Assembly: GCF_014137865.1 (NCBI RefSeq)
Contig: NZ_JACGWU010000006.1
Location: 62,001 to 126,000 of the forward strand
Direction of reading: 5' to 3'
DNA: 64,000 nucleotides
Source: Alpinimonas psychrophila
Lineage (GTDB): Bacteria > Actinomycetota > Actinomycetes > Actinomycetales > Microbacteriaceae
The notes below the pieces were generated by a model. The model saw nothing but the letters and a program-made list of their open reading frames with translations. It was not told the origin of the DNA and ran no database searches. Shown piece after piece: positions 1 through 64,000 of this stretch. Both the position numbers and the translations under genes were made by a program. Position 1 is the first letter of the stretch. Each line of letters starts with the position of its first letter.

Positions 1-1
1 A

Positions 2-1075
2 TTCGAGCGTGAGTTAGGAATCAATTTCTGGGACGACCTGACGCCCCCGGTGGAGGGAATCTCATTCACGATTCCTCACCCCGAGGTTGCGGGCGCTAAA
101 GCACTCACGTGGGCCTCTCGCCTCGATAACGTTGCACGTTCCGTCGACCAGCGCGTAAAAATGCCGCGGTGGATCAACGAATTCGAAAAGCGTGGTGGAA
201 CCCTGGTCTTTGAGGATGCGGGCATCGATGACCTCGAGCGCTATGTCTTGGACGCCGACCTCGTCCTTGTCGCTGCCGGCAAGGGAGAAATCGCGCGAAT
301 GTTTGATCGCGATCCCGAAAAGTCTCCGTACGCGGCTCCCCAACGAGCGCTGGCCTTGACCTACGTAACAGGCCTCGCCCCACGCGAAGACTTCTCCGCT
401 GTCGCTTTCAACCTGATTCCCGGCGTCGGCGAGTACTTCGTCTTCCCTGCGTTGACGACGTCAGGGCCATGCGAAATCATGGTGTTTGAGGGGGTTCCTG
501 GTGGCCCCATGGACCGTTGGGCTGGCGTCACCGACCCTGCCGAACACCTTGCGATCTCCCTCGACATCTTGAAAACCTTTCTGCCGTGGGAGTTTGAACG
601 CACGGCAAACGTGAAGTTGACAGATGCAAACGGTGTTCTCGCGGGCTCTTTTGCCCCAACCGTTCGCTTTCCCATCGCAACACTTCCCTCGGGCGCAAAA
701 GTCCTCGGCCTCGCCGATGTCGTTGTCCTCAACGACCCCATTACGGGCCAGGGAAGCAATAACGCCAGCAAGTGCGCCAAGAGCTACCTGGAGAGCATCC
801 GCTCACACACGGGGCAATTCGACGCCGAGTTTATGCAGGAGGCATTCGACTCCTACTGGGCCGAGTCGCAATTTGTCACGGCGTGGACGAACGCCATGCT
901 GTCACCGCCCCCTCCCTTCATTTTGAACCTTTTGGGAGCCGCCGGCGGCATTCCCGAGATCGCCAAGCGGTTCACCGAAGGCTTCAATGATCCCACCGAC
1001 TTCGCCGAATGGTTCCTCGATCCCGTAGGGGCAGAGAAGTTCTTGGCCGACGCTAGCGCTCGGGCTGCAGCATGA
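2..1075 (+). CDS. StyA/indole-type FAD monooxygenase, oxygenase component (5' truncated by window)
   Basis: The frame is open to the left edge, so the start lies outside; 357 residues are visible, against about 410 for the family. The missing part should hold the GxGxxG FAD-binding motif. The visible part matches the substrate-binding and C-terminal regions of styrene/indole monooxygenases: an aromatic-rich beta sheet, a GQGSNNASK segment around residue 240 that fits the flavin/substrate site, and a helical tail. Such enzymes epoxidise styrene or indole with FADH2 supplied by a separate reductase. The next gene is that reductase, overlapping by 4 bases. Downstream anthranilate-CoA genes favour indole as substrate; this is inference, and styrene remains possible. 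Confidence 0.85.
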   Translation, partial: FERELGINFWDDLTPPVEGISFTIPHPEVAGAKALTWASRLDNVARSVDQRVKMPRWINEFEKRGGTLVFEDAGIDDLERYVLDADLVLVAAGKGEIARMFDRDPEKSPYAAPQRALALTYVTGLAPREDFSAVAFNLIPGVGEYFVFPALTTSGPCEIMVFEGVPGGPMDRWAGVTDPAEHLAISLDILKTFLPWEFERTANVKLTDANGVLAGSFAPTVRFPIATLPSGAKVLGLADVVVLNDPITGQGSNNASKCAKSYLESIRSHTGQFDAEFMQEAFDSYWAESQFVTAWTNAMLSPPPPFILNLLGAAGGIPEIAKRFTEGFNDPTDFAEWFLDPVGAEKFLADASARAAA

Positions 1076-1602
1076 CGTTCTCGGCCAGCGGGCGCATCGA
1101 CGACGAAACATTTCGCTTAGGGATGCAGTCCCTAGCCGGGGCCGTCACGGTATTGACCACCCGAGACCAGGACGGGCATTTTGTGGGCATCACAGCCACC
1201 GCCGTCTGTAGCCTTTCGGCTGAACCACCATCATTGCTCGCGAGTATCAACATGTCCAACTCCTTGGGGACGACCCTGCGGGAATCCAGATGCTTCGCCG
1301 TCAACATCCTCGCTTCGGCACAACAGAACGTCGCCGAGACCTTTGCCGGATTTGGGGGCCTCTTTGGGAGCGAGAAATTCACGGTAGGCGATTGGTTTAC
1401 GGGTACAACGGGAAGTCCCCTCCTGACCGGAACACTGGCGTCGTTTGATTGCGAGGTGGATGACATCGTCGAGCGCGGCACACACCTCGTCGTCTTTGGC
1501 GCCATTGTCGGTGGCCATATCGGTGCCGATACGGGCGACGGAATCCACGCGAGCCTCCCGCTTCTTTACCACAAGCGCAAGTTTGCGACCCTGGTGGGCT
1601 GA
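1072..1602 (+). CDS. Flavin reductase, StyB-like partner of the monooxygenase
   Basis: This 176-residue protein is a flavin_reductase-domain enzyme (HpaC/StyB fold). It would reduce FAD with NADH and hand FADH2 to the upstream oxygenase. Family marks visible are the GAVTVLTT segment near residue 22, GITATAVCSLS near residue 38 and the C-terminal LLYHKRKF. Its ATG overlaps the oxygenase stop (ATGA), so the two are translationally coupled. A strong terminator follows at 1617-1657, so the pair ends its transcript here. The reductase is separate rather than fused to the oxygenase, unlike the StyA2B type. Confidence 0.88.
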   Translation: MTFSASGRIDDETFRLGMQSLAGAVTVLTTRDQDGHFVGITATAVCSLSAEPPSLLASINMSNSLGTTLRESRCFAVNILASAQQNVAETFAGFGGLFGSEKFTVGDWFTGTTGSPLLTGTLASFDCEVDDIVERGTHLVVFGAIVGGHIGADTGDGIHASLPLLYHKRKFATLVG

Positions 1603-1616
1603 CACCCATGCGTTGA

Positions 1617-1657
1617 AATGCCGAGTAGCCGTGTTGTCGCGGCTACTCGGCATTTTG
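1617..1657 (+). terminator. Rho-independent terminator after the monooxygenase pair
   Basis: A perfect 15-base stem (1617-1631 with 1640-1654, arms AATGCCGAGTAGCCG and CGGCTACTCGGCATT) with an 8-base loop runs into a short T-rich stretch. It lies 14 bases after the reductase stop. Confidence 0.9.
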
Positions 1658-1680
1658 TCGTTTTCGTGGCAGAATTAGAC

Positions 1681-1720
1681 TATGGCAGTATCTTATCGAA
1701 CGTCATGTTATTGATATATG
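1681..1720 (+). promoter_or_regulatory. Candidate island operator with promoter for the VOC gene
   Basis: The sequence TATGGCA-N13-CGTCATG at 1681-1707 resembles the element found upstream of other units in this island (best form TATGACG-N13-CGTCATA at 11843). A possible -10 (TATATG, 1715-1720) lies 7 bases downstream. This copy is the most divergent of the five, because the central core is shifted by one base. Confidence 0.45.
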
Positions 1721-1770
1721 CGGCCCATTTTGATCGTGTGAGTGAACGTCCCTATATATAAGGAGTCATG

Positions 1771-2262
1771 ATGCCCCAGAGCCCTCGTTTTGCCTTTTCC
1801 CACGTCGGCGTTACCGTGCCCGATGTTGCTCTCGCAATCGACTGGTACACCACCACTCTTGGCATGTACTTACTCGTGGGGCCACTCGAAGTCCTTGAAG
1901 ATGACGGGCCGCTCGGAAAGGCTGCCACCGGTATCTACGGCGTTGGCTTCACGCGCTTCCAGTTCGCTCACCTTGCCGGCATAGATGGCATCGGCATAGA
2001 GCTCTTTGAATTCGACAGCCCCAAGTCGGTGCGCCGGAACGACAACTTTGAATTCTGGATGGGAGGCATCTACCATTTCTCCCTCACAGCGCCAGACGTT
2101 TCGGGCATGGTGGACCTTATCGTGGCCGCTGGGGGCCGCCAACGCTCAGAGATTCTCGTCATCAATGAGGAAAAAGATTACAGCCTTGTCTACTGCGAGG
2201 ACCCGTGGGGCACGGTCATAGAGCTGTGCTCGCACCCCTACTCCCAATTGTGGGCAGGCTAG
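1771..2262 (+). CDS. VOC-family metalloprotein (glyoxalase/extradiol dioxygenase-like)
   Basis: This is a single-domain protein of 163 residues with two beta-alpha-beta-beta-beta repeats. The likely metal ligands of the vicinal-oxygen-chelate fold are all present: His in SHVGVTV at the N-terminus, Glu in GIELFEF, His in GIYHFSL and Glu in GTVIELC. The start at 1771 sits 5 bases after AAGGAG; an adjacent ATG at 1768 is only 2 bases away. The gene stands alone with its own putative operator and ends tail-to-tail with the transporter operon, the two stop codons sharing CTAG at 2259-2262. A role as epimerase, lyase or ring-cleaving dioxygenase in the island pathway is possible but cannot be decided from sequence. 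Confidence 0.8.
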   Translation: MPQSPRFAFSHVGVTVPDVALAIDWYTTTLGMYLLVGPLEVLEDDGPLGKAATGIYGVGFTRFQFAHLAGIDGIGIELFEFDSPKSVRRNDNFEFWMGGIYHFSLTAPDVSGMVDLIVAAGGRQRSEILVINEEKDYSLVYCEDPWGTVIELCSHPYSQLWAG

Positions 2263-3356
2263 TCGAACGTGCGCTGAGCCTGAGTGAGGAAATCGAGTTT
2301 CTTCTCGAACGGCCAGACCGCTTCGCGCCCGTTCGTAATGCCGCCGGGCCTCAATATAAGAATCAGAATCAGGCTGAGACCGAGCACGATCAGGCGGCTC
2401 CCCGAGGGAATCGAGACGGTGACCGAGCCGATTTCCAGCCCGCCCTCAAGGAGGCCAAGGAAATGGTTGAGCGTCGAGATCACGATTGTTCCAACAACGG
2501 CGCCCCACAGCGAGAGCATGCCACCGATGACGAGCATCGCGATAGTCAAGAAGGTAAAATCGAGATTAAACTGCGATGCTTGGACGACTCTGTTGGTCTG
2601 AGCCCAGAGAGCGCCACCGATGCCGGCGAGCGCACCGGACACGGCGAAAGCAATGACGCGATGCTTGAAGACGTTGATACCGGATGCGGGAGCGGCGGCA
2701 ATGTCATCCCGTGATGCCCGAAGAAGCCGCGCACTCGTGGACTGCTGGTAGAGCCACGCAACGACGATGACCAACATGGCGATGGACATCACGACGGGCA
2801 GGTCGAAGCTCGCGGGGATTCCGACCATAGATTGACCCGACTTGGGGCCGATCTTGTCCCAGTAGGTGAGCACCTGCACAATGACCTGAAGTAGCGCAAA
2901 AGTCGCGATACCCGCTTCAAGCCCATTGAGTTTCATGAGAACGAGCGCACTCAGGAAGGCCACAATGCCTCCCATGATGGCGCCCATGATCAGGGCAACC
3001 ACCGGTGAGGCCGAGGCATCCTGAACAAAAGGAAAAAGTGTCGGCAGTAGATTGGACTTCACGAGAGGCTCAATCGTGAGCAACGACATCGTCCAGGCAC
3101 CAATGGCAACGAAACCAATGTGCCCAAAGGACAGAACGCCGCTGTTCCCCACGAACACCCAGAGCGCGACGACAATAATGAGGTTCACTAGGGCGTAACC
3201 GAGGTCAACCCGAGCCGAGCCCGAGAGGGCACTTCCCGCTGAGGTGAAGAGGTATACGGCCGCCAGGGGAACAGCAAGGGTCCAGAGATCGACAACCCAC
3301 GCGGGTGCCAGAAGGCGACGAACCGCAGTGGGTGATGGTGCTTTTCCGTGGGTCAT
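2259..3356 (-). CDS. Branched-chain-amino-acid-type ABC transporter permease, LivM family
   Basis: This 365-residue polytopic protein carries the LivM signature, with GNSGVLSFGHIGFVAIGA after the second membrane segment and a duplicated set of hydrophobic helices. It is the second permease of a five-gene HAAT-family importer and the last gene of the leftward operon; its start overlaps the LivH-like stop by 4 bases. The hydrophilic C-terminal tail is short. Since the operon lies inside an aromatic catabolic island and shares its putative operator, the cargo may be an aromatic compound such as anthranilate rather than leucine. That is inference from context. Confidence 0.9.
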   Translation of the reverse strand: MTHGKAPSPTAVRRLLAPAWVVDLWTLAVPLAAVYLFTSAGSALSGSARVDLGYALVNLIIVVALWVFVGNSGVLSFGHIGFVAIGAWTMSLLTIEPLVKSNLLPTLFPFVQDASASPVVALIMGAIMGGIVAFLSALVLMKLNGLEAGIATFALLQVIVQVLTYWDKIGPKSGQSMVGIPASFDLPVVMSIAMLVIVVAWLYQQSTSARLLRASRDDIAAAPASGINVFKHRVIAFAVSGALAGIGGALWAQTNRVVQASQFNLDFTFLTIAMLVIGGMLSLWGAVVGTIVISTLNHFLGLLEGGLEIGSVTVSIPSGSRLIVLGLSLILILILRPGGITNGREAVWPFEKKLDFLTQAQRTFD

Positions 3357-4237
3357 GTGCGGTCCTTCTTCGAACGGCCGGCTAGCAGGCCGTTGGGGGC
3401 AACAACGAGGGCGATGATGACGAAGACGTACACGAGTGCCGTCCTAAAATCGTTAGCCCAAGGTGGGAGCCAGGAGGTAAAGAGCGAGAGCACGACACCG
3501 ACAGCGAAACCACCGACAACCGCTCCGCTCAGTTTGCTCAGGCCGCCCAGTACCGCGCCCACGAGACCGAAGAGTGTGGCCTGCACGCCAAAGGTAGGCC
3601 CAACCGCACCCGATTGAGTCGTGAGGGCAAAGGCCACCGCCGCGGCAAGGAGCCCACTGATGGCAAACGTGATGGCAATCACGAAACCAGACCGAACGCC
3701 CAAAATGCGAGCCATCCTGAAGTCGGACGACGCCGCTTTGACCTGAAGGCCAATGCTGGTCCTGGTGAGAAAAAGATGCACAGCAATCAACAGGACGACA
3801 CCAAGGACGATGGTGATGACGGACAGTATATTGATGCGGATGCCCCCCATAGCGATGGACTGTGACAGACCGCTTCCCACCGGCGCTGTGCGCACATTTG
3901 TGCCGAAGGCTGCGTCATACAAGCGTTGAAAGAGAATGCTCAAGCCGAAGCTTGCAATAAGAAGCGTCGCGGGCGACTGGGCGCGGAGCCAATGAAAGAC
4001 CGCAAAGTTCATAGCGAGAGCTATGACCACCCCGACAACCGCCGAGGCGATGAGGGCCAGAGGCCACGAGAATTCCCAGAGGAAGATGAGTGTGTAAGCA
4101 GAACCCGTAATGATTTCACCGTGGGCTAGGTTCGCGAGGCGCATGATCCCAAAGACGAGACCGATACCCAGCGCCGCAAGAGCGTAGATGGCACCAGCTG
4201 AGACAGCATCGACGAGAGATTGAAGGAGAGGAATCAT
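3353..4237 (-). CDS. Branched-chain-amino-acid-type ABC transporter permease, LivH family
   Basis: This 294-residue membrane protein shows LivH features: the N-terminal SAGAIYALAALGIGLVFG helix and the following RLANLAHGEI motif, then about eight hydrophobic segments. It pairs with the LivM-like permease, with 4-base overlaps on both sides. It forms the membrane channel for a type I periplasmic-fold binding protein encoded at 5770-6972. Length and topology are normal for the family. Confidence 0.9.
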   Translation of the reverse strand: MIPLLQSLVDAVSAGAIYALAALGIGLVFGIMRLANLAHGEIITGSAYTLIFLWEFSWPLALIASAVVGVVIALAMNFAVFHWLRAQSPATLLIASFGLSILFQRLYDAAFGTNVRTAPVGSGLSQSIAMGGIRINILSVITIVLGVVLLIAVHLFLTRTSIGLQVKAASSDFRMARILGVRSGFVIAITFAISGLLAAAVAFALTTQSGAVGPTFGVQATLFGLVGAVLGGLSKLSGAVVGGFAVGVVLSLFTSWLPPWANDFRTALVYVFVIIALVVAPNGLLAGRSKKDRT

Positions 4238-4980
4238 GATCCGAGGTACGCCTTCGTGAGTAGTTCGGAGTTGGAAGCATCCGAGGGAGTGAGTGTCATC
4301 GTTACCCGGCCTTCGCTCAAGACATGGGTGCGGTCAGCAGCAGCGACAGCCTGCTGCGCGCGCTGTTCCACGAGGAGTACAGCGACACCGCGCTGGCGCA
4401 CTGCTTCGATTGCCGCAAAAACTGTATCGACCGCCGTCGGCGAGAGCCCCAGTGACGGCTCATCCAAAACAAGCAGCTGCGGAGAGGAAATGAGAGCACG
4501 CGCGATGGCAAGTTGCTGTTGTTGCCCGCCCGAAAGGAGCCCGGCCGAGCGCGAGTGAAACTCACGCAAAATGGGAAATAGGCCGAGAATCCATTCCATG
4601 TCCTCTTCCAAACCCGCGGCACTCGATCGCGCCACACGACCGAGCTTCAAGTTATCGACTACCGAGAGTTCACCAAAAATATGGTGCCCTTCAGTAACAA
4701 GGGCGAGGCCGTGACGCGCGACGTACTCTGGTGCCTTACCCGCAATGGATGCGCCACTCAGTTCTAGCCTCTGTGAGGAACTGCGAACGGCGTTGACAAG
4801 AGCAAGGAGTGTCGATGACTTTCCCGCGCCGTTGGGACCAATAACTCCCACGAGCTCGCCTGCGTCAACATGGAAGGAGATGCCGTCGACTGCGGGGACA
4901 CCACCATACTGAACCGTCAAATTCTCGACGGTGAGGACTCGGTTCGATTCACCCATGGATTCAGGGTTCCGTTCAGTCAT
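4234..4980 (-). CDS. ABC transporter ATP-binding protein, LivF family
   Basis: The 248-residue ATPase has a Walker A motif (GPNGAGKSS, near residue 46), the ABC signature LLSGGQQQQLAIARAL and Walker B LLVLDEPSLGLSP, followed by an H-loop region ending in VLLVEQRAQ. The short form and the LSLGL-type Walker B are typical of LivF. Translation may start at the listed ATG, which overlaps the LivG-like stop, or at a second ATG eight codons in. It would form a heterodimer with the LivG-like ATPase to drive import. Confidence 0.9.
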   Translation of the reverse strand: MTERNPESMGESNRVLTVENLTVQYGGVPAVDGISFHVDAGELVGVIGPNGAGKSSTLLALVNAVRSSSQRLELSGASIAGKAPEYVARHGLALVTEGHHIFGELSVVDNLKLGRVARSSAAGLEEDMEWILGLFPILREFHSRSAGLLSGGQQQQLAIARALISSPQLLVLDEPSLGLSPTAVDTVFAAIEAVRQRGVAVLLVEQRAQQAVAAADRTHVLSEGRVTMTLTPSDASNSELLTKAYLGS

Positions 4981-5777
4981 GAGGTTGGTTTTGCCAAAGT
5001 TGAGGCAATTGTTCCAAGGTAGGAAGTCGCGAGCTTTTCGTCAGAGCGAACGACATCAGGATCCCCCTGGAGAACGTTCTGGCCCCCAGCAAGCACGTAG
5101 ATGTAATCGGATGCCGCAAAAATCAGCCGCATGTTGTGGTCAATCAAGAGAACGCCGATGTTGAGATCAGCGCTGATCGAATGGATGGTGTTCCGAAAGT
5201 TCTCCATCTCACCGTCGTTCAGACCAGCTGCTGGCTCATCAAGAAGAAGATATTCGGGTGCCGTGGCCAGTGCCCGCGCAACTCCGAGACGGCGCTCGAC
5301 ACCGTGGGGAAGGTGGCCTGCAGAGAGACCGCCCCACGGCAGCAAGTCGAGACGATCGAGAATTCCAACGGCCGTGCGTTGTGCTTGTCGACGACCGCTT
5401 CCGTTCGCTAGGGCACTCACCTGGACGTTCTCCAGAACGCTGAGAGATCGAAAAAGATGACCGTGCTGAAAAGTGCGAGCCACACCCGACCGAGATTTTT
5501 GGTGGGCTGTCTGGCGAGTAATGTCGACGTTGTTCATGGCGACGCTGCCGATATCCGGCCGTTCATAACCACTCAGAATGTTGACCAGAGTGGACTTACC
5601 GGCGCCATTGGGACCGATAAGGCCGGTGATCCGTCCCCGGGGAATTTCGAGGGTAACTTCAGCCAGAGCCTTCACACCGCGAAAGGATCGTGAGATGCCC
5701 TCTGCCCGCAGGAAACCTGCGGACAGAGGGAGCTCTAGTTCTTCGACGCTGGTACTACTGGCTTGACTACTAGTCAA
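4977..5777 (-). CDS. ABC transporter ATP-binding protein, LivG family (probable TTG start)
   Basis: Walker A (GPNGAGKST), a signature region reading GVERRLGVARAL, and Walker B YLLLDEPAAGLN identify the ATPase; the GVARTFQ segment and the C-terminal VLQGDPDVVRSDE tail are LivG marks. The signature has HGVERR where LSxGxQR is usual, a mild deviation. No ATG or GTG lies between the preceding stop and the conserved domain. The best start is TTG at 5777, which overlaps the binding-protein stop (5770-5772) and gives 266 residues; there is no clear ribosome-binding site. Reading further upstream in this frame runs antisense-like low-complexity sequence and is not part of the gene. Confidence 0.85.
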   Translation of the reverse strand: MTSSQASSTSVEELELPLSAGFLRAEGISRSFRGVKALAEVTLEIPRGRITGLIGPNGAGKSTLVNILSGYERPDIGSVAMNNVDITRQTAHQKSRSGVARTFQHGHLFRSLSVLENVQVSALANGSGRRQAQRTAVGILDRLDLLPWGGLSAGHLPHGVERRLGVARALATAPEYLLLDEPAAGLNDGEMENFRNTIHSISADLNIGVLLIDHNMRLIFAASDYIYVLAGGQNVLQGDPDVVRSDEKLATSYLGTIASTLAKPTS

Positions 5778-6972
5778 CGAAGACCACTTTTTGAGGTGCC
5801 CGTTCTTCTTGGAACACGAGCTTGCCATCAATGACCTGGAGAACACGCTGGGGGCGCTCGACGTTGATGTGCAGGTCATTCGTGAAGGTCGTTGGGCCAA
5901 CAACGAGGTCGGTGTTGGAGAATGCGAGGAACGCCTTTGCCAACGCTGGGCCATCCCAGCTACCGGCTGCCTTGTGGGCAGCAATAATGGCGTCGATGGT
6001 GGATGTGCCGGTAATGAAGCTTCCGACACTGGGTGCCGCTCCATAAGCCGTGGCATAAGCAGCAGACAACGCATTGACGCGAGGATCGGGGTCATCGCCG
6101 GCGACCGATGAGTACGTCACGACGTAGTAGTCAGCCAAAGTCGGGACCGCGGCGAGCCAGTACGTTCCATCCATGCCGAAGCCAGAGACGATAGGAGTCC
6201 TAATGCCACCATCACGAATGTCTTTCGCAACCTGAGCTCCACCCGCGGCATAGCCACAGTTGAAAATGACGTCAGGAGCAGTACCGGCTGAGATCTGAGA
6301 TACGGTCTCTGCAATCTTGTCGCCCTGAACATAGTTATACGTTCCTACTACGGTGCCACCAAGTTGGGTAAAACGCTTCTGCGCGATTGCACACTGGTTT
6401 TGCGTGTATTTGATGGAGGTGTCCGTCAAGAAGACCGCGTTCTTCCAACCCTTGTCAAAAGCAAACTCAGCCATGATGGACGACTCTCCGGGAGTACCGT
6501 TCCCCATCGAGAAGCCCAACTTCAGGCCGCCTTGGGGGCCATAGATGGGGTCGCCAATGCAGGGAGCGATGTTGAGGAGGCTGTTTGACTCGGCGACGAG
6601 AGCTGCGGGGCTGGCCACGTCGTAATCACACGTAACGATGACAACCTTGGCGCCGGCAGCAACAACTTCTTCAGCCGCAGGAGCGTAGCGCTTCAAGTCA
6701 GACCCCGTGTCGATGATCTTGAGCTCAATGGGGCTACCGTCGATTCCACCAGCAGCATTGATGTCGGCGACGGTCATTTTCATGGTGTTCAGAGCGGGGG
6801 TGTCGAAGGGAGACATGAATCCGGTCTCGGCCATAACAACACCGAAGATGATTGGATCGCCTGCCGCTGCCGATGGATCTGTGGCCGTTGCGTTGGATGA
6901 CACGCAACCAGTGAGCATGAGGAGGGAGGCGGCCGAGACCGCTACCATTCCCGTTTTAGAAAGAAACTTCAT
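5770..6972 (-). CDS. ABC transporter substrate-binding lipoprotein, type I periplasmic fold (LivJ-like)
   Basis: The protein has 400 residues. The N-terminus is a lipoprotein signal peptide with lipobox LMLTGC, so the mature protein is anchored at Cys23. The rest matches the Peripla_BP_6 family: IIFGVVMAETGFMSPFD at the start of lobe one, a PIVSGFGMDG hinge region, and a C-terminal NVERPQRVLQVIDGKLV strand. GGAGG lies 6 bases before the ATG. It is the first gene of the leftward transporter operon and would set its specificity. Family members bind branched-chain amino acids, amides or aromatic acids; the position favours an aromatic ligand. Confidence 0.88.
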   Translation of the reverse strand: MKFLSKTGMVAVSAASLLMLTGCVSSNATATDPSAAAGDPIIFGVVMAETGFMSPFDTPALNTMKMTVADINAAGGIDGSPIELKIIDTGSDLKRYAPAAEEVVAAGAKVVIVTCDYDVASPAALVAESNSLLNIAPCIGDPIYGPQGGLKLGFSMGNGTPGESSIMAEFAFDKGWKNAVFLTDTSIKYTQNQCAIAQKRFTQLGGTVVGTYNYVQGDKIAETVSQISAGTAPDVIFNCGYAAGGAQVAKDIRDGGIRTPIVSGFGMDGTYWLAAVPTLADYYVVTYSSVAGDDPDPRVNALSAAYATAYGAAPSVGSFITGTSTIDAIIAAHKAAGSWDGPALAKAFLAFSNTDLVVGPTTFTNDLHINVERPQRVLQVIDGKLVFQEERAPQKVVFVD

Positions 6973-7027
6973 TGTGACCTCCGGAATTAAATGGACTGTT
7001 GTATCGATCGCTGTTGACCTTGGGGAA

Positions 7028-7058
7028 AATGTATTGCAAAAACTTTACGGTAGTCAAG
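7028..7058 (-). promoter_or_regulatory. Promoter and overlapping island operator for the ABC transporter operon
   Basis: On the minus strand, TTGACT (7057-7052), an 18-base spacer and TACATT (7033-7028) form a good sigma-70-type promoter 56 bases before the binding-protein start. The plus-strand core TTACGGTAGTCA (7045-7056) covers the -35 side and matches the island element at 10 of 12 positions. A repressor bound here would block the promoter. The rest of the 220-base gap shows nothing else certain. Confidence 0.6.
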
Positions 7059-7192
7059 TTTTTGAGGCAAAGTTAATGCTTTTGCAACAATTCATTTTTT
7101 CCGGCAAGAAAAATGACGTGCAAATTTCAAAACGGCGGCCGGCTAAGCGCGTCGTAACACGCCTAATCGGCCGCCGAGGTCTTTCTCATTGG

Positions 7193-7993
7193 TTAGGCAG
7201 TGCCACCTTCGACGAAGGCAAAAACGCGCGTCGGGCTACCGGTACCACCGACAATGGGAAGTGGGCTGACCACGATCATGGCGCCCGTTGCGGGAAGGCG
7301 TTCGAGGTTGCGCAGTGATGTGAGTCCGTACTTGTTCTTTCCAAGCAAGAAATAGTGCATCGGGAATGCGGGATCGAGACCTGCTGCGCCACCGGCGTCA
7401 ATTCCGACTGTCTCCACACCGAAGCCCGCGATGTTTGTTTCTTCAGCGAGCCATTTGGCGCATTCCGAAGAGACGCCCGGAGTGTGCGATCCTTCAGCAT
7501 CGATGTTCAAAAACTTACCCTCGTCGTGACCGTACTGATCCCAGCCCGTGCGGAAAAGCAACCACGTGTTGAGTGCTAACGTTCCGTGATGCTCTTCCCA
7601 CGCCTTAACGTGCTTGACTTCGAGCAAAAAATCCGGGTCCGCGGCGGCTTCGTGACTGAGGTCAATCACTGAGGCTGGGCCCACCAGTTTCGTTAGGGGA
7701 ATAGCAGAAACATCATGACTCTCTCGTCCCGAAATCCAATGGATGGGGGCATCGACGTGCGTCCCGACGTGCTCACCCGTATGAATGTTGTTGTGGCGCC
7801 AGTAGGGGCCAGGTTCGTTGTAGGCGCTGACTTCTTCGAGACTAAAGTCGATGAGGTTTGAAAAAGGAGCGGGAAGCCGAAGGGCCGGGGTCGAGCTACT
7901 CAACGGTGTGGTTAGGTCAACGACCTCCACGGAGCCGTTCTGAATCGAATCGAGAAAACCCGACAAGGGAGAAGGTTGGGGAGTAACGGTCAT
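7193..7993 (-). CDS. Cyclase-family metal hydrolase, probable isatin hydrolase
   Basis: This 266-residue protein has the cyclase-family (PF04199) metal motif in HTGEHVGTHVDAPIHW, near residues 71-86, where the His and Asp residues bind Mn or Zn. A second conserved block, GFGVETVGIDAG, follows near residue 195. The family includes kynurenine formamidase KynB (about 210 residues) and isatin hydrolase (about 260 residues). The length and the indole monooxygenase next door favour isatin -> isatinate hydrolysis. GGAGG lies 8 bases before the ATG. The gene diverges from the PaaX-type regulator. An N-formylkynurenine formamidase role cannot be excluded, because the kynurenine operon at 46,752 lacks a classical kynB. 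Confidence 0.75.
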   Translation of the reverse strand: MTVTPQPSPLSGFLDSIQNGSVEVVDLTTPLSSSTPALRLPAPFSNLIDFSLEEVSAYNEPGPYWRHNNIHTGEHVGTHVDAPIHWISGRESHDVSAIPLTKLVGPASVIDLSHEAAADPDFLLEVKHVKAWEEHHGTLALNTWLLFRTGWDQYGHDEGKFLNIDAEGSHTPGVSSECAKWLAEETNIAGFGVETVGIDAGGAAGLDPAFPMHYFLLGKNKYGLTSLRNLERLPATGAMIVVSPLPIVGGTGSPTRVFAFVEGGTA

Positions 7994-8054
7994 TTCAAGT
8001 ACCTCCGTGAAATTTGGTGTCTGTGAATTAAAGAGTGTCAGCGAGCCCTCAACA

Positions 8055-8081
8055 TGTCAAGAAATTGTTACGGTCGTCACG
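8055..8081. promoter_or_regulatory. Island operator between the cyclase and the PaaX-type regulator
   Basis: The core TTACGGTCGTCA (8068-8079) differs by one base from the identical cores at 9579 and 11856. The minus strand carries TTGACA at 8060-8055, a perfect -35 for the leftward cyclase gene, although no matching -10 is obvious. The location between the two divergent genes suits autoregulation by the PaaX-type protein. Confidence 0.55.
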
Positions 8082-8165
8082 CAATCACCGTATTTGATGT
8101 AAACATTGGACGCAATCTCCGTGCCACAAGGCCTGTTGCCCTCACGGCTGTATATTCTGAGGACC

Positions 8166-9047
8166 ATGGAATCCCCACTGCAGACCGCGACGGTCGAGGA
8201 GCTGAGCGCGTCAGAGACCTCCCAGACTCCTCGCCACCAACAACTTATCGTGACAATATTTGGCTTGTATGCTCGCGAGACCGGTGCCTCACTGCCCGTC
8301 TCTTCCCTCGTTCGGCTTCTGAGAGAACTTGGCGTGGAAGCTGCGGGCGTTCGATCATCCGTTTCGAGGCTCAAGCGTCGCGGGGTTCTTGAGAGCAAGA
8401 AAGTAGACGGGGTGGCGAGCTATGGAATTGTTCCGGGTCGCGTCGATATGTTTACCGAAGGCGATACCAGAATTTTCTCGCCGCGCCACTCCTCCGCAGA
8501 AGATAAATGGTTGCTCGCGGTTTTCTCAATTCCCGAAACTATCCGAGCCAAGAGGCACATTCTCAGGTCTGAACTCACGCGGATGGGATTTGGTTCCGTA
8601 ACCAGTGGTGTCTGGATAGCCCCCGAACGAACGTGGGTGCGGGCCAAACAACAGCTTGATCGCCTCGGACTCGAACCGTACATCGACTACTTCCGTGCTG
8701 AGCACTTGTCACCATTAGAGCTTTCTCGCAAGGTGGGGACGTGGTGGGACCTCGTTGCTCTCGATACGATGTATGCGGACTTCATTGCCAAGTATGAGAG
8801 TCTCAAGGTCAAATGGGATTCACGCCCAGGCAACCTGTCGGGAGAAACTTTGCGCGACGCGTTCGTTGGCTACGTCCCAATGATTACGGAATGGCGACGG
8901 CTTCCGTATAAAGACCCCGGACTATCGGCTGAACTTCTGCCAGCAGACTGGAAAGGCATGCTGGCTGAGGGACTTTTCAGCGACCTGCACCACCACTTGC
9001 GAATCCCAGCCCATGACTACGTGATGGGTGTTATGAGCCAGAAATAA
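8166..9047 (+). CDS. PaaX-family transcriptional regulator
   Basis: The 293-residue protein matches PaaX: an N-terminal winged helix (around residues 25-75, with RQHQ-type start of helix 1, VSSLVRLLRELG and VRSSVSRLKRRGVL), a central PaaX domain (DKWLLAVFSIPE and RSELTRMGFG, about residues 110-140) and a C-terminal region rich in aromatic residues (WRRLPYKDPGLS). PaaX proteins repress phenylacetate genes and respond to phenylacetyl-CoA; here the inducer may be a CoA thioester such as 2-aminobenzoyl-CoA. The start at 8166 follows TGAGGA by 5 bases; an ATG 60 bases upstream is possible but lies outside the domain. It ends tail-to-tail with the RidA-like gene (17-base overlap). Confidence 0.85.
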   Translation: MESPLQTATVEELSASETSQTPRHQQLIVTIFGLYARETGASLPVSSLVRLLRELGVEAAGVRSSVSRLKRRGVLESKKVDGVASYGIVPGRVDMFTEGDTRIFSPRHSSAEDKWLLAVFSIPETIRAKRHILRSELTRMGFGSVTSGVWIAPERTWVRAKQQLDRLGLEPYIDYFRAEHLSPLELSRKVGTWWDLVALDTMYADFIAKYESLKVKWDSRPGNLSGETLRDAFVGYVPMITEWRRLPYKDPGLSAELLPADWKGMLAEGLFSDLHHHLRIPAHDYVMGVMSQK

Positions 9048-9429
9048 CGGCGATTCCCTGAATTTCAATGAGAGCCTCTGGCTGCCACAATGCTGTAACA
9101 CCAATGCCTGCCATGGCGGGGTAACGTGTCCCGGCCATATCGCGCCACGCCCGACCAATCTCACGGCCGTGCGCCTGATAGTCCGGAATATTGGTGAGGT
9201 AGATCGTGACCGTGACGAGATCACTTGGCTGTCCGCCAACCTGGGCGAGAGTCGCTAGGACGTTACCAAACGCCTGACGAAACTGTTCAACGATGCCTCC
9301 AGCGACAATTTTTCCATCGGGTCCCATCGCTGTCTGGCCGCCAAGGTACAGTGCGTTACCCGCCAGTACGCCATGCGAAAATCCGGATGGCGTGGCCAAG
9401 CTTGTGGGGTTAACGAGTTGGTGAGTCAC
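9031..9429 (-). CDS. RidA/YjgF-family protein lacking the usual catalytic arginine
   Basis: This 132-residue protein has the Rid fold: GVLAGNALYLGGQ near residue 20, a QFRQAFGNVLATL helix and IEIQGIAVI at the end. It starts at GTG, 8 bases after AAGGAG. Rid proteins hydrolyse enamines/imines, and some act as 2-aminomuconate deaminases in aromatic pathways. The conserved Arg in the PAR motif of active RidA is replaced by Met106 (YPAMAG), so this protein belongs to a divergent Rid subgroup and may not be a classical imine deaminase. The location suggests work on an amino-bearing intermediate of anthranilate breakdown. Confidence 0.85.
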   Translation of the reverse strand: MTHQLVNPTSLATPSGFSHGVLAGNALYLGGQTAMGPDGKIVAGGIVEQFRQAFGNVLATLAQVGGQPSDLVTVTIYLTNIPDYQAHGREIGRAWRDMAGTRYPAMAGIGVTALWQPEALIEIQGIAVISGS

Positions 9430-9517
9430 GGTGAGATCTCCTTATTGGCGCGTTATGTATCAGCGTGTACCGATTAGCCCCAGCTCGTCACGTACGTTGA
9501 GGCACAACTTATTACTG

Positions 9518-9529
9518 TGACGAGGGTAT
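9518..9529 (-). promoter_or_regulatory. Weak copy of the island operator upstream of the RidA-like gene
   Basis: Read on the minus strand, ATACCCTCGTCA matches 9 of 12 positions of the core TTACGTTCGTCA. It lies 89 bases before the GTG start. No good second arm is visible, so it may be chance. Confidence 0.25.
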
Positions 9530-9565
9530 TCCCTGGAAGCAATGCGTGTGGTAATTTCAGAAGCA

Positions 9566-9592
9566 TATACCGAATTGATTACGTTCGTCATA
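9566..9592 (+). promoter_or_regulatory. Island operator upstream of the FAH-cupin-thioesterase unit
   Basis: TATACCG-N13-CGTCATA spans 9566-9592. The 14 bases TTACGTTCGTCATA (9579-9592) are identical to those at 11856-11869. It lies 57 bases before the FAH start. A clear -10 is not visible. Confidence 0.6.
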
Positions 9593-9648
9593 AAAGGGCA
9601 ACACTGTCGCTATCCACGTGAAATGAAACCGTCTGGAGTGCAATCGCT

Positions 9649-10482
9649 ATGAGACTCGCAACAGTGAATATAGATGGCCTGCCCCACGCCGTGGTCGAGA
9701 CGAGTCGCGGCTTCGTCGATCTCCCGTTCTCCAGTGTGAGGGATCTCCTTGAAGCCCCCTCATGGCGCACGATCGTGGAACGCCATCTCCTCGATGATGT
9801 CCTCGTGCCAGTAGATTCAGCAACGTATCTTCCTGTCGTGCTGGCCCCCCACAAAGTTATCTGCTGCGGCCACAACTACCGCGATCACATCATCGAGATG
9901 GGCCGAGAGCTTCCCAGCTTTCCCACACTTTTCACAAAATACGCCGACAGTCTCGCTGGGCCGTATGCAGAGCTTTCCTTCAACAGCGAATCGAAAGAAA
10001 TCGATTGGGAGGCTGAGCTGGCTGTCATCGTAGGTGCTGAAGTGAAGAACTGCACGCCCGAGCAAGCGCTCTCCGCCATCGCCGGCTACACAATTTCAAA
10101 TGACATTTCGATGCGCGACTGGCAACGGCGCACGCTGCAATGGTTCCAGGGCAAGGCCTTCGATGCCAGCACGCCTCTCGGACCAGTACTCGTCACCCCC
10201 GATGAATGTGATCCCAAAGCTGGCCTCGCAATTTCGTGCCAGGTGAACGGAGAAACTGTCCAGAGCGGAAACACGTCGACGCTCGTTTTCGATGCTGCAG
10301 CCCTTATCTCCTATATTTCACGCTTCACCGTGCTTCGCCCTGGCGATGTGATCCTTACCGGAACCCCTGGAGGTGTCGGTATGGCCCGCACTCCCCCGCG
10401 ATTCCTGGCAGATGGTGATGTCCTCGTGACCACTATTGGGGGTATCGGCGAACTTCGTAACCATATATCAATCCCCAACTAA
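9649..10482 (+). CDS. Fumarylacetoacetate hydrolase (FAH)-family protein
   Basis: This 277-residue protein carries the FAH catalytic core: VICCGHNYRDHIIEMG near residue 69, the acidic metal ligands in the EIDWEAELAVIVG block near residue 120, SNDISMRDWQ near residue 150, and ILTGTPGGVGMAR near residue 233. Family members cleave or hydrate acylpyruvates, for example fumarylpyruvate in the gentisate route, or decarboxylate oxaloacetate. In this island it could hydrolyse a ring-cleavage product to pyruvate. It is first in an operon with the cupin and thioesterase genes. Confidence 0.85.
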   Translation: MRLATVNIDGLPHAVVETSRGFVDLPFSSVRDLLEAPSWRTIVERHLLDDVLVPVDSATYLPVVLAPHKVICCGHNYRDHIIEMGRELPSFPTLFTKYADSLAGPYAELSFNSESKEIDWEAELAVIVGAEVKNCTPEQALSAIAGYTISNDISMRDWQRRTLQWFQGKAFDASTPLGPVLVTPDECDPKAGLAISCQVNGETVQSGNTSTLVFDAAALISYISRFTVLRPGDVILTGTPGGVGMARTPPRFLADGDVLVTTIGGIGELRNHISIPN

Positions 10483-10494
10483 GAGAGGCTGACT

Positions 10495-10935
10495 ATGTCA
10501 GATACAAAAGGCACCACCAAGGTAGTTCCCGTCATCACACGACGGGGCCATGAGTTCGAGGACACCGGTCAGTCTGGTGGGGCTCACCGCGTGTCTGGAG
10601 TGAGCATCCAGCACACCCCTGCCACCAAGATATGGTTCGGTAAAGTGAGCAACCTTCCCGGGTACCGCTCGCTCCCTCACCACCACGGTGAAGCGGAGAC
10701 CGGCGGCTACGTCCTCAAGGGGCACGGCCGTATTTACTTCGGGGAAAACTATTCCGAGTTTGAAGACATGGTTGAAGGGGACTTCGTTTTCGTTCCGCCA
10801 TTCATGCCCCACGTCGAAGTGAACATGAGCGTCACCGAAGATCTCGTGTGGTTAACAACGCGGACCCCCGACAACATCGTGATCAACCTCGAAGAGGTCG
10901 ACGACTCGGTGCTCGTCGGATTCCGTCGACAGTGA
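10495..10935 (+). CDS. Small single-domain cupin protein
   Basis: The 146-residue protein has one cupin barrel. Motif 1 is SLPHHHGEAETGGYVLKG (near residues 61-78), giving His, His and Glu ligands; motif 2 includes EGDFVFVPPFMPHVEVN with the further His near residue 105. The metal site therefore looks complete. Known ring-cleaving cupins such as gentisate dioxygenase are about twice this length, so it may be a small dioxygenase, an isomerase or a sensor-like protein. A GAGG site lies 7 bases upstream of the ATG, and the stop overlaps the thioesterase GTG. Confidence 0.8.
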   Translation: MSDTKGTTKVVPVITRRGHEFEDTGQSGGAHRVSGVSIQHTPATKIWFGKVSNLPGYRSLPHHHGEAETGGYVLKGHGRIYFGENYSEFEDMVEGDFVFVPPFMPHVEVNMSVTEDLVWLTTRTPDNIVINLEEVDDSVLVGFRRQ

Positions 10936-11825
10936 TCGTCGAAGAGTCTTCGCAGCCCACCTCGGAGAAGTTTCTCAGGGCAATTGAGCTCGAGCCGACG
11001 ACGGCAGAGTATTTCGATCAGGCTTTCACCGCCGTAACCCAAAGCGTGCCCTGGCCCAAAGCCTACGGCGGTGACATGGTTGCCCAGGCCGCCGTTGCTG
11101 CCATGCGCAGTGTTGATTCCGATCGAGTATTGCACTCCATGCATAGCTACTTCATGAGACCGGGCGACATCCTCGAGCCTGTCCGTTATGAGGTGGAGCA
11201 CCTTCGTGATGGCCGATCATTTTCGACGCGCCAGGTTCGTGCTTACCAAAACGGCAAGGCGATTTATGTCGCCCTTGCCTCGTTTCACGTGCCGGAGGGT
11301 GGTGCCGAGTATTCGGCTCCTTTGCCCGCATCCTGGCAAGAAGACCTGCCCGAGCCCGAGAGTCTTCCGTCATCGCGGGAGACTCTCGCCGGAGTTCCTG
11401 GCGCCGCGGCTGAGTATTGGTCAAACGGTCGAAGTTTCGATATGCGGCACGTCCCCTCGCCTATTTATGTCAATGTTGAAGGGAAGCTCAGCCCCCATCA
11501 GGCAATCTGGATCAAGGCTTTCGACATCTTGCCCGATGACGCAAATGTGCAACGGGCAGCACTCGCTTACGTCTGTGACTACACGATTCTTGAACCACTT
11601 TTGCGCCAACAAGGGATGGCGTGGGGAGACCCGGGGCTCGTCACCGCCAGCTTGGATCACTCACTGTGGTTGCACCGTGATGGTCGCGTCGATGAGTGGG
11701 TGCTCTACGTGCAGGAAGCAATTTCTTCTCAGCGTAGCCGGGGCCTTGCAACCGGGCGCTTTTACAGTCGTTCCGGCGAACTCCTCGCCAGCGTGGCACA
11801 AGAGGGCATGATTCGCCGATCATAA
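10932..11825 (+). CDS. Acyl-CoA thioesterase II (TesB-like)
   Basis: The 297-residue protein has two hot-dog domains. The N-terminal half contains the conserved VPWPKAYGGDMVAQA and HSMHSYFMRPGD blocks; the C-terminal half contains ASLDHSLWLH, GLATGRFYS and SVAQEGMIR. These supply the Asp, Ser/Thr and Gln that form the TesB catalytic triad. The GTG at 10932 overlaps the cupin stop (GTGA); longer readings start inside the cupin gene. Next to a CoA ligase and a CoA-dependent oxygenase it probably releases an aromatic or dearomatised acid, or recycles CoA from dead-end thioesters. Confidence 0.87.
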   Translation: MIVEESSQPTSEKFLRAIELEPTTAEYFDQAFTAVTQSVPWPKAYGGDMVAQAAVAAMRSVDSDRVLHSMHSYFMRPGDILEPVRYEVEHLRDGRSFSTRQVRAYQNGKAIYVALASFHVPEGGAEYSAPLPASWQEDLPEPESLPSSRETLAGVPGAAAEYWSNGRSFDMRHVPSPIYVNVEGKLSPHQAIWIKAFDILPDDANVQRAALAYVCDYTILEPLLRQQGMAWGDPGLVTASLDHSLWLHRDGRVDEWVLYVQEAISSQRSRGLATGRFYSRSGELLASVAQEGMIRRS

Positions 11826-11842
11826 GTCAGTCAAATTAAGTT

Positions 11843-11884
11843 TATGACGCTTTTCTTACGTTCGTCATATTTAAGTCATATACT
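11843..11884 (+). promoter_or_regulatory. Best island operator plus -10 for the CoA ligase operon
   Basis: A perfect 7-base inverted repeat with 13 bases between, TATGACG-N13-CGTCATA, spans 11843-11869. TATACT (11879-11884) is a good -10, and TTACGT (11856-11861), 17 bases upstream inside the operator, sits at the -35 position. Binding would therefore hide the promoter. The ATG of the ligase is at 11909. Confidence 0.65.
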
Positions 11885-11908
11885 CGGTGCAACATAGAAA
11901 GGCTCACG

Positions 11909-13537
11909 ATGACTCTCACTCCTTCGGCACACGTTGACACATTCGCTCGGGACAACCTCCCGGCAGAAAACCTGTGGCCCACGATCGAATTTGCCATTCC
12001 CGAGCTGCAGTATCCCGAGTTCCTCAACGCCGCGACAGTTCTCATGGATGACGCCGTTGAAAAATTTGGGGCGGATGCTCCCTGCCTCCTCACCCCGGGC
12101 GGTGTGAGCTGGACCTACGGAACCCTGCTGACAAAGTCCAACCAAGTCGCTCAAGTTCTGACCGAGGACCTCGGGCTGGTTGCAGGAAACCGAGTTCTCC
12201 TCCGTGGGCCCAATAATCCGTGGCTCGTCGCGTGCTGGCTTGGCGTTCTCAAAGCCGGTGGCGTCGTCGTCACCACAATGCACGCTCTTCGTGCCGCCGA
12301 GATCTCCGACGTCATCGCTCTCACCCAGCCATCGATTGCCATCAGCGACCACCGCTTCGTGGACGAACTTCTTCAGGCCAGCGTCGAGAACATCACGATT
12401 GTGAGCTACGGTTCAGACGATGCTGGGGATCTCGTCACCCGCAGCGAGGCAAAATCTGGTGTCTTTGAAAACGTCTTAACCGCGGCCGACGATGTAGCAC
12501 TCCTCGGACCAACCTCTGGCACGACCGGCAAGCCAAAGATTACGATGCATTTTCATCGCGACATTCTGGCCAATGCCGACACGTTCGCGCTCTCCATCCT
12601 GAAGCCCGTTCCGGAAGACGTTTTCGCCGGTTCACCTCCGTTGGCGTTCACCTTCGGTCTGGGTGGTTTGGTTGTCTTCCCCCTGCGCTTCGGCGCATCA
12701 GTTTTGCTGACCGAACGCACGACACCGGTCGAACTGGCCGAGCTGTGCAGTGCCTTCAAAGTCACCGTGCTCTTCACTGCCCCAACCGCGTACCGGGCAA
12801 TCTTGCGTGAGGGCAAAGGTAACCACCTCAAAGGGATTCGCCGTGCAGTCTCTGCGGGAGAGCACCTGCCGGCATCCGTCTGGCAAGAAGTCTTTGAACA
12901 GACGGGCCTGAAGCTCATCAACGGTATTGGCTCGACGGAGATGCTACATGTCTTCATTTCTGCAGCGGATGACGACATCCGCCCCGGCGCAACGGGCCGC
13001 GCCATTCCCGGTTTCCGCGCCACCGTGCTCGATGATGAGGGCAACGTTGCCGCCCCCAACCAACTCGGCCGGCTTGCGGTCATCGGGCCAACCGGGTGCA
13101 AGTATCTCAAGGACGATCGGCAGCTGAACTACGTGACGAATGGATGGAACGTCACCGGCGACACCTTTCGTCAAGACGAAGACGGCTACTTCTGGTACGA
13201 AGCCCGGTCCGACAGCATGATTGTCTCCTCGGGATACAACATCGGCGCCCCCGAAGTCGAAGCCGCGTTAGGTCAACATGCCGACGTCGTCGAAAGTGCC
13301 GTCATCGGCAAGCCCGATGACGAAAGAGGGAACATCGTCAGCGCATTTGTTGTCTTGCGCGAAGGGGTCGTCGGGGATGCTGCCAAACGCAAGGAACTCC
13401 AGGACTTTGTCAAGCAGACTATTGCCCCCTACAAATATCCGCGTGACGTGAATTTTGTCACGCAACTCCCCCGCAACCACAGTGGCAAAATTCAACACTT
13501 TCACCTCAGAAACCAATCGAATGTCAACGAAGCTTAA
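11909..13537 (+). CDS. Benzoate/2-aminobenzoate-CoA ligase
   Basis: This 542-residue member of the adenylate-forming superfamily has the AMP-binding motif TSGTTGKPK near residue 203, GIGSTEMLHVF near residue 340, the hinge region around YFWYEARSDSMIVSSGYNI and a C-terminal PRNHSGKIQ with the adenylation Lys. The MLHVF segment is shared with benzoate- and 2-aminobenzoate-CoA ligases. It would activate anthranilate with ATP and CoA. GAAAGG lies about 7 bases before the ATG. The fused monooxygenase follows after 13 bases, which makes 2-aminobenzoate the most likely substrate. Confidence 0.85.
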   Translation: MTLTPSAHVDTFARDNLPAENLWPTIEFAIPELQYPEFLNAATVLMDDAVEKFGADAPCLLTPGGVSWTYGTLLTKSNQVAQVLTEDLGLVAGNRVLLRGPNNPWLVACWLGVLKAGGVVVTTMHALRAAEISDVIALTQPSIAISDHRFVDELLQASVENITIVSYGSDDAGDLVTRSEAKSGVFENVLTAADDVALLGPTSGTTGKPKITMHFHRDILANADTFALSILKPVPEDVFAGSPPLAFTFGLGGLVVFPLRFGASVLLTERTTPVELAELCSAFKVTVLFTAPTAYRAILREGKGNHLKGIRRAVSAGEHLPASVWQEVFEQTGLKLINGIGSTEMLHVFISAADDDIRPGATGRAIPGFRATVLDDEGNVAAPNQLGRLAVIGPTGCKYLKDDRQLNYVTNGWNVTGDTFRQDEDGYFWYEARSDSMIVSSGYNIGAPEVEAALGQHADVVESAVIGKPDDERGNIVSAFVVLREGVVGDAAKRKELQDFVKQTIAPYKYPRDVNFVTQLPRNHSGKIQHFHLRNQSNVNEA

Positions 13538-13550
13538 GAAAGGTCGCGCC

Positions 13551-15938
13551 ATGCGCATTGCAATTGTTGGAGGCGGCCCCGGTGGCCTGTATTTCTCTGC
13601 CCTCATGAAGCAGCTGGGCTCCGAGCACGAGATCGTCGTGTGGGAGCGAAACGCTGCCAATGACACATTCGGCTTCGGCGTCGTTTTCAGTGACGAAACC
13701 TTGGGCGGTATCGCGAACGCTGATGCCGAAATCGCGGCGGCGATGGCGAGTCAATTTGCTCGCTGGACCGATATCGACATTCATTTCAATGGCGAGATGC
13801 ACACCGTCGGCGGCCAAGGCTTTGCCGCGATGAGCCGCAAAGATCTTCTCCAGTTGCTCCAGAAGCGTGCGGTCGAGTTGGGTGTGGATGTTCGATTCTC
13901 AACGATGCCCCCACCCATCGAAGAACTCAGCCGCGACTACGACCTCGTCTTGGCTGCCGACGGATTGAACTCAGGAATTCGTGCACAGTTTGCGGACTCC
14001 TTCAAGCCCTCGCTCGATATGCGTCCCTCCAAGTTCATGTGGCTCGGCACTGACCTCGTCTTCGAAGCCTTTAAGTTCTTCGTCAAGGAGACCGAGTTCG
14101 GCACCATGCAGATTCACGGCTACCCCTACTCCGATCAGGGCAGCACGTTCATCGTCGAAATGCACCCCGATGTCTGGGAGCGTGCCGGATTCGACGACAG
14201 CGTTGGTAAGGTCTTCCCTCCCGGCGTGAGTGACGAGGATTCCATCGCGAAGATCCGCGAAATTTTTGCCGACGAACTGCAGGGACACGAAGTTCTCACT
14301 AACAACTCGAAGTGGCTTAACTTCACGACGGTGAAGAACGAGTGCTGGCGCCATGACAACATCGTTCTTCTCGGCGATGCTGCCCACACGGCACACTTCT
14401 CCATCGGGTCGGGCACCAAGCTCGCCATGGAAGACGCGCTCTCGCTCGCAGCCTGCCTGCACGAGAATGCCGATCTCGACTCGGCCATTGAAGCGTACGA
14501 AATCGAGCGTCGCCCCGTTGTGCAGTCGATCCAGCGCGCGGCTCAGGCAAGCCTGGAATGGTTCGAGAACATCGGTCAGTACAAAGATCAGGGTGCCGTT
14601 CAGTTCTGTTTCAACCTTTTGACGCGCAGCCGCCGCATTACTTTTGAGAACCTCAAGGTGCGCGACCCCGACTTCGCCGCCAAGGTCGATGCCGACTTCG
14701 CCCAACGTCAAGGCGCCTTTGCCGCGACGCCCGCGATGTTCCAACCCCATACTCTGGGCCAGCTCGAACTGAAGAACCGCGTCATCGTTTCGTCTATGGA
14801 TATGTACTCGGCTCCCGAAGGAATGCCCGGCAACTTCCACCTTGTTCACCTCGGCGCCCTCGCTATGGGCGGTGCCGGTTTGGTTATGACCGAAATGGTC
14901 TGCGTCTCAGCCAAAGGCCGCATCACTCCCGGATGCTCGGGGATCTACACCGACGAACAAAGTGGTAGCTGGCGCGAAGTAGTTGACTTCGTCCACACCC
15001 AGTCCACGGCAAAGATCGGGATTCAGATCGGCCACTCGGGCCGTAAGGGTTCGACCAAACTGATGTGGGATGGCATTGACGAGCCTCTCACCACAGGCGC
15101 CTGGCAAACTGTTGCCCCCTCGGCACTGGCATATGGCCCGAACAACGTGGTTCCTCGCGAAATCACGCGCGGTGAAATGGATGCCGTTCGGGACGACTTC
15201 GTTGCTGCCGCTCGTCGCGCAAACGAGGCTGGTTTCGACCTCCTCGAGTTGCACTGCGCCCACGGTTACCTCTTGTCGTCATTCCTTTCTCCCTTGGCGA
15301 ACATTCGCACGGATGAATTCGGTGGCAGCATCGAAAACCGGCTGCGCTTCCCTCTCGAGGTCTTCGATGCCATCCGTGAGGTCTGGCCAGCAGAGAAGCC
15401 CCTGACGGTTCGAATTTCCGCGACTGATTGGGCCGAGGGTGGAAACACCGAAGACGACGCGCTCGTTATCGCCGAGGCTTTCGCCCAGCACGGTGCTGCC
15501 GCCATCGATGTCTCCACGGGACAAGTAACCAAGGCGGAACGCCCAGAATACGGTCGAAGCTACCAGACGCCGTTTGCCGATCGCATCCGCAACGAGGTCG
15601 CCGCCAAGCATGGTGTGAGTGTCATCGCCGTCGGAGCCATTTCCTCGTGGGATGACGTCAACTCAATTTTGCTGGCAGGTCGTGCCGACATGTGCGCTCT
15701 CGGCCGCTCGCACCTTTACGATCCTCGTTGGACTCTGCATGCCGCTGCTGAGCAGGAGTATGTCGGTACCGGTGCCACGTGGCCTCTCCAATTCCGGGCA
15801 GGTCGCCGCAAGCCGCCCACCTCGCGTACCGAGGCGGTTCGCCCTCGCCTCGAACTTGTGCGCAAAGACGTAACCGCTGTGGACCTCACCGCTCACGTGC
15901 GGTGGCAGCCCGTCGCACTGGCAGCATCCAAGCTCTGA
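13551..15938 (+). CDS. 2-aminobenzoyl-CoA monooxygenase/reductase-type fusion (FAD monooxygenase + old yellow enzyme)
   Basis: The 795-residue protein joins two flavoenzymes. Residues 1-380 are a salicylate-hydroxylase-like monooxygenase with VGGGPGGLYFSAL at the N-terminus and the second FAD motif LLGDAAHTAHFS near residue 275. From about residue 395 an old-yellow-enzyme barrel follows, with QIGHSGRKGS and HCAHGYLLSSFLSP, which provide FMN and hydride-transfer residues. This is the layout of 2-aminobenzoyl-CoA monooxygenase/reductase, which hydroxylates and then reduces the ring; databases often name it salicylyl-CoA 5-hydroxylase. The start at 13551 follows GAAAGG; two upstream in-frame ATGs overlap the ligase gene. 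A strong terminator follows. Confidence 0.88.
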   Translation: MRIAIVGGGPGGLYFSALMKQLGSEHEIVVWERNAANDTFGFGVVFSDETLGGIANADAEIAAAMASQFARWTDIDIHFNGEMHTVGGQGFAAMSRKDLLQLLQKRAVELGVDVRFSTMPPPIEELSRDYDLVLAADGLNSGIRAQFADSFKPSLDMRPSKFMWLGTDLVFEAFKFFVKETEFGTMQIHGYPYSDQGSTFIVEMHPDVWERAGFDDSVGKVFPPGVSDEDSIAKIREIFADELQGHEVLTNNSKWLNFTTVKNECWRHDNIVLLGDAAHTAHFSIGSGTKLAMEDALSLAACLHENADLDSAIEAYEIERRPVVQSIQRAAQASLEWFENIGQYKDQGAVQFCFNLLTRSRRITFENLKVRDPDFAAKVDADFAQRQGAFAATPAMFQPHTLGQLELKNRVIVSSMDMYSAPEGMPGNFHLVHLGALAMGGAGLVMTEMVCVSAKGRITPGCSGIYTDEQSGSWREVVDFVHTQSTAKIGIQIGHSGRKGSTKLMWDGIDEPLTTGAWQTVAPSALAYGPNNVVPREITRGEMDAVRDDFVAAARRANEAGFDLLELHCAHGYLLSSFLSPLANIRTDEFGGSIENRLRFPLEVFDAIREVWPAEKPLTVRISATDWAEGGNTEDDALVIAEAFAQHGAAAIDVSTGQVTKAERPEYGRSYQTPFADRIRNEVAAKHGVSVIAVGAISSWDDVNSILLAGRADMCALGRSHLYDPRWTLHAAAEQEYVGTGATWPLQFRAGRRKPPTSRTEAVRPRLELVRKDVTAVDLTAHVRWQPVALAASKL

Positions 15939-15988
15939 GCGAAAGAACGCCTGCCGCAGCGGCGATCCCCGGCCCAGGCTAACTCTGA

Positions 15989-16033
15989 AGCGCCGCGGCC
16001 CCTCGAGAGGGATCGCGGCGCTCCTTTTTATTC
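15989..16033 (+). terminator. Rho-independent terminator closing the island
   Basis: AGCGCCGCG (15989-15997) pairs with CGCGGCGCT (16014-16022); the loop contains a further self-complementary CCCTCGAGAGGG. A run of five T follows at 16025-16029. It is oriented for rightward transcripts only. Confidence 0.9.
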
Positions 16034-16067
16034 CATTAGGCCCGTTGAGTAGTGCTTGGTTAGAGCG

Positions 16068-17072
16068 TTAGTTCAGCGCGGCACAGGTATCGGTGTCGCC
16101 CTCGCCAACCAGATAAGCGCAGAACTCCGTGATGCTAGCGGTCGTGACCAGGCGACCCTGAAGCACGGTGTTGGCCTCAACAGCCTGCTTCTGCGCAACC
16201 TTGAACGAGATGGAGACAACCTGCTTGCCCAAAACAAAGGGCGATTCGGCGTTGGTGGAGTACATGGTGCCGGCCTTGACGGCGGCGAGCGCATCCCCAA
16301 TGCCATCATTGCCGACGACCTTCACGGTGCCAGCCAGACCACGAGCTTCGAGGGCTGCTACAACGCCCAGAGCCATCTCGTCGTTTGCGGCGTAGACACC
16401 CTGAATGTCGGGGTTGCCCTGCAGGATGTTGGTCATCACGTCAAGGGCGGTGCCGCGATCGAAGTCAGCGGACTGAACGGCCACAACCTCAATGTCGGGA
16501 AAAGCGGCGATGCCCTGGTTGAATCCTTTGCTGCGGTCTTGCGCAACACTGGTTCCCAAGATGCCCTGGATTTCGACGACCTTGCCCTTGCCACCAATTG
16601 CTTCGGCGAGTGACTTTGCTCCGTTTTCTCCGGCGGTGATGGCGTCATAGCCGATGAAGCTGGCGAGCGTTCCCGAGGAGGGCGCGCGGTCGAAGGCCAC
16701 AACCGGGATACCCGCCGTGTTGGCCTGCGCCGTGATGGTGGCGCCCGAGTCGCTGCCCACGGGATCGATGATGAGCACGCTGGGCGTCTTCGTCAGAGCC
16801 GTTGCCGAAAGGTCCAACGAGGTCTGGTCGGAGTTGTTAGCGTTTTGCACATCCAGGGTAATGCCCAGCTCAGCAGCCTGGGCTTCGGCACCAGCCGCGA
16901 CCGACACGAAGAACGGGTTGTTCAGCGTGCTGATCACGAGGGTGGCGCTCACGGGCGCGGCGCCTTCGCCGGTTGCCGCATCACTGGATGCACGATTGCA
17001 GCCAGCGAGGGATACTGTCATGGCCGCCGCGGTGACGACCAGAACGGACTTCGTTGCCCAATTCATTTTCAT
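16068..17072 (-). CDS. rbsB: Ribose-type ABC transporter substrate-binding lipoprotein
   Basis: The 334-residue protein has a lipoprotein signal with lipobox SLAGC and a Peripla_BP_4 (RbsB) body: STLNNPFFVSVAAGAEAQA, an IDPVGSDSG loop, VVAFDRAPSSG, and ANDEMALGVVAALEARG. It would deliver ribose to the RbsC/RbsA importer. The start at 17072 follows GGAG by 7 bases; an upstream ATG at 17084 overlaps that site and is less likely. It is the distal gene of the rbs operon. Confidence 0.9.
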   Translation of the reverse strand: MKMNWATKSVLVVTAAAMTVSLAGCNRASSDAATGEGAAPVSATLVISTLNNPFFVSVAAGAEAQAAELGITLDVQNANNSDQTSLDLSATALTKTPSVLIIDPVGSDSGATITAQANTAGIPVVAFDRAPSSGTLASFIGYDAITAGENGAKSLAEAIGGKGKVVEIQGILGTSVAQDRSKGFNQGIAAFPDIEVVAVQSADFDRGTALDVMTNILQGNPDIQGVYAANDEMALGVVAALEARGLAGTVKVVGNDGIGDALAAVKAGTMYSTNAESPFVLGKQVVSISFKVAQKQAVEANTVLQGRLVTTASITEFCAYLVGEGDTDTCAALN

Positions 17073-17102
17073 GTGGATCTCCATTGCTTTGTTGTGATGC
17101 GA

Positions 17103-18134
17103 TTAGTGGCGTGATGCCAGTTCGGGTTCTTGGGGGGTGGCGGGGGTACTCGGAGTAGCAGGTCGCTTGGGCCGCAGCGAGCCCAGCATTTTCCAGAGTC
17201 CGCGCATGAGGTCGGAGTTGCGGTCGAGGAACACTGCAAACAAGATGACGAATCCCTTGACGACTCCCTGTAGGAACGGTGAGACGTTCAGCAGGTTCAG
17301 CCCGTTGTCGATGACGCCCAGCAGAATGGCGCCGATAAAGGTTCCGATCAAGGCACCACGGCCACCGGCAAGACTGGTTCCACCGATGATGACAGCGGCA
17401 ATGGCAGCCAGCTCGAGGCCAGTTCCGGCCGTGGGCTGGGCCGTACCGAGGCGGGCCGTGAGAATGAATCCGGCGATGGAGGCCAGGATTCCGCTGATCA
17501 TGAACGCCAGAATCTTGACCCGATACACCTTGATTCCCGACAGGCGCGAGGCCTCGGCGTTGTCGCCGGTGGCATACACGTAGCGGCCGAAACGGGTGCG
17601 GGCGAGCAGCACGCCGAAGATGACAACGACGGCAAGCACAATCCATACCGGCATCGGAACATCCAGTGGTCGTGATTGCCCAATCGCCAAAAATCCTTCA
17701 TTTGCCACGCGGATGGGGTTACCTTGCGTGATGAAAAGCGTGAGCCCAGCCAAAACGGATGTCGAACCCAGCGTCGCGATGAACGAGGGCATGCGCAAGA
17801 AAGTAACGAGCACACCGTTGATCAGGCCAGCAAGTGCTCCGACCCCAAGGCCAACCGCGAGGCCGATCAGCAGCGGCTGCGTCTGCAGGGTGATGGCAGT
17901 GACGGCGCCCGAGATGCCAAGAACGGCACCGACCGAGAGGTCGATCTCGCCAATGATGATGACGAAGGTCTGCCCCGCGGCGAGCAGCGCCGTGACGGAT
18001 GTCGCCAGCAGCACGTTCAGCAGGTTTGGCCCGGTGAGAAATAGCGGTGTCGCAATGAACAAGATGAGCGACACAATGAGCAGCATCCACACGGCTCGCA
18101 GCTCACGGGCAGTTTTTAGAAGCGTCGATTTCAC
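17103..18134 (-). CDS. rbsC: Ribose ABC transporter permease
   Basis: The 343-residue membrane protein matches RbsC, with about ten hydrophobic helices, the IIGEIDLSVGAVLGISG motif near residue 60 and the IGGTSLAGGRGALIGTFIGA loop near residue 255. That loop contacts the ATPase in this family. It overlaps rbsA by 4 bases and precedes rbsB by 30 bases. The C-terminal 25 residues are a Pro/Thr-rich cytoplasmic tail. Confidence 0.93.
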   Translation of the reverse strand: MKSTLLKTARELRAVWMLLIVSLILFIATPLFLTGPNLLNVLLATSVTALLAAGQTFVIIIGEIDLSVGAVLGISGAVTAITLQTQPLLIGLAVGLGVGALAGLINGVLVTFLRMPSFIATLGSTSVLAGLTLFITQGNPIRVANEGFLAIGQSRPLDVPMPVWIVLAVVVIFGVLLARTRFGRYVYATGDNAEASRLSGIKVYRVKILAFMISGILASIAGFILTARLGTAQPTAGTGLELAAIAAVIIGGTSLAGGRGALIGTFIGAILLGVIDNGLNLLNVSPFLQGVVKGFVILFAVFLDRNSDLMRGLWKMLGSLRPKRPATPSTPATPQEPELASRH

Positions 18135-19624
18135 GCTGCACTCTCCAATGCGTATTCCAGTACTCGGTTTTGGGTCAGGTCATCACCGGTCAGCTCGGCA
18201 ACAACGTGGCCATGACGCATGACGGCGACACGATCGCTCATGGCCACCAGCTCTGGCAGGTCACTCGAGACGAGAATGATGGCCACCCCAAGCGCTGCCT
18301 GTTGGTTGATGATGCGATAAATCTCGGCCTTCGCCCCGATGTCGACACCACGGGTGGGTTCCTCCATCAAAAGGATGCGGGGGGCCGTCATCACCCAGCG
18401 GCCAAAGAGCACCTTCTGTTGGTTTCCGCCGGAGAGGGTTCCCACGGCAACCTCGGGCGAGGCGGCCTTCACGTTGAGGGCATCCATGATCGACCGCGTC
18501 TTGGTGCGTTCTTGGTGCAACTTGATGACGCCCGTGGGGCTCATCTCATCGAGTGAGGCGAGCGAAATGTTGTGGGCGACGGATTGCTGCAACAGCAGCC
18601 CTTCCGCCTGACGATCGGGTGTGATGTAGGCGATACCGACGTTCATCGCTGCTTGGGGCGAACCAATGGATACGGCTTTTCCCTTGACACTGATGCTGCC
18701 GGCGGTGACAGGTAAGAGCCCGAACAGGGAACGCAAGACACTGCCTTTGCCGCATCCCATGACGCCGCCGATGCCCAAGACTTCGCCCGCCTTGACCGAG
18801 AGAGTGACCCCGTGAAAATGCGTGCCGGAGGACAGCGACGTCATTTCGAGAACGACCTCTTCGGTGCCGTGCGATTCCTTGGGATAGAAGTCATCGAGCT
18901 CTTTTCCAACCATGGCCGTGACAACTTCGCGCTCCGTGAGCGTTGCGGCCGGCCCTTCGAGGGCGACCGTCCCGTTGCGCAGAACGATGATGCGGTCGGA
19001 GATTCGAAAGACCTCTTCGAGGCGGTGAGAGATGTAGATGATCGCGATACCGGATGCCCGCATGGCCTCAATCTGAGCGAAAAGACGTTCAGATTCCTGC
19101 TCATCGAGGGCTGCCGTAGGTTCATCCAGAATCAAAAGCTTTGTGTCGTGTGCCATGGATTTCGCGATCTCCAGCATCTGAAGTTCGCCAATGGACAGGG
19201 TCTCCGCCAGAGCGTGCGGGTCGACGTGCAAACCGATGCGGGCCATGAGCTCGGTGGCCTTCTTTGCCATGCGCTTCTTGCCCACAAACAGACGACCAAA
19301 GGTTCCGTGCTCGTCAAGAGTAAACATATTCTCGCTCACACTGAGGTGCGGAAAAATATTCTGCAGGAACTCCTGATAGATAACCCGGATGCCGTGCGCC
19401 ATCGCATCCTGCGGCTGCTTCAGCGTCACGGGCACGCCATCGATCAAGATCTGGCCCGAATCGGGGCGATAGGCTCCCGAAATCACGCGCGTCAGAGTGG
19501 ACTTGCCGGCACCGTTCTCGCCCACGAGAGCTAAGACCTCACCACCGTGCACTTCGAGAGTCACGCCCATCAGCACGGCCGTTTCACCGAAACTTTTATG
19601 AATATCGTTCAAGGTGATTTTCAT
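18131..19624 (-). CDS. rbsA: Ribose ABC transporter ATP-binding protein (duplicated ATPase)
   Basis: This 497-residue protein has two ABC domains, as usual for sugar importers of this group. The first has Walker A GENGAGKST near residue 36, signature LSIGELQMLEIAK and Walker B LLILDEPTAALD. The second has a degenerate Walker A (GVMGCGKGS) but a good signature LSGGNQQKVLFGRW and Walker B ILLMEEPTRGVD, with Glu replacing Asp. This asymmetry is typical of RbsA/MglA. It lies 10 bases after rbsD. Confidence 0.93.
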   Translation of the reverse strand: MKITLNDIHKSFGETAVLMGVTLEVHGGEVLALVGENGAGKSTLTRVISGAYRPDSGQILIDGVPVTLKQPQDAMAHGIRVIYQEFLQNIFPHLSVSENMFTLDEHGTFGRLFVGKKRMAKKATELMARIGLHVDPHALAETLSIGELQMLEIAKSMAHDTKLLILDEPTAALDEQESERLFAQIEAMRASGIAIIYISHRLEEVFRISDRIIVLRNGTVALEGPAATLTEREVVTAMVGKELDDFYPKESHGTEEVVLEMTSLSSGTHFHGVTLSVKAGEVLGIGGVMGCGKGSVLRSLFGLLPVTAGSISVKGKAVSIGSPQAAMNVGIAYITPDRQAEGLLLQQSVAHNISLASLDEMSPTGVIKLHQERTKTRSIMDALNVKAASPEVAVGTLSGGNQQKVLFGRWVMTAPRILLMEEPTRGVDIGAKAEIYRIINQQAALGVAIILVSSDLPELVAMSDRVAVMRHGHVVAELTGDDLTQNRVLEYALESAA

Positions 19625-19633
19625 CGCAGGCCT

Positions 19634-20038
19634 TTAGTACGCCACGCCGGCGATGAGGATGACGTTCGCATAGGAGGTGAACTCACCGCTGCGAACAGCG
19701 GCCCGTGACCCCACGGTGCGCTTCTTGAATTCCTCGTGCGGAATCAACTGCAGCATGACGCCGCGGGAAATCAAGCGGTCTTCCAAGGCCGCGAGCAGGT
19801 CGGGGCTGGCCTGTGCAATTTCTTCCGAGGCAATGGCGCCTTCAACAGCAAGTTCGGCCAGCACGGTGTCGAGCACGTCGAGAAAACCTGGGGTGCCGGC
19901 ACGCAACGCGAGGTCGACGCGTTCGACGCCAGCGGGGATCGGCAGGCCAGCATCCGTCACGACAATCTTCTCGGTATGCCCCATCTCGGAGATCACGCGG
20001 GACAGCTGGGCATTCAGTGTGGCGCCGTTATTTCTCAT
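19634..20038 (-). CDS. rbsD: D-ribose pyranase
   Basis: The 134-residue protein matches RbsD/FucU, which interconvert pyranose and furanose forms of ribose. It has LSRVISEMGHTEKIVVTDAG near the N-terminus (the His is the usual catalytic residue), GLPIPAGVERVDLAL, and the C-terminal SGEFTSYANVILIAGV. The ATG at 20038 overlaps the rbsK stop (ATGA). A longer reading upstream lies antisense to nothing but overlaps rbsK in another frame and is not supported. Confidence 0.93.
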   Translation of the reverse strand: MRNNGATLNAQLSRVISEMGHTEKIVVTDAGLPIPAGVERVDLALRAGTPGFLDVLDTVLAELAVEGAIASEEIAQASPDLLAALEDRLISRGVMLQLIPHEEFKKRTVGSRAAVRSGEFTSYANVILIAGVAY

Positions 20039-21051
20039 GCGATGGCCTCGGTCTTGATGGATGGGGTCGTGTTCGTTTGGGTCGTTGTCTGAAGAAGATC
20101 GTCGACCTCGGCGCGAAAGGGCAAACTCGGGGAGGCTCCGCGCCGGGTAACGGCCAGTGCTCCGGCCGCCATCGCGCTGCGCAGGGCAACATCGAGGGAG
20201 TCGCCACGGGCAAGACCGGCACCGAGATAACCGGCGAAGGCGTCTCCGGCCGCGGTGGTGTCGATGGCCGTCACGGTCAGCGCGGCGAAGACTGAGCTGC
20301 CGTCGGCGGTGACCAGAACTGCGCCAGCAGAGGCGAGGGTGATCAGTGCGGCACGCGTGCCACGGTCGAGGAACCATTGGCCGGCCCGGGTGGCGCTGGC
20401 AGCATCCGTCACCGCAGTACCCGTGATCGTCGCGGCCTCGGTTTCGTTTGGCGTGACGATGTCAACGCTCGCCCACACCTCGTCGGAAAGCGGAATAACG
20501 GGCGCTGGAGCAGGGTCGAGAACGGTGATCAGACCAGCGGAGCGGGCAAGCCTAATAGCGTGAAGGACCACGGGAGCCGGAACCTCCAGCTGAGTCAAAA
20601 GCACAGCCGCGGTGGGGCCGATGTCGCCCAGTGCCGCTGTTACCTGCTCGATACTCAGCGAGGAGTTTGCCTTGGGCACAATCACAATGTCATTTTCACC
20701 GGTGTCATCAACGCGGATGTGGGCGACCCCCGTTGCCCCCTCGACGATGCGCAGGTGCTCGGTCACAACTCCATCGGCGCTCAGGCCGTCGAGGACCAAA
20801 GCTTGAAAAGCATCCGTTCCAACACACCCGACAAGCTCCACGCCGGCCCCGGCACGGGACGCCGCAACCGCTTGGTTGGCGCCTTTACCTCCCAACACCA
20901 GAGTGACATCGTCACCGAAAATGGTCTCCCCGCGGCGGGGAAGACGAGGAGAAAAGGTGGTGACGTCGGCGGTGATGCTGCCGACGACAATGACACCCGT
21001 TCGCTTGGCTGACGCCAGTGCCGCTGCCTGTTCGTTGATGCTCGAAGTCAT
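20035..21051 (-). CDS. rbsK: Ribokinase
   Basis: The 338-residue protein is a PfkB-family sugar kinase. The N-terminal VVGSITADVTTFSPRLPRRGE and GGKGANQAVAASRAG segments bind ribose, and the C-terminal AIDTTAAGDAFAGYLGAGLARG carries the catalytic Asp and anion hole. It phosphorylates ribose at C5. It overlaps rbsD and rbsR by 4 bases at either end. Slight extra length comes from the first 18 residues and a Thr-rich C-terminal tail. Confidence 0.93.
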   Translation of the reverse strand: MTSSINEQAAALASAKRTGVIVVGSITADVTTFSPRLPRRGETIFGDDVTLVLGGKGANQAVAASRAGAGVELVGCVGTDAFQALVLDGLSADGVVTEHLRIVEGATGVAHIRVDDTGENDIVIVPKANSSLSIEQVTAALGDIGPTAAVLLTQLEVPAPVVLHAIRLARSAGLITVLDPAPAPVIPLSDEVWASVDIVTPNETEAATITGTAVTDAASATRAGQWFLDRGTRAALITLASAGAVLVTADGSSVFAALTVTAIDTTAAGDAFAGYLGAGLARGDSLDVALRSAMAAGALAVTRRGASPSLPFRAEVDDLLQTTTQTNTTPSIKTEAIA

Positions 21052-22100
21052 AAGGCTGTCGTTTCTTTTGGGGTTGTGGCACTCGAGATTGGGGTGCCAG
21101 AAGTTGTGGCAAGGGGAGCCGCGGTTGACTTACGTACAATGAGTTGCACAGGAAGAGTCATCACTTCTCCGGAGCGCGTACGGGTGCCTTGGATGCGGCC
21201 GAAAAGGAGTGTGGCGGCGCGGGAGCCTTGATCGTTGTCCCCGCGAGCGATGACGGTGAGGGGCGGTTGAAGCAGTTCTGCGAAGCTGAGGTCGTCGAAC
21301 CCGACGATCGACATCTGGGCTGGAACTGCCACATCCAGCTCGCGAAGGGCCTTGAGCGCGCCAATGGTCATCAGGTTATTGGCCACCACAACGGCCGTGG
21401 GACGGTTGGGAAGATTCCAGAGTTGACGCATCGCAGCATCGCCGCTCTCCTCCCGAAAATCCCCTTCGATCACGAACTCGGGGTGGTGATCGAGATTGCG
21501 TGCAGCGGAGGCGATGACGTAACCGGTGTGGCGGGCGCGGCCCGGAGTCGAGGTGAAAGGGCCGCTAATGAACGCGATCTGCGTGTGGCCGAGGGCGACA
21601 AGATGGTCAACGGCCAGAGTAATCCCGCCGATGTTGTCGACCAGAACACTGTCGTAGTTGGTGCTCGTCACTGAACGGTCAACAAGAACCACGGGCACGC
21701 TGGTCTTCGACAACGAAAGAATTGATTGATCTTCTTCGATGATGGGAGCGACGATGAGGCCGTCAACCCGCTTGATGAGGGCCTGAACGAGCGCCTCTTC
21801 TTGGGTCGGACTCTCGTCACTGTTTCCGAGAATGACGTCATAACCCTTGACGCGAGCCTGGTCTTCGATGCCGCGAACAAGTCCGGCGAAGAAGGGGTTC
21901 GTGATGTCAGGAACAACCACTCCGATGGCATTGTGACGACCGGTTTTCAGCGACCGAGCGATGGTGCTGGGGGTGTAGTCAAGGGCTTTAATCGCCGCCC
22001 GGATTGCGTCTGCTGTTCGCACCTTCTGTCCAGCAAGGAAGCGGGAAACGCTCGCCGTAGACACCCCGGCCGCGTCGGCTACGTCTTGTATATTCGCCAT
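21048..22100 (-). CDS. rbsR: LacI-family repressor of the ribose operon
   Basis: The 350-residue protein has a LacI helix-turn-helix (IQDVADAAGVSTASVSRFLAG, residues 4-24), a hinge helix near residue 50 and a ribose-binding-like effector domain with VVVPDITNPFFAGLVRGIE. It is the first gene of the rbs operon and overlaps rbsK by 4 bases. Palindromic operators lie immediately upstream, so autoregulation is likely. The ligand is inferred to be ribose from the operon. Confidence 0.9.
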   Translation of the reverse strand: MANIQDVADAAGVSTASVSRFLAGQKVRTADAIRAAIKALDYTPSTIARSLKTGRHNAIGVVVPDITNPFFAGLVRGIEDQARVKGYDVILGNSDESPTQEEALVQALIKRVDGLIVAPIIEEDQSILSLSKTSVPVVLVDRSVTSTNYDSVLVDNIGGITLAVDHLVALGHTQIAFISGPFTSTPGRARHTGYVIASAARNLDHHPEFVIEGDFREESGDAAMRQLWNLPNRPTAVVVANNLMTIGALKALRELDVAVPAQMSIVGFDDLSFAELLQPPLTVIARGDNDQGSRAATLLFGRIQGTRTRSGEVMTLPVQLIVRKSTAAPLATTSGTPISSATTPKETTAL

Positions 22101-22111
22101 TGAATCCCTAA

Positions 22112-22140
22112 CTGTAATCGATTACAGTAATCGATAACAG
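22112..22140 (-). promoter_or_regulatory. Two overlapping LacI-type operators before rbsR
   Basis: CTGTAATCGATTACAG (22112-22127) is a perfect 16-base palindrome with a central CG, typical of LacI-family sites. A second, imperfect copy, CAGTAATCGATAACAG, overlaps it at 22125-22140. The first lies 12 bases upstream of the rbsR start. TAACTG and CAGTTA flank the pair symmetrically. Confidence 0.8.
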
Positions 22141-22425
22141 TTATGTAATCACGGTATCCCCTGTTCTGTCAACACTCGGTCCCCAATCCCCGCCGCGTTG
22201 CCCAGACATTGCCCAGCCATTGCCCGTAACTCCACGTCTGGCACCTCGCGGTATCCCCACTCGAGCCACTAACGTTTGCGCCCGTTTAACGACAATCGCC
22301 GCGACCCCCATTTCTGGAAGCCGCGGCGATTGCGTTGAACGCTGTGTTGCAGTTTGATGTGTTGCAGTTTGATGTGTTGCAGGTTGCTGAGTTACAAAGT
22401 GCTGTGATGCGAAAAGCTGGACTAA
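22141..22425. repeat. Gap with an inverted repeat and a 15-base tandem repeat
   Basis: This 285-base gap separates rbsR from the helicase end and holds no convincing gene. CAATCGCCGCG (22293-22303) pairs perfectly with CGCGGCGATTG (22322-22332) around an 18-base loop; it may terminate the leftward helicase transcript, although no T-run follows. Next to it, TGTGTTGCAGTTTGA is repeated twice exactly at 22343-22372, with a third diverged copy to 22387. Confidence 0.7.
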
Positions 22426-24612
22426 CTAGACCGACGCGAGGATCTGGTCGACATCGCGGCCAGGCTGCGTCGGCAACATGTCTGCGCTGATCTCGGCGCG
22501 ACCGAGGAGCTCATCCATGCGACGCTGACGTGCCTTCGGAATGATCGTGACGACCGTTCCGCGCTTTCCCGCACGACCCGTGCGGCCCGAGCGGTGCATG
22601 TACGTTTTGTACTCATCGGGGGCATCGGCCTGAATAACGAGGTCAATGTCATCTACGTGGATGCCGCGTGCCGCAACATCCGTGGCCACCAAAACGTTAA
22701 CGCGACCGCTGGTGAGCAACTGCAAGTTGCGCGTGCGGCGGGCCTGGTTCAAGTCTCCGTGGAGGCTGGTGGCGGGGATTCCGACGTCTTCCAACGCATC
22801 CGCAAGCTGCTCGGCATAGGCGCGGGTACGTGCGAACACGAGTGTCTTACCGGGGCGGCGAACGAGTTGCTCGATGACAGCGGTCTTGTCGCGGTGCTCA
22901 ACGACCAATACCTTGTGCTCGATTGTGGAGGAAGCCTGGTCTTCACCGGCAACCTCATGAACGGCGGGGTTGTTCATGAACTCCTTGACCAATCCGGCAA
23001 CACCCTTATCGAGCGTGGCGGAGAAGAGAAGACGCTGACCCTTGGGGGCCGTCTGACGCAGGATGCGCTGAACGGGCTCGAGGAATCCGAGGTCGCACAT
23101 GTGGTCGGCCTCATCCAGAACCGTGATCGTTACCTTGGAAAGGTCAATCGCGCGCTGCTGGATTAGGTCCTCGAGGCGACCAGGGGTAGCAATGACAACG
23201 TCAACGCCACGACGCAGGCCCATGACCTGCTTGTGCTGGGGAACGCCACCGAAGATGGTGATTGTGTTCAGGCCAACCGAGCGGGCGATGGGCTGAATGG
23301 TGCGGTCAATCTGCATCGCGAGCTCACGCGTGGGAGCCAATATCAGGGCGCGCGGGGCACGAGCTGGCTTGCGGTCCTTGCCACCATCGTTCTCCATGAG
23401 ACGCTCGACGACGGGAGCACCGAAGGCGATGGTCTTGCCGGAACCTGTCTTGCCGCGACCCAAAACATCCTTGCCAGCAAGAACATCGGGGATCGTTGCT
23501 GCCTGGATGGGGAACGGCGAGGCCGCACCCATTGCTGCGAGCTGGCGGGTGATGTTGTCACCAATACCGAGGTCACCGAAGCTGACGCCTACGACATCGG
23601 ATGCCATCGTTGCTTGAGCTTCGAGACGCTCGAGAACGACGTCATCTTCTGGAGTGAAGCGTGTCTTCTCGTCACGGTTGGGGTAGAAGTCCGACGACGT
23701 GCGAGGTGGGCGATCGCTGCCGCCATTGCGGTCGAAGCGGGGACGTTCGGGGCGGTCGCCGCCACCGAATGAAGGCCGGTCGTTGCGGTCGTTACCAAAG
23801 GAGCGCGCGGGGCGATCTCCGAAGGAGGGACGCTCGGTGCGGTTCGGGCGATCGCCATAGGCTGCGGGACGGTCACCATACGCGGGACGCGAAGGAGTCT
23901 CACCGTAGGAGGGACGCTCGCCGCGAGGTGCGCGGTCCGTGGATGCTCCGCGATCGTTACGGTCACCATAAGAAGGTCGGTCTCCGCGAGGAGCGCGATC
24001 GCTCGTTGCGGGACGGTCACCATAAGAAGGTCGCGCCGGGCGGTCACCGTAGGAAGGACGGTCGCCACGGCCAGCCGAAGCACCACGATCGTTACGATCA
24101 CCAAATGGCGGGCGTGCGGGGCGATCGTTTCGGTCCCCGTAGGAGGGGCGGTCGCCACGAGGGGCGCGGTCGCCGAAAGCGGGGCGTTCGTTGCGGTCAC
24201 CATAAGAGGGACGTGCGGGACGGTCGCCGTACGAGGGGCGATCTCCGCGGCCAGCGGATGCTCCGCGATCATTGCGATCACCATACGAAGGACGCTCGCC
24301 GCGGCCAGCCGAAGCACCGCGGTCGTTACGGTCACCATAAGAAGGTCGTGCGGGGCGATCCCCGTACGAGGGGCGCTCGCTGCGGCCGGCGGATGCTCCG
24401 CGGTCATTACGGTCACCGTAGGAAGGACGCTCACTACGGGCATCGCGCTCGCCAGCATTCCAACGGTCCTTGCGAGGAGCGTCTTCCTGGGGGCGGTAAC
24501 CGCGGTGGCCTTCGATGCGGCTACCCGAGGTGGGGCCGGACTTTTTGGCACCGAAACGAGGTTCAAAGTTCTTTGCCGGACGGCCGCCGGCGGGCTTCTT
24601 GAAATTAGGCAT
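22426..24612 (-). CDS. DEAD-box RNA helicase with long repetitive RGG/YGDR N-terminal region
   Basis: The 728-residue protein contains a normal DEAD-box core from about residue 335: a Q motif (FPIQAATIPD), motif I GKTGSGKT near residue 386, PTRELA, motif II DEAD near residue 497, SAT near residue 527 and HRSGRTGRAG in the second RecA domain. Residues 57-290 are unusual: ten copies of PSYGDR plus several variants, spaced by NDRGASAGRG-type linkers, all rich in Arg, Gly, Asp and Tyr. Such tails often bind RNA and can drive condensates. The start at the MPNFKK methionine is chosen because upstream codons lack family character; no clear ribosome-binding site is seen. Confidence 0.9.
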   Translation of the reverse strand: MPNFKKPAGGRPAKNFEPRFGAKKSGPTSGSRIEGHRGYRPQEDAPRKDRWNAGERDARSERPSYGDRNDRGASAGRSERPSYGDRPARPSYGDRNDRGASAGRGERPSYGDRNDRGASAGRGDRPSYGDRPARPSYGDRNERPAFGDRAPRGDRPSYGDRNDRPARPPFGDRNDRGASAGRGDRPSYGDRPARPSYGDRPATSDRAPRGDRPSYGDRNDRGASTDRAPRGERPSYGETPSRPAYGDRPAAYGDRPNRTERPSFGDRPARSFGNDRNDRPSFGGGDRPERPRFDRNGGSDRPPRTSSDFYPNRDEKTRFTPEDDVVLERLEAQATMASDVVGVSFGDLGIGDNITRQLAAMGAASPFPIQAATIPDVLAGKDVLGRGKTGSGKTIAFGAPVVERLMENDGGKDRKPARAPRALILAPTRELAMQIDRTIQPIARSVGLNTITIFGGVPQHKQVMGLRRGVDVVIATPGRLEDLIQQRAIDLSKVTITVLDEADHMCDLGFLEPVQRILRQTAPKGQRLLFSATLDKGVAGLVKEFMNNPAVHEVAGEDQASSTIEHKVLVVEHRDKTAVIEQLVRRPGKTLVFARTRAYAEQLADALEDVGIPATSLHGDLNQARRTRNLQLLTSGRVNVLVATDVAARGIHVDDIDLVIQADAPDEYKTYMHRSGRTGRAGKRGTVVTIIPKARQRRMDELLGRAEISADMLPTQPGRDVDQILASV

Positions 24613-24969
24613 GGAGGAATTCTGGGTTAATGTTGTTGCATGGGCAGCGCACAAACGCGCCGCAAGAACCCGAGCAGTCTTTGGCCGGGACCGATTCACA
24701 CAGTGATGTTCACCAACAAGATTGTCGGGGAAACCGGCCCACCTGACTTACAAACCCATCCGCGCACAAACGCGCGGTATCAAGAGCCGACGTTCAAGCA
24801 TAACGGATGCCCGCCCAAAAACCTACAACGTGTTGTTTATGGTTTGCACGACCCTTGAAACCGGGAGCTGTGGACGGCGCAATAACCACATTCCCCATGC
24901 TTCGTAGAGTGGCGAGCACGCGCATCCGCTTGGATTCGTCATTGACCATCGTGCGAAAGTGGGCGTCAC
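24613..24969. other. Intergenic region between the divergent helicase and DUF3800 genes
   Basis: This 357-base stretch contains no convincing gene. It presumably holds the helicase promoter and 5' leader. The only structure seen is a short hairpin, CCGCGC-acaaac-GCGCGG, at 24760-24777. Short readings here lack any recognised family. Confidence 0.6.
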
Positions 24970-25724
24970 GTGTACCTCTGTTACGCGGACGACTCCGGCG
25001 ACAATACGTCTCGTTCCATCACCGCGGTGCTCGTGGAAGACAAGAACTGGTCCAGCCTGATGGAGAAGTGGTTGGAGGGTCGGGCCTATCTCACGAAAAC
25101 CTGGGGCGTGCGCAAGCATGCCGAGCTGCATGCTCTGGAGCTTGGTACGCAACGAGGCAGCTTCTGCGAAACGGAGGCCCAGGAGCGACTATTCATTCAC
25201 GATGCTAGGCGTCGAGCGTACGAGATCATGGCCTCTTCACTCGCCCGTGTTGATGGTCTCGTGACGTTCACCGTCGCCTCTCGAGAAAAACGACTTCCCA
25301 TGGTCTATACCCTGTTCATTGAGAAACTCGAACAATGGGCTGCTTCGCGCCAGACCAACGTCATGGTTTTACTAGACGGGCCTGACGGCAACACCTTTGT
25401 CGGCGGGGAGAATAACGCTGAAACCCGCCAGCAGAAATGGGTCGCCGCGCAGAAGCACGCGCAACCCCATCGACGGATCCACCGCGATTTGGATATTGCT
25501 ACGCGTCGGGTTATCGAGGACGTCATAATGCAAGACAGCAAACAAAGTCAGATAATTTAAGCAGCGGACCTTGTTACCTACGCTGCATTCCATGACGCCA
25601 AACGCCGGCACCCAGATTGATGGAATGGAAATGGGCCCAACCGGACGTGGCGCTCGCCGCCCATCAGAGGCTGAGAAGTACGTGGCCAGCAGATAGTGAT
25701 CATGGCGTCTACTGGATCCCGTAG
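24970..25724 (+). pseudogene. DUF3800 gene with a premature stop and a frameshift
   Basis: The GTG at 24970 opens a DUF3800 protein: YLCYADDSGD at the N-terminus (the usual Y-D-x-SGD start), LDGPDG in the middle, and RRVIEDVIMQDSKQSQII before a TAA at 25558. In the family this last part continues as a QxADLVAY motif. Here the same frame continues AADLVTYAAFHDAKRRHPD, so TAA most likely replaces CAA (Gln). That frame stops again at 25618. A shifted frame from 25620 gives a plausible tail, MEWKWAQPDVALAAHQRL and on to DSDHGVYWIP at 25721. Two lesions suggest a decayed gene; the first 196 codons could still be made. DUF3800 genes are often linked to mobile or defence loci. Confidence 0.75.
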
Positions 25725-25730
25725 GAACGC

Positions 25731-25752
25731 AAAACCCCGGAGTTGACCGAGG
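25731..25752 (-). terminator. Probable terminator of the leftward AEC-EamA-AKR transcript
   Basis: On the minus strand CCTCGG (25752-25747) pairs with CCGGGG (25740-25735), with one G-T pair and a 6-base loop, and TTTTGCG follows. It begins 5 bases after the AEC stop. Confidence 0.6.
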
Positions 25753-25756
25753 TCGG

Positions 25757-26680
25757 CTAGGCAGCCATGATCGCGGCGATGAAGAACATCAGCGGCAGAC
25801 TCACGATTGTGGTCGTGAAGACCACGTCTCGCACCGCAAAGATCTCCGCTTTGTAGACCGATGCATAGGTGTACATATTTTGAGCGGTGGGCAGGCTGGT
25901 CAAGATGACGGCGGCAAAAAGCTGGTGCGGGGGAAGGTGAAACACTGCTGCCCCAACAACCAAAGCGATCGCTGGCATGACGAGGGCTTTGAGGACGGTG
26001 CCTGTGATCGACACCGGTCGATCCCCCTCCGCATGGAACACCTTCTGCCCGCGGAGCGAAATGCCGTACGCGAAAAGCAGGAGCGGCACGGCGGCGGCAC
26101 CCATCGTGGTGAGCGGCTGAATCACGACTTCAGGAAGCACAACGTGATTGAGCGATACGAGAAAGCCTAAGACCGAGGCGATGATGAGCGGATTGAGCAG
26201 TGTGCCGAGAATTATCTTCTTGACGGATGTCACTTTGCCCTTGGACGCCTCGAGGATGCCCAAAAGGATCGGCAAGAAAAGGATGATTTGCATCATGAGG
26301 ACCGGCGCGTAGTAGGACAAGTCGCCAATGACGAATAGTGAGATGGGCAACCCGATGTTGTTCGAGTTCAGGTAGATGCTGGCGGCCACTCCAACGGTCG
26401 TATCGGACAGGTTGCGTCGGAAGAAAATGCGTGACAGAAGAATGAATATCAACGCCGTCGCAAGTGAAGAAATCAGGATCACAACAATGACCGGGGAAAA
26501 AAGATTGTCCACAGATGTTTTCGCGAGGACTGAGAAAAGAAGTGCCGGGCTAAAGATATAGAACGCAATGCGATTGAGGGTCGGGCCTTGCGCCACGGCA
26601 ACCAAGCCGAATCGGGCCGAGAAGTATCCGGCCCCAATCAGCACACCAATGACGGCAAATGCTACGAGTACGCCGTTCAC
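25757..26680 (-). CDS. AEC (auxin efflux carrier)-family transporter
   Basis: The 307-residue protein has ten predicted membrane helices in two halves. ASIYLNSNNIGLPISLFVIG near residue 105 is the conserved N-terminal-half AEC motif, and LTSLPTAQNMYTYASVY near residue 265 that of the C-terminal half. Family members export or exchange organic acids such as malate. GTG at 26680 starts one base after the EamA stop and gives normal length; a longer upstream reading lies inside the EamA gene. Substrate is unknown. Confidence 0.85.
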   Translation of the reverse strand: MNGVLVAFAVIGVLIGAGYFSARFGLVAVAQGPTLNRIAFYIFSPALLFSVLAKTSVDNLFSPVIVVILISSLATALIFILLSRIFFRRNLSDTTVGVAASIYLNSNNIGLPISLFVIGDLSYYAPVLMMQIILFLPILLGILEASKGKVTSVKKIILGTLLNPLIIASVLGFLVSLNHVVLPEVVIQPLTTMGAAAVPLLLFAYGISLRGQKVFHAEGDRPVSITGTVLKALVMPAIALVVGAAVFHLPPHQLFAAVILTSLPTAQNMYTYASVYKAEIFAVRDVVFTTTIVSLPLMFFIAAIMAA

Positions 26681-26681
26681 G

Positions 26682-27566
26682 TTAGTGCACCAGCGGCTCG
26701 ATCGGAACGAGCTGGTTTTTGTTGCGGGAAGGCCACTCAACAAGCAGCATGGCGGCGATCATAATAGCGCCGCCGATGATGGTTTTGAGGCTCAATACTT
26801 CTTGCCCGACAGCCACCGCGATGACAGCCGTGAAGACGACCTCGAGGGTCAAGATGATCGCGACACGGGAGGGTTCGAGGCGCGCCTGCGCCCAGGTTTG
26901 TACGAAGAAACCGATGGCGGTGGCGAAGACCGCCGTGAAGAGAACGGCCATCCAGACATCACCGTTGGGTGGTGGCTGGTAGCCGTCGGGCACCGCCCCT
27001 ATCCAGCACACCACGGTGACAGCAGCGAGCTGAACGACGGTCAGGGCGTAGGCGTTAAGCCCCGCGCTCCAGCGGCCAAGCCCCACAATGTGGGCAGCGT
27101 ACAGCACGGCGCAGATGATGCCCCAGGTTTGGCCTGCCTCGATGGAGAAGCCCGTGATGGCGATGAAGCCAAGACCAACCATGGCCATGATGGCAGCGAC
27201 AGCAACTTTGACTCCGACGCGGCGGCGAAAGATAAGCCAACCTAAGATGGGCGTTATGACAACGTAAAGCCCGGTGAGAAAGCCGGTGATGGCGGCGGTC
27301 GTCATCTCGAGCGCAATGGTCTGCGTGACATATGCCAATCCGAGAATAACTCCCAAAATTGATCCGCGAATTACCGTCTTTCGGTCGAAGGCCGTGAGAA
27401 CTTTCGGGCGAACCAACACCATGATGACGGTGGCGATCGTGAAGCGCGTTGCGAGAAAGTCAAAGAAAGGCTGCTCCGCTATGGCCGGCTTCATGACCAC
27501 AAAGGCCACACCCCACATTGCCGCAACGGCCGTGAGGGAGACGACCGCGAGACGCCTGTGGTTCAC
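26682..27566 (-). CDS. EamA/DMT-family transporter
   Basis: The 294-residue protein has ten hydrophobic segments forming two EamA repeats, with VAAMWGVAFVVMKPA at the first helix and LEVVFTAVIAVAVGQEVLS in the second repeat. Such carriers export amino acids or other small metabolites. It overlaps the upstream aldo/keto reductase by 4 bases and abuts the AEC gene, so the three form an operon. The cargo cannot be told from the sequence. Confidence 0.88.
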   Translation of the reverse strand: MNHRRLAVVSLTAVAAMWGVAFVVMKPAIAEQPFFDFLATRFTIATVIMVLVRPKVLTAFDRKTVIRGSILGVILGLAYVTQTIALEMTTAAITGFLTGLYVVITPILGWLIFRRRVGVKVAVAAIMAMVGLGFIAITGFSIEAGQTWGIICAVLYAAHIVGLGRWSAGLNAYALTVVQLAAVTVVCWIGAVPDGYQPPPNGDVWMAVLFTAVFATAIGFFVQTWAQARLEPSRVAIILTLEVVFTAVIAVAVGQEVLSLKTIIGGAIMIAAMLLVEWPSRNKNQLVPIEPLVH

Positions 27567-28513
27567 TCTGAGAACGTAGCGGATGCCGCGTCAAGTAGCG
27601 CAATCTCGGCAACGGTGAGCTCTAGGGTTGCGCTCGCCAAGAGGGCGGGGAGCTGCTCGATCACGCGAGCACTGGCGATGGGGGCCACTACGCCGGGGCG
27701 GGAGCGAAGCCACGCCAGCGCAATAGAAGCGACGGTGACGTTGTGCGTTGCGGCGATTTCGTCGAGAACAGCAATGACTCCGAAGCCCTCGGGGGTGAGG
27801 TAGTCGGCAACGCCACCCGAACGAGCAGCGTCCGAAGCGGCATCAGTTACCGAACGGTACTTGCCGGTCAAGAATCCACTGGCGAGCCCATAGTAAGGAA
27901 CGACTCCGAGGCCAAATTCGAGAACGGTCACCATCAGAGCAGATTCGTACTCGTGACGGAAAACGAGGTTGTAGTGAGGTTGGAGAGCAACCGGACGAGC
28001 AACGCCCTGGGCGTCAGCCTCGGCCATCCACTCACGAATGCGCGCGCCGGAATAGTTCGACAGTCCTAGGTGACGCACCTTGCCCGCGACGACAAGATCG
28101 TTAAAAGCGGCAACGCTTTCGGCAATGGGTGTTGCCGGGTCATCAGCATGCGCGTAGTACAGGTCAATGTAGTCGGTGCCCAGACGCTTCAAGGACGCCT
28201 CGGCGCCCCCAGAAATGGACGCAGCCGACAATCCCGTAAAGGGAGAAAGCTTGCTGACTTTGGTAGCCACCACGACGTCGGCGCGGTTGCCGCGGGTGCG
28301 CATCCAGTCCCCCAGAATGCGTTCGGATTCCCCTCCGACATTGCCGGGCTTCCACACCGAGTAAACATCGGCACTGTCCACAAAGTTACCGCCACCGGCG
28401 ACGAAGGCGTCCAGCACGGCCATCGACTCGGGCGCATCGGAGGTCCAACCGAACGTGTTACCCCCAAGGGAAAGGGGGAAGACGTCGAGGGCTGAGGTTC
28501 CTACGTGTGCCAT
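27563..28513 (-). CDS. Aldo/keto reductase
   Basis: The 316-residue protein is an AKR (beta/alpha)8 enzyme. The catalytic tetrad is visible: Asp and Tyr in DSADVYSVW near residue 46, Lys in VVVATKVSK near residue 80 and His in DLYYAHADD near residue 120. GLSNYSGARI and the C-terminal PIASARVIEQL loop for NADPH binding follow. It would reduce carbonyls to alcohols with NADPH. It is first in an operon with two exporters, which suggests detoxification and export. Confidence 0.9.
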   Translation of the reverse strand: MAHVGTSALDVFPLSLGGNTFGWTSDAPESMAVLDAFVAGGGNFVDSADVYSVWKPGNVGGESERILGDWMRTRGNRADVVVATKVSKLSPFTGLSAASISGGAEASLKRLGTDYIDLYYAHADDPATPIAESVAAFNDLVVAGKVRHLGLSNYSGARIREWMAEADAQGVARPVALQPHYNLVFRHEYESALMVTVLEFGLGVVPYYGLASGFLTGKYRSVTDAASDAARSGGVADYLTPEGFGVIAVLDEIAATHNVTVASIALAWLRSRPGVVAPIASARVIEQLPALLASATLELTVAEIALLDAASATFSE

Positions 28514-28521
28514 AGTGTCTC

Positions 28522-31500
28522 CTAAGATGGGTCGATTACCGTGCCCTGAATTTTAGCAAGACGCTTGTCCGCACGCTTGGCGTCGCGCTTAATCGCATTC
28601 TTCTCGCGCTTGCCCTCGACCAGGAAGTAGAGCACGGGAAGGACAATCAGGGTGAGCACGGTGGACGAGAGGAGTCCGCCAATAACGACAATGGCCAGCG
28701 GCTGGGAGATGAACCCGCCCGAGCCGGTGAGTCCCATGGCCATGGGAACGAGAGCGAAGATGGTCGCTAGCGCCGTCATCAGAATGGGGCGGAGACGACG
28801 TTTGGCACCCTCGATGAGGGCCCCCGCAACATCCATTCCCTTGGCACGATACTGATTGACAAGGTCGATCAAGACGATGGCATTTGTCACGACGATACCG
28901 ATGAGCATGAGCACACCGACGATCGAGGGAACGCCGAGCGGGATACCTGTGGCAACCTGCAGCGCGATGGCGCCGGTAGCCGCGAACGGCACGGACACGA
29001 GCAAGAGCAGTGGCTGCAACAAGGATCCGAAGGTCGCCACCATGATGATGTACACGACGAGGATGGCAATCAGCAGCGCAATGCCCAGCTGGCTGAACGC
29101 CGCCTGCTGGTCGGAGGTCGCGCCCCCGAGCTTGGCGGTGGCACCGGCAGGCAACGTGATGGCGTCGACCGCTTTTTGAACCTGAGCGCTGGCGGTTCCG
29201 AGGTCGGAGGACTTGGGGCTCACCGTCACGGTGGCGCTGCGGGCGCCCTTGATGGTCGTGATCGCCGCAGGGCCGTCAGTGACCGCGACCGTGGCCAGGG
29301 TGTCCAACGCGACGAAGCCGGCTGGCGTCGGGATCTGCAACGCAGCGAGCGCGGCCTGAGTGGCCGGCGGGTTCTCCGTTGAGATGTAGATGCGAACCGC
29401 GGTACCCGAAATCACCACGGAACCCGAGTCGGTCGGGCGCATAACCTGCGATACGAGACCACCGAGGGCGACCTCGGAGTACCCCGCCTGAGCAGCCTTA
29501 TCGCGGTTCACAATCACGGAGATGAAGGGGCGCGATGCGGTCAAGTCACTCGTGACTTGGTCTACCGAAGAGAGCCCCTGCATGGAGGTCACGACGGCAG
29601 CGGATGCGGTAGCCAGCGACTCCTGGTCGGGTGCTTGAATCTCGATCTTGATGTCACTACCAGCGCCAAACCCGCTCTGGGATCCGATCGTGATCGTCTT
29701 AATGTCGGTGACGGATGCCAATCGCGTGCGCACAGCATCCTGAATCTCGGTCTGGTTGGCCTTGTCATCGGTGGTGACCGAATACGTTATGGAACCGTCA
29801 CCGCCTCCCACAAACGCGTCACGCAGCGCGGAACCTGAGGACCCAATCGACAGCTGAACCGTGGTGACCCCGGGGGTGTCCATGAGTGACTGCTCCACGG
29901 TGGTGGCAAAGGTGTCTTGCGCGGCCAGGCTCGTTCCCGAAGCAATGGCCTGGGTCACGGTGAACGTGTTTTGCCCCGAAGAACCCAAGAAGTTGGTCTT
30001 CATGAACGGTGTCATGGCGATGGTTCCGGCCAGAACCAGGACGGCCAGCAGAATCGTAACGACGGCGTGCTTGAGCGTCCAGCGGATGATCGGCAGATAG
30101 CCGCGCTGCAACCAACCCGCGCTTTCCTCACCGGCGGCCTCGGCAGCCTTGGCCTTTTCGGCCCGACGACCGATCTCGCTCGGCGCGCGCAAGAACCAAT
30201 AGGCCAGTACGGGAACGATGGTGAGCGACACAAACAGTGAGGCGACGAGCGCGATGGTGACGGTGAGCGCGAACGGGCGGAACAGCTCGCCGGTCACTCC
30301 CCCGACAAAGGAGATGGGCAGGAACACGGCAACGGTGGTGGCGGTAGACGCGGTAACAGCCCCGGCTACTTGGCGCACGGCGTCCACGATTGTCGAGGCT
30401 CGGTCGACCCCGGGAACCAGGCGACGCTTGATGTTTTCGATGACCACAATGGAGTCATCCACCACACGCCCAATGGCGATGGTGAGCGCGCCGAGCGTCA
30501 AAATGTTGAGGGTGTAACCCGAGACCTGCAACCCGATGAAGGTGATGAGCACCGAGGTGGGAATGGAGATCGCGGTCACGAGCGTGGAGCGAACTGACAT
30601 CAGGAAGAGCAGAATCACAATGACCGCAAACAGGAGACCCAGCAGGCCTTCGGTTGTCAGCGACTCGATGGACTTCTGAATGTAGGGCGCCTGGTCGAAG
30701 ACGACGGTGAGTTTCGCATTACTGCCCAGTGACTGCTCGATGCCCGGAAGAATGGCGTTGACGGCTTTGGACACGTCCACCGTGTTGGCCGCGGGCAGCT
30801 TAGTAATGGCAATCGTTACGGCGGGTTTGCCGTCGACACGCGAGAGACTGCTGGTCGGGTCGTTGCCCAGCTCGACCGTGGCAACATCCGCGATGGTAAC
30901 AACGACACCGGATGTTCCGCCCACCAGCGGAAGCGCCTTGACGGAATCCAGAGACACCAGACGATCGCCGGCCTGAACCGACAGCGTCTGATCATTTTCG
31001 GTGATTGAGCCGGCAGGAATGAGGACACCGTTGGAATCCAGAGCATCTTTGATGCTCTTCGTGCTGAGACCCTGCGCGCGAAGTTCGGCCTGATTGGGCG
31101 TAATCGTGACGCGTTGCTTGGGAGCACCGACGAGGGCGGCGTCCCTCACGCCGGCCACATCCTTCAGCTGGCCCAAGGTACTGGCCCGCAAGAGATCGGC
31201 CATTTGCAAGGAAGGAAGATCGCTCGTGACGGCAACCTGCAGAACGGGGAAGTCCGCGAAGGAACCCGTGATGACCTGAGGCTCGACTCCGGTGGGGAGC
31301 GTGGACTTGATGCGGTTGATGGCCTGGTTGATCTTCTGCTCAGAGAGGATCAGGTCCGTGCCATAGGTGAAGGAGACAGAGATCAGGCTGACGTTGGTGC
31401 TGCTGGTCGCCGTCGTACTTTCGATGCCGGGGACACCCTGGATGGCCGTCTCCACGGGCGTGGAGATGTCTTGGTTGACCACCTCGGGCGCGGCTCCCGG

Positions 31501-31653
31501 GTAGGTCGTAAGCACCGCAAGTTGCGGGAACGTAATAGAAGGAGCGAGTTCCTGCTTCAGGTTGGTCAACGCAAGACCACCAAAAATGGCAGCAACAATG
31601 GTGATCAACGCAATAAGGGCGCGGTTTTTCATACTGGCTACGGCGAGAAGATG
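28522..31653 (-). CDS. RND-superfamily efflux permease (AcrB/HAE-1-like)
   Basis: The roughly 1043-residue protein has the twelve-helix RND layout with two large external loops. The N-terminal LTNLKQELAPSITFPQ and EVVNQDISTPVETAIQGVPG blocks, GRVVDDSIVVIENI in helix 4 (the proton-relay Asp pair) and a second GIVVTNAIVLIDLVNQ near residue 960 are all present. It would export hydrophobic compounds using the proton gradient. No membrane-fusion partner lies beside it. The start is uncertain: GTG at 31653 gives the usual N-terminus, while ATG at 31632 is also possible. Confidence 0.88.
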   Translation of the reverse strand, partial: HLLAVASMKNRALIALITIVAAIFGGLALTNLKQELAPSITFPQLAVLTTYPGAAPEVVNQDISTPVETAIQGVPGIESTTATSSTNVSLISVSFTYGTDLILSEQKINQAINRIKSTLPTGVEPQVITGSFADFPVLQVAVTSDLPSLQMADLLRASTLGQLKDVAGVRDAALVGAPKQRVTITPNQAELRAQGLSTKSIKDALDSNGVLIPAGSITENDQTLSVQAGDRLVSLDSVKALPLVGGTSGVVVTIADVATVELGNDPTSSLSRVDGKPAVTIAITKLPAANTVDVSKAVNAILPGIEQSLGSNAKLTVVFDQAPYIQKSIESLTTEGLLGLLFAVIVILLFLMSVRSTLVTAISIPTSVLITFIGLQVSGYTLNILTLGALTIAIGRVVDDSIVVIENIKRRLVPGVDRASTIVDAVRQVAGAVTASTATTVAVFLPISFVGGVTGELFRPFALTVTIALVASLFVSLTIVPVLAYWFLRAPSEIGRRAEKAKAAEAAGEESAGWLQRGYLPIIRWTLKHAVVTILLAVLVLAGTIAMTPFMKTNFLGSSGQNTFTVTQAIASGTSLAAQDTFATTVEQSLMDTPGVTTVQLSIGSSGSALRDAFVGGGDGSITYSVTTDDKANQTEIQDAVRTRLASVTDIKTITIGSQSGFGAGSDIKIEIQAPDQESLATASAAVVTSMQGLSSVDQVTSDLTASRPFISVIVNRDKAAQAGYSEVALGGLVSQVMRPTDSGSVVISGTAVRIYISTENPPATQAALAALQIPTPAGFVALDTLATVAVTDGPAAITTIKGARSATVTVSPKSSDLGTASAQVQKAVDAITLPAGATAKLGGATSDQQAAFSQLGIALLIAILVVYIIMVATFGSLLQPLLLLVSVPFAATGAIALQVATGIPLGVPSIVGVLMLIGIVVTNAIVLIDLVNQYRAKGMDVAGALIEGAKRRLRPILMTALATIFALVPMAMGLTGSGGFISQPLAIVVIGGLLSSTVLTLIVLPVLYFLVEGKREKNAIKRDAKRADKRLAKIQGTVIDPS

Positions 31654-31778
31654 CACCTCCTGATTATGCCAGCGTTGGTACCACGGCAAAGACTGGTTCA
31701 GGACACGATCGCGTCATTCTTTCCACCTATAAGAATATGGGCGCGCGCCTGTGCCCCTTCAATCGTGTTCGCCGTGTA

Positions 31779-33836
31779 ATGTCGTGCAACGTGAGTGAAG
31801 AGGACACGGGGTCCATCCCCGAAAGCAAATCGCCCAAGCGGTGGATCATTGGTGATCCGTTGCCCACAGCGATGCTCGAAGGTGAGTTATTGCCCAAGCG
31901 CATTGCGCTTCCTATCTTTGCCAGCGACCCGCTCTCCTCCGTAGCCTATGCGCCGCAAGAATTGCTCATGATCCTGCTCATCGGCGGTCTTGCTTTCCTC
32001 AGTTTCGCCCCGTGGATCGCGGCCTGCGTGATCCTGCTCATGGTCGTCGTGGTGGCCAGCTACCGCCAACTCGTGAAGGCATACCCCTCGGGTGGTGGCG
32101 ACTACGAGGTGGCGCACAAGAACCTCGGCGAAAAGGCCGGCGTTGTCGTCGCTTCCGCTCTCCTGGTCGACTACATCATGACCGTGGCCGTTTCGGTGGC
32201 ATCCGGGGTCGACAACATCATCTCGGCCTTGCCCTGGTTAGCCCCCGAACGGGTGTGGCTAGCAGTGGGCTTCGTCGTTATCTTGGCCGCTATCAACCTG
32301 CGCGGTGTGCGCGAATCAGGCAAGGCCTTCGCGATCCCTACCTACTTCTTTGTCGCCAGCGTTTTCGTCATGATTGTCGTGGGCATCTTCCAGACCCTCA
32401 CCGGTAACGCCCCCATTGCGGAGTCTGCCAACTACGTTGTGCAGGGCGAAAGCGTGGCCCAGGCGGCACTCATTCTGTTGCTGCTCCGTTCCTTTGCTTC
32501 CGGATGCGCGGCCTTGACCGGTGTCGAAGCGATCGCCAACGGCGTTCCGGCGTTCAGGGTTCCCAAAATCAAGAATGCCCAAACCACACTGGTTCTCATG
32601 GGCGGCATCGCCATCACGCTATTTGCCGGCCTCATCACTATGGCCATCATCTCAGGCGTGCACTATGCCGAATCGGCCTGTCACCTCGTGGGCTACGTCG
32701 ACTGTGAAACGGTGCCGCAACGCAGCCTGATGGCGCAAATTGCGTCGGCGACGTTTGGCAACAACACGATTCTGTTCTTCGCCATCCAGGCCGGAACCGC
32801 CCTGGTCTTGCTGTTGGCCGCCAACACCGCGTTCAACGGATTCCCGCTTCTCGGGTCGGTGCTGGCCAAGGACGGCTACGCTCCCAAGGCACTCGAAACC
32901 CGCGGCGACCGCCTCATCTACTCGAACGGCGTTCTCGTTCTGGCACTGATGGCCTGCATCATCCTGATCGTCTACCAGGCAGACCTGACCCAGCTCATCC
33001 AGCTGTACATCATCGGGGTTTTCATCTCGTTTACCCTCGGGCAAAGTGGCATGGTCGTTCATTGGATAAAGCTGCTAAAAACTAAGCCCGACAATGCGAA
33101 GAGCATCCGGCGGAGCATGTCGATCAACATCACCGGCGCGATATTTACCGGCATCGTCTTAATCGTCGTGACCATCACAAAGTTCACCCACGGAGCGTGG
33201 CTTGTCTTCGCGGTTATGCCCATTTTGTACCTCTTGATGCTGGGCGTGAACCGTTACTATCGCGATGTGGCACGTGAAATTGAAGTGGATGACATCACCA
33301 CTTTTGGCGCTAAGGGTGACCATGCCATCGTGTTAGTCGGCAAGATGCAGAAGCCTATTCTGAAGGCTTTGGATTATGCAATTGCCGCTCGCCACCGCAG
33401 CATCGAGGCCGTGCACGTCTCCATCAACGAGGTTTCCACGGCGCAACTCGAGCTCGACTGGATTCACCAAAACATTCACGTTCCACTGCGCATCATCAAC
33501 TCCCCGTACCGCGATCTAAGCTGGCCTCTCATTCAGCACATTCGCGAGCACCGTGCGCAAAACGGATCCGAGATTGTGACCGTTTACCTGCCGCAATACA
33601 TCGTGGGCCACTGGTGGGAGCACGCGTTGCACAACCACAAGTCGCGGCGCCTCAAACTGAAACTTATGCTCGAGCATGGTGTAGCAATCTCGCTTGTGCC
33701 ATGGCTGCTGGACTCTTCAGACCTGCTGTACGGTCGTCGCTCGCGTGCAATGCCCGGTGAGTCCAGGCGCGGCGAACCCAAGCGTCCCGTGCCCCGCAAA
33801 CCATTGGGGCCCGCCAGCAAAAAGCTCGGCCGCTAA
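31779..33836 (+). CDS. APC-superfamily permease of the KimA potassium-transporter type
   Basis: The protein has about 685 residues. FASDPLSSVAYAPQE near residue 47 and AYPSGGGDYEVAHKNLGEKAG near residue 105 are close to the corresponding KimA (YdaO) segments. Twelve or so membrane helices follow, then a soluble C-terminal domain of about 190 residues starting near VDDITTFGAKGDHAIV that resembles the KimA dimer domain. KimA is a high-affinity K+/H+ symporter inhibited by c-di-AMP. The extreme C-terminus is Arg/Pro-rich. The start is uncertain between ATG 31779 and GTG 31791; no strong ribosome-binding site is seen. A general amino-acid permease is the alternative. Confidence 0.75.
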   Translation: MSCNVSEEDTGSIPESKSPKRWIIGDPLPTAMLEGELLPKRIALPIFASDPLSSVAYAPQELLMILLIGGLAFLSFAPWIAACVILLMVVVVASYRQLVKAYPSGGGDYEVAHKNLGEKAGVVVASALLVDYIMTVAVSVASGVDNIISALPWLAPERVWLAVGFVVILAAINLRGVRESGKAFAIPTYFFVASVFVMIVVGIFQTLTGNAPIAESANYVVQGESVAQAALILLLLRSFASGCAALTGVEAIANGVPAFRVPKIKNAQTTLVLMGGIAITLFAGLITMAIISGVHYAESACHLVGYVDCETVPQRSLMAQIASATFGNNTILFFAIQAGTALVLLLAANTAFNGFPLLGSVLAKDGYAPKALETRGDRLIYSNGVLVLALMACIILIVYQADLTQLIQLYIIGVFISFTLGQSGMVVHWIKLLKTKPDNAKSIRRSMSINITGAIFTGIVLIVVTITKFTHGAWLVFAVMPILYLLMLGVNRYYRDVAREIEVDDITTFGAKGDHAIVLVGKMQKPILKALDYAIAARHRSIEAVHVSINEVSTAQLELDWIHQNIHVPLRIINSPYRDLSWPLIQHIREHRAQNGSEIVTVYLPQYIVGHWWEHALHNHKSRRLKLKLMLEHGVAISLVPWLLDSSDLLYGRRSRAMPGESRRGEPKRPVPRKPLGPASKKLGR

Positions 33837-33840
33837 CCGC

Positions 33841-34341
33841 GTGAAACGCCCGCAGCTCCTCGCCGTGATTGCCGTCTTTGTGGGCGGTCTCGTGGGGACA
33901 GCTCTGCGGTTGGGGCTCGACGTACTGCTTCCACATGCTTCGGGCGCCGCATCAATTGCGTGGAGCACCGTCCTCGTGAACCTCATCGGTTCACTGGTGC
34001 TCGGCTACCTGGTCGCGCGGCTGTGGCGCTTGCCCAACACGCCTGGCTGGCTGAAAATCGGTCTGGGTACCGGGCTCCTCGGATCGTTCACCACGTTTTC
34101 GGCCCTCGCCGTCAACGTGGTCGATGCGCTCTCCCTCGGCAACATCGGGGTCGCTTTCGCATCTCTTGGACTCTCGCTGGTGGGCGGCATCCTTGCCGCG
34201 TGGGCCGGGCTCGCGCTCGGCGGCTGGCAGGCGGAGTCCGCGAGAATTTCCCGCACGCGAAAACTGCTGGACGCGATCCCCAATGCTCCGCTTGACGCTG
34301 CGAAATCGGGTCCGATTCCGGATGCGGGGGTCGACCAATGA
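33841..34341 (+). CDS. crcB: CrcB/Fluc fluoride channel, first of a pair
   Basis: The 166-residue protein has four membrane helices and Fluc marks: GGLVGTALRLG in helix 1, VNLIGSLVLGYL in helix 2 with the polar-track Asn, and GLLGSFTTFSALAV in helix 3 with the Phe box. Fluc channels expel fluoride. It carries a 35-residue hydrophilic C-terminal extension. The GTG lies 4 bases after the upstream permease stop, and the stop overlaps the second crcB, so the two probably form a heterodimeric channel. Confidence 0.92.
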   Translation: MKRPQLLAVIAVFVGGLVGTALRLGLDVLLPHASGAASIAWSTVLVNLIGSLVLGYLVARLWRLPNTPGWLKIGLGTGLLGSFTTFSALAVNVVDALSLGNIGVAFASLGLSLVGGILAAWAGLALGGWQAESARISRTRKLLDAIPNAPLDAAKSGPIPDAGVDQ

Positions 34342-34757
34342 TGATCGGCTTAGTTGTGGCCATCGCCGCGGGCGGTGCAATGGGAGCGCTCGTACGTTAT
34401 GGCGCGCAGCTTCTTTGGCCGGCGCGCGGTGCTCGCGTGCCTGTGGCCGTTCTTCTGGTCAACGTCGTGGGTTCGGCCATCGGCGGCGTCTTCCTGGCAT
34501 TAGCGCAGTGGGATTCCGGCGGGACTTTTGCGGTCTCGTCATCGCTTGCCCTCATCGTGATGACAGGTTTTTGCGGAGGTCTCACGACGTTCAGCACGTT
34601 CTCCGTCGAAACTGTGGAGTTGGCTTCGGCCGGTTCCTGGCGCCCCGCGGCGGCTAACGTAGTCCTCAACGTGATACTTGGCCTAGGCGGCGCCGCTCTC
34701 GCCTTCACCGTCACCTATGGCGTGATTATCGTGACAACCGGGGCATTTGTCGGGTAA
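34338..34757 (+). CDS. crcB: CrcB/Fluc fluoride channel, second of a pair
   Basis: This 139-residue protein has the same four-helix plan: GGAMGALVRYGAQ, VNVVGSAIGGVFLAL and GFCGGLTTFSTFSVE. It overlaps the first crcB by 4 bases (ATGA). In bacteria with two small crcB genes in tandem the products assemble in opposite orientation. No fluoride-riboswitch sequence was recognised upstream of the pair. Confidence 0.92.
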   Translation: MMIGLVVAIAAGGAMGALVRYGAQLLWPARGARVPVAVLLVNVVGSAIGGVFLALAQWDSGGTFAVSSSLALIVMTGFCGGLTTFSTFSVETVELASAGSWRPAAANVVLNVILGLGGAALAFTVTYGVIIVTTGAFVG

Positions 34758-34891
34758 TCGACCGGCCGTAAACGGTTTATGTTGCGCCATTTATCGTCTG
34801 CGCGTGCGTGATAGACTTACCCTCAGTCTTTTACATCTCTAGTTGGTTAATCCGGTGTGTTTAGCCGGTGATTTTGGTGAGGGGGTCCGAC

Positions 34892-35134
34892 ATGGGTCGT
34901 GGCCGTCAAAAAGCGAAGCACACCAAGGTGGCTCGCGAGCTAAAGTACTTCAGTCCCGACACTAATTACTCTGCTCTCGAGCGAGAATTAGGGCACGGCG
35001 AAGAACCGAGTTATGACGTTCCGGCTTCTGATGAAAATCTCTCGAAGTGGGCAGACTTCGCAAACGACACCTCTGATCATTCAGACGTCGACGGCGACAC
35101 CTACGAACAAGAAGATGAGGCCGCGCGCGCTTAG
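34892..35134 (+). CDS. DUF3073 small acidic protein
   Basis: The 80-residue protein starts MGRGRQKAKHTKVARELKYF, the highly conserved basic N-terminus of actinobacterial DUF3073, and continues with SPDTNYSALERELG. The second half is strongly acidic and low in complexity. The function is unknown. The ATG at 34892 follows a GAGGGGG stretch by 6 bases. The gene lies between crcB and the purM region, a common neighbourhood in actinobacteria. Confidence 0.9.
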   Translation: MGRGRQKAKHTKVARELKYFSPDTNYSALERELGHGEEPSYDVPASDENLSKWADFANDTSDHSDVDGDTYEQEDEAARA

Positions 35135-35556
35135 GGCCGTTGCCCTCCAGCCTTTCCTGCGGTAAGCGCCACATCGGCGCACCCTCAAGGTTTCGCCGCA
35201 AGACCATTACTTTCGCTACGGATCTTTGCGGCCCCGAGGCAGTTTCGCCGCTCTGCGAAGAATGTCCGCCTAGCGGCGGGCCTTATTTATGCCCTTGGCC
35301 CTTCGTCCGGCCCCAATTCGTGAGCCGGCCGCATTGAGTCGGCGCAAATGGTCGAGTGAATCGCGCCGCGACGACCACCCGTGACGACTCGCTCACGCAT
35401 AGCAACGGCAAGACAACCATTTGTGACGGGTGGATGAGGCTGAGCCCCTCCGAGGTCGCCAAACATGACGACTCGATCAGAAGGATGCTCGGAGGCACGC
35501 AATCCACGGAAATTGGCCGCGGCACAGGCACCCACCAAGCGCAGCCTCGAGGCGAA
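35135..35556. repeat. Gene-poor gap with a terminator and a dispersed repeat element
   Basis: No convincing gene lies in these 422 bases. CCGCC-TAGC-GGCGG (35266-35279) followed by GCCTTATTT is a terminator for the DUF3073 gene. The block 35245-35296, starting GCCGCTCTG and including this hairpin, closely resembles 56222-56274 after purL. Beyond it, GAGTCGGCGCAAATGGT (near 35335) and ACCATTTGTGACGGGT (near 35418) form an imperfect inverted repeat. Confidence 0.6.
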
Positions 35557-36354
35557 CTACAGGGTGCGGGAGGGAACGGGCTTCTTGCGCGAAGGCCGTG
35601 ACCCGCGGGATGCGCGGGAGCCTGCGGGGAGGATCTTGCGGCTACGAACAGTGCCGCCGAGCATCCAGCGCATTCCAAGCCCCGTTATGGTGGCAATGGT
35701 GAGCACCATGAGGAACCCGGCCACGGTGTACAGCCCGATGAGGTGAACGAGGTCGGTGCCGTCTTGGACCAACGGTGACGCGAGCAGAAGCCAGCCGATT
35801 CCGGCCGTCCACGCGAGAGCGGTCACCGGGATCCAGCGCCACACGCGACCGATTTTGCCCAGCTTCGTACCGCGCAAAACAAACCATTGAGCAACGGGCA
35901 TAGCAGCCACCGCAACGATGGCAAAGGCCACGAGAACAATGATGCCGGCCGGCGTGGTTGCCTCGAGCTTGAGATACGTGCCGGGAATCATCCCGACGAT
36001 CCACGCCACGAGTCCGCCCAGGGCCGTGACGCCAATCCACAGGCCGAGCGGCAGTGTCGCCGCCGTCTTGCGCAGAGCGAAGGCTTGAGCGAATCCCAGA
36101 ATGCCGCCTTGAATCGCCCCACCGATCACGGCGAAGATAAGCTGCCCAGTCCCGTCGCGGCCATCGGCCACAGCCCAGAGCGTCGCCACTGAAGGAAAGA
36201 TAAACCCGAGGGCCAGTCCGAGCGTGACCCAAATAACCCACCAGAGCAAGCTGAACTTTTGAGGAGCCTTGGCGCGTGCGGCGGTTGTCGCTGCCATCTT
36301 TGATTTTTGCGTGGACAGCGTCTTGCGCGCTCGCGCGACCGTATTAGTTGACAT
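35557..36354 (-). CDS. Hypothetical polytopic membrane protein
   Basis: The 265-residue protein has a basic N-terminus with Ala/Thr/Lys, about six hydrophobic segments (LLWWVIWVTLGLALGFIFPS is the first), and a Ser/Arg/Lys-rich C-terminal tail. A GGAIQGGILGFAQAFALR segment near residue 80 and PVAQWFVLRG near residue 155 look like an internal repeat. I do not recognise the family. Its ATG overlaps the end of purM by 11 bases, so it is cotranscribed with purM. Confidence 0.7.
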   Translation of the reverse strand: MSTNTVARARKTLSTQKSKMAATTAARAKAPQKFSLLWWVIWVTLGLALGFIFPSVATLWAVADGRDGTGQLIFAVIGGAIQGGILGFAQAFALRKTAATLPLGLWIGVTALGGLVAWIVGMIPGTYLKLEATTPAGIIVLVAFAIVAVAAMPVAQWFVLRGTKLGKIGRVWRWIPVTALAWTAGIGWLLLASPLVQDGTDLVHLIGLYTVAGFLMVLTIATITGLGMRWMLGGTVRSRKILPAGSRASRGSRPSRKKPVPSRTL

Positions 36355-37450
36355 AGTTACCTACCAGCCGAACGGCGCCACCATTAACACCCTTGGCACC
36401 CTGTTCGAAACCGCTGAGATCGCGCGCGGTGGTCGAGACCATGCCGACGACCCATGACGGAATGCCCAGTTCGGTCAGTCGCAGTGTGATGGCGGATGCC
36501 GCCCCAGCGTTCACGACCGCAAACATTCCGACCCCGAGATTCCAGGTGCCCTCGGTGCTTTCGAGCGAGTCGCCCGAGATGCCGGTCAGCACGCGGAATA
36601 CCTGCTGCGGCGACCAGGTGGAACGGTCAACCTCGACCCAGGAATTCAGCGGAAGTACGCGCGCAAGGTTGGCGGCGATGCCGCCCCCGGTCACGTGACT
36701 CAGAGCGTGAACGACCCCGCGCAAGTTTTCATCGGCCAGGACATCGACCAGCGGCCCGGTGTAGAGACGCGTCGGTTCGAGGAGGATCTCGCCGATAACC
36801 CCGCCGAAATCAGCCGAGTAGTCGCCGTAGCCCATTTTGTGCTCGGCCAAAATGTGGCGCACGAGCGAATAACCGTTGGAGTGCAAGCCGGAGGATGCCA
36901 TGGCGATGACAACGTCTCCGTGCACAACTTTCTCGGAACCCAAAGCGTCGGATGCTTCGACAACGCCCACGGCAGCGCCGGCTACGTCATAATCATCCGG
37001 ACCTAGGAGCCCGGGATGTTCAGCGGTCTCACCACCCACAAGTGCGGTGCCGGTCGCCAAGCACGCGTCAGCGATGCCCTTGACGATGGCCGCAATACGT
37101 TCGGGAACAACCTTGCCGCAGGCAATGTAATCCGTCATGAAGAGCGGACGTGCGCCGGTCACAACAATGTCATCGACGACCATGCCCACCAGATCTTGGC
37201 CGATGGTGTCGTGCTTGTCGAGCGCCTGAGCGATGGCCACCTTGGTGCCCACGCCATCCGTGCTGGTAGCTAGGAGAGGGCGATCAAAGTTTTTAATGAA
37301 CGAGACGTCGAACAGCCCAGCGAATCCGCCGACACCGCCAAAAACCTCGGTGCCATGCGTCGCTTTGACGGAGGCCTTCATTAGTTCAACGGCCAAATCG
37401 CCGGCCGCGGTGTCTACGCCCGCGCGCGCATAGGAAGAATTGTGGCTCAC
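36344..37450 (-). CDS. purM: Phosphoribosylformylglycinamidine cyclo-ligase (AIR synthetase)
   Basis: The 368-residue protein has SYARAGVDTAAGD at the N-terminus, LLATSTDGVGTKVAIA and DDIVVTGARPLFMTDYIACG in the ATP-binding domain, and HVTGGGIAANLARVLP in the second domain, all PurM signatures. It closes the imidazole ring in purine synthesis. Translation starts at GTG 37450. It diverges from purF, with a shared 105-base promoter gap. Confidence 0.96.
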   Translation of the reverse strand: MSHNSSYARAGVDTAAGDLAVELMKASVKATHGTEVFGGVGGFAGLFDVSFIKNFDRPLLATSTDGVGTKVAIAQALDKHDTIGQDLVGMVVDDIVVTGARPLFMTDYIACGKVVPERIAAIVKGIADACLATGTALVGGETAEHPGLLGPDDYDVAGAAVGVVEASDALGSEKVVHGDVVIAMASSGLHSNGYSLVRHILAEHKMGYGDYSADFGGVIGEILLEPTRLYTGPLVDVLADENLRGVVHALSHVTGGGIAANLARVLPLNSWVEVDRSTWSPQQVFRVLTGISGDSLESTEGTWNLGVGMFAVVNAGAASAITLRLTELGIPSWVVGMVSTTARDLSGFEQGAKGVNGGAVRLVGNYVN

Positions 37451-37555
37451 CCCCTAATTCTAAGGGCCGGTGAAGAAGTGCTCAGATGTGGCAAACTGAG
37501 ACAGGTCCATTTTGGCCATCTTCTGCACTTCCAATCTCAGGAGCACCCGCGGTTT

Positions 37556-39013
37556 ATGTGTGGCATCGTCGGCATTGTTTCAACAACTCAAGCCAATCAG
37601 CAGGTCTATGACGCTCTGCTATTGCTCCAGCATCGCGGCCAGGATTCCACGGGAATCGCTACCGTTGATGGCAGCCACTTTCACATGCACAAGGCAAAAG
37701 GCCAGGTCCGAGAAGGTTTTCGCACCCGAGACATGCGCACTCTGCTCGGCACAATGGGTCTCGGCCACGTGCGCTACGCCACCAAGGGGGTCGCCAACAA
37801 CGAAGAAGAGGCTCAGCCCTTCTACGTGAATGCGCCTTATGGCATCGTGCTCGTGCACAACGGAAACCTGACCAACACCCGCGAATTGGCCGGCGAACTC
37901 CTCAACATTGATCGCCGCCACGTGAACACCTCCAGCGACACCGAAATGTTGCTCAACGTCTTGGCCACCGAACTTCAGCATTCCGTCTCGGGCATTGACC
38001 TCGGCCCCGACGAGGTTTTTGCCGCCGTGAGCACCCTGCACGAGCGCGTCGAGGGCAGCTACGCCGTCATCGCCCTGATCGCCGGCCACGGCCTATTGGC
38101 GTTCCGTGACCCCTTCGGCATTCGCCCCCTTATTTTGGGCTCGCGCGTCATGGATAACGGCCGCACCGACTGGATTGTCGCTAGCGAATCGCTCGTGCTC
38201 GAAAGCGGCGGATATACCATTGTGCGCGATGTCGCTCCCGGTGAGGCCATCTTTATTTCAGCGGATGGCGAGATGCACTCCCGCCAGTGCGCCGCGAATC
38301 CCCGCCTGGTGCCGTGCTCGTTTGAATACGTTTACCTCGCTCGCCCCGACTCCATCATGAACGGTATCTCGGTCTACGAAGCCCGCCTGCGCCTGGGCGA
38401 TCGCCTTGCCGACACCATTGCCGCCTACACGCCGATGGGTGACGTGGATGTTGTCATGCCCATCCCCGATTCGTCACGCCCCGCCGCCATGCAGGTGGCC
38501 CGCAAGCTTGGCATCGAGTACCGCGAAGGCTTCTACAAGAACCGTTACGTGGGCCGCACGTTCATCATGCCCGGTCAGGCCGAGCGCAAGAAGTCTGTGC
38601 GTCAGAAGTTGAACGCAATGTCGTCGGAGTTCAAGGGCAAGAATGTGCTCATCGTGGACGACTCGATTGTGCGGGGCACGACCTCGCTCGAGATCATCGA
38701 GATGGCGCGCGCGGCGGGTGCCAACAAGGTGACCTTCACATCGGCCGCGCCTCCCGTTCGCTACCCCCACGTATACGGCATCAACATGCCCTCCCGCCAG
38801 GAACTTGTCGCCCACGGCCGCAAGATCCCTGAGATCGGAAACGTTCTGGGCGCGGACTATCTGATTTATCAAGAAGTGGCCGACATGAAGTCCGCCATCC
38901 TCGAGGGCTCTAACGTCACCGATCTTGATATGAGCTGCTTCACAGGCGAGTACGTGACCGGCACCGTCACCCCCGAGTACCTCGACTGGGTCGAGAAGAC
39001 GCAAGGCAGTTAG
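37556..39013 (+). CDS. purF: Amidophosphoribosyltransferase
   Basis: The start at 37556 gives MCGIVGIVSTT, placing the catalytic Cys at position 2 so that it becomes the N-terminal nucleophile after Met removal; longer upstream readings cannot be right. The glutaminase domain (to about residue 235) is followed by a phosphoribosyltransferase domain with VLIVDDSIVRGTTS near residue 365. It transfers glutamine amide nitrogen to PRPP, the first step of purine synthesis. AGGAG lies 12 bases before the ATG. A good terminator follows. Confidence 0.96.
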   Translation: MCGIVGIVSTTQANQQVYDALLLLQHRGQDSTGIATVDGSHFHMHKAKGQVREGFRTRDMRTLLGTMGLGHVRYATKGVANNEEEAQPFYVNAPYGIVLVHNGNLTNTRELAGELLNIDRRHVNTSSDTEMLLNVLATELQHSVSGIDLGPDEVFAAVSTLHERVEGSYAVIALIAGHGLLAFRDPFGIRPLILGSRVMDNGRTDWIVASESLVLESGGYTIVRDVAPGEAIFISADGEMHSRQCAANPRLVPCSFEYVYLARPDSIMNGISVYEARLRLGDRLADTIAAYTPMGDVDVVMPIPDSSRPAAMQVARKLGIEYREGFYKNRYVGRTFIMPGQAERKKSVRQKLNAMSSEFKGKNVLIVDDSIVRGTTSLEIIEMARAAGANKVTFTSAAPPVRYPHVYGINMPSRQELVAHGRKIPEIGNVLGADYLIYQEVADMKSAILEGSNVTDLDMSCFTGEYVTGTVTPEYLDWVEKTQGS

Positions 39014-39053
39014 GCGCAAAGCACTAGGGCGCAAGGCAGCTGAGCGCAAAGGA
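38999..39053. repeat. Imperfect direct repeat at the end of purF
   Basis: The 28 bases beginning ACGCAAGGCAGTTAGGCGCA at 38999, which include the purF stop, are followed by a similar unit beginning GGCGCAAGGCAGCTGAGCGCA at 39027. It looks like a local duplication of the gene end. Confidence 0.6.
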
Positions 39054-39086
39054 TGCCCGGCTCACCTGAGCCGAGCATCCATTTTG
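39051..39086. terminator. Terminator between convergent purF and katA
   Basis: GGATGC (39051-39056) and GCATCC (39075-39080) enclose a second stem, CGGCTCA/TGAGCCG, with a 2-base loop. ATTTTGTT follows for rightward transcripts. The leftward side lacks a T-run, so use by katA is less sure. Confidence 0.85.
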
Positions 39087-39098
39087 TTATAAGGCTAT

Positions 39099-40547
39099 TT
39101 ACTTGCCAACGGCCGCACGGAGAGTCGCACCGAGGTCGGTGTCGACACTGCCCCAGTACCAGAAGAAACGTTCGAGCACCTCGGGACGCGTAATGGAGTT
39201 TGCCTGACCGGTGAGAGTTTCGACGAAGCGGGCACGGCCCTCATCGGTAAACACCTTGCGGTAGAGGGTTCCGGCCTGACCGAAGTCATCGTCGTCGGAG
39301 CGCAACGTGTACGCCACGTGCATAAGTTCGCCATCGGATTCCCAGTGGCCCTCACCCGCAGCGGCGGCATCGGCAACCGGGCCACCAAGCGAGTTGGGGG
39401 CGTACACCGGGGCTGACGCGGGCTTGAAGCCGTGGCGACCCGCGCCATCCTGGGTGTAGCTATTGACCGGAGCCGCATGCGGTGCGTTGACGGGAATCTC
39501 GGCGTAGTTGGCGCCGACACGGTAACGCTGAGCGTCGGGGTAGGCAAACACGCGCGCCATCAACATCTTGTCGGGGCTGATGCCTGTTCCGGGAACCGTA
39601 TTCGCAGGTGAGAATGCGGCCTGCTCGATCTGGGCGAAGAAGTTTTCGGGGTTCTTATTCAGCTCGTAAACGCCCAACTTGATGAGTGGGAAGTCGGCAT
39701 GCGAGAGAATCTTTGTGAGGTCGAACGGGTTAAACCGGTAAGTCTTGGCCTCATCATTGCTCATGATCTGCACGAAGACATCCCACTTGGGGTGATCGCC
39801 ACGCTCAATCGCTTCGTAGAGGTCGCGACGGTAGTAGTCGGCATCCTGACCAGCAATCATTGCACCCTCAGCACCGGTCATGTTGGCCTCGCCCTGAACC
39901 GTGCGAAAGTGGTATTTGACCCACGACGTCTCGCCGGCAGCGTTGATCCACTGGTACGTGTGCGAGCTGAAGCCGTGCATGTGACGCCAGGATGTAGGCA
40001 GGCCACGGTCACCCATCAGGTACGTGACCTGGTGAGCGGATTCGGGGGACAGCGTCCAGAAATCCCACTGCATGTCCGCATCACGAAGACCGGATGCGGG
40101 CAAACGCTTTTGCGAACGAATAAAGTCGGGGAACTTAATGCCATCTCGAATAAAGAACACCGGGGTGTTGTTTCCGACGATGTCGAGGTTGCCCTCGCTC
40201 GTGTAGAACTTCAGCGAGAATCCGCGCACATCGCGCCACGTGTCGGGGCTCCCCTGCTCTCCCGCAACACTGGAGAAACGTGCGAGCATCTCGGTCGTCG
40301 TACCCGGCTGGAATACGGCGGCCCGCGTGTACTTCGAGAGGTCTTCGGTGATCGTCAGTGTGCCGAATGCGCCGCCGCCCTTAGCGTGAACGACACGCTC
40401 GGGGATGCGCTCACGGTTGAACTGGGCATTCTTTTCAACAAGGTAGCGATCGTGCAAAACAGTGGCGCCATCGGGGCCAACAGTTAGTGATTGGTCATCA
40501 CTAGCGACAGGATTTCCAAATTGAGATGTGGTGTAGTTGTGGGTCAT
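39099..40547 (-). CDS. katA: Haem catalase (small-subunit clade)
   Basis: The 482-residue protein has the catalytic His in [14 protein letters not shown] near residue 55, the Asn in the NTPVFFIRD block near residue 128 and the haem-ligand Tyr in [14 protein letters not shown] near residue 338. Length and motifs fit small-subunit monofunctional catalases that disproportionate hydrogen peroxide. It follows the FurA-type regulator by 15 bases, as in other actinobacterial peroxide-response operons. Confidence 0.95.
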
Positions 40548-40562
40548 GGCTCTCTCTCTTTT

Positions 40563-41063
40563 CTAGGACAACAGTTTGTGTTCGGATGCTGAAAATGCTT
40601 GAGAAGCTTCAGTTGCTTGCCTGCTTGTGGCCTCGCATGCTGCACAAAGACCCCAGTAGATGACCTCTGCCCGCGTGATCTGAAAGTCACCGGCATTTTC
40701 GGGGATGAGGCAAGGGGCTGCGCCGACAGCGCAGTCGATGTCAAAAATTCTTTCGCACTTTTCGCAGACGGCATGGTGGTGGTTGTCGTTGGTTCGCAGT
40801 TCGTATCGTGCCGGTGATCCCGCGGGCTCAAGGCGTTGCACAATTCCGGCGACGACATATGCACCCAAGATGGAATACATGGCTTGCAGGGATGTCGTGG
40901 GCTGGGTCTGGCGAACCAGCTCAAACACCTCATCGACGGCAGCATGTGGTTTGGCCGCAAGAGCGGCAATAACAGCCCTCCGCGGGGCGGTCACTTTGAG
41001 ACCGTGTTCACGAAGGACGGCAACGACATCTACGGTGTCGGGTTGAGCAATCGTGTGAAGCAT
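40563..41063 (-). CDS. Fur-family peroxide/iron regulator upstream of catalase
   Basis: The 166-residue protein has a Fur winged helix (LKVTAPRRAVIAAL, residues 21-34), the metal-binding segment NDNHHHAVCEKCERIFDID and a second CAAC, so both structural zinc Cys pairs are present. It most resembles FurA/CatR regulators that repress the linked catalase gene. A 21-base inverted repeat lies 17 bases upstream of its start, which suggests autoregulation. The C-terminal 25 residues are Ser/Ala-rich and variable. Confidence 0.9.
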   Translation of the reverse strand: MLHTIAQPDTVDVVAVLREHGLKVTAPRRAVIAALAAKPHAAVDEVFELVRQTQPTTSLQAMYSILGAYVVAGIVQRLEPAGSPARYELRTNDNHHHAVCEKCERIFDIDCAVGAAPCLIPENAGDFQITRAEVIYWGLCAACEATSRQATEASQAFSASEHKLLS

Positions 41064-41080
41064 GAATTTGAGTCTACCCG

Positions 41081-41101
41081 TGTTTTGAATACTTCAAAAC
41101 A
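41081..41101 (-). promoter_or_regulatory. Fur/PerR-like box before the furA-katA operon
   Basis: TGTTTTGAA (41081-41089) and TTCAAAACA (41093-41101) form a perfect inverted repeat around TAC. The placement just upstream of the regulator start makes it a probable autoregulatory operator. Confidence 0.75.
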
Positions 41102-41121
41102 ATTGCCAGCTGAACATCAGG

Positions 41122-41475
41122 TTAATGGGTATCGGCAGCAGGAGCCTCGACAGCAGGAGCTTCGGCCGCAGGAGCTTCGTTGACGGTTGTGCGCTCGGCA
41201 GTGGTGGTGATCACGTGGCGCGAGTAAACGCGGTCCACTACGAGAGCGAAGACGAGCCCCAAGACGCCGCCACCAATGCCCGTGAAGATCACGAGAAATC
41301 CGAAGACCTGGGTCTGCGTGAACTGCGGGTCGGCGGGGAACGAGAATGTGAGGATAAGCGCGACAATCACACCGATCGAGATACCAACGAAGAAGAACCG
41401 CAGGTACCGCGGCGAGCGCTGCACAGTGACGTTGGCAGTCGTGATGCCGGATTCGGTGGACGATTGATCACTCAT
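41122..41475 (-). CDS. Hypothetical two-helix membrane protein
   Basis: The 117-residue protein has a Ser/Thr-rich N-terminus, a hydrophobic helix (FFFVGISIGVIVALILTFSF), a second one after FTQTQ (VFGFLVIFTGIGGGVLGLVF) and an Ala/Glu/Pro-rich C-terminal tail built from repeated AxEAPA units. It resembles a small actinobacterial membrane protein often found near pur genes, of unknown function. The start at MSDQSS is preferred over one seven codons upstream. Confidence 0.7.
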   Translation of the reverse strand: MSDQSSTESGITTANVTVQRSPRYLRFFFVGISIGVIVALILTFSFPADPQFTQTQVFGFLVIFTGIGGGVLGLVFALVVDRVYSRHVITTTAERTTVNEAPAAEAPAVEAPAADTH

Positions 41476-41523
41476 GGGTTTATTCTCGCAGGCCACAGCT
41501 GAAATGAAACCGCAAACCCCACC

Positions 41524-41880
41524 CTAGAAGCGGAGCGGCAGCACATGCGAGATGTCGGCCCGCGTGCCGGAGGCATGGATGCGGCCGTCGGCAAGGGCAT
41601 CCGCCCAACTGAGAGTGCCGGTGGCCAGCGCCACCCAGGTGAGTGAGTCAACCTCGATGACATTCGGCGGGGTTCCGCGCGTATGTTGGGCTCCCTCCAT
41701 GCACTGCACCGCGCCAAAAGGCGGCACGCGCACCTCCACGGTGTGCCCCGGGATCTTCTCCACGAGGCACTGCAGTAGGTATCGCACAGCGGTGGCGGTG
41801 TCGTCCCGGGAGGCATCCGGCAACACGGCAAGGCGCACGGCATCGCGCCCACGGTGCATATCGATTCGAGGTTTAGCCAC
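41524..41880 (-). CDS. Sterol-carrier-family small protein
   Basis: The 118-residue protein has an SCP2-like pattern: VEVRVPPFGAVQCMEG, NVIEVDSLTWVALATGTLSWADAL and ADISHVLPL at the C-terminus. Proteins of this kind are conserved near purD and purF in actinobacteria; no function has been established that I know of. It is followed by the small membrane protein, and it diverges from purD. Confidence 0.7.
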   Translation of the reverse strand: MAKPRIDMHRGRDAVRLAVLPDASRDDTATAVRYLLQCLVEKIPGHTVEVRVPPFGAVQCMEGAQHTRGTPPNVIEVDSLTWVALATGTLSWADALADGRIHASGTRADISHVLPLRF

Positions 41881-42004
41881 GGGTCAAGTCTGCCGGAGAA
41901 TTCTGCCGCAATTGCGTCCCACGATTCTGCCTGTCGGATGCCCCTGAGCTTGCATGCGCCGGTACCCAAAAGCATGCGCCACTTCGGGGCCATAAACTTA
42001 AAGA

Positions 42005-43336
42005 GTGAAAATCCTTGTACTGGGCTCCGGCGCCCGTGAGCACGCCATCATCACCGCACTCCTGGCCGAGCAGGCGGACCACGACATTGTGGTGGCTCCT
42101 GGCAACGCCGGCATCGCCCATGACGTGCCTGCGGTCAACATCAACGCCGAAGATCCCGATGCCGTCGTGGCCCTCGCGCTAGGTCTCGAGATGGAGCTCG
42201 TCATCATCGGCCCCGAGGCTCCGCTGGTGGCCGGTGTGGCTGACGCGGTGCGGGCGGTGGGCATCCCGGTATTCGGACCCAACCAAGATGCCGCGGCGCT
42301 CGAGGGTTCGAAGACATTTGCCAAGCGCATCATGGATGCCGCGGGCGTTCCCACGGGTCGGGCGCTGAAGGTGTCGACGCTGCTGAATGCCGAGACGGCC
42401 CTGGATGATTTTGGCGCCCCGTACGTGGTGAAGGCCGATGGTTTGGCTGCCGGCAAAGGCGTTCTCGTCACCCACGATCGCGAAGCCGCGGTGACCCACG
42501 CCGCCCACTGGCTTCCGCACGGCGATGTGCTCATCGAAGAGTTTCTCGATGGCCAAGAAGTGTCGCTCTTTCTGTTGGCTGATGGCCACGACGTTCTTCC
42601 CCTCTCCCCCGCCCAGGACTTCAAACGTCTAAGCAACAATGACGAGGGGCCCAACACCGGGGGAATGGGCGCCTACTCGCCGCTTCCGTGGCTGGATGCG
42701 GAGTTTGGCAGCGAGCATGCCTTCGTCACCGAGTGCATCGAGAACGTGGCGCTGCCCACCGTGCGTCAGCTCGAGCGCGAGGGCACCCCGTTTGTGGGCT
42801 TGCTCTACTGCGGTCTGATTCTCACGAAGGCTGGGATTCGCGTTATCGAGTTCAACGCTCGTTTTGGTGACCCCGAAACGCAGGTCGTTCTTCCCCGCCT
42901 CAAGACTCCTCTGTCGAGGCTGCTGCTCGCCACCGCCAACGGTCAACTTGGTGGCATGGATCGACCGAAGTTCAGCGATGACGTTGCCGTAACGGTCGTG
43001 TTGGCTAGCGAGAATTATCCTGGGAGCCCTCTTACGGGACGTGAAATTACGGGGCTGGATGCTGCTTCCGCCGTCGAAGGCGTCCACATTGCCCATGCGG
43101 CGACCGCCGTGCGTTTTAACAGCACCGGTGCACTGGAAAGTGGTTCTGAAACGGACAACGAATTCGGCGTTGAAACCCTGATTGCCACCGGGGGTCGCGT
43201 CCTCAGCGTGGTCGCTCTCGGGCAAGACTTCGCGCAGGCTAGAGCTCGCGCGTATGAGGCGCTCGGGCACATTCATCTCGAGGGTGGCCAGTACCGCACC
43301 GACATCGCGGCCAAAGTTGCGGACATCACCCGGTGA
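42005..43336 (+). CDS. purD: Phosphoribosylamine-glycine ligase
   Basis: The 443-residue ATP-grasp enzyme starts at GTG 42005 with KILVLGSGAREHAI. LVIIGPEAPLVAGVAD near residue 62, the ATP-binding APYVVKADGLAAGKGV and the RFGDPETQ metal-binding motif near residue 290 are diagnostic. It joins glycine to phosphoribosylamine. It overlaps purC by 4 bases. Confidence 0.96.
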   Translation: MKILVLGSGAREHAIITALLAEQADHDIVVAPGNAGIAHDVPAVNINAEDPDAVVALALGLEMELVIIGPEAPLVAGVADAVRAVGIPVFGPNQDAAALEGSKTFAKRIMDAAGVPTGRALKVSTLLNAETALDDFGAPYVVKADGLAAGKGVLVTHDREAAVTHAAHWLPHGDVLIEEFLDGQEVSLFLLADGHDVLPLSPAQDFKRLSNNDEGPNTGGMGAYSPLPWLDAEFGSEHAFVTECIENVALPTVRQLEREGTPFVGLLYCGLILTKAGIRVIEFNARFGDPETQVVLPRLKTPLSRLLLATANGQLGGMDRPKFSDDVAVTVVLASENYPGSPLTGREITGLDAASAVEGVHIAHAATAVRFNSTGALESGSETDNEFGVETLIATGGRVLSVVALGQDFAQARARAYEALGHIHLEGGQYRTDIAAKVADITR

Positions 43337-44277
43337 GCGACAACGACGTGAGCGGTACCGGCTCAGAAGCAACAACCGGATTTTCGAGCGGCGAAGAACT
43401 GAGCTTGCGCGGGTGGGACCACGCGTATTCCGGCAAGGTGCGGGACCTCTATGTTCCTGCCGGTGAATCTCTGGCAACGACCCCCAGAATTCTGGTCGTC
43501 GCCAGCGACCGCGTCAGCGCTTTTGACCACGTACTAGAACCGGGCATCCCGGGAAAGGGCGCCCTCCTCACTCGCCTGAGCCTGTGGTGGTTCGACCAAC
43601 TCGACGTTCCGAATCATTTAGTGCCAGACGACCTGCGCCCGGAAGCAATTCCTGAAGCGGTTGCCGACCGCGCGATGCTCGTGGCCAACCTCGACATGTT
43701 CCCGGTGGAATGTGTCGTGCGCGCGTATCTCTCCGGTAGTGGCTGGCTCGAGTATCAGGAGTCCCAGAGCGTCTGCGGCATTGCGCTCCCCGTCGGGCTC
43801 CGTGATGGTGACAAACTTCCTGAACCGATCTACACCCCCGCGTGGAAGGCCCCGTTCGGTGAGCACGACGAGAACATCACGTTCGAGCGCACCGTCGAAC
43901 TCGTCGGTCTCGAAGTTGCCACCAAGCTCCGGGACCTGTCGCTCAGCATTTTCACTGATGCCGCCGCGATTGCCGCCCAGCGCGGAGTCATTTTGGCCGA
44001 CACCAAGTTTGAGTTTGGCGCCGACCGCGAGACCGGGGTCATCACCCTCGCCGATGAAGTACTCACGAGCGACTCCAGCCGCTACTGGGATGCCGAGGCT
44101 TACGCCGCAGGAACCACCCCGGCGACAAAGATGCTGAGCTTCGACAAACAGATCGTGCGCAACTGGCTCTCGACCAATTGGAACAAGCAGGGGACCCCGC
44201 CGGTGCTTCCCGCCGATATCGTGGCGCAAACATCCGCCAGGTATCGCGAACTTATCGAACGGATGCTCGGTAAATGA
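43333..44277 (+). CDS. purC: SAICAR synthase
   Basis: The 314-residue protein has YSGKVRDLYVPA (ATP-binding KVRD motif) near residue 35, the VVRAYLSGSGWLEYQ segment near residue 132 and LADTKFEFG near residue 218, all PurC signatures. It adds aspartate to CAIR. The GTG start overlaps the purD stop (GTGA). A 27-residue non-conserved N-terminal extension precedes the domain. Confidence 0.96.
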   Translation: MSDNDVSGTGSEATTGFSSGEELSLRGWDHAYSGKVRDLYVPAGESLATTPRILVVASDRVSAFDHVLEPGIPGKGALLTRLSLWWFDQLDVPNHLVPDDLRPEAIPEAVADRAMLVANLDMFPVECVVRAYLSGSGWLEYQESQSVCGIALPVGLRDGDKLPEPIYTPAWKAPFGEHDENITFERTVELVGLEVATKLRDLSLSIFTDAAAIAAQRGVILADTKFEFGADRETGVITLADEVLTSDSSRYWDAEAYAAGTTPATKMLSFDKQIVRNWLSTNWNKQGTPPVLPADIVAQTSARYRELIERMLGK

Positions 44278-44954
44278 TCTTCGCACGCCCACCCGTAGGC
44301 GGCGCTCCGCTGTGGCGACGGCTCGTGCAAGTTTTGATCGGGCTCGTGCTCTACGGTTTCTCTGCCGCACTCATGATTCGTGCCATGATCGGCCTGGACC
44401 CGTGGGACACCCTGCACCAGGGACTCTCCGTTATGACAGCCGTGCCGTTTGGCATTGTTGTCATCATCGTGGGGGCCGGAGTTCTCTTGCTCTGGATTCC
44501 CCTTCGGCAAAAGCTCGGCATCGGCACCGTGCTCAACCTGATCATCATTGGGCTGGCGATCGATTTCTTTTTGATGGTGCTGCCAGTGGCATCCGGTCTC
44601 AAGGTCGGCCTGGTTCTCTTTGTTATTGGTGTGGCCCTGAACGGCCTCGCCATTGCGCTCTATGTGGGGGCAGGGTTGGGAGCTGGTCCACGCGATGGCT
44701 TGATGACCGGCCTCGTGAAGCGCACCGGCAGACCCGTGTGGCTCGTGCGCACGGCCATCGAGATAACCGTTCTGGTGGGTGGCTGGATGCTCGGCGGCAC
44801 CATCGGTATCGGCACCGTCATCTATGCCCTAGGCATCGGGCCGGTCGCACACGTGTTGATGCCGTACTTTGCTCTGGATGCGAAGCCGGGGAGCGGGGGA
44901 AATCGCGGGCAAGCCCTGGCGCGGCTTGAAGCGGAAAACCCCGAGGGCCACTAG
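44274..44954 (+). CDS. YczE/YyaS-family membrane protein
   Basis: The 226-residue protein has about five hydrophobic helices. MIGLDPWDTLHQGLS near residue 38 and GAGLGAGPRDGLMTGLVKRTG near residue 142 are the two conserved motifs of this family. The function is poorly known; the B. subtilis relative YczE affects surfactin production. Its start overlaps purC by 4 bases, so it is read with the pur genes. Confidence 0.82.
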   Translation: MIFARPPVGGAPLWRRLVQVLIGLVLYGFSAALMIRAMIGLDPWDTLHQGLSVMTAVPFGIVVIIVGAGVLLLWIPLRQKLGIGTVLNLIIIGLAIDFFLMVLPVASGLKVGLVLFVIGVALNGLAIALYVGAGLGAGPRDGLMTGLVKRTGRPVWLVRTAIEITVLVGGWMLGGTIGIGTVIYALGIGPVAHVLMPYFALDAKPGSGGNRGQALARLEAENPEGH

Positions 44955-45035
44955 GCCCGAATTTTTCTTTCTCATTCGGCGAGAAGTTGTGGGCGGAAAC
45001 GGGCATAAAAACGGCTTTTGTGCGTTTACGTAACC

Positions 45036-45929
45036 ATGTACACGAACCTCCTCGAACCGGCCACCCGCATGGGTACCGTCACTCTGCGCGTCGCGAACCT
45101 TGATTCCATGACGTCCTATTATCAGGATGTCGTGACACTGGACATCCTGAGCCAGACGCACGAGACGGTGACGCTCGGACGCCACGGCGTTCCCATCGTG
45201 AATCTTGAGTACGCGCCCGAACTGCAGCACGCGGCTCCCGGGCAAGCTGGGCTGTTTCACACTGCCATCCTCTTTGAGACGCAAGCCGCCCTCGCCGCCG
45301 CCGTGTACTCGGTAGCGACCAAGGCGCCCTCCACGTTTACTGGCAGTAGCGATCACCTCGTGAGCCAAGCGTTCTACTTCAATGACCCTGAGGGTAACGG
45401 CATCGAGCTGTACTGGGATCGCGACAAAACCGCGTGGAGTTGGACCCACGGGTCGATCGAGATGGCGACCCTGTACCTGGATCCGAATAAGTTTCTCGAG
45501 GAGCATCTGAGCCCCGAGCTGATTGACGACCCTCGGGTGGGCGGCGTCACCGTGGGGCACGTGCACCTCTCCATTGGCAATATCGCTCAGGCGCACGAGT
45601 TCTATGTGACGCAGCTGGGCTTCGAGCAAACGGCCGCCTTTGGGCCATCTGCCTTGTTCGTGAGCGCGGGCGGCTACCACCACCACATGGGGCTGAACGT
45701 CTGGAACAGCGCCGGGGCTGGGCGTCGTCAGCGCACCTTAGGGCTTGGGCAAGTAGATGTCATTGTTCCCACCGCGGATGCCCTCATGGAGACAAGCGAA
45801 CGCCTCGTGAACTTTGGGCGCGACGTGCGGCACGACGGCGAGACCCTCTTCGTCGATGACCCGTGGGGCAACCTGATTCGCCTGAGCGCGGAGCCACCGG
45901 TTGTTGGTGGGGTTGCTGGTCGAAAGTAG
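45036..45929 (+). CDS. Two-domain VOC protein, CatE/extradiol-dioxygenase-like
   Basis: The 297-residue protein has two VOC modules (about residues 8-130 and 160-285). The first ends in FYFNDPEGNGIELYWDR with its Glu; the second has VGHVHLSIGNIAQAHEFYV and GGYHHHMGLNVW, which supply His ligands. The final position usually filled by Glu is Arg in WGNLIRLS, a departure from active extradiol dioxygenases. First-domain His is also absent (GTVTLRV). The metal site may thus be mixed or altered. The ATG at 45036 is chosen; no clear ribosome-binding site. Confidence 0.8.
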   Translation: MYTNLLEPATRMGTVTLRVANLDSMTSYYQDVVTLDILSQTHETVTLGRHGVPIVNLEYAPELQHAAPGQAGLFHTAILFETQAALAAAVYSVATKAPSTFTGSSDHLVSQAFYFNDPEGNGIELYWDRDKTAWSWTHGSIEMATLYLDPNKFLEEHLSPELIDDPRVGGVTVGHVHLSIGNIAQAHEFYVTQLGFEQTAAFGPSALFVSAGGYHHHMGLNVWNSAGAGRRQRTLGLGQVDVIVPTADALMETSERLVNFGRDVRHDGETLFVDDPWGNLIRLSAEPPVVGGVAGRK

Positions 45930-46057
45930 ATACCCGGTTTATTTCTGCAAGAGCAAGACACGGGCGGCTTTTCCTCCACAAGGCTTGATCCGCGTCTAGA
46001 TCTCAACCGTTTCTTGCTTCAAGAATTTGCGCGTCCTCGTGTCCGTACCTTCGAAAC

Positions 46058-46300
46058 ATGGGACGACAAAACGGGTATTGGAAACGCCATCCGAAGAAGG
46101 ACCTCCAGGCTCTCCTGCTAGCCCTTGATCAGAGCGGTTGGTACATCCTCGATCCGCCCACTTATTACAAAGCACTGTGCCCCTGCCCACTTCGCCACCG
46201 CACAACCATTCATCTCAGCCCGAGCAATCCTCGTTATGCCAAAGAAAAATTGCGATACTTAGTTTCCACGACCTGCTTCACGAATCTCGGAGGTAACTGA
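46058..46300 (+). CDS. Small HicA-like protein with a Cys/His motif
   Basis: The 80-residue protein has a HicA-like layout: KDLQALLLALDQSGWYI as the first helix and strand, then YYKALCPCPLRHRTTIHLSP, then a helix and CFTNLGG. The catalytic His of HicA toxins (in the GSH motif) is not in place; instead there is a CPC...H...H pattern that could bind zinc, ahead of LSPSNPRYAKEKLRYL. The next gene starts one base later and looks like its partner. A toxin-like or RNA-binding role is inference only. Confidence 0.6.
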   Translation: MGRQNGYWKRHPKKDLQALLLALDQSGWYILDPPTYYKALCPCPLRHRTTIHLSPSNPRYAKEKLRYLVSTTCFTNLGGN

Positions 46301-46301
46301 C

Positions 46302-46646
46302 ATGACATCTATTCGCATGTCCATGACGTTCAACGTGACCGGTGCCGCAGACTTCGACGCTCACATCGATGACGTGATTGAGAACTTGCTCGAGCTCGAG
46401 GCAGCGGATGCTCGTCTCAGCGACAGCGACATCGAAGCAGTGCTGACCGAGGGTCTCCTCACGATAAACGTCTTAGCCACCGACACGACTCTGGACGCCG
46501 CGAGCACCCTGGCCAATTCAGCGATTCGTTCGGCCATTCATGCGGCAGGTGGCGCAACTCCCGAGTGGGACGCGATGGCGACTGACGCCGACTTCGTCAC
46601 GACGGCCGAGTACAGCTTCATTGATCAGGTTCTCGCCAAGGCCTAG
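46302..46646 (+). CDS. Hypothetical partner of the HicA-like protein
   Basis: The 114-residue acidic protein has FNVTGAADFDAHIDDVIENL at the N-terminus and a central ADARLSDSDIEAVLTEGLL strand pattern, then NSAIRSAIHAAGG. This pattern of an acidic helix, an SDSDI-like strand turn and a helix recurs in small proteins next to HicA-like genes. It has no DNA-binding helix-turn-helix that I can see. GGAGG precedes the ATG by 8 bases, inside the end of the upstream gene, so the pair is coupled. Confidence 0.55.
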   Translation: MTSIRMSMTFNVTGAADFDAHIDDVIENLLELEAADARLSDSDIEAVLTEGLLTINVLATDTTLDAASTLANSAIRSAIHAAGGATPEWDAMATDADFVTTAEYSFIDQVLAKA

Positions 46647-46751
46647 GCTTGCGCCGCAGCATCCGGCCGTTATGAAAGTATTTTCGGCTCAGGGCTGACG
46701 AAGACGGGTGCCCAATAGATAGTGTGATGTCTTCGAGCTGGAAGGCACCCC

Positions 46752-47606
46752 ATGGGCGTTGAGAACAACACGCGCGCGATTGAAGACACCGTCGTCACAG
46801 ACTTCACCGACCGCATGAGCTACAGCGGATACCTTGATTTGCCGACCTTGCTGGCGGCGCAAAAACCGCTCAGCGTTCCGGAGCATCACGACGAACTGTT
46901 GTTCATCATCCAGCATCAGACCACCGAGTTGTGGATGAAGCTCGTCATCCACGAGCTCGAGGCCGCACTCGCGTACTTGCAGGCCGACGACCTCCCCCAC
47001 GCGCTGAAGTGCGTCGCCCGGGTCAAGCACATTCAGAAGACGTTGACCGAGCAGTGGTCGGTGTTGGCGACGCTGACGCCCAGCGAATACGCCCAATTTC
47101 GGGGAATGCTCGGCAACTCGAGCGGGTTTCAGTCGTCTCAATACCGGGCCATCGAGTTCATGTTGGGCAACAAAAACGAGAAGATGCTGGCCGTCTTTGA
47201 GAGCGATGCGGATGCTGCGGCCCTCCTGCGTCGCACCCTCGAGGCGCCGAGTCTCTACGACGAGTTCCTCCGATTCTTGGCCCGTCAGGGGCACGCGATT
47301 CCGGCGTCGGTTCTCGAGCGGGATGTGACGAAGGCGTGGGTCTTCAGCGAAGAATTGATGCCCGTGTTCATCCACATTTACGACGAACACGAAACGAATT
47401 GGGCAGCGTACGAGGCCTGTGAAGAAATGGTGGACCTCGAGGAAAATTTCCAGTTCTGGCGCTTTAGGCACCTGCGCACGGTGCAACGCATCATCGGTAT
47501 GAAGATGGGCACCGGCGGAAGCTCCGGAGCACCTTTCTTGCAAAAAGCACTCGAGCTGACGTTCTTTCCCGAGTTGTTTGCCGTACGCACCGAAATCGGT
47601 AAGTAG
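46752..47606 (+). CDS. kynA: Tryptophan 2,3-dioxygenase
   Basis: The 284-residue protein is a clear TDO: SYSGYLDLPTLLAAQKPLS, the active-site His in LLFIIQHQTTELWMKL near residue 57, GNSSGFQSSQYRAIEF near residue 120, and the haem-ligand His in FRHLRTVQRIIGMKMG near residue 241, followed by TGGSSG. It oxidises tryptophan to N-formylkynurenine. It opens the kyn operon, with the amidohydrolase and kynU downstream. Confidence 0.96.
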   Translation: MGVENNTRAIEDTVVTDFTDRMSYSGYLDLPTLLAAQKPLSVPEHHDELLFIIQHQTTELWMKLVIHELEAALAYLQADDLPHALKCVARVKHIQKTLTEQWSVLATLTPSEYAQFRGMLGNSSGFQSSQYRAIEFMLGNKNEKMLAVFESDADAAALLRRTLEAPSLYDEFLRFLARQGHAIPASVLERDVTKAWVFSEELMPVFIHIYDEHETNWAAYEACEEMVDLEENFQFWRFRHLRTVQRIIGMKMGTGGSSGAPFLQKALELTFFPELFAVRTEIGK

Positions 47607-47629
47607 CCTCGGCCCATGATGTGTGTCTC

Positions 47630-48667
47630 ATGAGCTTTCTGCAGCATTCCTCCCGTGCCCGCATTATGTCCACCGGCGAGCTCGGCACGCGCGTGCCACT
47701 CCTCGGCGACGCCCACGTGCACCTCGGGCTGATCGATCAGACGCTGTTACTGGCGGGAGGCATTGGGCGCGTGCAGGAGCTGGGGTGGATCCCTGAAGTC
47801 GCGGCACAGTGGCGGGCAGACGCTGATGCCGCGGCGAGCACAGATCCCGGTACTGGCGGGTATCCAGAGATCTCGATTGCGGGAGCATTTTTGACAGCTC
47901 CCGGCGGGTATCCGAGTGACCGCGCGTGGGCACCGGCTGGGGCGGTGCGCGCGGTACAGAGTGTGGCCGATGCAGGAAATATTGATGCGCTGGCGGCGGT
48001 TGCAGAGCAGGTGGCGGTGGGGGCATCCGTTATTAAAGTTACCCTCAATTCGGATGCTGGACCGGTCTTGGATGACGCCACGTTAGCTGCGATCGTTCTT
48101 AGTGCCAGCAGCGCCCAACTGCGGGTCGTCGCGCACGTCGAGGGAATCGGTCAGTGTGCTCGGGCGATTGCGGCCCGGGTTGACGTGTTGGCGCATACGC
48201 CCTTTACGGAATCGATACCGGATGCCCTGCTCAAGCAGGCCGTGGTTCAGGGCCAGCAGTGGATCAGCACCATCGATATTCATGGGTATGGCACACCGGA
48301 TGCTCGGCAAACCGTTTCTCGTGACATCGCCCTCGATAATCTTCGACGCTTTGTGGATCTTGGCGGAATAGTGATCTACGGCACTGATCTCGGCAATGGG
48401 AAACTCCCCGTTGGCGTGAATGCGCGCGAGGTGCGGGCGCTGCAGGGTGCGGGAATGTCAGCGGATGACGTTATGGTCGCGATGACGGCGTGGTGGCGGA
48501 CCATGCCGTTAGGTGACTCTCTCGTTGCGGATGATTCCCGGGGGAACGAGAGGGTCACTTTCGTCCCGGGGCCAGGCGTTCCCGAGAATTTTGCCGGCTC
48601 GGCAGATTTTGCCGACTGGCTTTCCCATGCGCGTGTCGTGGCCGCTCGAGAACTGGAGAACTTATGA
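47630..48667 (+). CDS. Amidohydrolase-superfamily protein in the kyn operon, candidate formylkynurenine formamidase
   Basis: The protein has about 345 residues. It has all the metal and catalytic residues of amidohydrolases: HVH (29, 31), Lys136 in VIKVTL, His169 in VVAHVEG, His189 in LAHTPF and Asp253 in YGTDLG. It sits between tryptophan dioxygenase and kynureninase, the place where N-formylkynurenine must be deformylated, and overlaps kynU by 4 bases. It is unrelated to the KynB cyclase fold and to alpha/beta-hydrolase formamidases. The start is uncertain (ATG 47630 or 47666). The assigned role is inference from context. Confidence 0.75.
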   Translation: MSFLQHSSRARIMSTGELGTRVPLLGDAHVHLGLIDQTLLLAGGIGRVQELGWIPEVAAQWRADADAAASTDPGTGGYPEISIAGAFLTAPGGYPSDRAWAPAGAVRAVQSVADAGNIDALAAVAEQVAVGASVIKVTLNSDAGPVLDDATLAAIVLSASSAQLRVVAHVEGIGQCARAIAARVDVLAHTPFTESIPDALLKQAVVQGQQWISTIDIHGYGTPDARQTVSRDIALDNLRRFVDLGGIVIYGTDLGNGKLPVGVNAREVRALQGAGMSADDVMVAMTAWWRTMPLGDSLVADDSRGNERVTFVPGPGVPENFAGSADFADWLSHARVVAARELENL

Positions 48668-49998
48668 ACGATTTGACCCCGGATGCGACTTCGACTGCCC
48701 AAGCACTCTTTGCCCGCGCGCAAAAACTCGACGCGGCCGACCCGCTCGCGTCTTACCGTTCACTGTTTTATGGCACGGATCCTGCCACCGCCGCGAACAC
48801 TCAGGGCATGCCCATCGCGTACTTCGACGGCAACTCGCTCGGCCGGCCGGCTCTCGCAAGTTTTGACCGCATCGAGAAGTTCTTGCGCGCCGACTGGGGA
48901 ACGCGGCTGATTCGCAGCTGGGACGAGCAGTGGATGGAGTTGCCGCTCGAGCTCGGCGATGCTCTCGGGGCTGCGGCCCTCGGCGCTGCCCCAGGTCAAA
49001 CTTTTATCGGCGACTCCACCAGTGTGCTGCTGTACAAGTTGGCGCGCGCCGCGGTTGCACCTCTGTCCGAGGATGTTGAGCGGGCGAAGAAAGCCGCTCA
49101 CCCCATTGCCGCCGGCCGCGGCGGACGCACCGAGATCGTCGTGGACAGCGATAACTTTCCCACGGACCGCTACCTACTGGAGGGCATCGCGGCCGAGCGT
49201 GGAATGACGTTGCGGTGGATCGACGCCGACACCTCCGCCGGGGTGACTCCCGAGCAGGTTGCCGCCGCCCTGAGCGAGAAGACCGCTCTCGTTCTGCTGA
49301 GCCACGTGGCGTACCGCTCGGGATTCATGGCCGACGGGCCCGGCATTACGAAGCTCGTGCACGATGCCGGCGCGCTCATTCTCTGGGATTTGAGTCACTC
49401 GGTCGGCTCCGTCGTCGTGGAGCTCGACGCGTGGGGCGCGGATCTCGCCGTGGGCTGTGGCTACAAATACCTGTGCGGCGGCCCCGGGTCACCCGCGTTC
49501 GGGTACGTGCGCGCGGACCTGCAAGACACCCTCGAGCAACCGATTCAGGGGTGGATGGGCGTAGCGGATGTCTTCGCAATGGGACCCGAATATGTGGCGG
49601 CTGCGGGCATCCGCCGTTTCATCACCGGCACTCCCCCCGTTATTGGCATGCTCGCCCTGCATGACCCGATCGCGATGATTGCCGAGGTCGGGATCGCCGC
49701 GATTCGCGCCAAGTCGATTGCGCTCACCGAGTTTGCCATTGAGGTGACGGATGCCCTGCTCGCCCCCTTGGGCGTCACCCTAGCTACTCCCCGCGAGGCA
49801 TCTCAGCGCGGTGGCCACGTGACTCTGAACCACCCGGCCATGCGTGAGGTCAACGCCGCTTTGTGGGAGGTCGATGTGATCCCCGACTACCGTGACCCGC
49901 ATGGCCTGCGTATTGGGTTGTCTCCGCTGACCACTTCGTTCACCGAGACGCACCTCGGTATGCTCGCCGTGCGTGATGCCCTGCTGCGTCTCGCGTAG
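48664..49998 (+). CDS. kynU: Kynureninase
   Basis: The 444-residue PLP enzyme has YFDGNSLGRPALASFDRIEKF near residue 52, the LILWDLSHSVGSVVVEL cofactor Asp region near residue 240, and the PLP Lys268 in GCGYKYLCGGPGSPAF. It cleaves kynurenine to anthranilate and alanine. Its ATG overlaps the amidohydrolase stop (ATGA). The anthranilate made here could enter the CoA-dependent pathway at 11,909-15,938. Confidence 0.96.
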   Translation: MNDLTPDATSTAQALFARAQKLDAADPLASYRSLFYGTDPATAANTQGMPIAYFDGNSLGRPALASFDRIEKFLRADWGTRLIRSWDEQWMELPLELGDALGAAALGAAPGQTFIGDSTSVLLYKLARAAVAPLSEDVERAKKAAHPIAAGRGGRTEIVVDSDNFPTDRYLLEGIAAERGMTLRWIDADTSAGVTPEQVAAALSEKTALVLLSHVAYRSGFMADGPGITKLVHDAGALILWDLSHSVGSVVVELDAWGADLAVGCGYKYLCGGPGSPAFGYVRADLQDTLEQPIQGWMGVADVFAMGPEYVAAAGIRRFITGTPPVIGMLALHDPIAMIAEVGIAAIRAKSIALTEFAIEVTDALLAPLGVTLATPREASQRGGHVTLNHPAMREVNAALWEVDVIPDYRDPHGLRIGLSPLTTSFTETHLGMLAVRDALLRLA

Positions 49999-50034
49999 CG
50001 CGGCTGGTTTAGCTCGGCTGGTTTAGTGGTTGGG

Positions 50035-50313
50035 CTAGAGGCTGCGATATGCGTCGGCGCGATGGGCGATGCGCATCACGTGGACTACCAGGGCGCTCTC
50101 GTCAATGCGAACGAGGACCCGGTAGGAGATGCCCACATACCCGGAGCGCAGACCCTGTAACTCAGCGCCCAGGGGCTTCGTCACACGCATCGGATTCTCC
50201 GCCAGCGGACCATCTAGGAATCGGAGAACGGCGTCGACAATCTTCGGGCTCAGCCGGCCAAGAGCACGGGTAGCCGGGAACGAAATCTCGACCCGGAAAC
50301 GTTCATCCGTCAT
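50035..50313 (-). CDS. RelE/ParE-family toxin
   Basis: The 92-residue protein has the RelE pattern: FRVEISFPATRALGRLSPKIV, then KPLGAELQGLRSGYVGISYRVLVRID and VMRIAHRADAYRSL, with the Arg and Tyr residues that act on mRNA in RelE toxins. It overlaps the antitoxin gene by 4 bases and lies downstream of it, the usual order. The pair converges on kynU. Confidence 0.9.
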   Translation of the reverse strand: MTDERFRVEISFPATRALGRLSPKIVDAVLRFLDGPLAENPMRVTKPLGAELQGLRSGYVGISYRVLVRIDESALVVHVMRIAHRADAYRSL

Positions 50314-50579
50314 CGCTTGGTCAGCTGCGCTCGAACCTCATCCAGAGTCAGCATCCGGCCGGAACTAACCTCGGCTTCCGCCTCGGCCATCTCCGCTGCA
50401 TGCGTCGGATCTGAAAGCCACGCTAGGGTCTCTTGGAGCGAGTCCAAATCCTCCGTTGAAATCAGTACCGCCGCCGGCTTCCCGTGGCGGGTAATGATGA
50501 CCGCATCATGCGTCGACTCGACGCTCTCGACCAGCATCGAGAGCTTGTCTTTCGCTTCACTTACCGACATTGTCTGCAT
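50310..50579 (-). CDS. Phd/YefM-family antitoxin
   Basis: The 89-residue protein has the Phd/YefM N-terminal DNA-binding domain: MSVSEAKDKLSMLVESVESTH followed by AVIITRHGKPAAVLIS. The C-terminal half (LQETLAWLSDPTHAAEM and the acidic EAEAEVSSG) should wrap the toxin. A second in-frame ATG three codons in is equally possible. The pair probably regulates its own promoter in the 125-base gap upstream. Confidence 0.9.
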   Translation of the reverse strand: MQTMSVSEAKDKLSMLVESVESTHDAVIITRHGKPAAVLISTEDLDSLQETLAWLSDPTHAAEMAEAEAEVSSGRMLTLDEVRAQLTKR

Positions 50580-50704
50580 GGTGCAATCGTGCCATAGTTT
50601 TGGCCAAAAAAGTAGCTGATATTTAGGCTCATGAGTGTTCTGTGCAATCAGCGAGAGGACCTAAATAGAAGAGAATCGCTCGCGGAGCGAGCAGGCCTTC
50701 AGCC

Positions 50705-52210
50705 TTAACGGCGAGAAACGCGTGGCGGGCGGGCGGCAGCGCGCTCGGCACCACGATCGCGGGCGTAGCGCTGCGCATCCTCGCCCGAGAGTGCAAGCAG
50801 TACCCCAATGTCGAGGCTGAACGCCACGAGACCACTCTGAAGGGTGAGGCTGGCGTCACCGCTGAACCGCACGATGGTGATGGCAATGGTGAGCGTGCTG
50901 ATTGCCATGGCTACCAGACGCGACCACGTGTGCCCCTTGAACACGCTCACGGTCAGCCAGATCGGAATGATCGTCACCGCCAAGAAGAAGACGGCGAGCG
51001 CGATCACGGCCCACATGGCGAAGGTCTCGGTGACATCGCGCCCGTCGAACATCACTCGGCCCGTGTCGTTGTCTGCCACAAGGTGGGGAAACAGACCACC
51101 GATAAGGTCAGCCAGCAGGATGAACCCCACGGATAACCATGCACCCGAGCGCAGCAGGAGCAGGATGGCTCCGACGGCGGTCCCGATGGGGCGTACGGCT
51201 CGGATGAGGGTCGTGGGTTGAGCATCCGTGTCATGTGAGGTTGCAGATATTGACGGTGTTACGGATGCTGCCGCTGGCGCCAGATCAAACGTCAGGGCGA
51301 TGCCCCGCAGATCGACAATCGGGAGGGCGCCATCGGTGATGATGCTGTCACCGCCGCCATTGCGGGAATGGTAGCCGGTCGAGAAATTCTCGATGACATT
51401 GACCGTAATGTCGCGTGTGACTTGATCTTCCTGCACATGTTCCAGGGTCTGCACAATGTAATCGCGTTCAATGTCAGTATCTTGCTCGATCTTGTGCGTG
51501 ACCTGCAGGGTGAAGAGGCTGAAGCCAACGGTACGGTCGTAGGTTGCGCCGGCAACCCAGTCGACCCGGTGACCGCCAGGAAGGAGCCAACCGTCAGGGG
51601 TTTTCCAGAAGCGAACATGGTGACGTTGAGACGGATTGCCTGCGACCTCCCGCTGATAGGCAAAGTCGTGAACGCGACCGAAAACGTAGAGGTTCGAGAC
51701 CGGCGCCTCCGGATAACTTTTGCGCCTGAGTGTGGAGGAAATAATGCGTCGCGTCGACTTCGAATCGATGGGATCGGCAGCGGTCCATCCCGCTCTGGTC
51801 ATGGCAGTGTGCAGTTGCATTTCGGTTCCCAGGAACCCGAGGTTCACGGGGTCGCCGAGCATTCCTTCGCGGGTGCGGGCACGGCCAATGAAATAGTCGG
51901 GCAGGTAAATGCGCGAAAGAGCGGTGTGAACACGGGGCAGGACGAGATAGGCGAGCAGCACGTAGATCGGAATGATGAACCAGATCTGGGTGAACCCGAG
52001 CGTGACCGACTGGGTGATGAGCAGAACAATCAGCCACATGGCGGACAGCGTGCCAATCAAGAAGAAGGTGCCGTCAAGCAGACGCCTCAACCGGCCGCGG
52101 GTGTCGCTCAGGTTGCGGTATCCGGTTGCTCCAGACACACCGACGCGGGCGAGTGCATCGCGAAGGGCTCTCTCTGCTTGAGAGAAGTCTGGAATCCCTT
52201 TTCGTCCCAC
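50705..52210 (-). CDS. LssY-C-domain membrane protein
   Basis: The 501-residue protein has two N-terminal helices (FFLIGTLSAMWLIVLLI and IWFIIPIYVLLAYLVL), then an LssY C-terminal domain at about residues 115-265 with HTAMTRAGWTAADP, HVRFWKTPDGWLLPGGHRVDWVAG and the DTDIERDYIVQTL block, and four further helices at the C-terminus. The function of the domain is unknown. It diverges from purS and is not an enzyme I can assign. A short hairpin, GCTCGC-GGA-GCGAGC (50678-50692), lies after its stop. Confidence 0.75.
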   Translation of the reverse strand: MGRKGIPDFSQAERALRDALARVGVSGATGYRNLSDTRGRLRRLLDGTFFLIGTLSAMWLIVLLITQSVTLGFTQIWFIIPIYVLLAYLVLPRVHTALSRIYLPDYFIGRARTREGMLGDPVNLGFLGTEMQLHTAMTRAGWTAADPIDSKSTRRIISSTLRRKSYPEAPVSNLYVFGRVHDFAYQREVAGNPSQRHHVRFWKTPDGWLLPGGHRVDWVAGATYDRTVGFSLFTLQVTHKIEQDTDIERDYIVQTLEHVQEDQVTRDITVNVIENFSTGYHSRNGGGDSIITDGALPIVDLRGIALTFDLAPAAASVTPSISATSHDTDAQPTTLIRAVRPIGTAVGAILLLLRSGAWLSVGFILLADLIGGLFPHLVADNDTGRVMFDGRDVTETFAMWAVIALAVFFLAVTIIPIWLTVSVFKGHTWSRLVAMAISTLTIAITIVRFSGDASLTLQSGLVAFSLDIGVLLALSGEDAQRYARDRGAERAAARPPRVSRR

Positions 52211-52341
52211 GGCCTAATTCTACCGGCGGCGTTTCACGCGAGGCTCGGCGAAAAGTCAGTGAAAACTCGAAATCTTGGTCACTGCAAGGCCGGTACACTG
52301 GAGGTATCCCCCTGTCGCTCGCGAACTCGCTGGAGTAGCTC

Positions 52342-52593
52342 ATGCCCATCATCGTCGTAGAGGTCATGCCCAAAGCCGAAATTCTTGACCCGCAGGGCAA
52401 GGCTGTCGCTGGGGCTCTGACCCGTCTTGGTTACACGCAGTTTTCGGCCGTTCGTATGGGCAAGCGGTTCGAACTCACGGTCGAGGGTCCGGTCACTGCC
52501 GAGACTCTGGCCGCCGCCAAAGTTATCGCCGACGAGATCCTCTCCAACGCCGTCATCGAAGACGTCGTCAGCGTCACCGAGCTAGGCGCGTAA
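52342..52593 (+). CDS. purS: FGAM synthase subunit PurS
   Basis: The 83-residue protein has [19 protein letters not shown] at the N-terminus and [13 protein letters not shown] in the middle, the PurS pattern. PurS bridges PurL and PurQ in the three-part FGAM synthase. A GGAG site lies 8 bases before the ATG. Its stop and the purQ start share one base (TAATG). TACACT at 52295 is a possible -10. Confidence 0.95.
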
Positions 52594-53294
52594 TGCGCAT
52601 CGGCGTCATCACCTTCCCGGGCTCGCTCGACGAGCGCGATGCCCAGCGCGCCATACGTCTTGCCGGCGCCGAGCCGGTGGCTTTGTGGCATGGTGACCAC
52701 GACATCCAGAATGTGGATGCCATCGTGCTGCCCGGTGGTTTCAGCTACGGCGACTACCTGCGTGCGGGGTCGATCGCCAGCCACGCGCCAATTATGGCCG
52801 AGGTCATTGACGCCGCCAACAAGGGTGTTCCCGTGCTCGGTATCTGCAACGGATTCCAGATGCTGGCCGAGGCCCGTCTGCTCCCCGGCGCCCACACCCG
52901 CAACGCGCACCAGCACTTCATTCGCCGCGACCAGAGGCTACGCGTCGAGAACAACACCACCGTCTGGACCAGCAACTTCGAGCAGGGTGCAGAGATCATC
53001 ATTCCCCTCAAGAATGCCGATGGCCGTTATATAGCGGATGCCGAAACCATCAAACGCATCGAAGGCAACGGACAGGTCACGTTCCGTTACGTAGGGCTCA
53101 ACCCCAACGAATCCATGAACGACATCGCTGGCGTCTCCAACGAACGCGGCAACGTTGTCGGCTTGATGCCGCATCCGGAGCACGCGGTGGAACCGGGCTT
53201 TGGCCCCAACACTGCCGTGGCCATGCGTTCGGGACTCGACGGGCTGAAGTTCTTCACCTCCGTCATTCAGAACACTCTTCTCGCTAACGCGTAG
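52593..53294 (+). CDS. purQ: FGAM synthase glutaminase subunit PurQ
   Basis: The 233-residue class I glutaminase has [19 protein letters not shown] at the N-terminus, the nucleophile Cys in [13 protein letters not shown] near residue 88 and the His-Glu pair in [11 protein letters not shown] near residue 193. It releases ammonia from glutamine for PurL. It is coupled to purS. Confidence 0.96.
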
Positions 53295-53305
53295 GGGTTG
53301 ATGGT

Positions 53306-53842
53306 ATGACGACAACTTCGGCAGGTTCTTCGCCCGTATCTCGGGCGGAATCCGCGCCCGAAACCACGGCATCGGCTGCGGGCTTCACCCCGCGCAAGCT
53401 GTATCGCATGCTTGCCATCGCCGAAGCCATTACGTGGACTCTGCTCATCGCCGGGTTAATTCTGCGTGCTACCGTTAATCTAGACGCCACCTTGTTCACC
53501 ACGATTGGTGCCGTGCACGGATTCGTGTTCATCTCCTATGGAGCAACCGCCATTTTGGTCGCGATCAACCAGCGCTGGCACTTCGGGCTGGGCCTGTTGG
53601 CGGTCGTGACGGCGATCATTCCTTATGCCACGATTCCGTTTGAACTCGTGATGGAACGTCGGGGGCTGCTGACCGGAGCATGGCGCCTCACGAAGACGGA
53701 TGACCCGCGCGACAACCACTGTTTCGACCGTTTCGTGCGCTGGTTCTTGAACCGGCCGGCGCTATTAGTCTCGGCCATCATTGTCGCCATCGTTCTGGTC
53801 TTCACCATCCTGCTGACGGCCGGGCCTCCCGGCGGTAAGTAG
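53306..53842 (+). CDS. DUF3817 membrane protein
   Basis: The 178-residue protein has a Ser/Ala-rich N-terminus, then a DUF3817 domain (RMLAIAEAITWTLLIAGLILR, then VHGFVFISYGATAILVAINQRWHF) with three helices, and a fourth helix near the C-terminus after RWFLNRPALL. The function is unknown. It sits between purQ and purL, spaced by 11 and 46 bases, and is probably cotranscribed with them. Confidence 0.85.
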   Translation: MTTTSAGSSPVSRAESAPETTASAAGFTPRKLYRMLAIAEAITWTLLIAGLILRATVNLDATLFTTIGAVHGFVFISYGATAILVAINQRWHFGLGLLAVVTAIIPYATIPFELVMERRGLLTGAWRLTKTDDPRDNHCFDRFVRWFLNRPALLVSAIIVAIVLVFTILLTAGPPGGK

Positions 53843-53888
53843 TTTCAGCATCCGAAATGTTTGTCACTAAAGAGAAGGGACGTCACGC

Positions 53889-56180
53889 GTGAGCACCCAC
53901 GTCGCCGACACCGTTGAGAACGCCATTGCTACTCCCGACAAGGAACAGCCCTATGCGGCACTGGGCCTGAAGCCCGATGAGTACGCGCAGATTCGCGAGA
54001 TTCTCGGCCGTCGCCCAACCAGCGGTGAGCTCGCCATGTACTCGGTGATGTGGAGCGAGCACTGCTCGTACAAGTCCAGCAAAATGTACCTTCGACAGTT
54101 TGGCCAGAAGGTCTCTGAGAAGATGAAAGAGAAGCTCATGGTGGGCATGGGCGAGAACGCCGGTGTCGTGGATGTTGGCGAGGGCTGGGCCGTGACATTC
54201 AAGGTGGAGAGCCACAACCACCCCAGCTACATCGAACCATTTCAGGGTGCGGCCACCGGTGTGGGGGGAATCGTGCGCGACATTATTTCGATGGGCGCCC
54301 GCCCCGTAGCGATCATGGATCAGCTGCGTTTTGGCGCCATCGATCACCCCGACACGGCGCGCGTTGTCAACGGTGTCGTGAGCGGAATCAGTTTCTACGG
54401 CAACTGCCTGGGGCTCCCCAACATCGGTGGCGAGACGTATTTTGACTCCGTGTATCAGGGCAACCCGTTGGTCAACGCCCTCTCGGTCGGGGTGCTTCGC
54501 CACGAAGACTTGCACCTCGCCAACGCGTCGGGCGTGGGCAACAAAATTGTTCTGTTCGGAGCGCGCACCGGTGGCGACGGCATTGGTGGAGCATCCATTT
54601 TGGCATCAGACTCGTTCGATGCGGCCGGCCCGACCAAGCGCCCCGCGGTGCAGGTAGGCGACCCCTTTGCTGAGAAGGTTCTCATTGAGTGCTGCCTCGA
54701 GCTCTACCGTTTGGGTCTCGTTGAGGGAATTCAAGACCTCGGTGCCGCCGGAATTTCGTGTGCGACCAGCGAGCTCGCCGCGAACGGTGATGGCGGAATG
54801 ATTGTTCATCTCGAAGAAGTTCTGCTGCGCGACCCGACGTTGACAGCTGAAGAGATTTTGATGTCCGAGAGCCAGGAGCGCATGATGGCGGTCGTGGAGC
54901 CCAGCAAGCTCGACGCGTTCCTCGCGGTTGTTGCCAAGTGGGATGTGGAGACCAGCGTGCTCGGTGAGGTGACTGACACCGGCCGCCTCATCATTCACCA
55001 CTTCGGTGAAGAGATCGTCAACGTTGACCCGAGTACTGTTGCCGTGGATGGCCCCGTTTACGAGCGTCCCGTGGCCTACCCCCTATGGCTCGATGCACTT
55101 CAGAAGGATTCTGCCTCGACTCTGCCGCGGGCTACGTCTGGGGCGGAGCTGCGCGAGCAGGTCATCCGCCTCGTTGCCAGCCCCAACTTGGCCGACAAGA
55201 GTTTTATCACCGACCAGTATGACTATTTCGTCATGGGGAACACTGCACTGAGCTTCCCGGATGACGCCGGCATGATTCGTGTCGACGAGGAATCGGGGCT
55301 GGGCTTTGCCATCGCGACGGATGCCAACGGTCGCTACTGCCAGCTCGACCCGTATGCCGGCGCCCGGCTTGCTCTGGCCGAGGCTTACCGCAACGTTGCG
55401 GTCTCCGGCGCCGTTCCGGTAGCCGTTACCGACTGCTTGAACTTTGGTTCGCCCGAGAACCCCGAGGTCATGTGGCAGTTCAAGCAGGCCGTTGAAGGCC
55501 TGGCCGACGGATGCCTCGAACTCGAGATTCCCGTCACCGGCGGCAACGTCTCCTTCTACAATCAGACCGGCGATCAGCCCATCTTCCCCACCCCCGTGGT
55601 CGGCGTTCTGGGCATCATCGACGACGTCGCGCGCCGCATCCCGAGCGCCTGGCAAGACGAGGGTAACAACATTTACCTGCTGGGCTATACCCGTGATGAA
55701 CTGGATGGGTCGGCCTGGGCCGGCACCATTCACGACCACCTGGGCGGCCTCCCTCCCATCCTCGACCTCTCGACCGAGATGGATCTCGCGGGTTTGCTGC
55801 AAGGTGCCGCTATCGAAAGCCTGGTGCTCTCGGCCCACGACTTGTCCGACGGAGGACTCGCTCAGGCCCTCGCCGAGAGTGTCATGCGGTTCGGCGTCGG
55901 GGCACGCGTGTGGCTCAACGACATCATCGAACGAGATGGCGTGGATGCGACGGCAGCACTCTTCTCGGAGTCGACCGCCCGCGTGCTCGTCTCCGTTGAC
56001 CGCGAAGACGACGTGCGCTTCGTGGGTCTCTGCAACGCGCGCAATTACCCTGTTCTACGCATCGGCGTCACCGACCAGCGCGGTGACGACGCTGTGCTCG
56101 ACGTTCAGGGCCAGTTCATCATCCCGGTCTCGGAGATTCGCGAGCGTAGCAACGAGACCCTGCCCAAGTACTTCGGGTAG
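53889..56180 (+). CDS. purL: FGAM synthase large subunit PurL
   Basis: The 763-residue protein is the short PurL form that needs PurS and Pur[16 protein letters not shown] near residue 52, [20 protein letters not shown] near residue 105, [14 protein letters not shown] near residue 222 and [15 protein letters not shown] near residue 638 are the expected ATP- and substrate-binding blocks. It starts at GTG. A terminator follows at 56241. Confidence 0.96.
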
Positions 56181-56489
56181 TCAGCACGGCCTGCGACTCG
56201 AGTACCTCGCCTGCCCAACAGTTCAGCCGCTCTGTTTAAGAGTGTCCGCCTGGCGGCGGGCCTTCTATGCCCTTTGGTACTTCCTTTTTGATGCCCTTCG
56301 AGTGATTTAACCTGTCCGTGCGACCCTTCGTCAGCCGGCCTTCACCGAGTAGTCAAGTTTCGCGGGGTGCCGACACCGAACCTTCACTGAGTCGTCACCT
56401 TTCGTGGGCTGCAACCCTCCTCAAGCCGCGAAACGTGACTACTCGACGCACGATGTCGTTACTGAAGCCACGAAACGTGACCGGTCGGT
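56181..56489. repeat. Gap after purL with a terminator and a four-copy 19-base repeat in inverted order
   Basis: CCGCC-TGGC-GGCGG (56246-56259) with GCCTTC after it ends the purL transcript and belongs to a block similar to 35245-35296. Then GAGTAGTCAAGTTTCGCGG (56347-56365) and GAGTCGTCACCTTTCGTGG (56389-56407) are direct copies 42 bases apart. CCGCGAAACGTGACTACTC (56426-56444) and CCACGAAACGTGACCGGTC (56468-56486) are inverted copies, again 42 bases apart. The last lies just before the DUF559 stop. Confidence 0.8.
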
Positions 56490-57455
56490 TCATCGTCCCC
56501 GGTGCGCGGCATCCGCCAATGCCTCGCGGATGAGAGCTGCCAAGACCGTCGGGCTCGCCATGTGTTTTAGATTGATGCGGATCACCCTCCACCCTTCCCT
56601 CGTAATCCGCTCAAGCCTGTCGATGTCGATGTAGTACTGGGCACGGTTAGTGCGATGTTGATCGCCGTCGTACTCGAGGACGAGGTTGTACTCGGGATAG
56701 GCCAAATCAGCATGAGCAACTACGCGACCCGCGCGACTCCGTATGGGGACATTAATCATGGGTTCGGGCATCCCTGCCCTCACAATGAGGAGGCGCAGCA
56801 TTGTTTCCCGTGCGGAATCTGTGCGCTCCCTCACGAAAACCAGGGCGGCCTGAAGCTGTCGGAAGCCACGCTGGCCGTGCCAACCGTCAACCGCTGCGAT
56901 CAATTCTGTCACTGTCACTCGAGGCGCCTTGCGCGAGAGAAGTCCATCAGCAACGATTACCAGGTCATCCAGACTCATCATGGATCCGAGCTGGCGCAAG
57001 GTTGCAAGCGGTGTCGTAACTCGAAGATTGCCGAGCATAAAGGTGTCGGGGGTCCCAGTGTGTCCACGGATGTAACGCCCACGAGGTGCCCGTTGGGACG
57101 GCTTTGTTGTGACGTGAAGTTCACACCGTTCCCGTAATCCCAGCGGGAGCCGCAGTCCCAACAGTACGGCCGCGGTCGAATGACTGAAGCAATGGCTTAA
57201 AGACATCTTTGTCGCGTAGGCCTGCGCCAGTGAAGTAACGTCCTTTCCCCATCCCCGAGGGACAATCACGCCGTGGAAGATGTGTTCAAGATCGGCCGCA
57301 CGCAGGCGAGCAGGTGTGATCCCCAACTCAAGACCTGCTCGAGCAACATAAGGTTGGCCGCGAAGCGAGACGGGCAATGGGACGGCGGAATCTCTCCGTG
57401 ATGACATGGGTCGAGCCTGCGGGACATAACGCGGATGCCGTGGTCCCTCCATCAC
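56490..57455 (-). CDS. DUF559-type protein (Vsr-like endonuclease fold)
   Basis: The 321-residue protein ends in a domain typical of DUF559 proteins: VVAHADLAYPEYNLVLEYDG followed by DQHRTNRAQYYIDIDRLERI and GWRVIRI, giving the D...E-x-D-x-x-H pattern of Vsr-like nuclease folds. The N-terminal two thirds resembles the AbiEi-like region often fused to this domain (LSHCFSHSTAAVLLGLRLP and RVTTPLATLRQLG). Activity has not been shown for the group as far as I know. The start may be one of several Met codons. It stands alone beside the four-copy repeat. Confidence 0.75.
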   Translation of the reverse strand: MMEGPRHPRYVPQARPMSSRRDSAVPLPVSLRGQPYVARAGLELGITPARLRAADLEHIFHGVIVPRGWGKDVTSLAQAYATKMSLSHCFSHSTAAVLLGLRLPLGLRERCELHVTTKPSQRAPRGRYIRGHTGTPDTFMLGNLRVTTPLATLRQLGSMMSLDDLVIVADGLLSRKAPRVTVTELIAAVDGWHGQRGFRQLQAALVFVRERTDSARETMLRLLIVRAGMPEPMINVPIRSRAGRVVAHADLAYPEYNLVLEYDGDQHRTNRAQYYIDIDRLERITREGWRVIRINLKHMASPTVLAALIREALADAAHRGR

Positions 57456-57590
57456 AACTGTGGAGATTTACTGGGATGCCCAGCACTGCAGGAGAGGAGG
57501 CCGACGGTTTGCCCTGCCAGATGGCAGACAAGGCCAACGGCTCACCCCAGAGGCAACAGAGGCAACGACGACAGGTCCCTGCTGGAGGTG

Positions 57591-57914
57591 TTACTCCGCG
57601 TCGGCGGCCAGACGCTCATGGTGGTGAATGACCTCGGAAACCACGAAGTTGAACCACTTCTCGGCGAAGGCGGGGTCGAGGTTAGCGTCTTCGGCGAGAG
57701 CCCGAAGGCGGGCGACCTGGCGGGCCTCGCGCGCAGGGTCGGAAGCCGGCAGATCGTGCGTCGCCTTGAGGCGGCCCACCTGTTGAGTGAACTTGAACCG
57801 CTCGGCCAGCATGTGAATCAGCGCGGCATCAATGTTGTCGATACTTTGACGGATGCTCACAAGCTCGGCCATCACAGCGGGGTCAATGCTCGGGGAGGAG
57901 TTCTCTGCAACCAT
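57591..57914 (-). CDS. AroQ-type chorismate mutase
   Basis: The 107-residue protein has the all-helical AroQ pattern: LVSIRQSIDNIDAALIHML with the active-site Arg, RFKFTQQVGRLKATHDLPAS with the Lys, and a third helix with SEVIHHHERL. It converts chorismate to prephenate for phenylalanine and tyrosine synthesis. It stands between the DUF559 and EamA genes, with 87 bases to the latter. Confidence 0.92.
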   Translation of the reverse strand: MVAENSSPSIDPAVMAELVSIRQSIDNIDAALIHMLAERFKFTQQVGRLKATHDLPASDPAREARQVARLRALAEDANLDPAFAEKWFNFVVSEVIHHHERLAADAE

Positions 57915-58001
57915 GGTGCAAGATTACCGCAGAGGTCGGCTCGACACAGGAGGGCGAACGAGCAGGTCGCAGCAGTGGGCTGCTCAACCGCGGAGCTGCA
58001 T

Positions 58002-58907
58002 CTAACGCGGGCGGCGCAAAAGCGACCGCTGACGCATCACGAGAATTCCGATGATGGCAATGGCCGCCCCAACGGGCTCGTTCCACGACAGGGTCTCGCC
58101 CAAGATCAGCACACCGAGCGCCACCCCGATAATGGGAGTCAGGTACGTGACCGTGGAATTCCGCGTCGGGCCCCACGCGCGCATCACGTTGATGTTCCAC
58201 AGGAACGCAATGCCGGTTCCGAAGATGCCGAGGGCGAGCATGCTGAGCACGATCCAACCGTTTAACGCGAGCGGCCCGGGCACCAAAACGGGACTCAACA
58301 CGAGCATCAAAACGGCAGCCGTGCCGACCTGTCCGAAGGCAACCATGGGGGCCGAGATCCCGCGCGGGGTGACGAACTTTCGCAGATATCCGCTGGTGAA
58401 TCCGTAACAAACAGTGGCCAAGATGGCTGCGAGTTGCCCCCAGAGGCTAGCGCCCAGAAGGTCGCCATTCCAGGGAGAAATGATGACAAAGACTCCGACG
58501 AGACCGATCAGGATTCCATAAATCTGGTTGCGGGTGAGCTTCTCAACGTGGAAGGCAAACGTCACCATGAGCGCCGTGGTGATCGGCGTGATGCCGTTGA
58601 AGATACTGGCCAATGCCGAGGAGATGTGCTGTTCAGCCCATGCCCAGAGCAGGAACGGAACAGCGACACCGGTCAGGCCGGCAACAGTCAAGTGGCCCCA
58701 GAGTTTGAGATCGCGCGGCAGGCGTTCGCGCATAAAGAGCACGATGATCCCCATCGTCAGCGCCCCGATAAGGATGCGCGCCCACGCGACTTGCCCCCAC
58801 GTCATGCCGTCGAGGGCAACCTTCATGAAGAGAAAACTCGCCCCCCACGCGAAGGCCATGCCGATAAATTGCAGGGTAACTTTTATCGACGAGCCTTGTG
58901 GAATCAT
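58002..58907 (-). CDS. EamA/DMT-family transporter
   Basis: The 301-residue protein has ten hydrophobic segments and two EamA repeats, with GMAFAWGASFLFMKVALDG at the start and YLTPIIGVALGVLILGETLSWNEPVGA in the second repeat. It is a probable metabolite exporter of unknown cargo. The ATG lies directly beside the purA stop, so it is likely read from the purA promoter. Confidence 0.88.
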   Translation of the reverse strand: MIPQGSSIKVTLQFIGMAFAWGASFLFMKVALDGMTWGQVAWARILIGALTMGIIVLFMRERLPRDLKLWGHLTVAGLTGVAVPFLLWAWAEQHISSALASIFNGITPITTALMVTFAFHVEKLTRNQIYGILIGLVGVFVIISPWNGDLLGASLWGQLAAILATVCYGFTSGYLRKFVTPRGISAPMVAFGQVGTAAVLMLVLSPVLVPGPLALNGWIVLSMLALGIFGTGIAFLWNINVMRAWGPTRNSTVTYLTPIIGVALGVLILGETLSWNEPVGAAIAIIGILVMRQRSLLRRPR

Positions 58908-60191
58908 TTAAACGAGGTCGTGCAACACGACGATGGCATCGCGGCCGGGGCCCACGCCGATCGCCGAAATGCGAGCGCCGCTCATGCCTTCAAGCGCGCG
59001 AACATAGCTCTGCGCCGTCGCAGGCAGGTCGGCGAAGGTGCGCACGCCCGTAATGTCTTCACTCCAGCCGGGGAACATCTCGTAGATGGGCTTGGCGTGG
59101 TGGAAGTCCGTCTGAGACACAGGCATCTCCTCCACGCGAACGCCGTCAACCTCGTAGGCCACACACACTGGAATCTCGGCAAGGCCGGTCAGAACATCCA
59201 GCTTGGTGAGAACGAAGTCGGTGACACCGTTGATGCGCGAGGTGTAGCGCGCGATGGGCGCGTCGTACCAGCCGCAGCGGCGGGGACGACCGGTGGTCGT
59301 TCCAAACTCAAATCCTGCCGCGCGCAAGAACTCTCCCGACTCATCGAAAAGTTCGGTAGGGAACGGGCCGGAGCCAACGCGCGTCGTATACGCCTTGATG
59401 ACGGCGATCACGCGCTTGATCCGGTTGGGGCCAATACCCGAACCCGTGGCCGCGCCGCCACTGGTGGCCGAGGATGACGTGACGAAGGGGTACGTCCCGT
59501 GGTCAATGTCGAGCATGGTGGCCTGGCCTCCCTCGAAGAGCACAATCTTGCCGGCATCCAGAGCGTGGTTCAACTCGAGCGCGGTGTCGGCCACCATCGG
59601 CCGCAGCCGATCGGCGTACGAGAGGAGCTCGGCAACGACAGCATCCGCGTCAATGGCACGGCGGTTATAGATTTTGACCAGCAGATGGTTCTTGATGTCG
59701 AGGGCGCTCTCTACTTTCTGGCGAAGAATTCCCTCGTCAAAAATATCTTGAATCCGGATGCCCACACGGTTGATTTTGTCAGCGTAGGCCGGGCCAATAC
59801 CGCGACCGGTAGTCCCTATTTGGCGCTTACCGAGAAAACGCTCGGTGACCTTATCGAGGGTGCGGTGGTACTGCGTAATGACATGCGCGTTGGCGCTGAC
59901 GCGAAGACGCGAGACGTCGATGCCGCGGGAGGTCAGGGCATCCAGTTCGCTGAAAAGAACCTCGATATCGACAACAACACCGTTGGCAATAATGGGGGTA
60001 ACACCGGGGGTCAGGATGCCCGAGGGCAGCAGGTGCAACGCGTACTTTTCGTTGCCGACAACAACGGTGTGGCCGGCGTTGTTGCCGCCATTGAACTTGA
60101 CGACATAGTCGATGCGGGAGGCCAAAAGATCAGTGGCTTTACCCTTACCTTCGTCGCCCCACTGAGCACCGATCAAGACGATTGCTGGCAT
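58908..60191 (-). CDS. purA: Adenylosuccinate synthetase
   Basis: The 427-residue protein has [20 protein letters not shown] at the N-terminus, with the GDEGKGK GTP loop, [29 protein letters not shown] near residue 130 and the switch loop GSGIGPNRI region. It makes adenylosuccinate from IMP and aspartate. The start at 60191 follows AAGGGGA by 6 bases; an upstream ATG at 60221 precedes that site. Confidence 0.96.
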
Positions 60192-60376
60192 GACATTCCC
60201 CTTACAGAAAAAGTGCGGCAAGCGAGTGAAACGCGCTACCAGTACCTCATTCTATCCAGTCGTGTGGGCGGGCGCGAAGTGTGACGGTCAGTGGAGAAAT
60301 TGCCCTGATTCGAACTTCTCAACGTCAGACCAACATGTTAGATTTATTTTGAGGAAGATACACAGGGGTAGAAAAA

Positions 60377-62329
60377 ATGTATAGGAGCGACTCCTATCGG
60401 GGGAGCCAATTTGTTGCGCGCGTTTTCGCCGCAAGCATAATTGTGACCTTATTATCACTTGGCCTGCTGACGGGAGCATCAGCCCAGGGCTTGGACGGGC
60501 CAACTGCCGCCAGCAACGCAGAGCAGACGTTGACCTTCACCTCCACCCTGACGGCTGTCGGCCACGCCGGCCGAGGAGAGACCACGCTTCCCATTCCGGC
60601 AGGGTTGACACCCTTATTACTCACGGGCCAGATCACAGGCGTGTCCACCGGCAGCGGCACCGTCACGGTTGCAGTTGGCTCAGTCGCGACAAGCGTTTCG
60701 CTTCGATCCGGGGGAGCCATCAGCCTCGTTTTGACCCCCGACATGGTGATCAATTCGAGCATCACCGTCACACTCACGAATGACATCAACCCGAATGTCG
60801 GCGAGACTTGCAGCGCCGACTCCACATCGATTGCAACGTTTGCGGACATAAGCGTCCTCACGACAGGCTCCGAAGATGCCCCCTCAACCGTGGCAGGGTT
60901 CTTCGCTCCCAGCGTCACGTCAATTACCGTCGTGAGTGCAGATGTGGCAAACCCGCTCGTCAATGAAGCGGTGTTGGCTGCCGTAGGTAGCCTTTCGTCA
61001 CGATTCGATCGCAACACCATGATTAGTGCCTCGACGCTACCCGAGTTTGTTCCCAAGATCGGGGCCGGAGCTCGGACCGTCATGATTGAGGCAAACAATG
61101 AAAAGACCGTTCACGCCGATATCAGCAGTCAATTTCCCGCAACAATGACACTGTCGGGGCCAGCCAAAGACCTCCCCTTGGCGGCGGCGGCTCTCGGCTC
61201 AACTAGGCTCGGCCTTGCCGGTTCCAACGCCGTGACCGACCTGATTCAAACAGGAAATGCCGCAACGCAACTCAGCTTCAGTCTTGCCGACCTCGGCGCA
61301 GCCCAGCCGGTCCTGGCGGGAATAGGCCGCATGACCTATTCCACCACGCTCAGCCAGTCGCGATTTGGCGGACCAATGAGGGCTCATTCCGTGCACTTGG
61401 AAGGGGGGACCACGCCCACTCCCACTGGAGGCATTGTGAATGTCTCCGTTCTGTGGAATGACCAAATCGTCAACTCTCAGATCATCGCCAATTCAGATAA
61501 ATGGATCGTTGATCTCACGATTGATTCGACCCTCGTCAAGCGCGACAACACACTCGAAGTGCGCCTCGATGCCCTGCCCCCCGGCGACTTCTGCGACGCA
61601 ACTGCATTTCCCGCTGAGCTCGACATCAACGGCGCTGCAAGTATCGTCACCGGGTTTCCCGGGCAGAGCCTCACGCCTGGATTCGAGCGCTTTCCTCAGA
61701 CACTGGGCACCCGTCTCCCCGTCACTTTCGGCACTGGCGTTGTCACCCCTGCAATGCTCGAGCAGGCAGCCCAATTGGTCTCGGCCCTCCAGCAGGCATC
61801 CGTGCCGCAACTCAGTGTGACTCTGGTAGATTTCTCAACCTTCATCAACGCCAGCTATCCCGGGGTTGTCGTCGGTGCAACGCCGGCCGACTCTGAAGCT
61901 CTCGCCTCTCCCCTTCGTTTTGCGCCGTGGCGATCCGTTGATAGTTCTGGCACCGCTTTCTCCGTGACCGTCGAGGGGCCATTTGCCGCCCTCGAAGCCT
62001 TTACGACGCGGGGGCGAGACCTGCTCATGCTCGGAGCGACCGACGCGACAACCTCCACGGGTTCCCTTGAGACGCGTCTTGCAAATGCCGCCAACGCTGC
62101 CCCCTTCGGGTTCTTCGTACTGACCGGCGATCTGCTCGTGGCCGAACCGGGGCAGCCAGATCTTGCCCTGAATACGTCGTCGCTCGTTCCTCAGGACCAA
62201 GTCACATCAGGTGTCCCTATTCCGATCTGGATCTACATCGCGGCGGGCGTTCTCATTCTTGTCATTGTTTTTCGCTTGATTGCCCTCCGCAAGCGGAAAC
62301 AGCGCATAAAGTCCGGCATTGCTTCGTGA
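60377..62329 (+). CDS. BcsB-like exported protein with a C-terminal membrane anchor
   Basis: The 650-residue protein has a signal peptide (hydrophobic stretch near residues 14-36 ending GASAQG), a long beta-rich extracellular part with two Cys residues about 260 apart (GETCSAD and GDFCDAT), and a single C-terminal helix (IYIAAGVLILVIVFRLIAL) followed by basic residues. The arrangement and the LEVRLDALPPGDFCDAT segment resemble BcsB, the partner of cellulose synthase, as found in Gram-positive polysaccharide loci. Identity is not certain. It begins a rightward operon with a glycosyltransferase; AGGGG lies 9 bases before the ATG. Confidence 0.6.
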   Translation: MYRSDSYRGSQFVARVFAASIIVTLLSLGLLTGASAQGLDGPTAASNAEQTLTFTSTLTAVGHAGRGETTLPIPAGLTPLLLTGQITGVSTGSGTVTVAVGSVATSVSLRSGGAISLVLTPDMVINSSITVTLTNDINPNVGETCSADSTSIATFADISVLTTGSEDAPSTVAGFFAPSVTSITVVSADVANPLVNEAVLAAVGSLSSRFDRNTMISASTLPEFVPKIGAGARTVMIEANNEKTVHADISSQFPATMTLSGPAKDLPLAAAALGSTRLGLAGSNAVTDLIQTGNAATQLSFSLADLGAAQPVLAGIGRMTYSTTLSQSRFGGPMRAHSVHLEGGTTPTPTGGIVNVSVLWNDQIVNSQIIANSDKWIVDLTIDSTLVKRDNTLEVRLDALPPGDFCDATAFPAELDINGAASIVTGFPGQSLTPGFERFPQTLGTRLPVTFGTGVVTPAMLEQAAQLVSALQQASVPQLSVTLVDFSTFINASYPGVVVGATPADSEALASPLRFAPWRSVDSSGTAFSVTVEGPFAALEAFTTRGRDLLMLGATDATTSTGSLETRLANAANAAPFGFFVLTGDLLVAEPGQPDLALNTSSLVPQDQVTSGVPIPIWIYIAAGVLILVIVFRLIALRKRKQRIKSGIAS

Positions 62330-63965
62330 GGCTGGGGCTCCCGTCGCAGTCCCTGTGGTCGACAGCGACGTTGTAGAGGACTCCCCCCCTCAAGCGGGAC
62401 AACGCATTCGTGGAACCATCGTGGTTGCCGGCCTTGCCCTCGTCGTCGGCGTGATGAGCTCGGCATTCATGTTTCATCAGGACTGGCTGTTGCTCTATTC
62501 CGACGCCCAGTCACACCTCACAATTGCCCGACGTATCTTCGACTCTAAGGAGCCTGGATTCGCGCAAATAGGCACGGTCTGGCTTCCTTTTCCACACCTT
62601 CTCCTCCTTCCGCTCGTCGCCTCCTACACGCTGTGGCACACGGGGCTGGCAGCGGCAATTCTGGGCACGGGCTGTCTTGCAGTCTCGGCAGCGGCCCTCT
62701 GGCGCATCACCGCACGCGTGGGTTTTCCTTCCGCAGCGCGGTGGGTCACCGTCGCGGTTTTCGTTTTCAACCCCTCAATTTTGTACCTCTACACGGTGGC
62801 CCTGACCGAACCGGTGCTCATCGCGTGCCTCCTTGCCGCCATTGCCGGGCTCTCCGGATGGATTTTTGCTCGGCCAACGTATTCCCCTGGACAACTCGCC
62901 ATTACTGCCGGCATTCCTTCCGCCGCCGCCATTCTGACCCGGTATGAGGGCTGGGCCTTCGTCTTCGTGGGCGTCCTGTTTGTCATCATTGCCTCATGGC
63001 GGCGCTGGCGGTCAGCCAAACACACGCTGGTCTTGGTGGGTTTCTACCTCGCTGTGCCCGCCGCCGCAGTCATCTGGTGGCTGTCATTCAACTGGATTGT
63101 TTTTGGGTCACCACTCGAGTTCGCCAAAGGTATCTACTCGGCTGCCGCCCAACAGCAAACCCTTGCCGTCGCCGGGCTCCTCCCGACACAGGGCAACCTT
63201 GCCCTCTCGCTCGAAACGTACGACTGGAGCATCGTAGGTTTCATGGGAATACCGATGCTGGTATTAGCCGGGTTCGGTGCCATTGTCGTCTTCATCTCGC
63301 GGGGACTGTCAACAACATCCCTCATAATTTGGATGCCCGGCTTCATATATCCGTTTGCCATTCTCAGCCTCTACCTTGGGCAGACCGCGATTCGAAATGG
63401 CCACTCCCTCCCTCCTGGCCTCTTCAACATTCGATTCGCTGCCGGCCTCACACCGCTTATTGCCCTTCTCGTTGGCGCCCTTGTCGCCTATGTCTTCAGC
63501 CGTTCAATGCCCGCCGGGTGGGCCTTGACAGCCATCGCTCTGGCCACCACGGCCGGCTTCACTGCCTGGTCCTATACGGTCCCCTTGGCACGCATTGATG
63601 TCATTCGTGAAGGTATTTCGACAACGCAGAGCGGGTCGGATTCCTCGGCGGCCACGGCATGGCTGGCTGCCCACGTCAAAGGCGGGGATGTGCTGATCGA
63701 CGAGGGTGCCAACCCCGTTTTGATGCAACTCGACGTGCCCCTGAGTCAGGTCTACGCGCGTTTCACTGGCTCAAGTTTTGATCGAGCCTTGTCATCACCG
63801 GCCGAGTATGTGACCTGGGTTTACGTCAATACAGAAAACCCCTCGGACCTGGTGTGGAAGGCCGTGAAAAATGATCCGGGATTCCTGTCTCGGTTCGCCC
63901 TCGTCTATGAATCCGGTCCGATTCGAATCTACGAGCTCACAAGCTCCCTCGAAGGTAGCCGATGA
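62319..63965 (+). CDS. GT-C-type membrane glycosyltransferase
   Basis: The 548-residue protein has about ten membrane helices. SDAQSHLTIARRIFD near residue 68 lies in the first external loop, where GT-C enzymes carry their catalytic acid, and TRYEGWAFV near residue 208 is another family mark. A soluble C-terminal domain of about 110 residues follows. Such enzymes move sugars from polyprenyl carriers. The TTG at 62319 overlaps the BcsB-like stop by 11 bases; GTG 62355 is an alternative start. Its stop overlaps the next gene's ATG. Confidence 0.75.
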   Translation: MLREAGAPVAVPVVDSDVVEDSPPQAGQRIRGTIVVAGLALVVGVMSSAFMFHQDWLLLYSDAQSHLTIARRIFDSKEPGFAQIGTVWLPFPHLLLLPLVASYTLWHTGLAAAILGTGCLAVSAAALWRITARVGFPSAARWVTVAVFVFNPSILYLYTVALTEPVLIACLLAAIAGLSGWIFARPTYSPGQLAITAGIPSAAAILTRYEGWAFVFVGVLFVIIASWRRWRSAKHTLVLVGFYLAVPAAAVIWWLSFNWIVFGSPLEFAKGIYSAAAQQQTLAVAGLLPTQGNLALSLETYDWSIVGFMGIPMLVLAGFGAIVVFISRGLSTTSLIIWMPGFIYPFAILSLYLGQTAIRNGHSLPPGLFNIRFAAGLTPLIALLVGALVAYVFSRSMPAGWALTAIALATTAGFTAWSYTVPLARIDVIREGISTTQSGSDSSAATAWLAAHVKGGDVLIDEGANPVLMQLDVPLSQVYARFTGSSFDRALSSPAEYVTWVYVNTENPSDLVWKAVKNDPGFLSRFALVYESGPIRIYELTSSLEGSR

Positions 63966-64000
63966 CTCAACGTGAAGAGGCACATAAGCCCATCGGGCAA
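63962..64000 (+). CDS. Start of a further gene in the polysaccharide operon (3' truncated by window)
   Basis: The ATG at 63962 overlaps the glycosyltransferase stop (ATGA) and the frame MTQREEAHKPIGQ remains open to the window end. Thirteen codons are too few to name it. By analogy with similar loci it could be the BcsA-like synthase, which is not otherwise in view. Confidence 0.55.
   Translation, partial: MTQREEAHKPIGQ

Follow-up and report, generated by a model that had tools for sequence, protein, structure and literature searches.

An amidohydrolase (AH) encoded between kynA and kynU is very probably the kynurenine formamidase of a kynA-AH-kynU operon in Alpinimonas psychrophila. The operon occupies positions 46752-49998 of the window, by which we mean the whole 64,000-nucleotide stretch of DNA that was analysed, and is composed of the following genes:

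46752..47606, + strand: kynA, tryptophan 2,3-dioxygenase, which makes N-formylkynurenine (PF03301, E 5.4e-61; TIGR03036, 392.9 bits, cut-off 390.7)
47630..48667, + strand: AH, the proposed kynurenine formamidase (alternative in-frame GTG start at 47621)
48664..49998, + strand: kynU, kynureninase, which converts kynurenine to anthranilate and alanine (PF22580 KYNU_C, 83 bits, cut-off 27)

The first-pass annotation had placed these three genes in one unit, and the PF03301 and KYNU_C matches, together with the coordinates, bear this out, although on TIGR01814 the kynU product scores 190 bits, below the cut-off of 246. The AH stop codon and the kynU ATG share four bases (ATGA), as had been noted, and 14 nt lie between the kynA stop codon and the GTG at 47621. 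The frames and profile matches of the window place no KynB-type or alpha/beta-hydrolase gene in the operon, in agreement with the absence that had been reported.

N-formylkynurenine must be deformylated between KynA and KynU. This deformylation is the best-supported reading of AH, whose putative activity is assigned from genomic context, because the link of AH to kynA and kynU is tight and widespread and survives changes in gene order, because eight kynA genomes that lack AH link a distant kynurenine formamidase relative, an alpha/beta-hydrolase, instead, and because AH and KynU occur once in a single frame and the predicted fold and metal site suit amide hydrolysis. Among 398 genomes of the same family, AH is present in 123, kynA in 142 and both in 96 (seven of 130 genomes found at E ≤1e-20, namely G008, G020, G198, G225, G270, G369 and G417, were dropped, having only matches of 75-88 bits). 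In 94 of these 96 genomes AH is the next gene downstream of kynA, in the same orientation; in the other two, kynA and AH are on different contigs. The full triplet is found in 85 of the 96, of which 74 share a four-base AH/kynU overlap (65 ATGA, 9 GTGA); the arrangement is therefore more than chance. A survey for such triplets had been suggested by the first-pass annotation and, beyond the 85 family genomes, it recovers them at 60 of the best 80 of 460 AH relatives from named genomes; the other gene orders among these 80 are AH-kynU (10), kynA-kynU-AH (6) and kynA-AH (3), with one AH unlinked, and kynA or kynU lies within 5 kb of AH in 79. When kynA and kynU are separated, AH may accompany either of them: it stands with kynA in G088, G211 and G332 and with kynU in 16 genomes that have no kynA. 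The 460 relatives come from a query with a 97-row alignment, a query with the single window protein having confirmed none, and the named loci overlap with the 398-genome set (L219, for example, is G001:C44).

A class-wide search of 394 genomes at E 1e-35 returned 28 matches, 15 of them from the window's family. Four matches from another family score 284-322 bits and all four are linked to kyn genes. Nine others, at 137-179 bits, were not counted as members of the AH family; the stretches read around them contain no kynA or kynU.

The metal site that the first-pass annotation had read from the AH sequence is present at the residues it named, numbered from the ATG at 47630 of the 345-residue protein:

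47714..47722, + strand: codons of His29 and His31, HxH metal motif (invariant in 97/97 rows)
48035..48037, + strand: codon of Lys136, the expected carboxylated bridging lysine (invariant in 97/97 rows; aligns with the VIK motif of Cc2672, 3mtw)
48134..48136, + strand: codon of His169, an expected metal ligand (invariant in 97/97 rows)
48194..48196, + strand: codon of His189, an expected metal ligand (invariant in 97/97 rows)
48386..48388, + strand: codon of Asp253, the expected metal ligand or catalytic base (invariant in 97/97 rows)

All six are likewise invariant in the 65 rows of a second alignment, composed of the window protein and 64 of the 80 named loci; both alignments contain the window row and their organisms are partly the same. 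The first alignment was built from the 97 of 109 AH stretches that had at least 285 residues, with G310 left out on account of an insertion and the window row added. Tyr94 and Trp100 are also invariant in AH and are missing from P0010, the sole distant paralogue aligned, which does carry the equivalents of Asn256 and Glu267.

No Pfam model matches the window AH at E 0.1, including the alpha/beta-hydrolase models, and neither do the KynB models PF04199 and TIGR03035 at the same threshold; Amidohydro_1 reaches 13.7-19.8 bits on three AH homologues, against a tool cut-off of 25. An AlphaFold2 model of AH has a pLDDT of 92.1 (prediction from the single sequence gave only 36), and structure comparison of this model indicates a distorted TIM barrel with the fold of prolidase- and arginine-carboxypeptidase-like amidohydrolases. 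Judged by their titles, the 50 structural matches listed are amidohydrolases, deaminases and related superfamily hydrolases, the best among them being 3be7 (Z 30.2 over 304 residues). By this modelled fold and by its predicted HxH, Lys, His, His, Asp ligand set, AH belongs to the amidohydrolase superfamily, and the predicted fold and metal site support a capacity for amide hydrolysis.

AH can be compared with prolidase-like enzymes (the arginine carboxypeptidases 3mtw, which is Cc2672, and 3be7; 2qs8, an Xaa-Pro dipeptidase; and ochratoxin-degrading enzymes), with which it shares its fold at Z 27-30 over ~300 residues, its Lys, His, His and Asp ligands lining up with those of 3mtw. These relatives are only 18-22% identical to AH, however, and the kyn linkage is a property of AH. 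Phenylurea hydrolase B (4whb) and molinate hydrolase share the superfamily fold (Z 26.5) but are 16-17% identical and act on xenobiotic substrates. Phenylurea hydrolases cut N-aryl carbonyl bonds, and such chemistry is therefore possible on this scaffold.

In the mechanism we propose, KynA would open the indole ring of tryptophan to give N-formylkynurenine, as is established for its family. AH, a predicted TIM-barrel metalloenzyme with a binuclear-type site formed by the six ligands above, would polarise the N-formyl carbonyl, a metal-bound hydroxide would attack it, and formate and kynurenine would be released; KynU, again as established for its family, would then cleave kynurenine to anthranilate and alanine. 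AH would resemble KynB (PF04199, TIGR03035) in its reaction, its place in a kyn operon and its metal-dependent activation of water, and differs from it in lacking a match to either KynB model and in being modelled as a TIM barrel. It would likewise share its reaction with the alpha/beta-hydrolase kynurenine formamidases, or arylformamidases (4e11), whose fold contrasts with the metal-dependent TIM barrel of AH. AH is therefore not of the KynB type, by sequence match, nor of the alpha/beta-hydrolase type, by fold and sequence match, and it may be seen as a non-homologous counterpart of both that is widespread in actinobacteria. The earlier claim of a formamidase unrelated to either known type gains support, as a predicted role, from linkage, from fold and from the lack of a match to both.

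The distribution of the known formamidase types bears on an alternative that we consider improbable, namely that AH cuts another amide (e.g. a kynurenine or anthranilate peptide or N-acyl conjugate) and that N-formylkynurenine is deformylated by an enzyme encoded elsewhere or hydrolyses slowly on its own. Several observations fit this alternative and are also counted against the formamidase role. The annotations of the nearest solved relatives of AH name carboxypeptidases, one dipeptidase and enzymes that degrade ochratoxin. Of the 123 AH genomes, 27 lack a PF03301 kynA, with AH beside kynU in 16, kynU elsewhere in 10 and no kynU match in one; indoleamine dioxygenase (PF01231) was found in none of the 27, which says little because control genomes gave no match either. 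In 38 of the 46 kynA genomes that lack AH, neither of the known formamidase types gives a linked match (neighbourhoods were read in 21 of the 46), so a linked formamidase is not obligatory. Finally, KynB-like cyclases that score above 70 bits yet below the cut-off occur in 10 of 34 AH genomes and in 6 of 46 genomes without AH, and in the sister genome G001 one lies 2.8 kb from kynA; the KynB and alpha/beta-hydrolase searches covered 80 genomes (all 46 with kynA only and 34 of the 96 with both genes), and none of 14 control genomes exceeded the KynB cut-off in the same search.

Against the cleavage of another amide stands the distribution of a linked alpha/beta-hydrolase. In the remaining eight of the 46 kynA genomes without AH, an alpha/beta-hydrolase is linked to kynA, and it is, by its profile match to the solved kynurenine formamidase 4e11 (E 5.5e-10), a distant relative of that enzyme. 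It never accompanies AH in a kyn stretch, being absent at 100 bits from those of all 96 genomes with AH and kynA and at E 1e-5 from all 80 named loci. The window's own genome has no match to this alpha/beta-hydrolase profile at 1e-8, its PF04199 proteins score ≤35 bits on the KynB model, and these profiles revealed no better formamidase candidate there than AH. The triplet is, moreover, conserved in many genera, with its genes in several different orders. The formamidase genes look as though they have been swapped between related operons. The kynA tree is a quick tree, with the labels of G164 and G192 set by hand.

It is very unlikely that KynU acts first, on N-formylkynurenine, and that AH then deformylates the resulting N-formylanthranilate. 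Some kynureninases take N-formylkynurenine slowly, and this order of events would equally fit the fact that AH is linked to kynA as well as kynU, and that AH-kynU pairs occur in the absence of kynA. The usual substrate of KynU is kynurenine, however, and where kynA and kynU lie apart, in G088, G211 and G332, AH stays beside kynA. The distant kynurenine formamidase relative linked in the eight genomes without AH likewise argues against this order.

The first-pass annotation had allowed that a cyclase elsewhere in the window might supply the activity and refute the role of AH:

7193..7993, - strand: PF04199 cyclase, isatin hydrolase homologue, outside the kyn system (isatin hydrolase 5nmp, E 4.7e-71; KynB 4co9 and 4cz1, E 3.1e-4)

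We reject this cyclase as the formamidase, with AH incidental, as almost certainly wrong: it does carry the HxxxHxDxxxH motif given for cyclase-like enzymes including KynB (excerpt of PMC5341072), but it matches isatin hydrolase far better than KynB, reaches 34.5 bits on TIGR03035 against a cut-off of 223, and lies ~39 kb from kynA beside a RidA-type gene and a PaaX-type regulator. ACMS decarboxylase, which is not known to have the ligand lysine, was set aside as an identity for AH: with no genes besides kynA, AH and kynU, the operon ends at anthranilate, and the AH ligand set contains a lysine. According to the title of a reference in PMC13151070, ACMS decarboxylase acts in the kynurenine pathway and belongs to the amidohydrolase superfamily.

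An 'amidohydrolase' has already been proposed once for the N-formylkynurenine step. According to excerpts of PMC5867642, MymD/MyeD of the Streptomyces mycemycin clusters was proposed to work between tryptophan dioxygenase and kynureninase, cleaving the amide of (5-chloro-)N-formylkynurenine, on the basis that deletion of myeD abolished the product, MymD having gone into inclusion bodies; by this description, rather than by sequence, MymD/MyeD (513 aa) differs in length from AH (345 aa). The actinomycin gene acnG, described in an excerpt of PMC6521150 as encoding a 326-residue arylformamidase, may be of any of these types. Among the titles and abstracts listed for open-licence PubMed Central papers, we found no assayed kynurenine formamidase of the amidohydrolase superfamily. 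We count AH as a putative third class relative to the two kynurenine formamidase classes contrasted in the excerpted text of PMC4243253, and further classes may exist. If our reading is true, it supplies, for much of the actinobacteria, the step that has been missing from their breakdown of tryptophan, names a family whose tested members pass no Pfam or NCBIfam cut-off, shows that one reaction has been solved independently a third time, and corrects genome-based calls of a missing step where neither known formamidase gene is found.

A broader scenario, possible but as a whole rather doubtful, is that this third, structurally unrelated class was original to many actinobacterial kyn operons and was displaced by the alpha/beta-hydrolase in some lineages, and that, in genomes without tryptophan dioxygenase, the AH-KynU pair forms a two-enzyme unit that salvages external N-formylkynurenine, e.g. 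from oxidised or photodamaged tryptophan. Examples of such genomes would be two of Microbacterium and one of Frigoribacterium, AH genomes in which a search found no tryptophan dioxygenase; eleven named loci have no linked kynA, and eight of their genomes were searched for it. AH and KynU are fused in one frame in G346 only, a single case from a genome of 350 contigs, and the AH match contains a stop in G065, G144 and G162 and is truncated in G164; the uniqueness of the fusion and these interrupted copies are counted against the formamidase role. At two Nocardioides loci, AH adjoins kynU, an FAD monooxygenase and a muconic-semialdehyde-type dehydrogenase, a context counted in favour of the formamidase role.

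Three plus-strand genes occupy 46752-49998, and the profile matches of the outer two confirm the kynA-amidohydrolase-kynU unit described in the first-pass annotation:

46752-47606, plus strand: kynA, over the Pfam and NCBIfam cut-offs
47630-48667, plus strand: the amidohydrolase gene (AH; GTG at 47621 a possible start), no Pfam match at E 0.1
48664-49998, plus strand: kynU, over the Pfam kynureninase C-terminal cut-off and below the NCBIfam equivalog cut-off

A gap of 14 nt separates the kynA stop from the AH GTG, and the kynU ATG shares 4 bases with the AH stop, as had been noted. The only NCBIfam match of AH is weak (Xaa-Pro dipeptidase, 31 bits against a cut-off of 500). In alignments A1 and A4 the window (47630-47713) and sister proteins lack most of the N-terminal strands that precede the HxH motif in relatives such as G029 and G026, and many family matches begin only near that motif. 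Purine genes flank the operon (42005-56180): purD and purC precede it, and purQ and purL follow. By eye, pur genes adjoin it in G026, G062 and G083 as well. The formate that deformylation would release can feed purine synthesis, a putative functional link.

An AlphaFold2 model of AH built with 64 homologues (pLDDT 92.1, pTM 0.91) was compared with solved structures, also using Foldseek, and its top matches were prolidase-like amidohydrolases. The arginine carboxypeptidases 3be7 (Z 30.2) and 3mtw (Z 29.8) are closest in fold, followed by the Xaa-Pro dipeptidase 2qs8 (Z 29.5), ochratoxin-degrading enzymes, and phenylurea hydrolase B and molinate hydrolase (Z ~26.5). The ligand set read from the sequence earlier (His29, His31, Lys136, His169, His189 and Asp253) is invariant in 97/97 and 65/65 rows of two partly overlapping alignments, as are Tyr94, Trp100, Asn256 and Glu267, which may have a role in substrate binding; a distant paralogue has Asn256 and Glu267 without Tyr94 and Trp100, so the former pair is not special to AH. 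Predicted fold and ligands together place AH in the amidohydrolase superfamily. It is a member of neither known formamidase family, KynB or the alpha/beta-hydrolase KFase, which upholds the proposed non-homology. KynB itself is described as having no relation to the KFase and no counterpart among known amidases and amidohydrolases (PMC4243253). A 513-residue "amidohydrolase" possibly related to AH, MymD/MyeD of mycemycin biosynthesis, is proposed in another paper to cleave the N-formylkynurenine amide; MymD was insoluble, and the assigned role rests on deletion of myeD, which abolished the product (PMC5867642).

Overall, AH very probably acts as a kynurenine formamidase, and gene linkage supports this. 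Among 398 genomes of the window's family (its own genome being G000), 123 carry AH, with seven genomes of weak match left out, and 142 carry kynA; 96 have both, 27 only AH and 46 only kynA (Fisher p 4e-32, kinship ignored). In 94 of the 96, AH directly follows kynA in the same orientation; in the other two the genes are on separate contigs. The survey for triplets that the annotation had suggested found kynA-AH-kynU in 85/96, with the 4-base AH/kynU overlap in 74 of these. The 11 non-triplets comprise six genomes with kynU elsewhere (G065, G075, G088, G144, G211, G332), two contig ends (G252, G391), a truncated AH (G164) and two with genes on different contigs (G192, G336); AH is clearly intact in three kynA-AH genomes without nearby kynU. 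Internal stops interrupt AH in G065, G144 and G162, so that a few copies appear broken. These three and G164 (L092, L124, L129, L130) have otherwise normal kynA loci; they possibly reflect recent loss and would be useful for testing what replaces AH. AH and KynU share one open frame in G346 (736 residues stop to stop), which may be an assembly error, since this is a single genome in 350 contigs.

The arrangement extends to other actinobacteria. A scan of named genomes gave 460 AH relatives, the closest from a Microbacteriaceae bacterium; the best 80 include Cryobacterium, Leifsonia, Agromyces, Isoptericola, Cellulosimicrobium, Oerskovia, Rhodococcus, Nocardia, Nocardioides, Saccharopolyspora, Actinoplanes and others. 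Gene order in these 80 was kynA-AH-kynU in 60, AH-kynU in 10, kynA-kynU-AH in six (Actinoplanes, Couchioplanes) and kynA-AH in three (two at contig ends), with one unlinked (Amycolatopsis, L287). Eleven loci had no linked kynA; in eight genomes searched, kynA was elsewhere in five and not found in the remaining three (two Microbacterium, one Frigoribacterium). Two Nocardioides loci carry, after AH, kynU, an FAD monooxygenase and a hydroxymuconic-semialdehyde-type dehydrogenase, suggesting a 3-hydroxykynurenine branch.

An alpha/beta-hydrolase gene is linked to kynA in 8 of the 46 AH-less kynA genomes versus 0/96 AH genomes with kynA at 100 bits (p 8e-5, kinship ignored), and in 0 of the best 80 named loci at E 1e-5. 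It lies right after kynU in five of the eight (G027, G090, G116, G139, G177, G227, G323, G419), and one gene further in G177; in G139 it comes directly behind kynA, and in G090 it immediately precedes kynA (a weak match, 113 bits). Its profile matches the solved kynurenine formamidase 4e11 (E 5.5e-10); because the top match, 9x6a (E 9e-43), is titled a carboxylesterase, its role is likewise putative. Both groups also have weaker unlinked matches, of up to 129 bits in G227 and 118 bits in the AH genome G371. Genus g12 is mixed, with the hydrolase in G116, G177, G227 and G419 and AH in G310 and G371. In a quick kynA tree (115 rows), seven of eight hydrolase-type rows and G010 form a starred branch within AH-type rows if rooted on small-genome rows, and this nesting suggests that the hydrolase displaced AH.

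Other results count against a formamidase. AH occurs without kynA in 27 of 123 genomes: 16 have it next to kynU, 10 have kynU elsewhere (nine in genus g35) and one gave no kynU match. By eye, g35 loci (L017, L080, L083) have an ABC-transport gene downstream of AH and neither kynA nor kynU nearby; kynU is elsewhere in these genomes and kynA was not found. Conversely, 38/46 AH-less kynA genomes have no linked match to either known type; among the neighbourhoods examined, kynA-kynU stand alone in G010, G161 and G333 and kynA alone in G107, G284 and G322, while seven small-genome relatives (g11, g14, g31, g89, g103) have kynU and kynA together with neither type adjoining. In one of these (L061 1422-7436), and by eye in L060, L065 and L075, the pair, with neither type next to it, lies beside folD, glyA and purU (formyltetrahydrofolate deformylase); a patatin-like gene in G014 (L061 5269-6120) sits between kynU and kynA, overlapping both by a few bases.

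That a cyclase elsewhere supplies the activity instead of AH is an unlikely alternative. In the sister genome G001 a gene for a KynB-like cyclase (65.7 bits to solved KynB) lies on the opposite strand, 2.8 kb upstream of kynA, and KynB-like cyclases above 70 bits occur in 10/34 AH genomes and 6/46 AH-less kynA genomes. The cut-off of the KynB model (223) was exceeded in 0/80 genomes searched, and in none of the control genomes; the three PF04199 proteins of the window's genome stayed at or below 35 bits. The alpha/beta-hydrolase profile at 1e-8 gave no match there, and as this genome is 97.5% complete, a formamidase gene may have been missed. The cyclase at 7193, named earlier as an alternative source, is rejected, matching isatin hydrolase (E 4.7e-71) far better than KynB (3.1e-4).

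Two further observations involve regulators. A PaaX-type gene directly 3' of kynU in G161 (L070 6866-7762), with similar sequences by eye after kynU in G333, G099 and G029, is a candidate regulator of the operon. At 4977-9429 of the window, the isatin hydrolase homologue has a RidA-type gene and one for a PaaX-type regulator as neighbours, with ABC-transport genes adjoining by eye, possibly a second route towards anthranilate.
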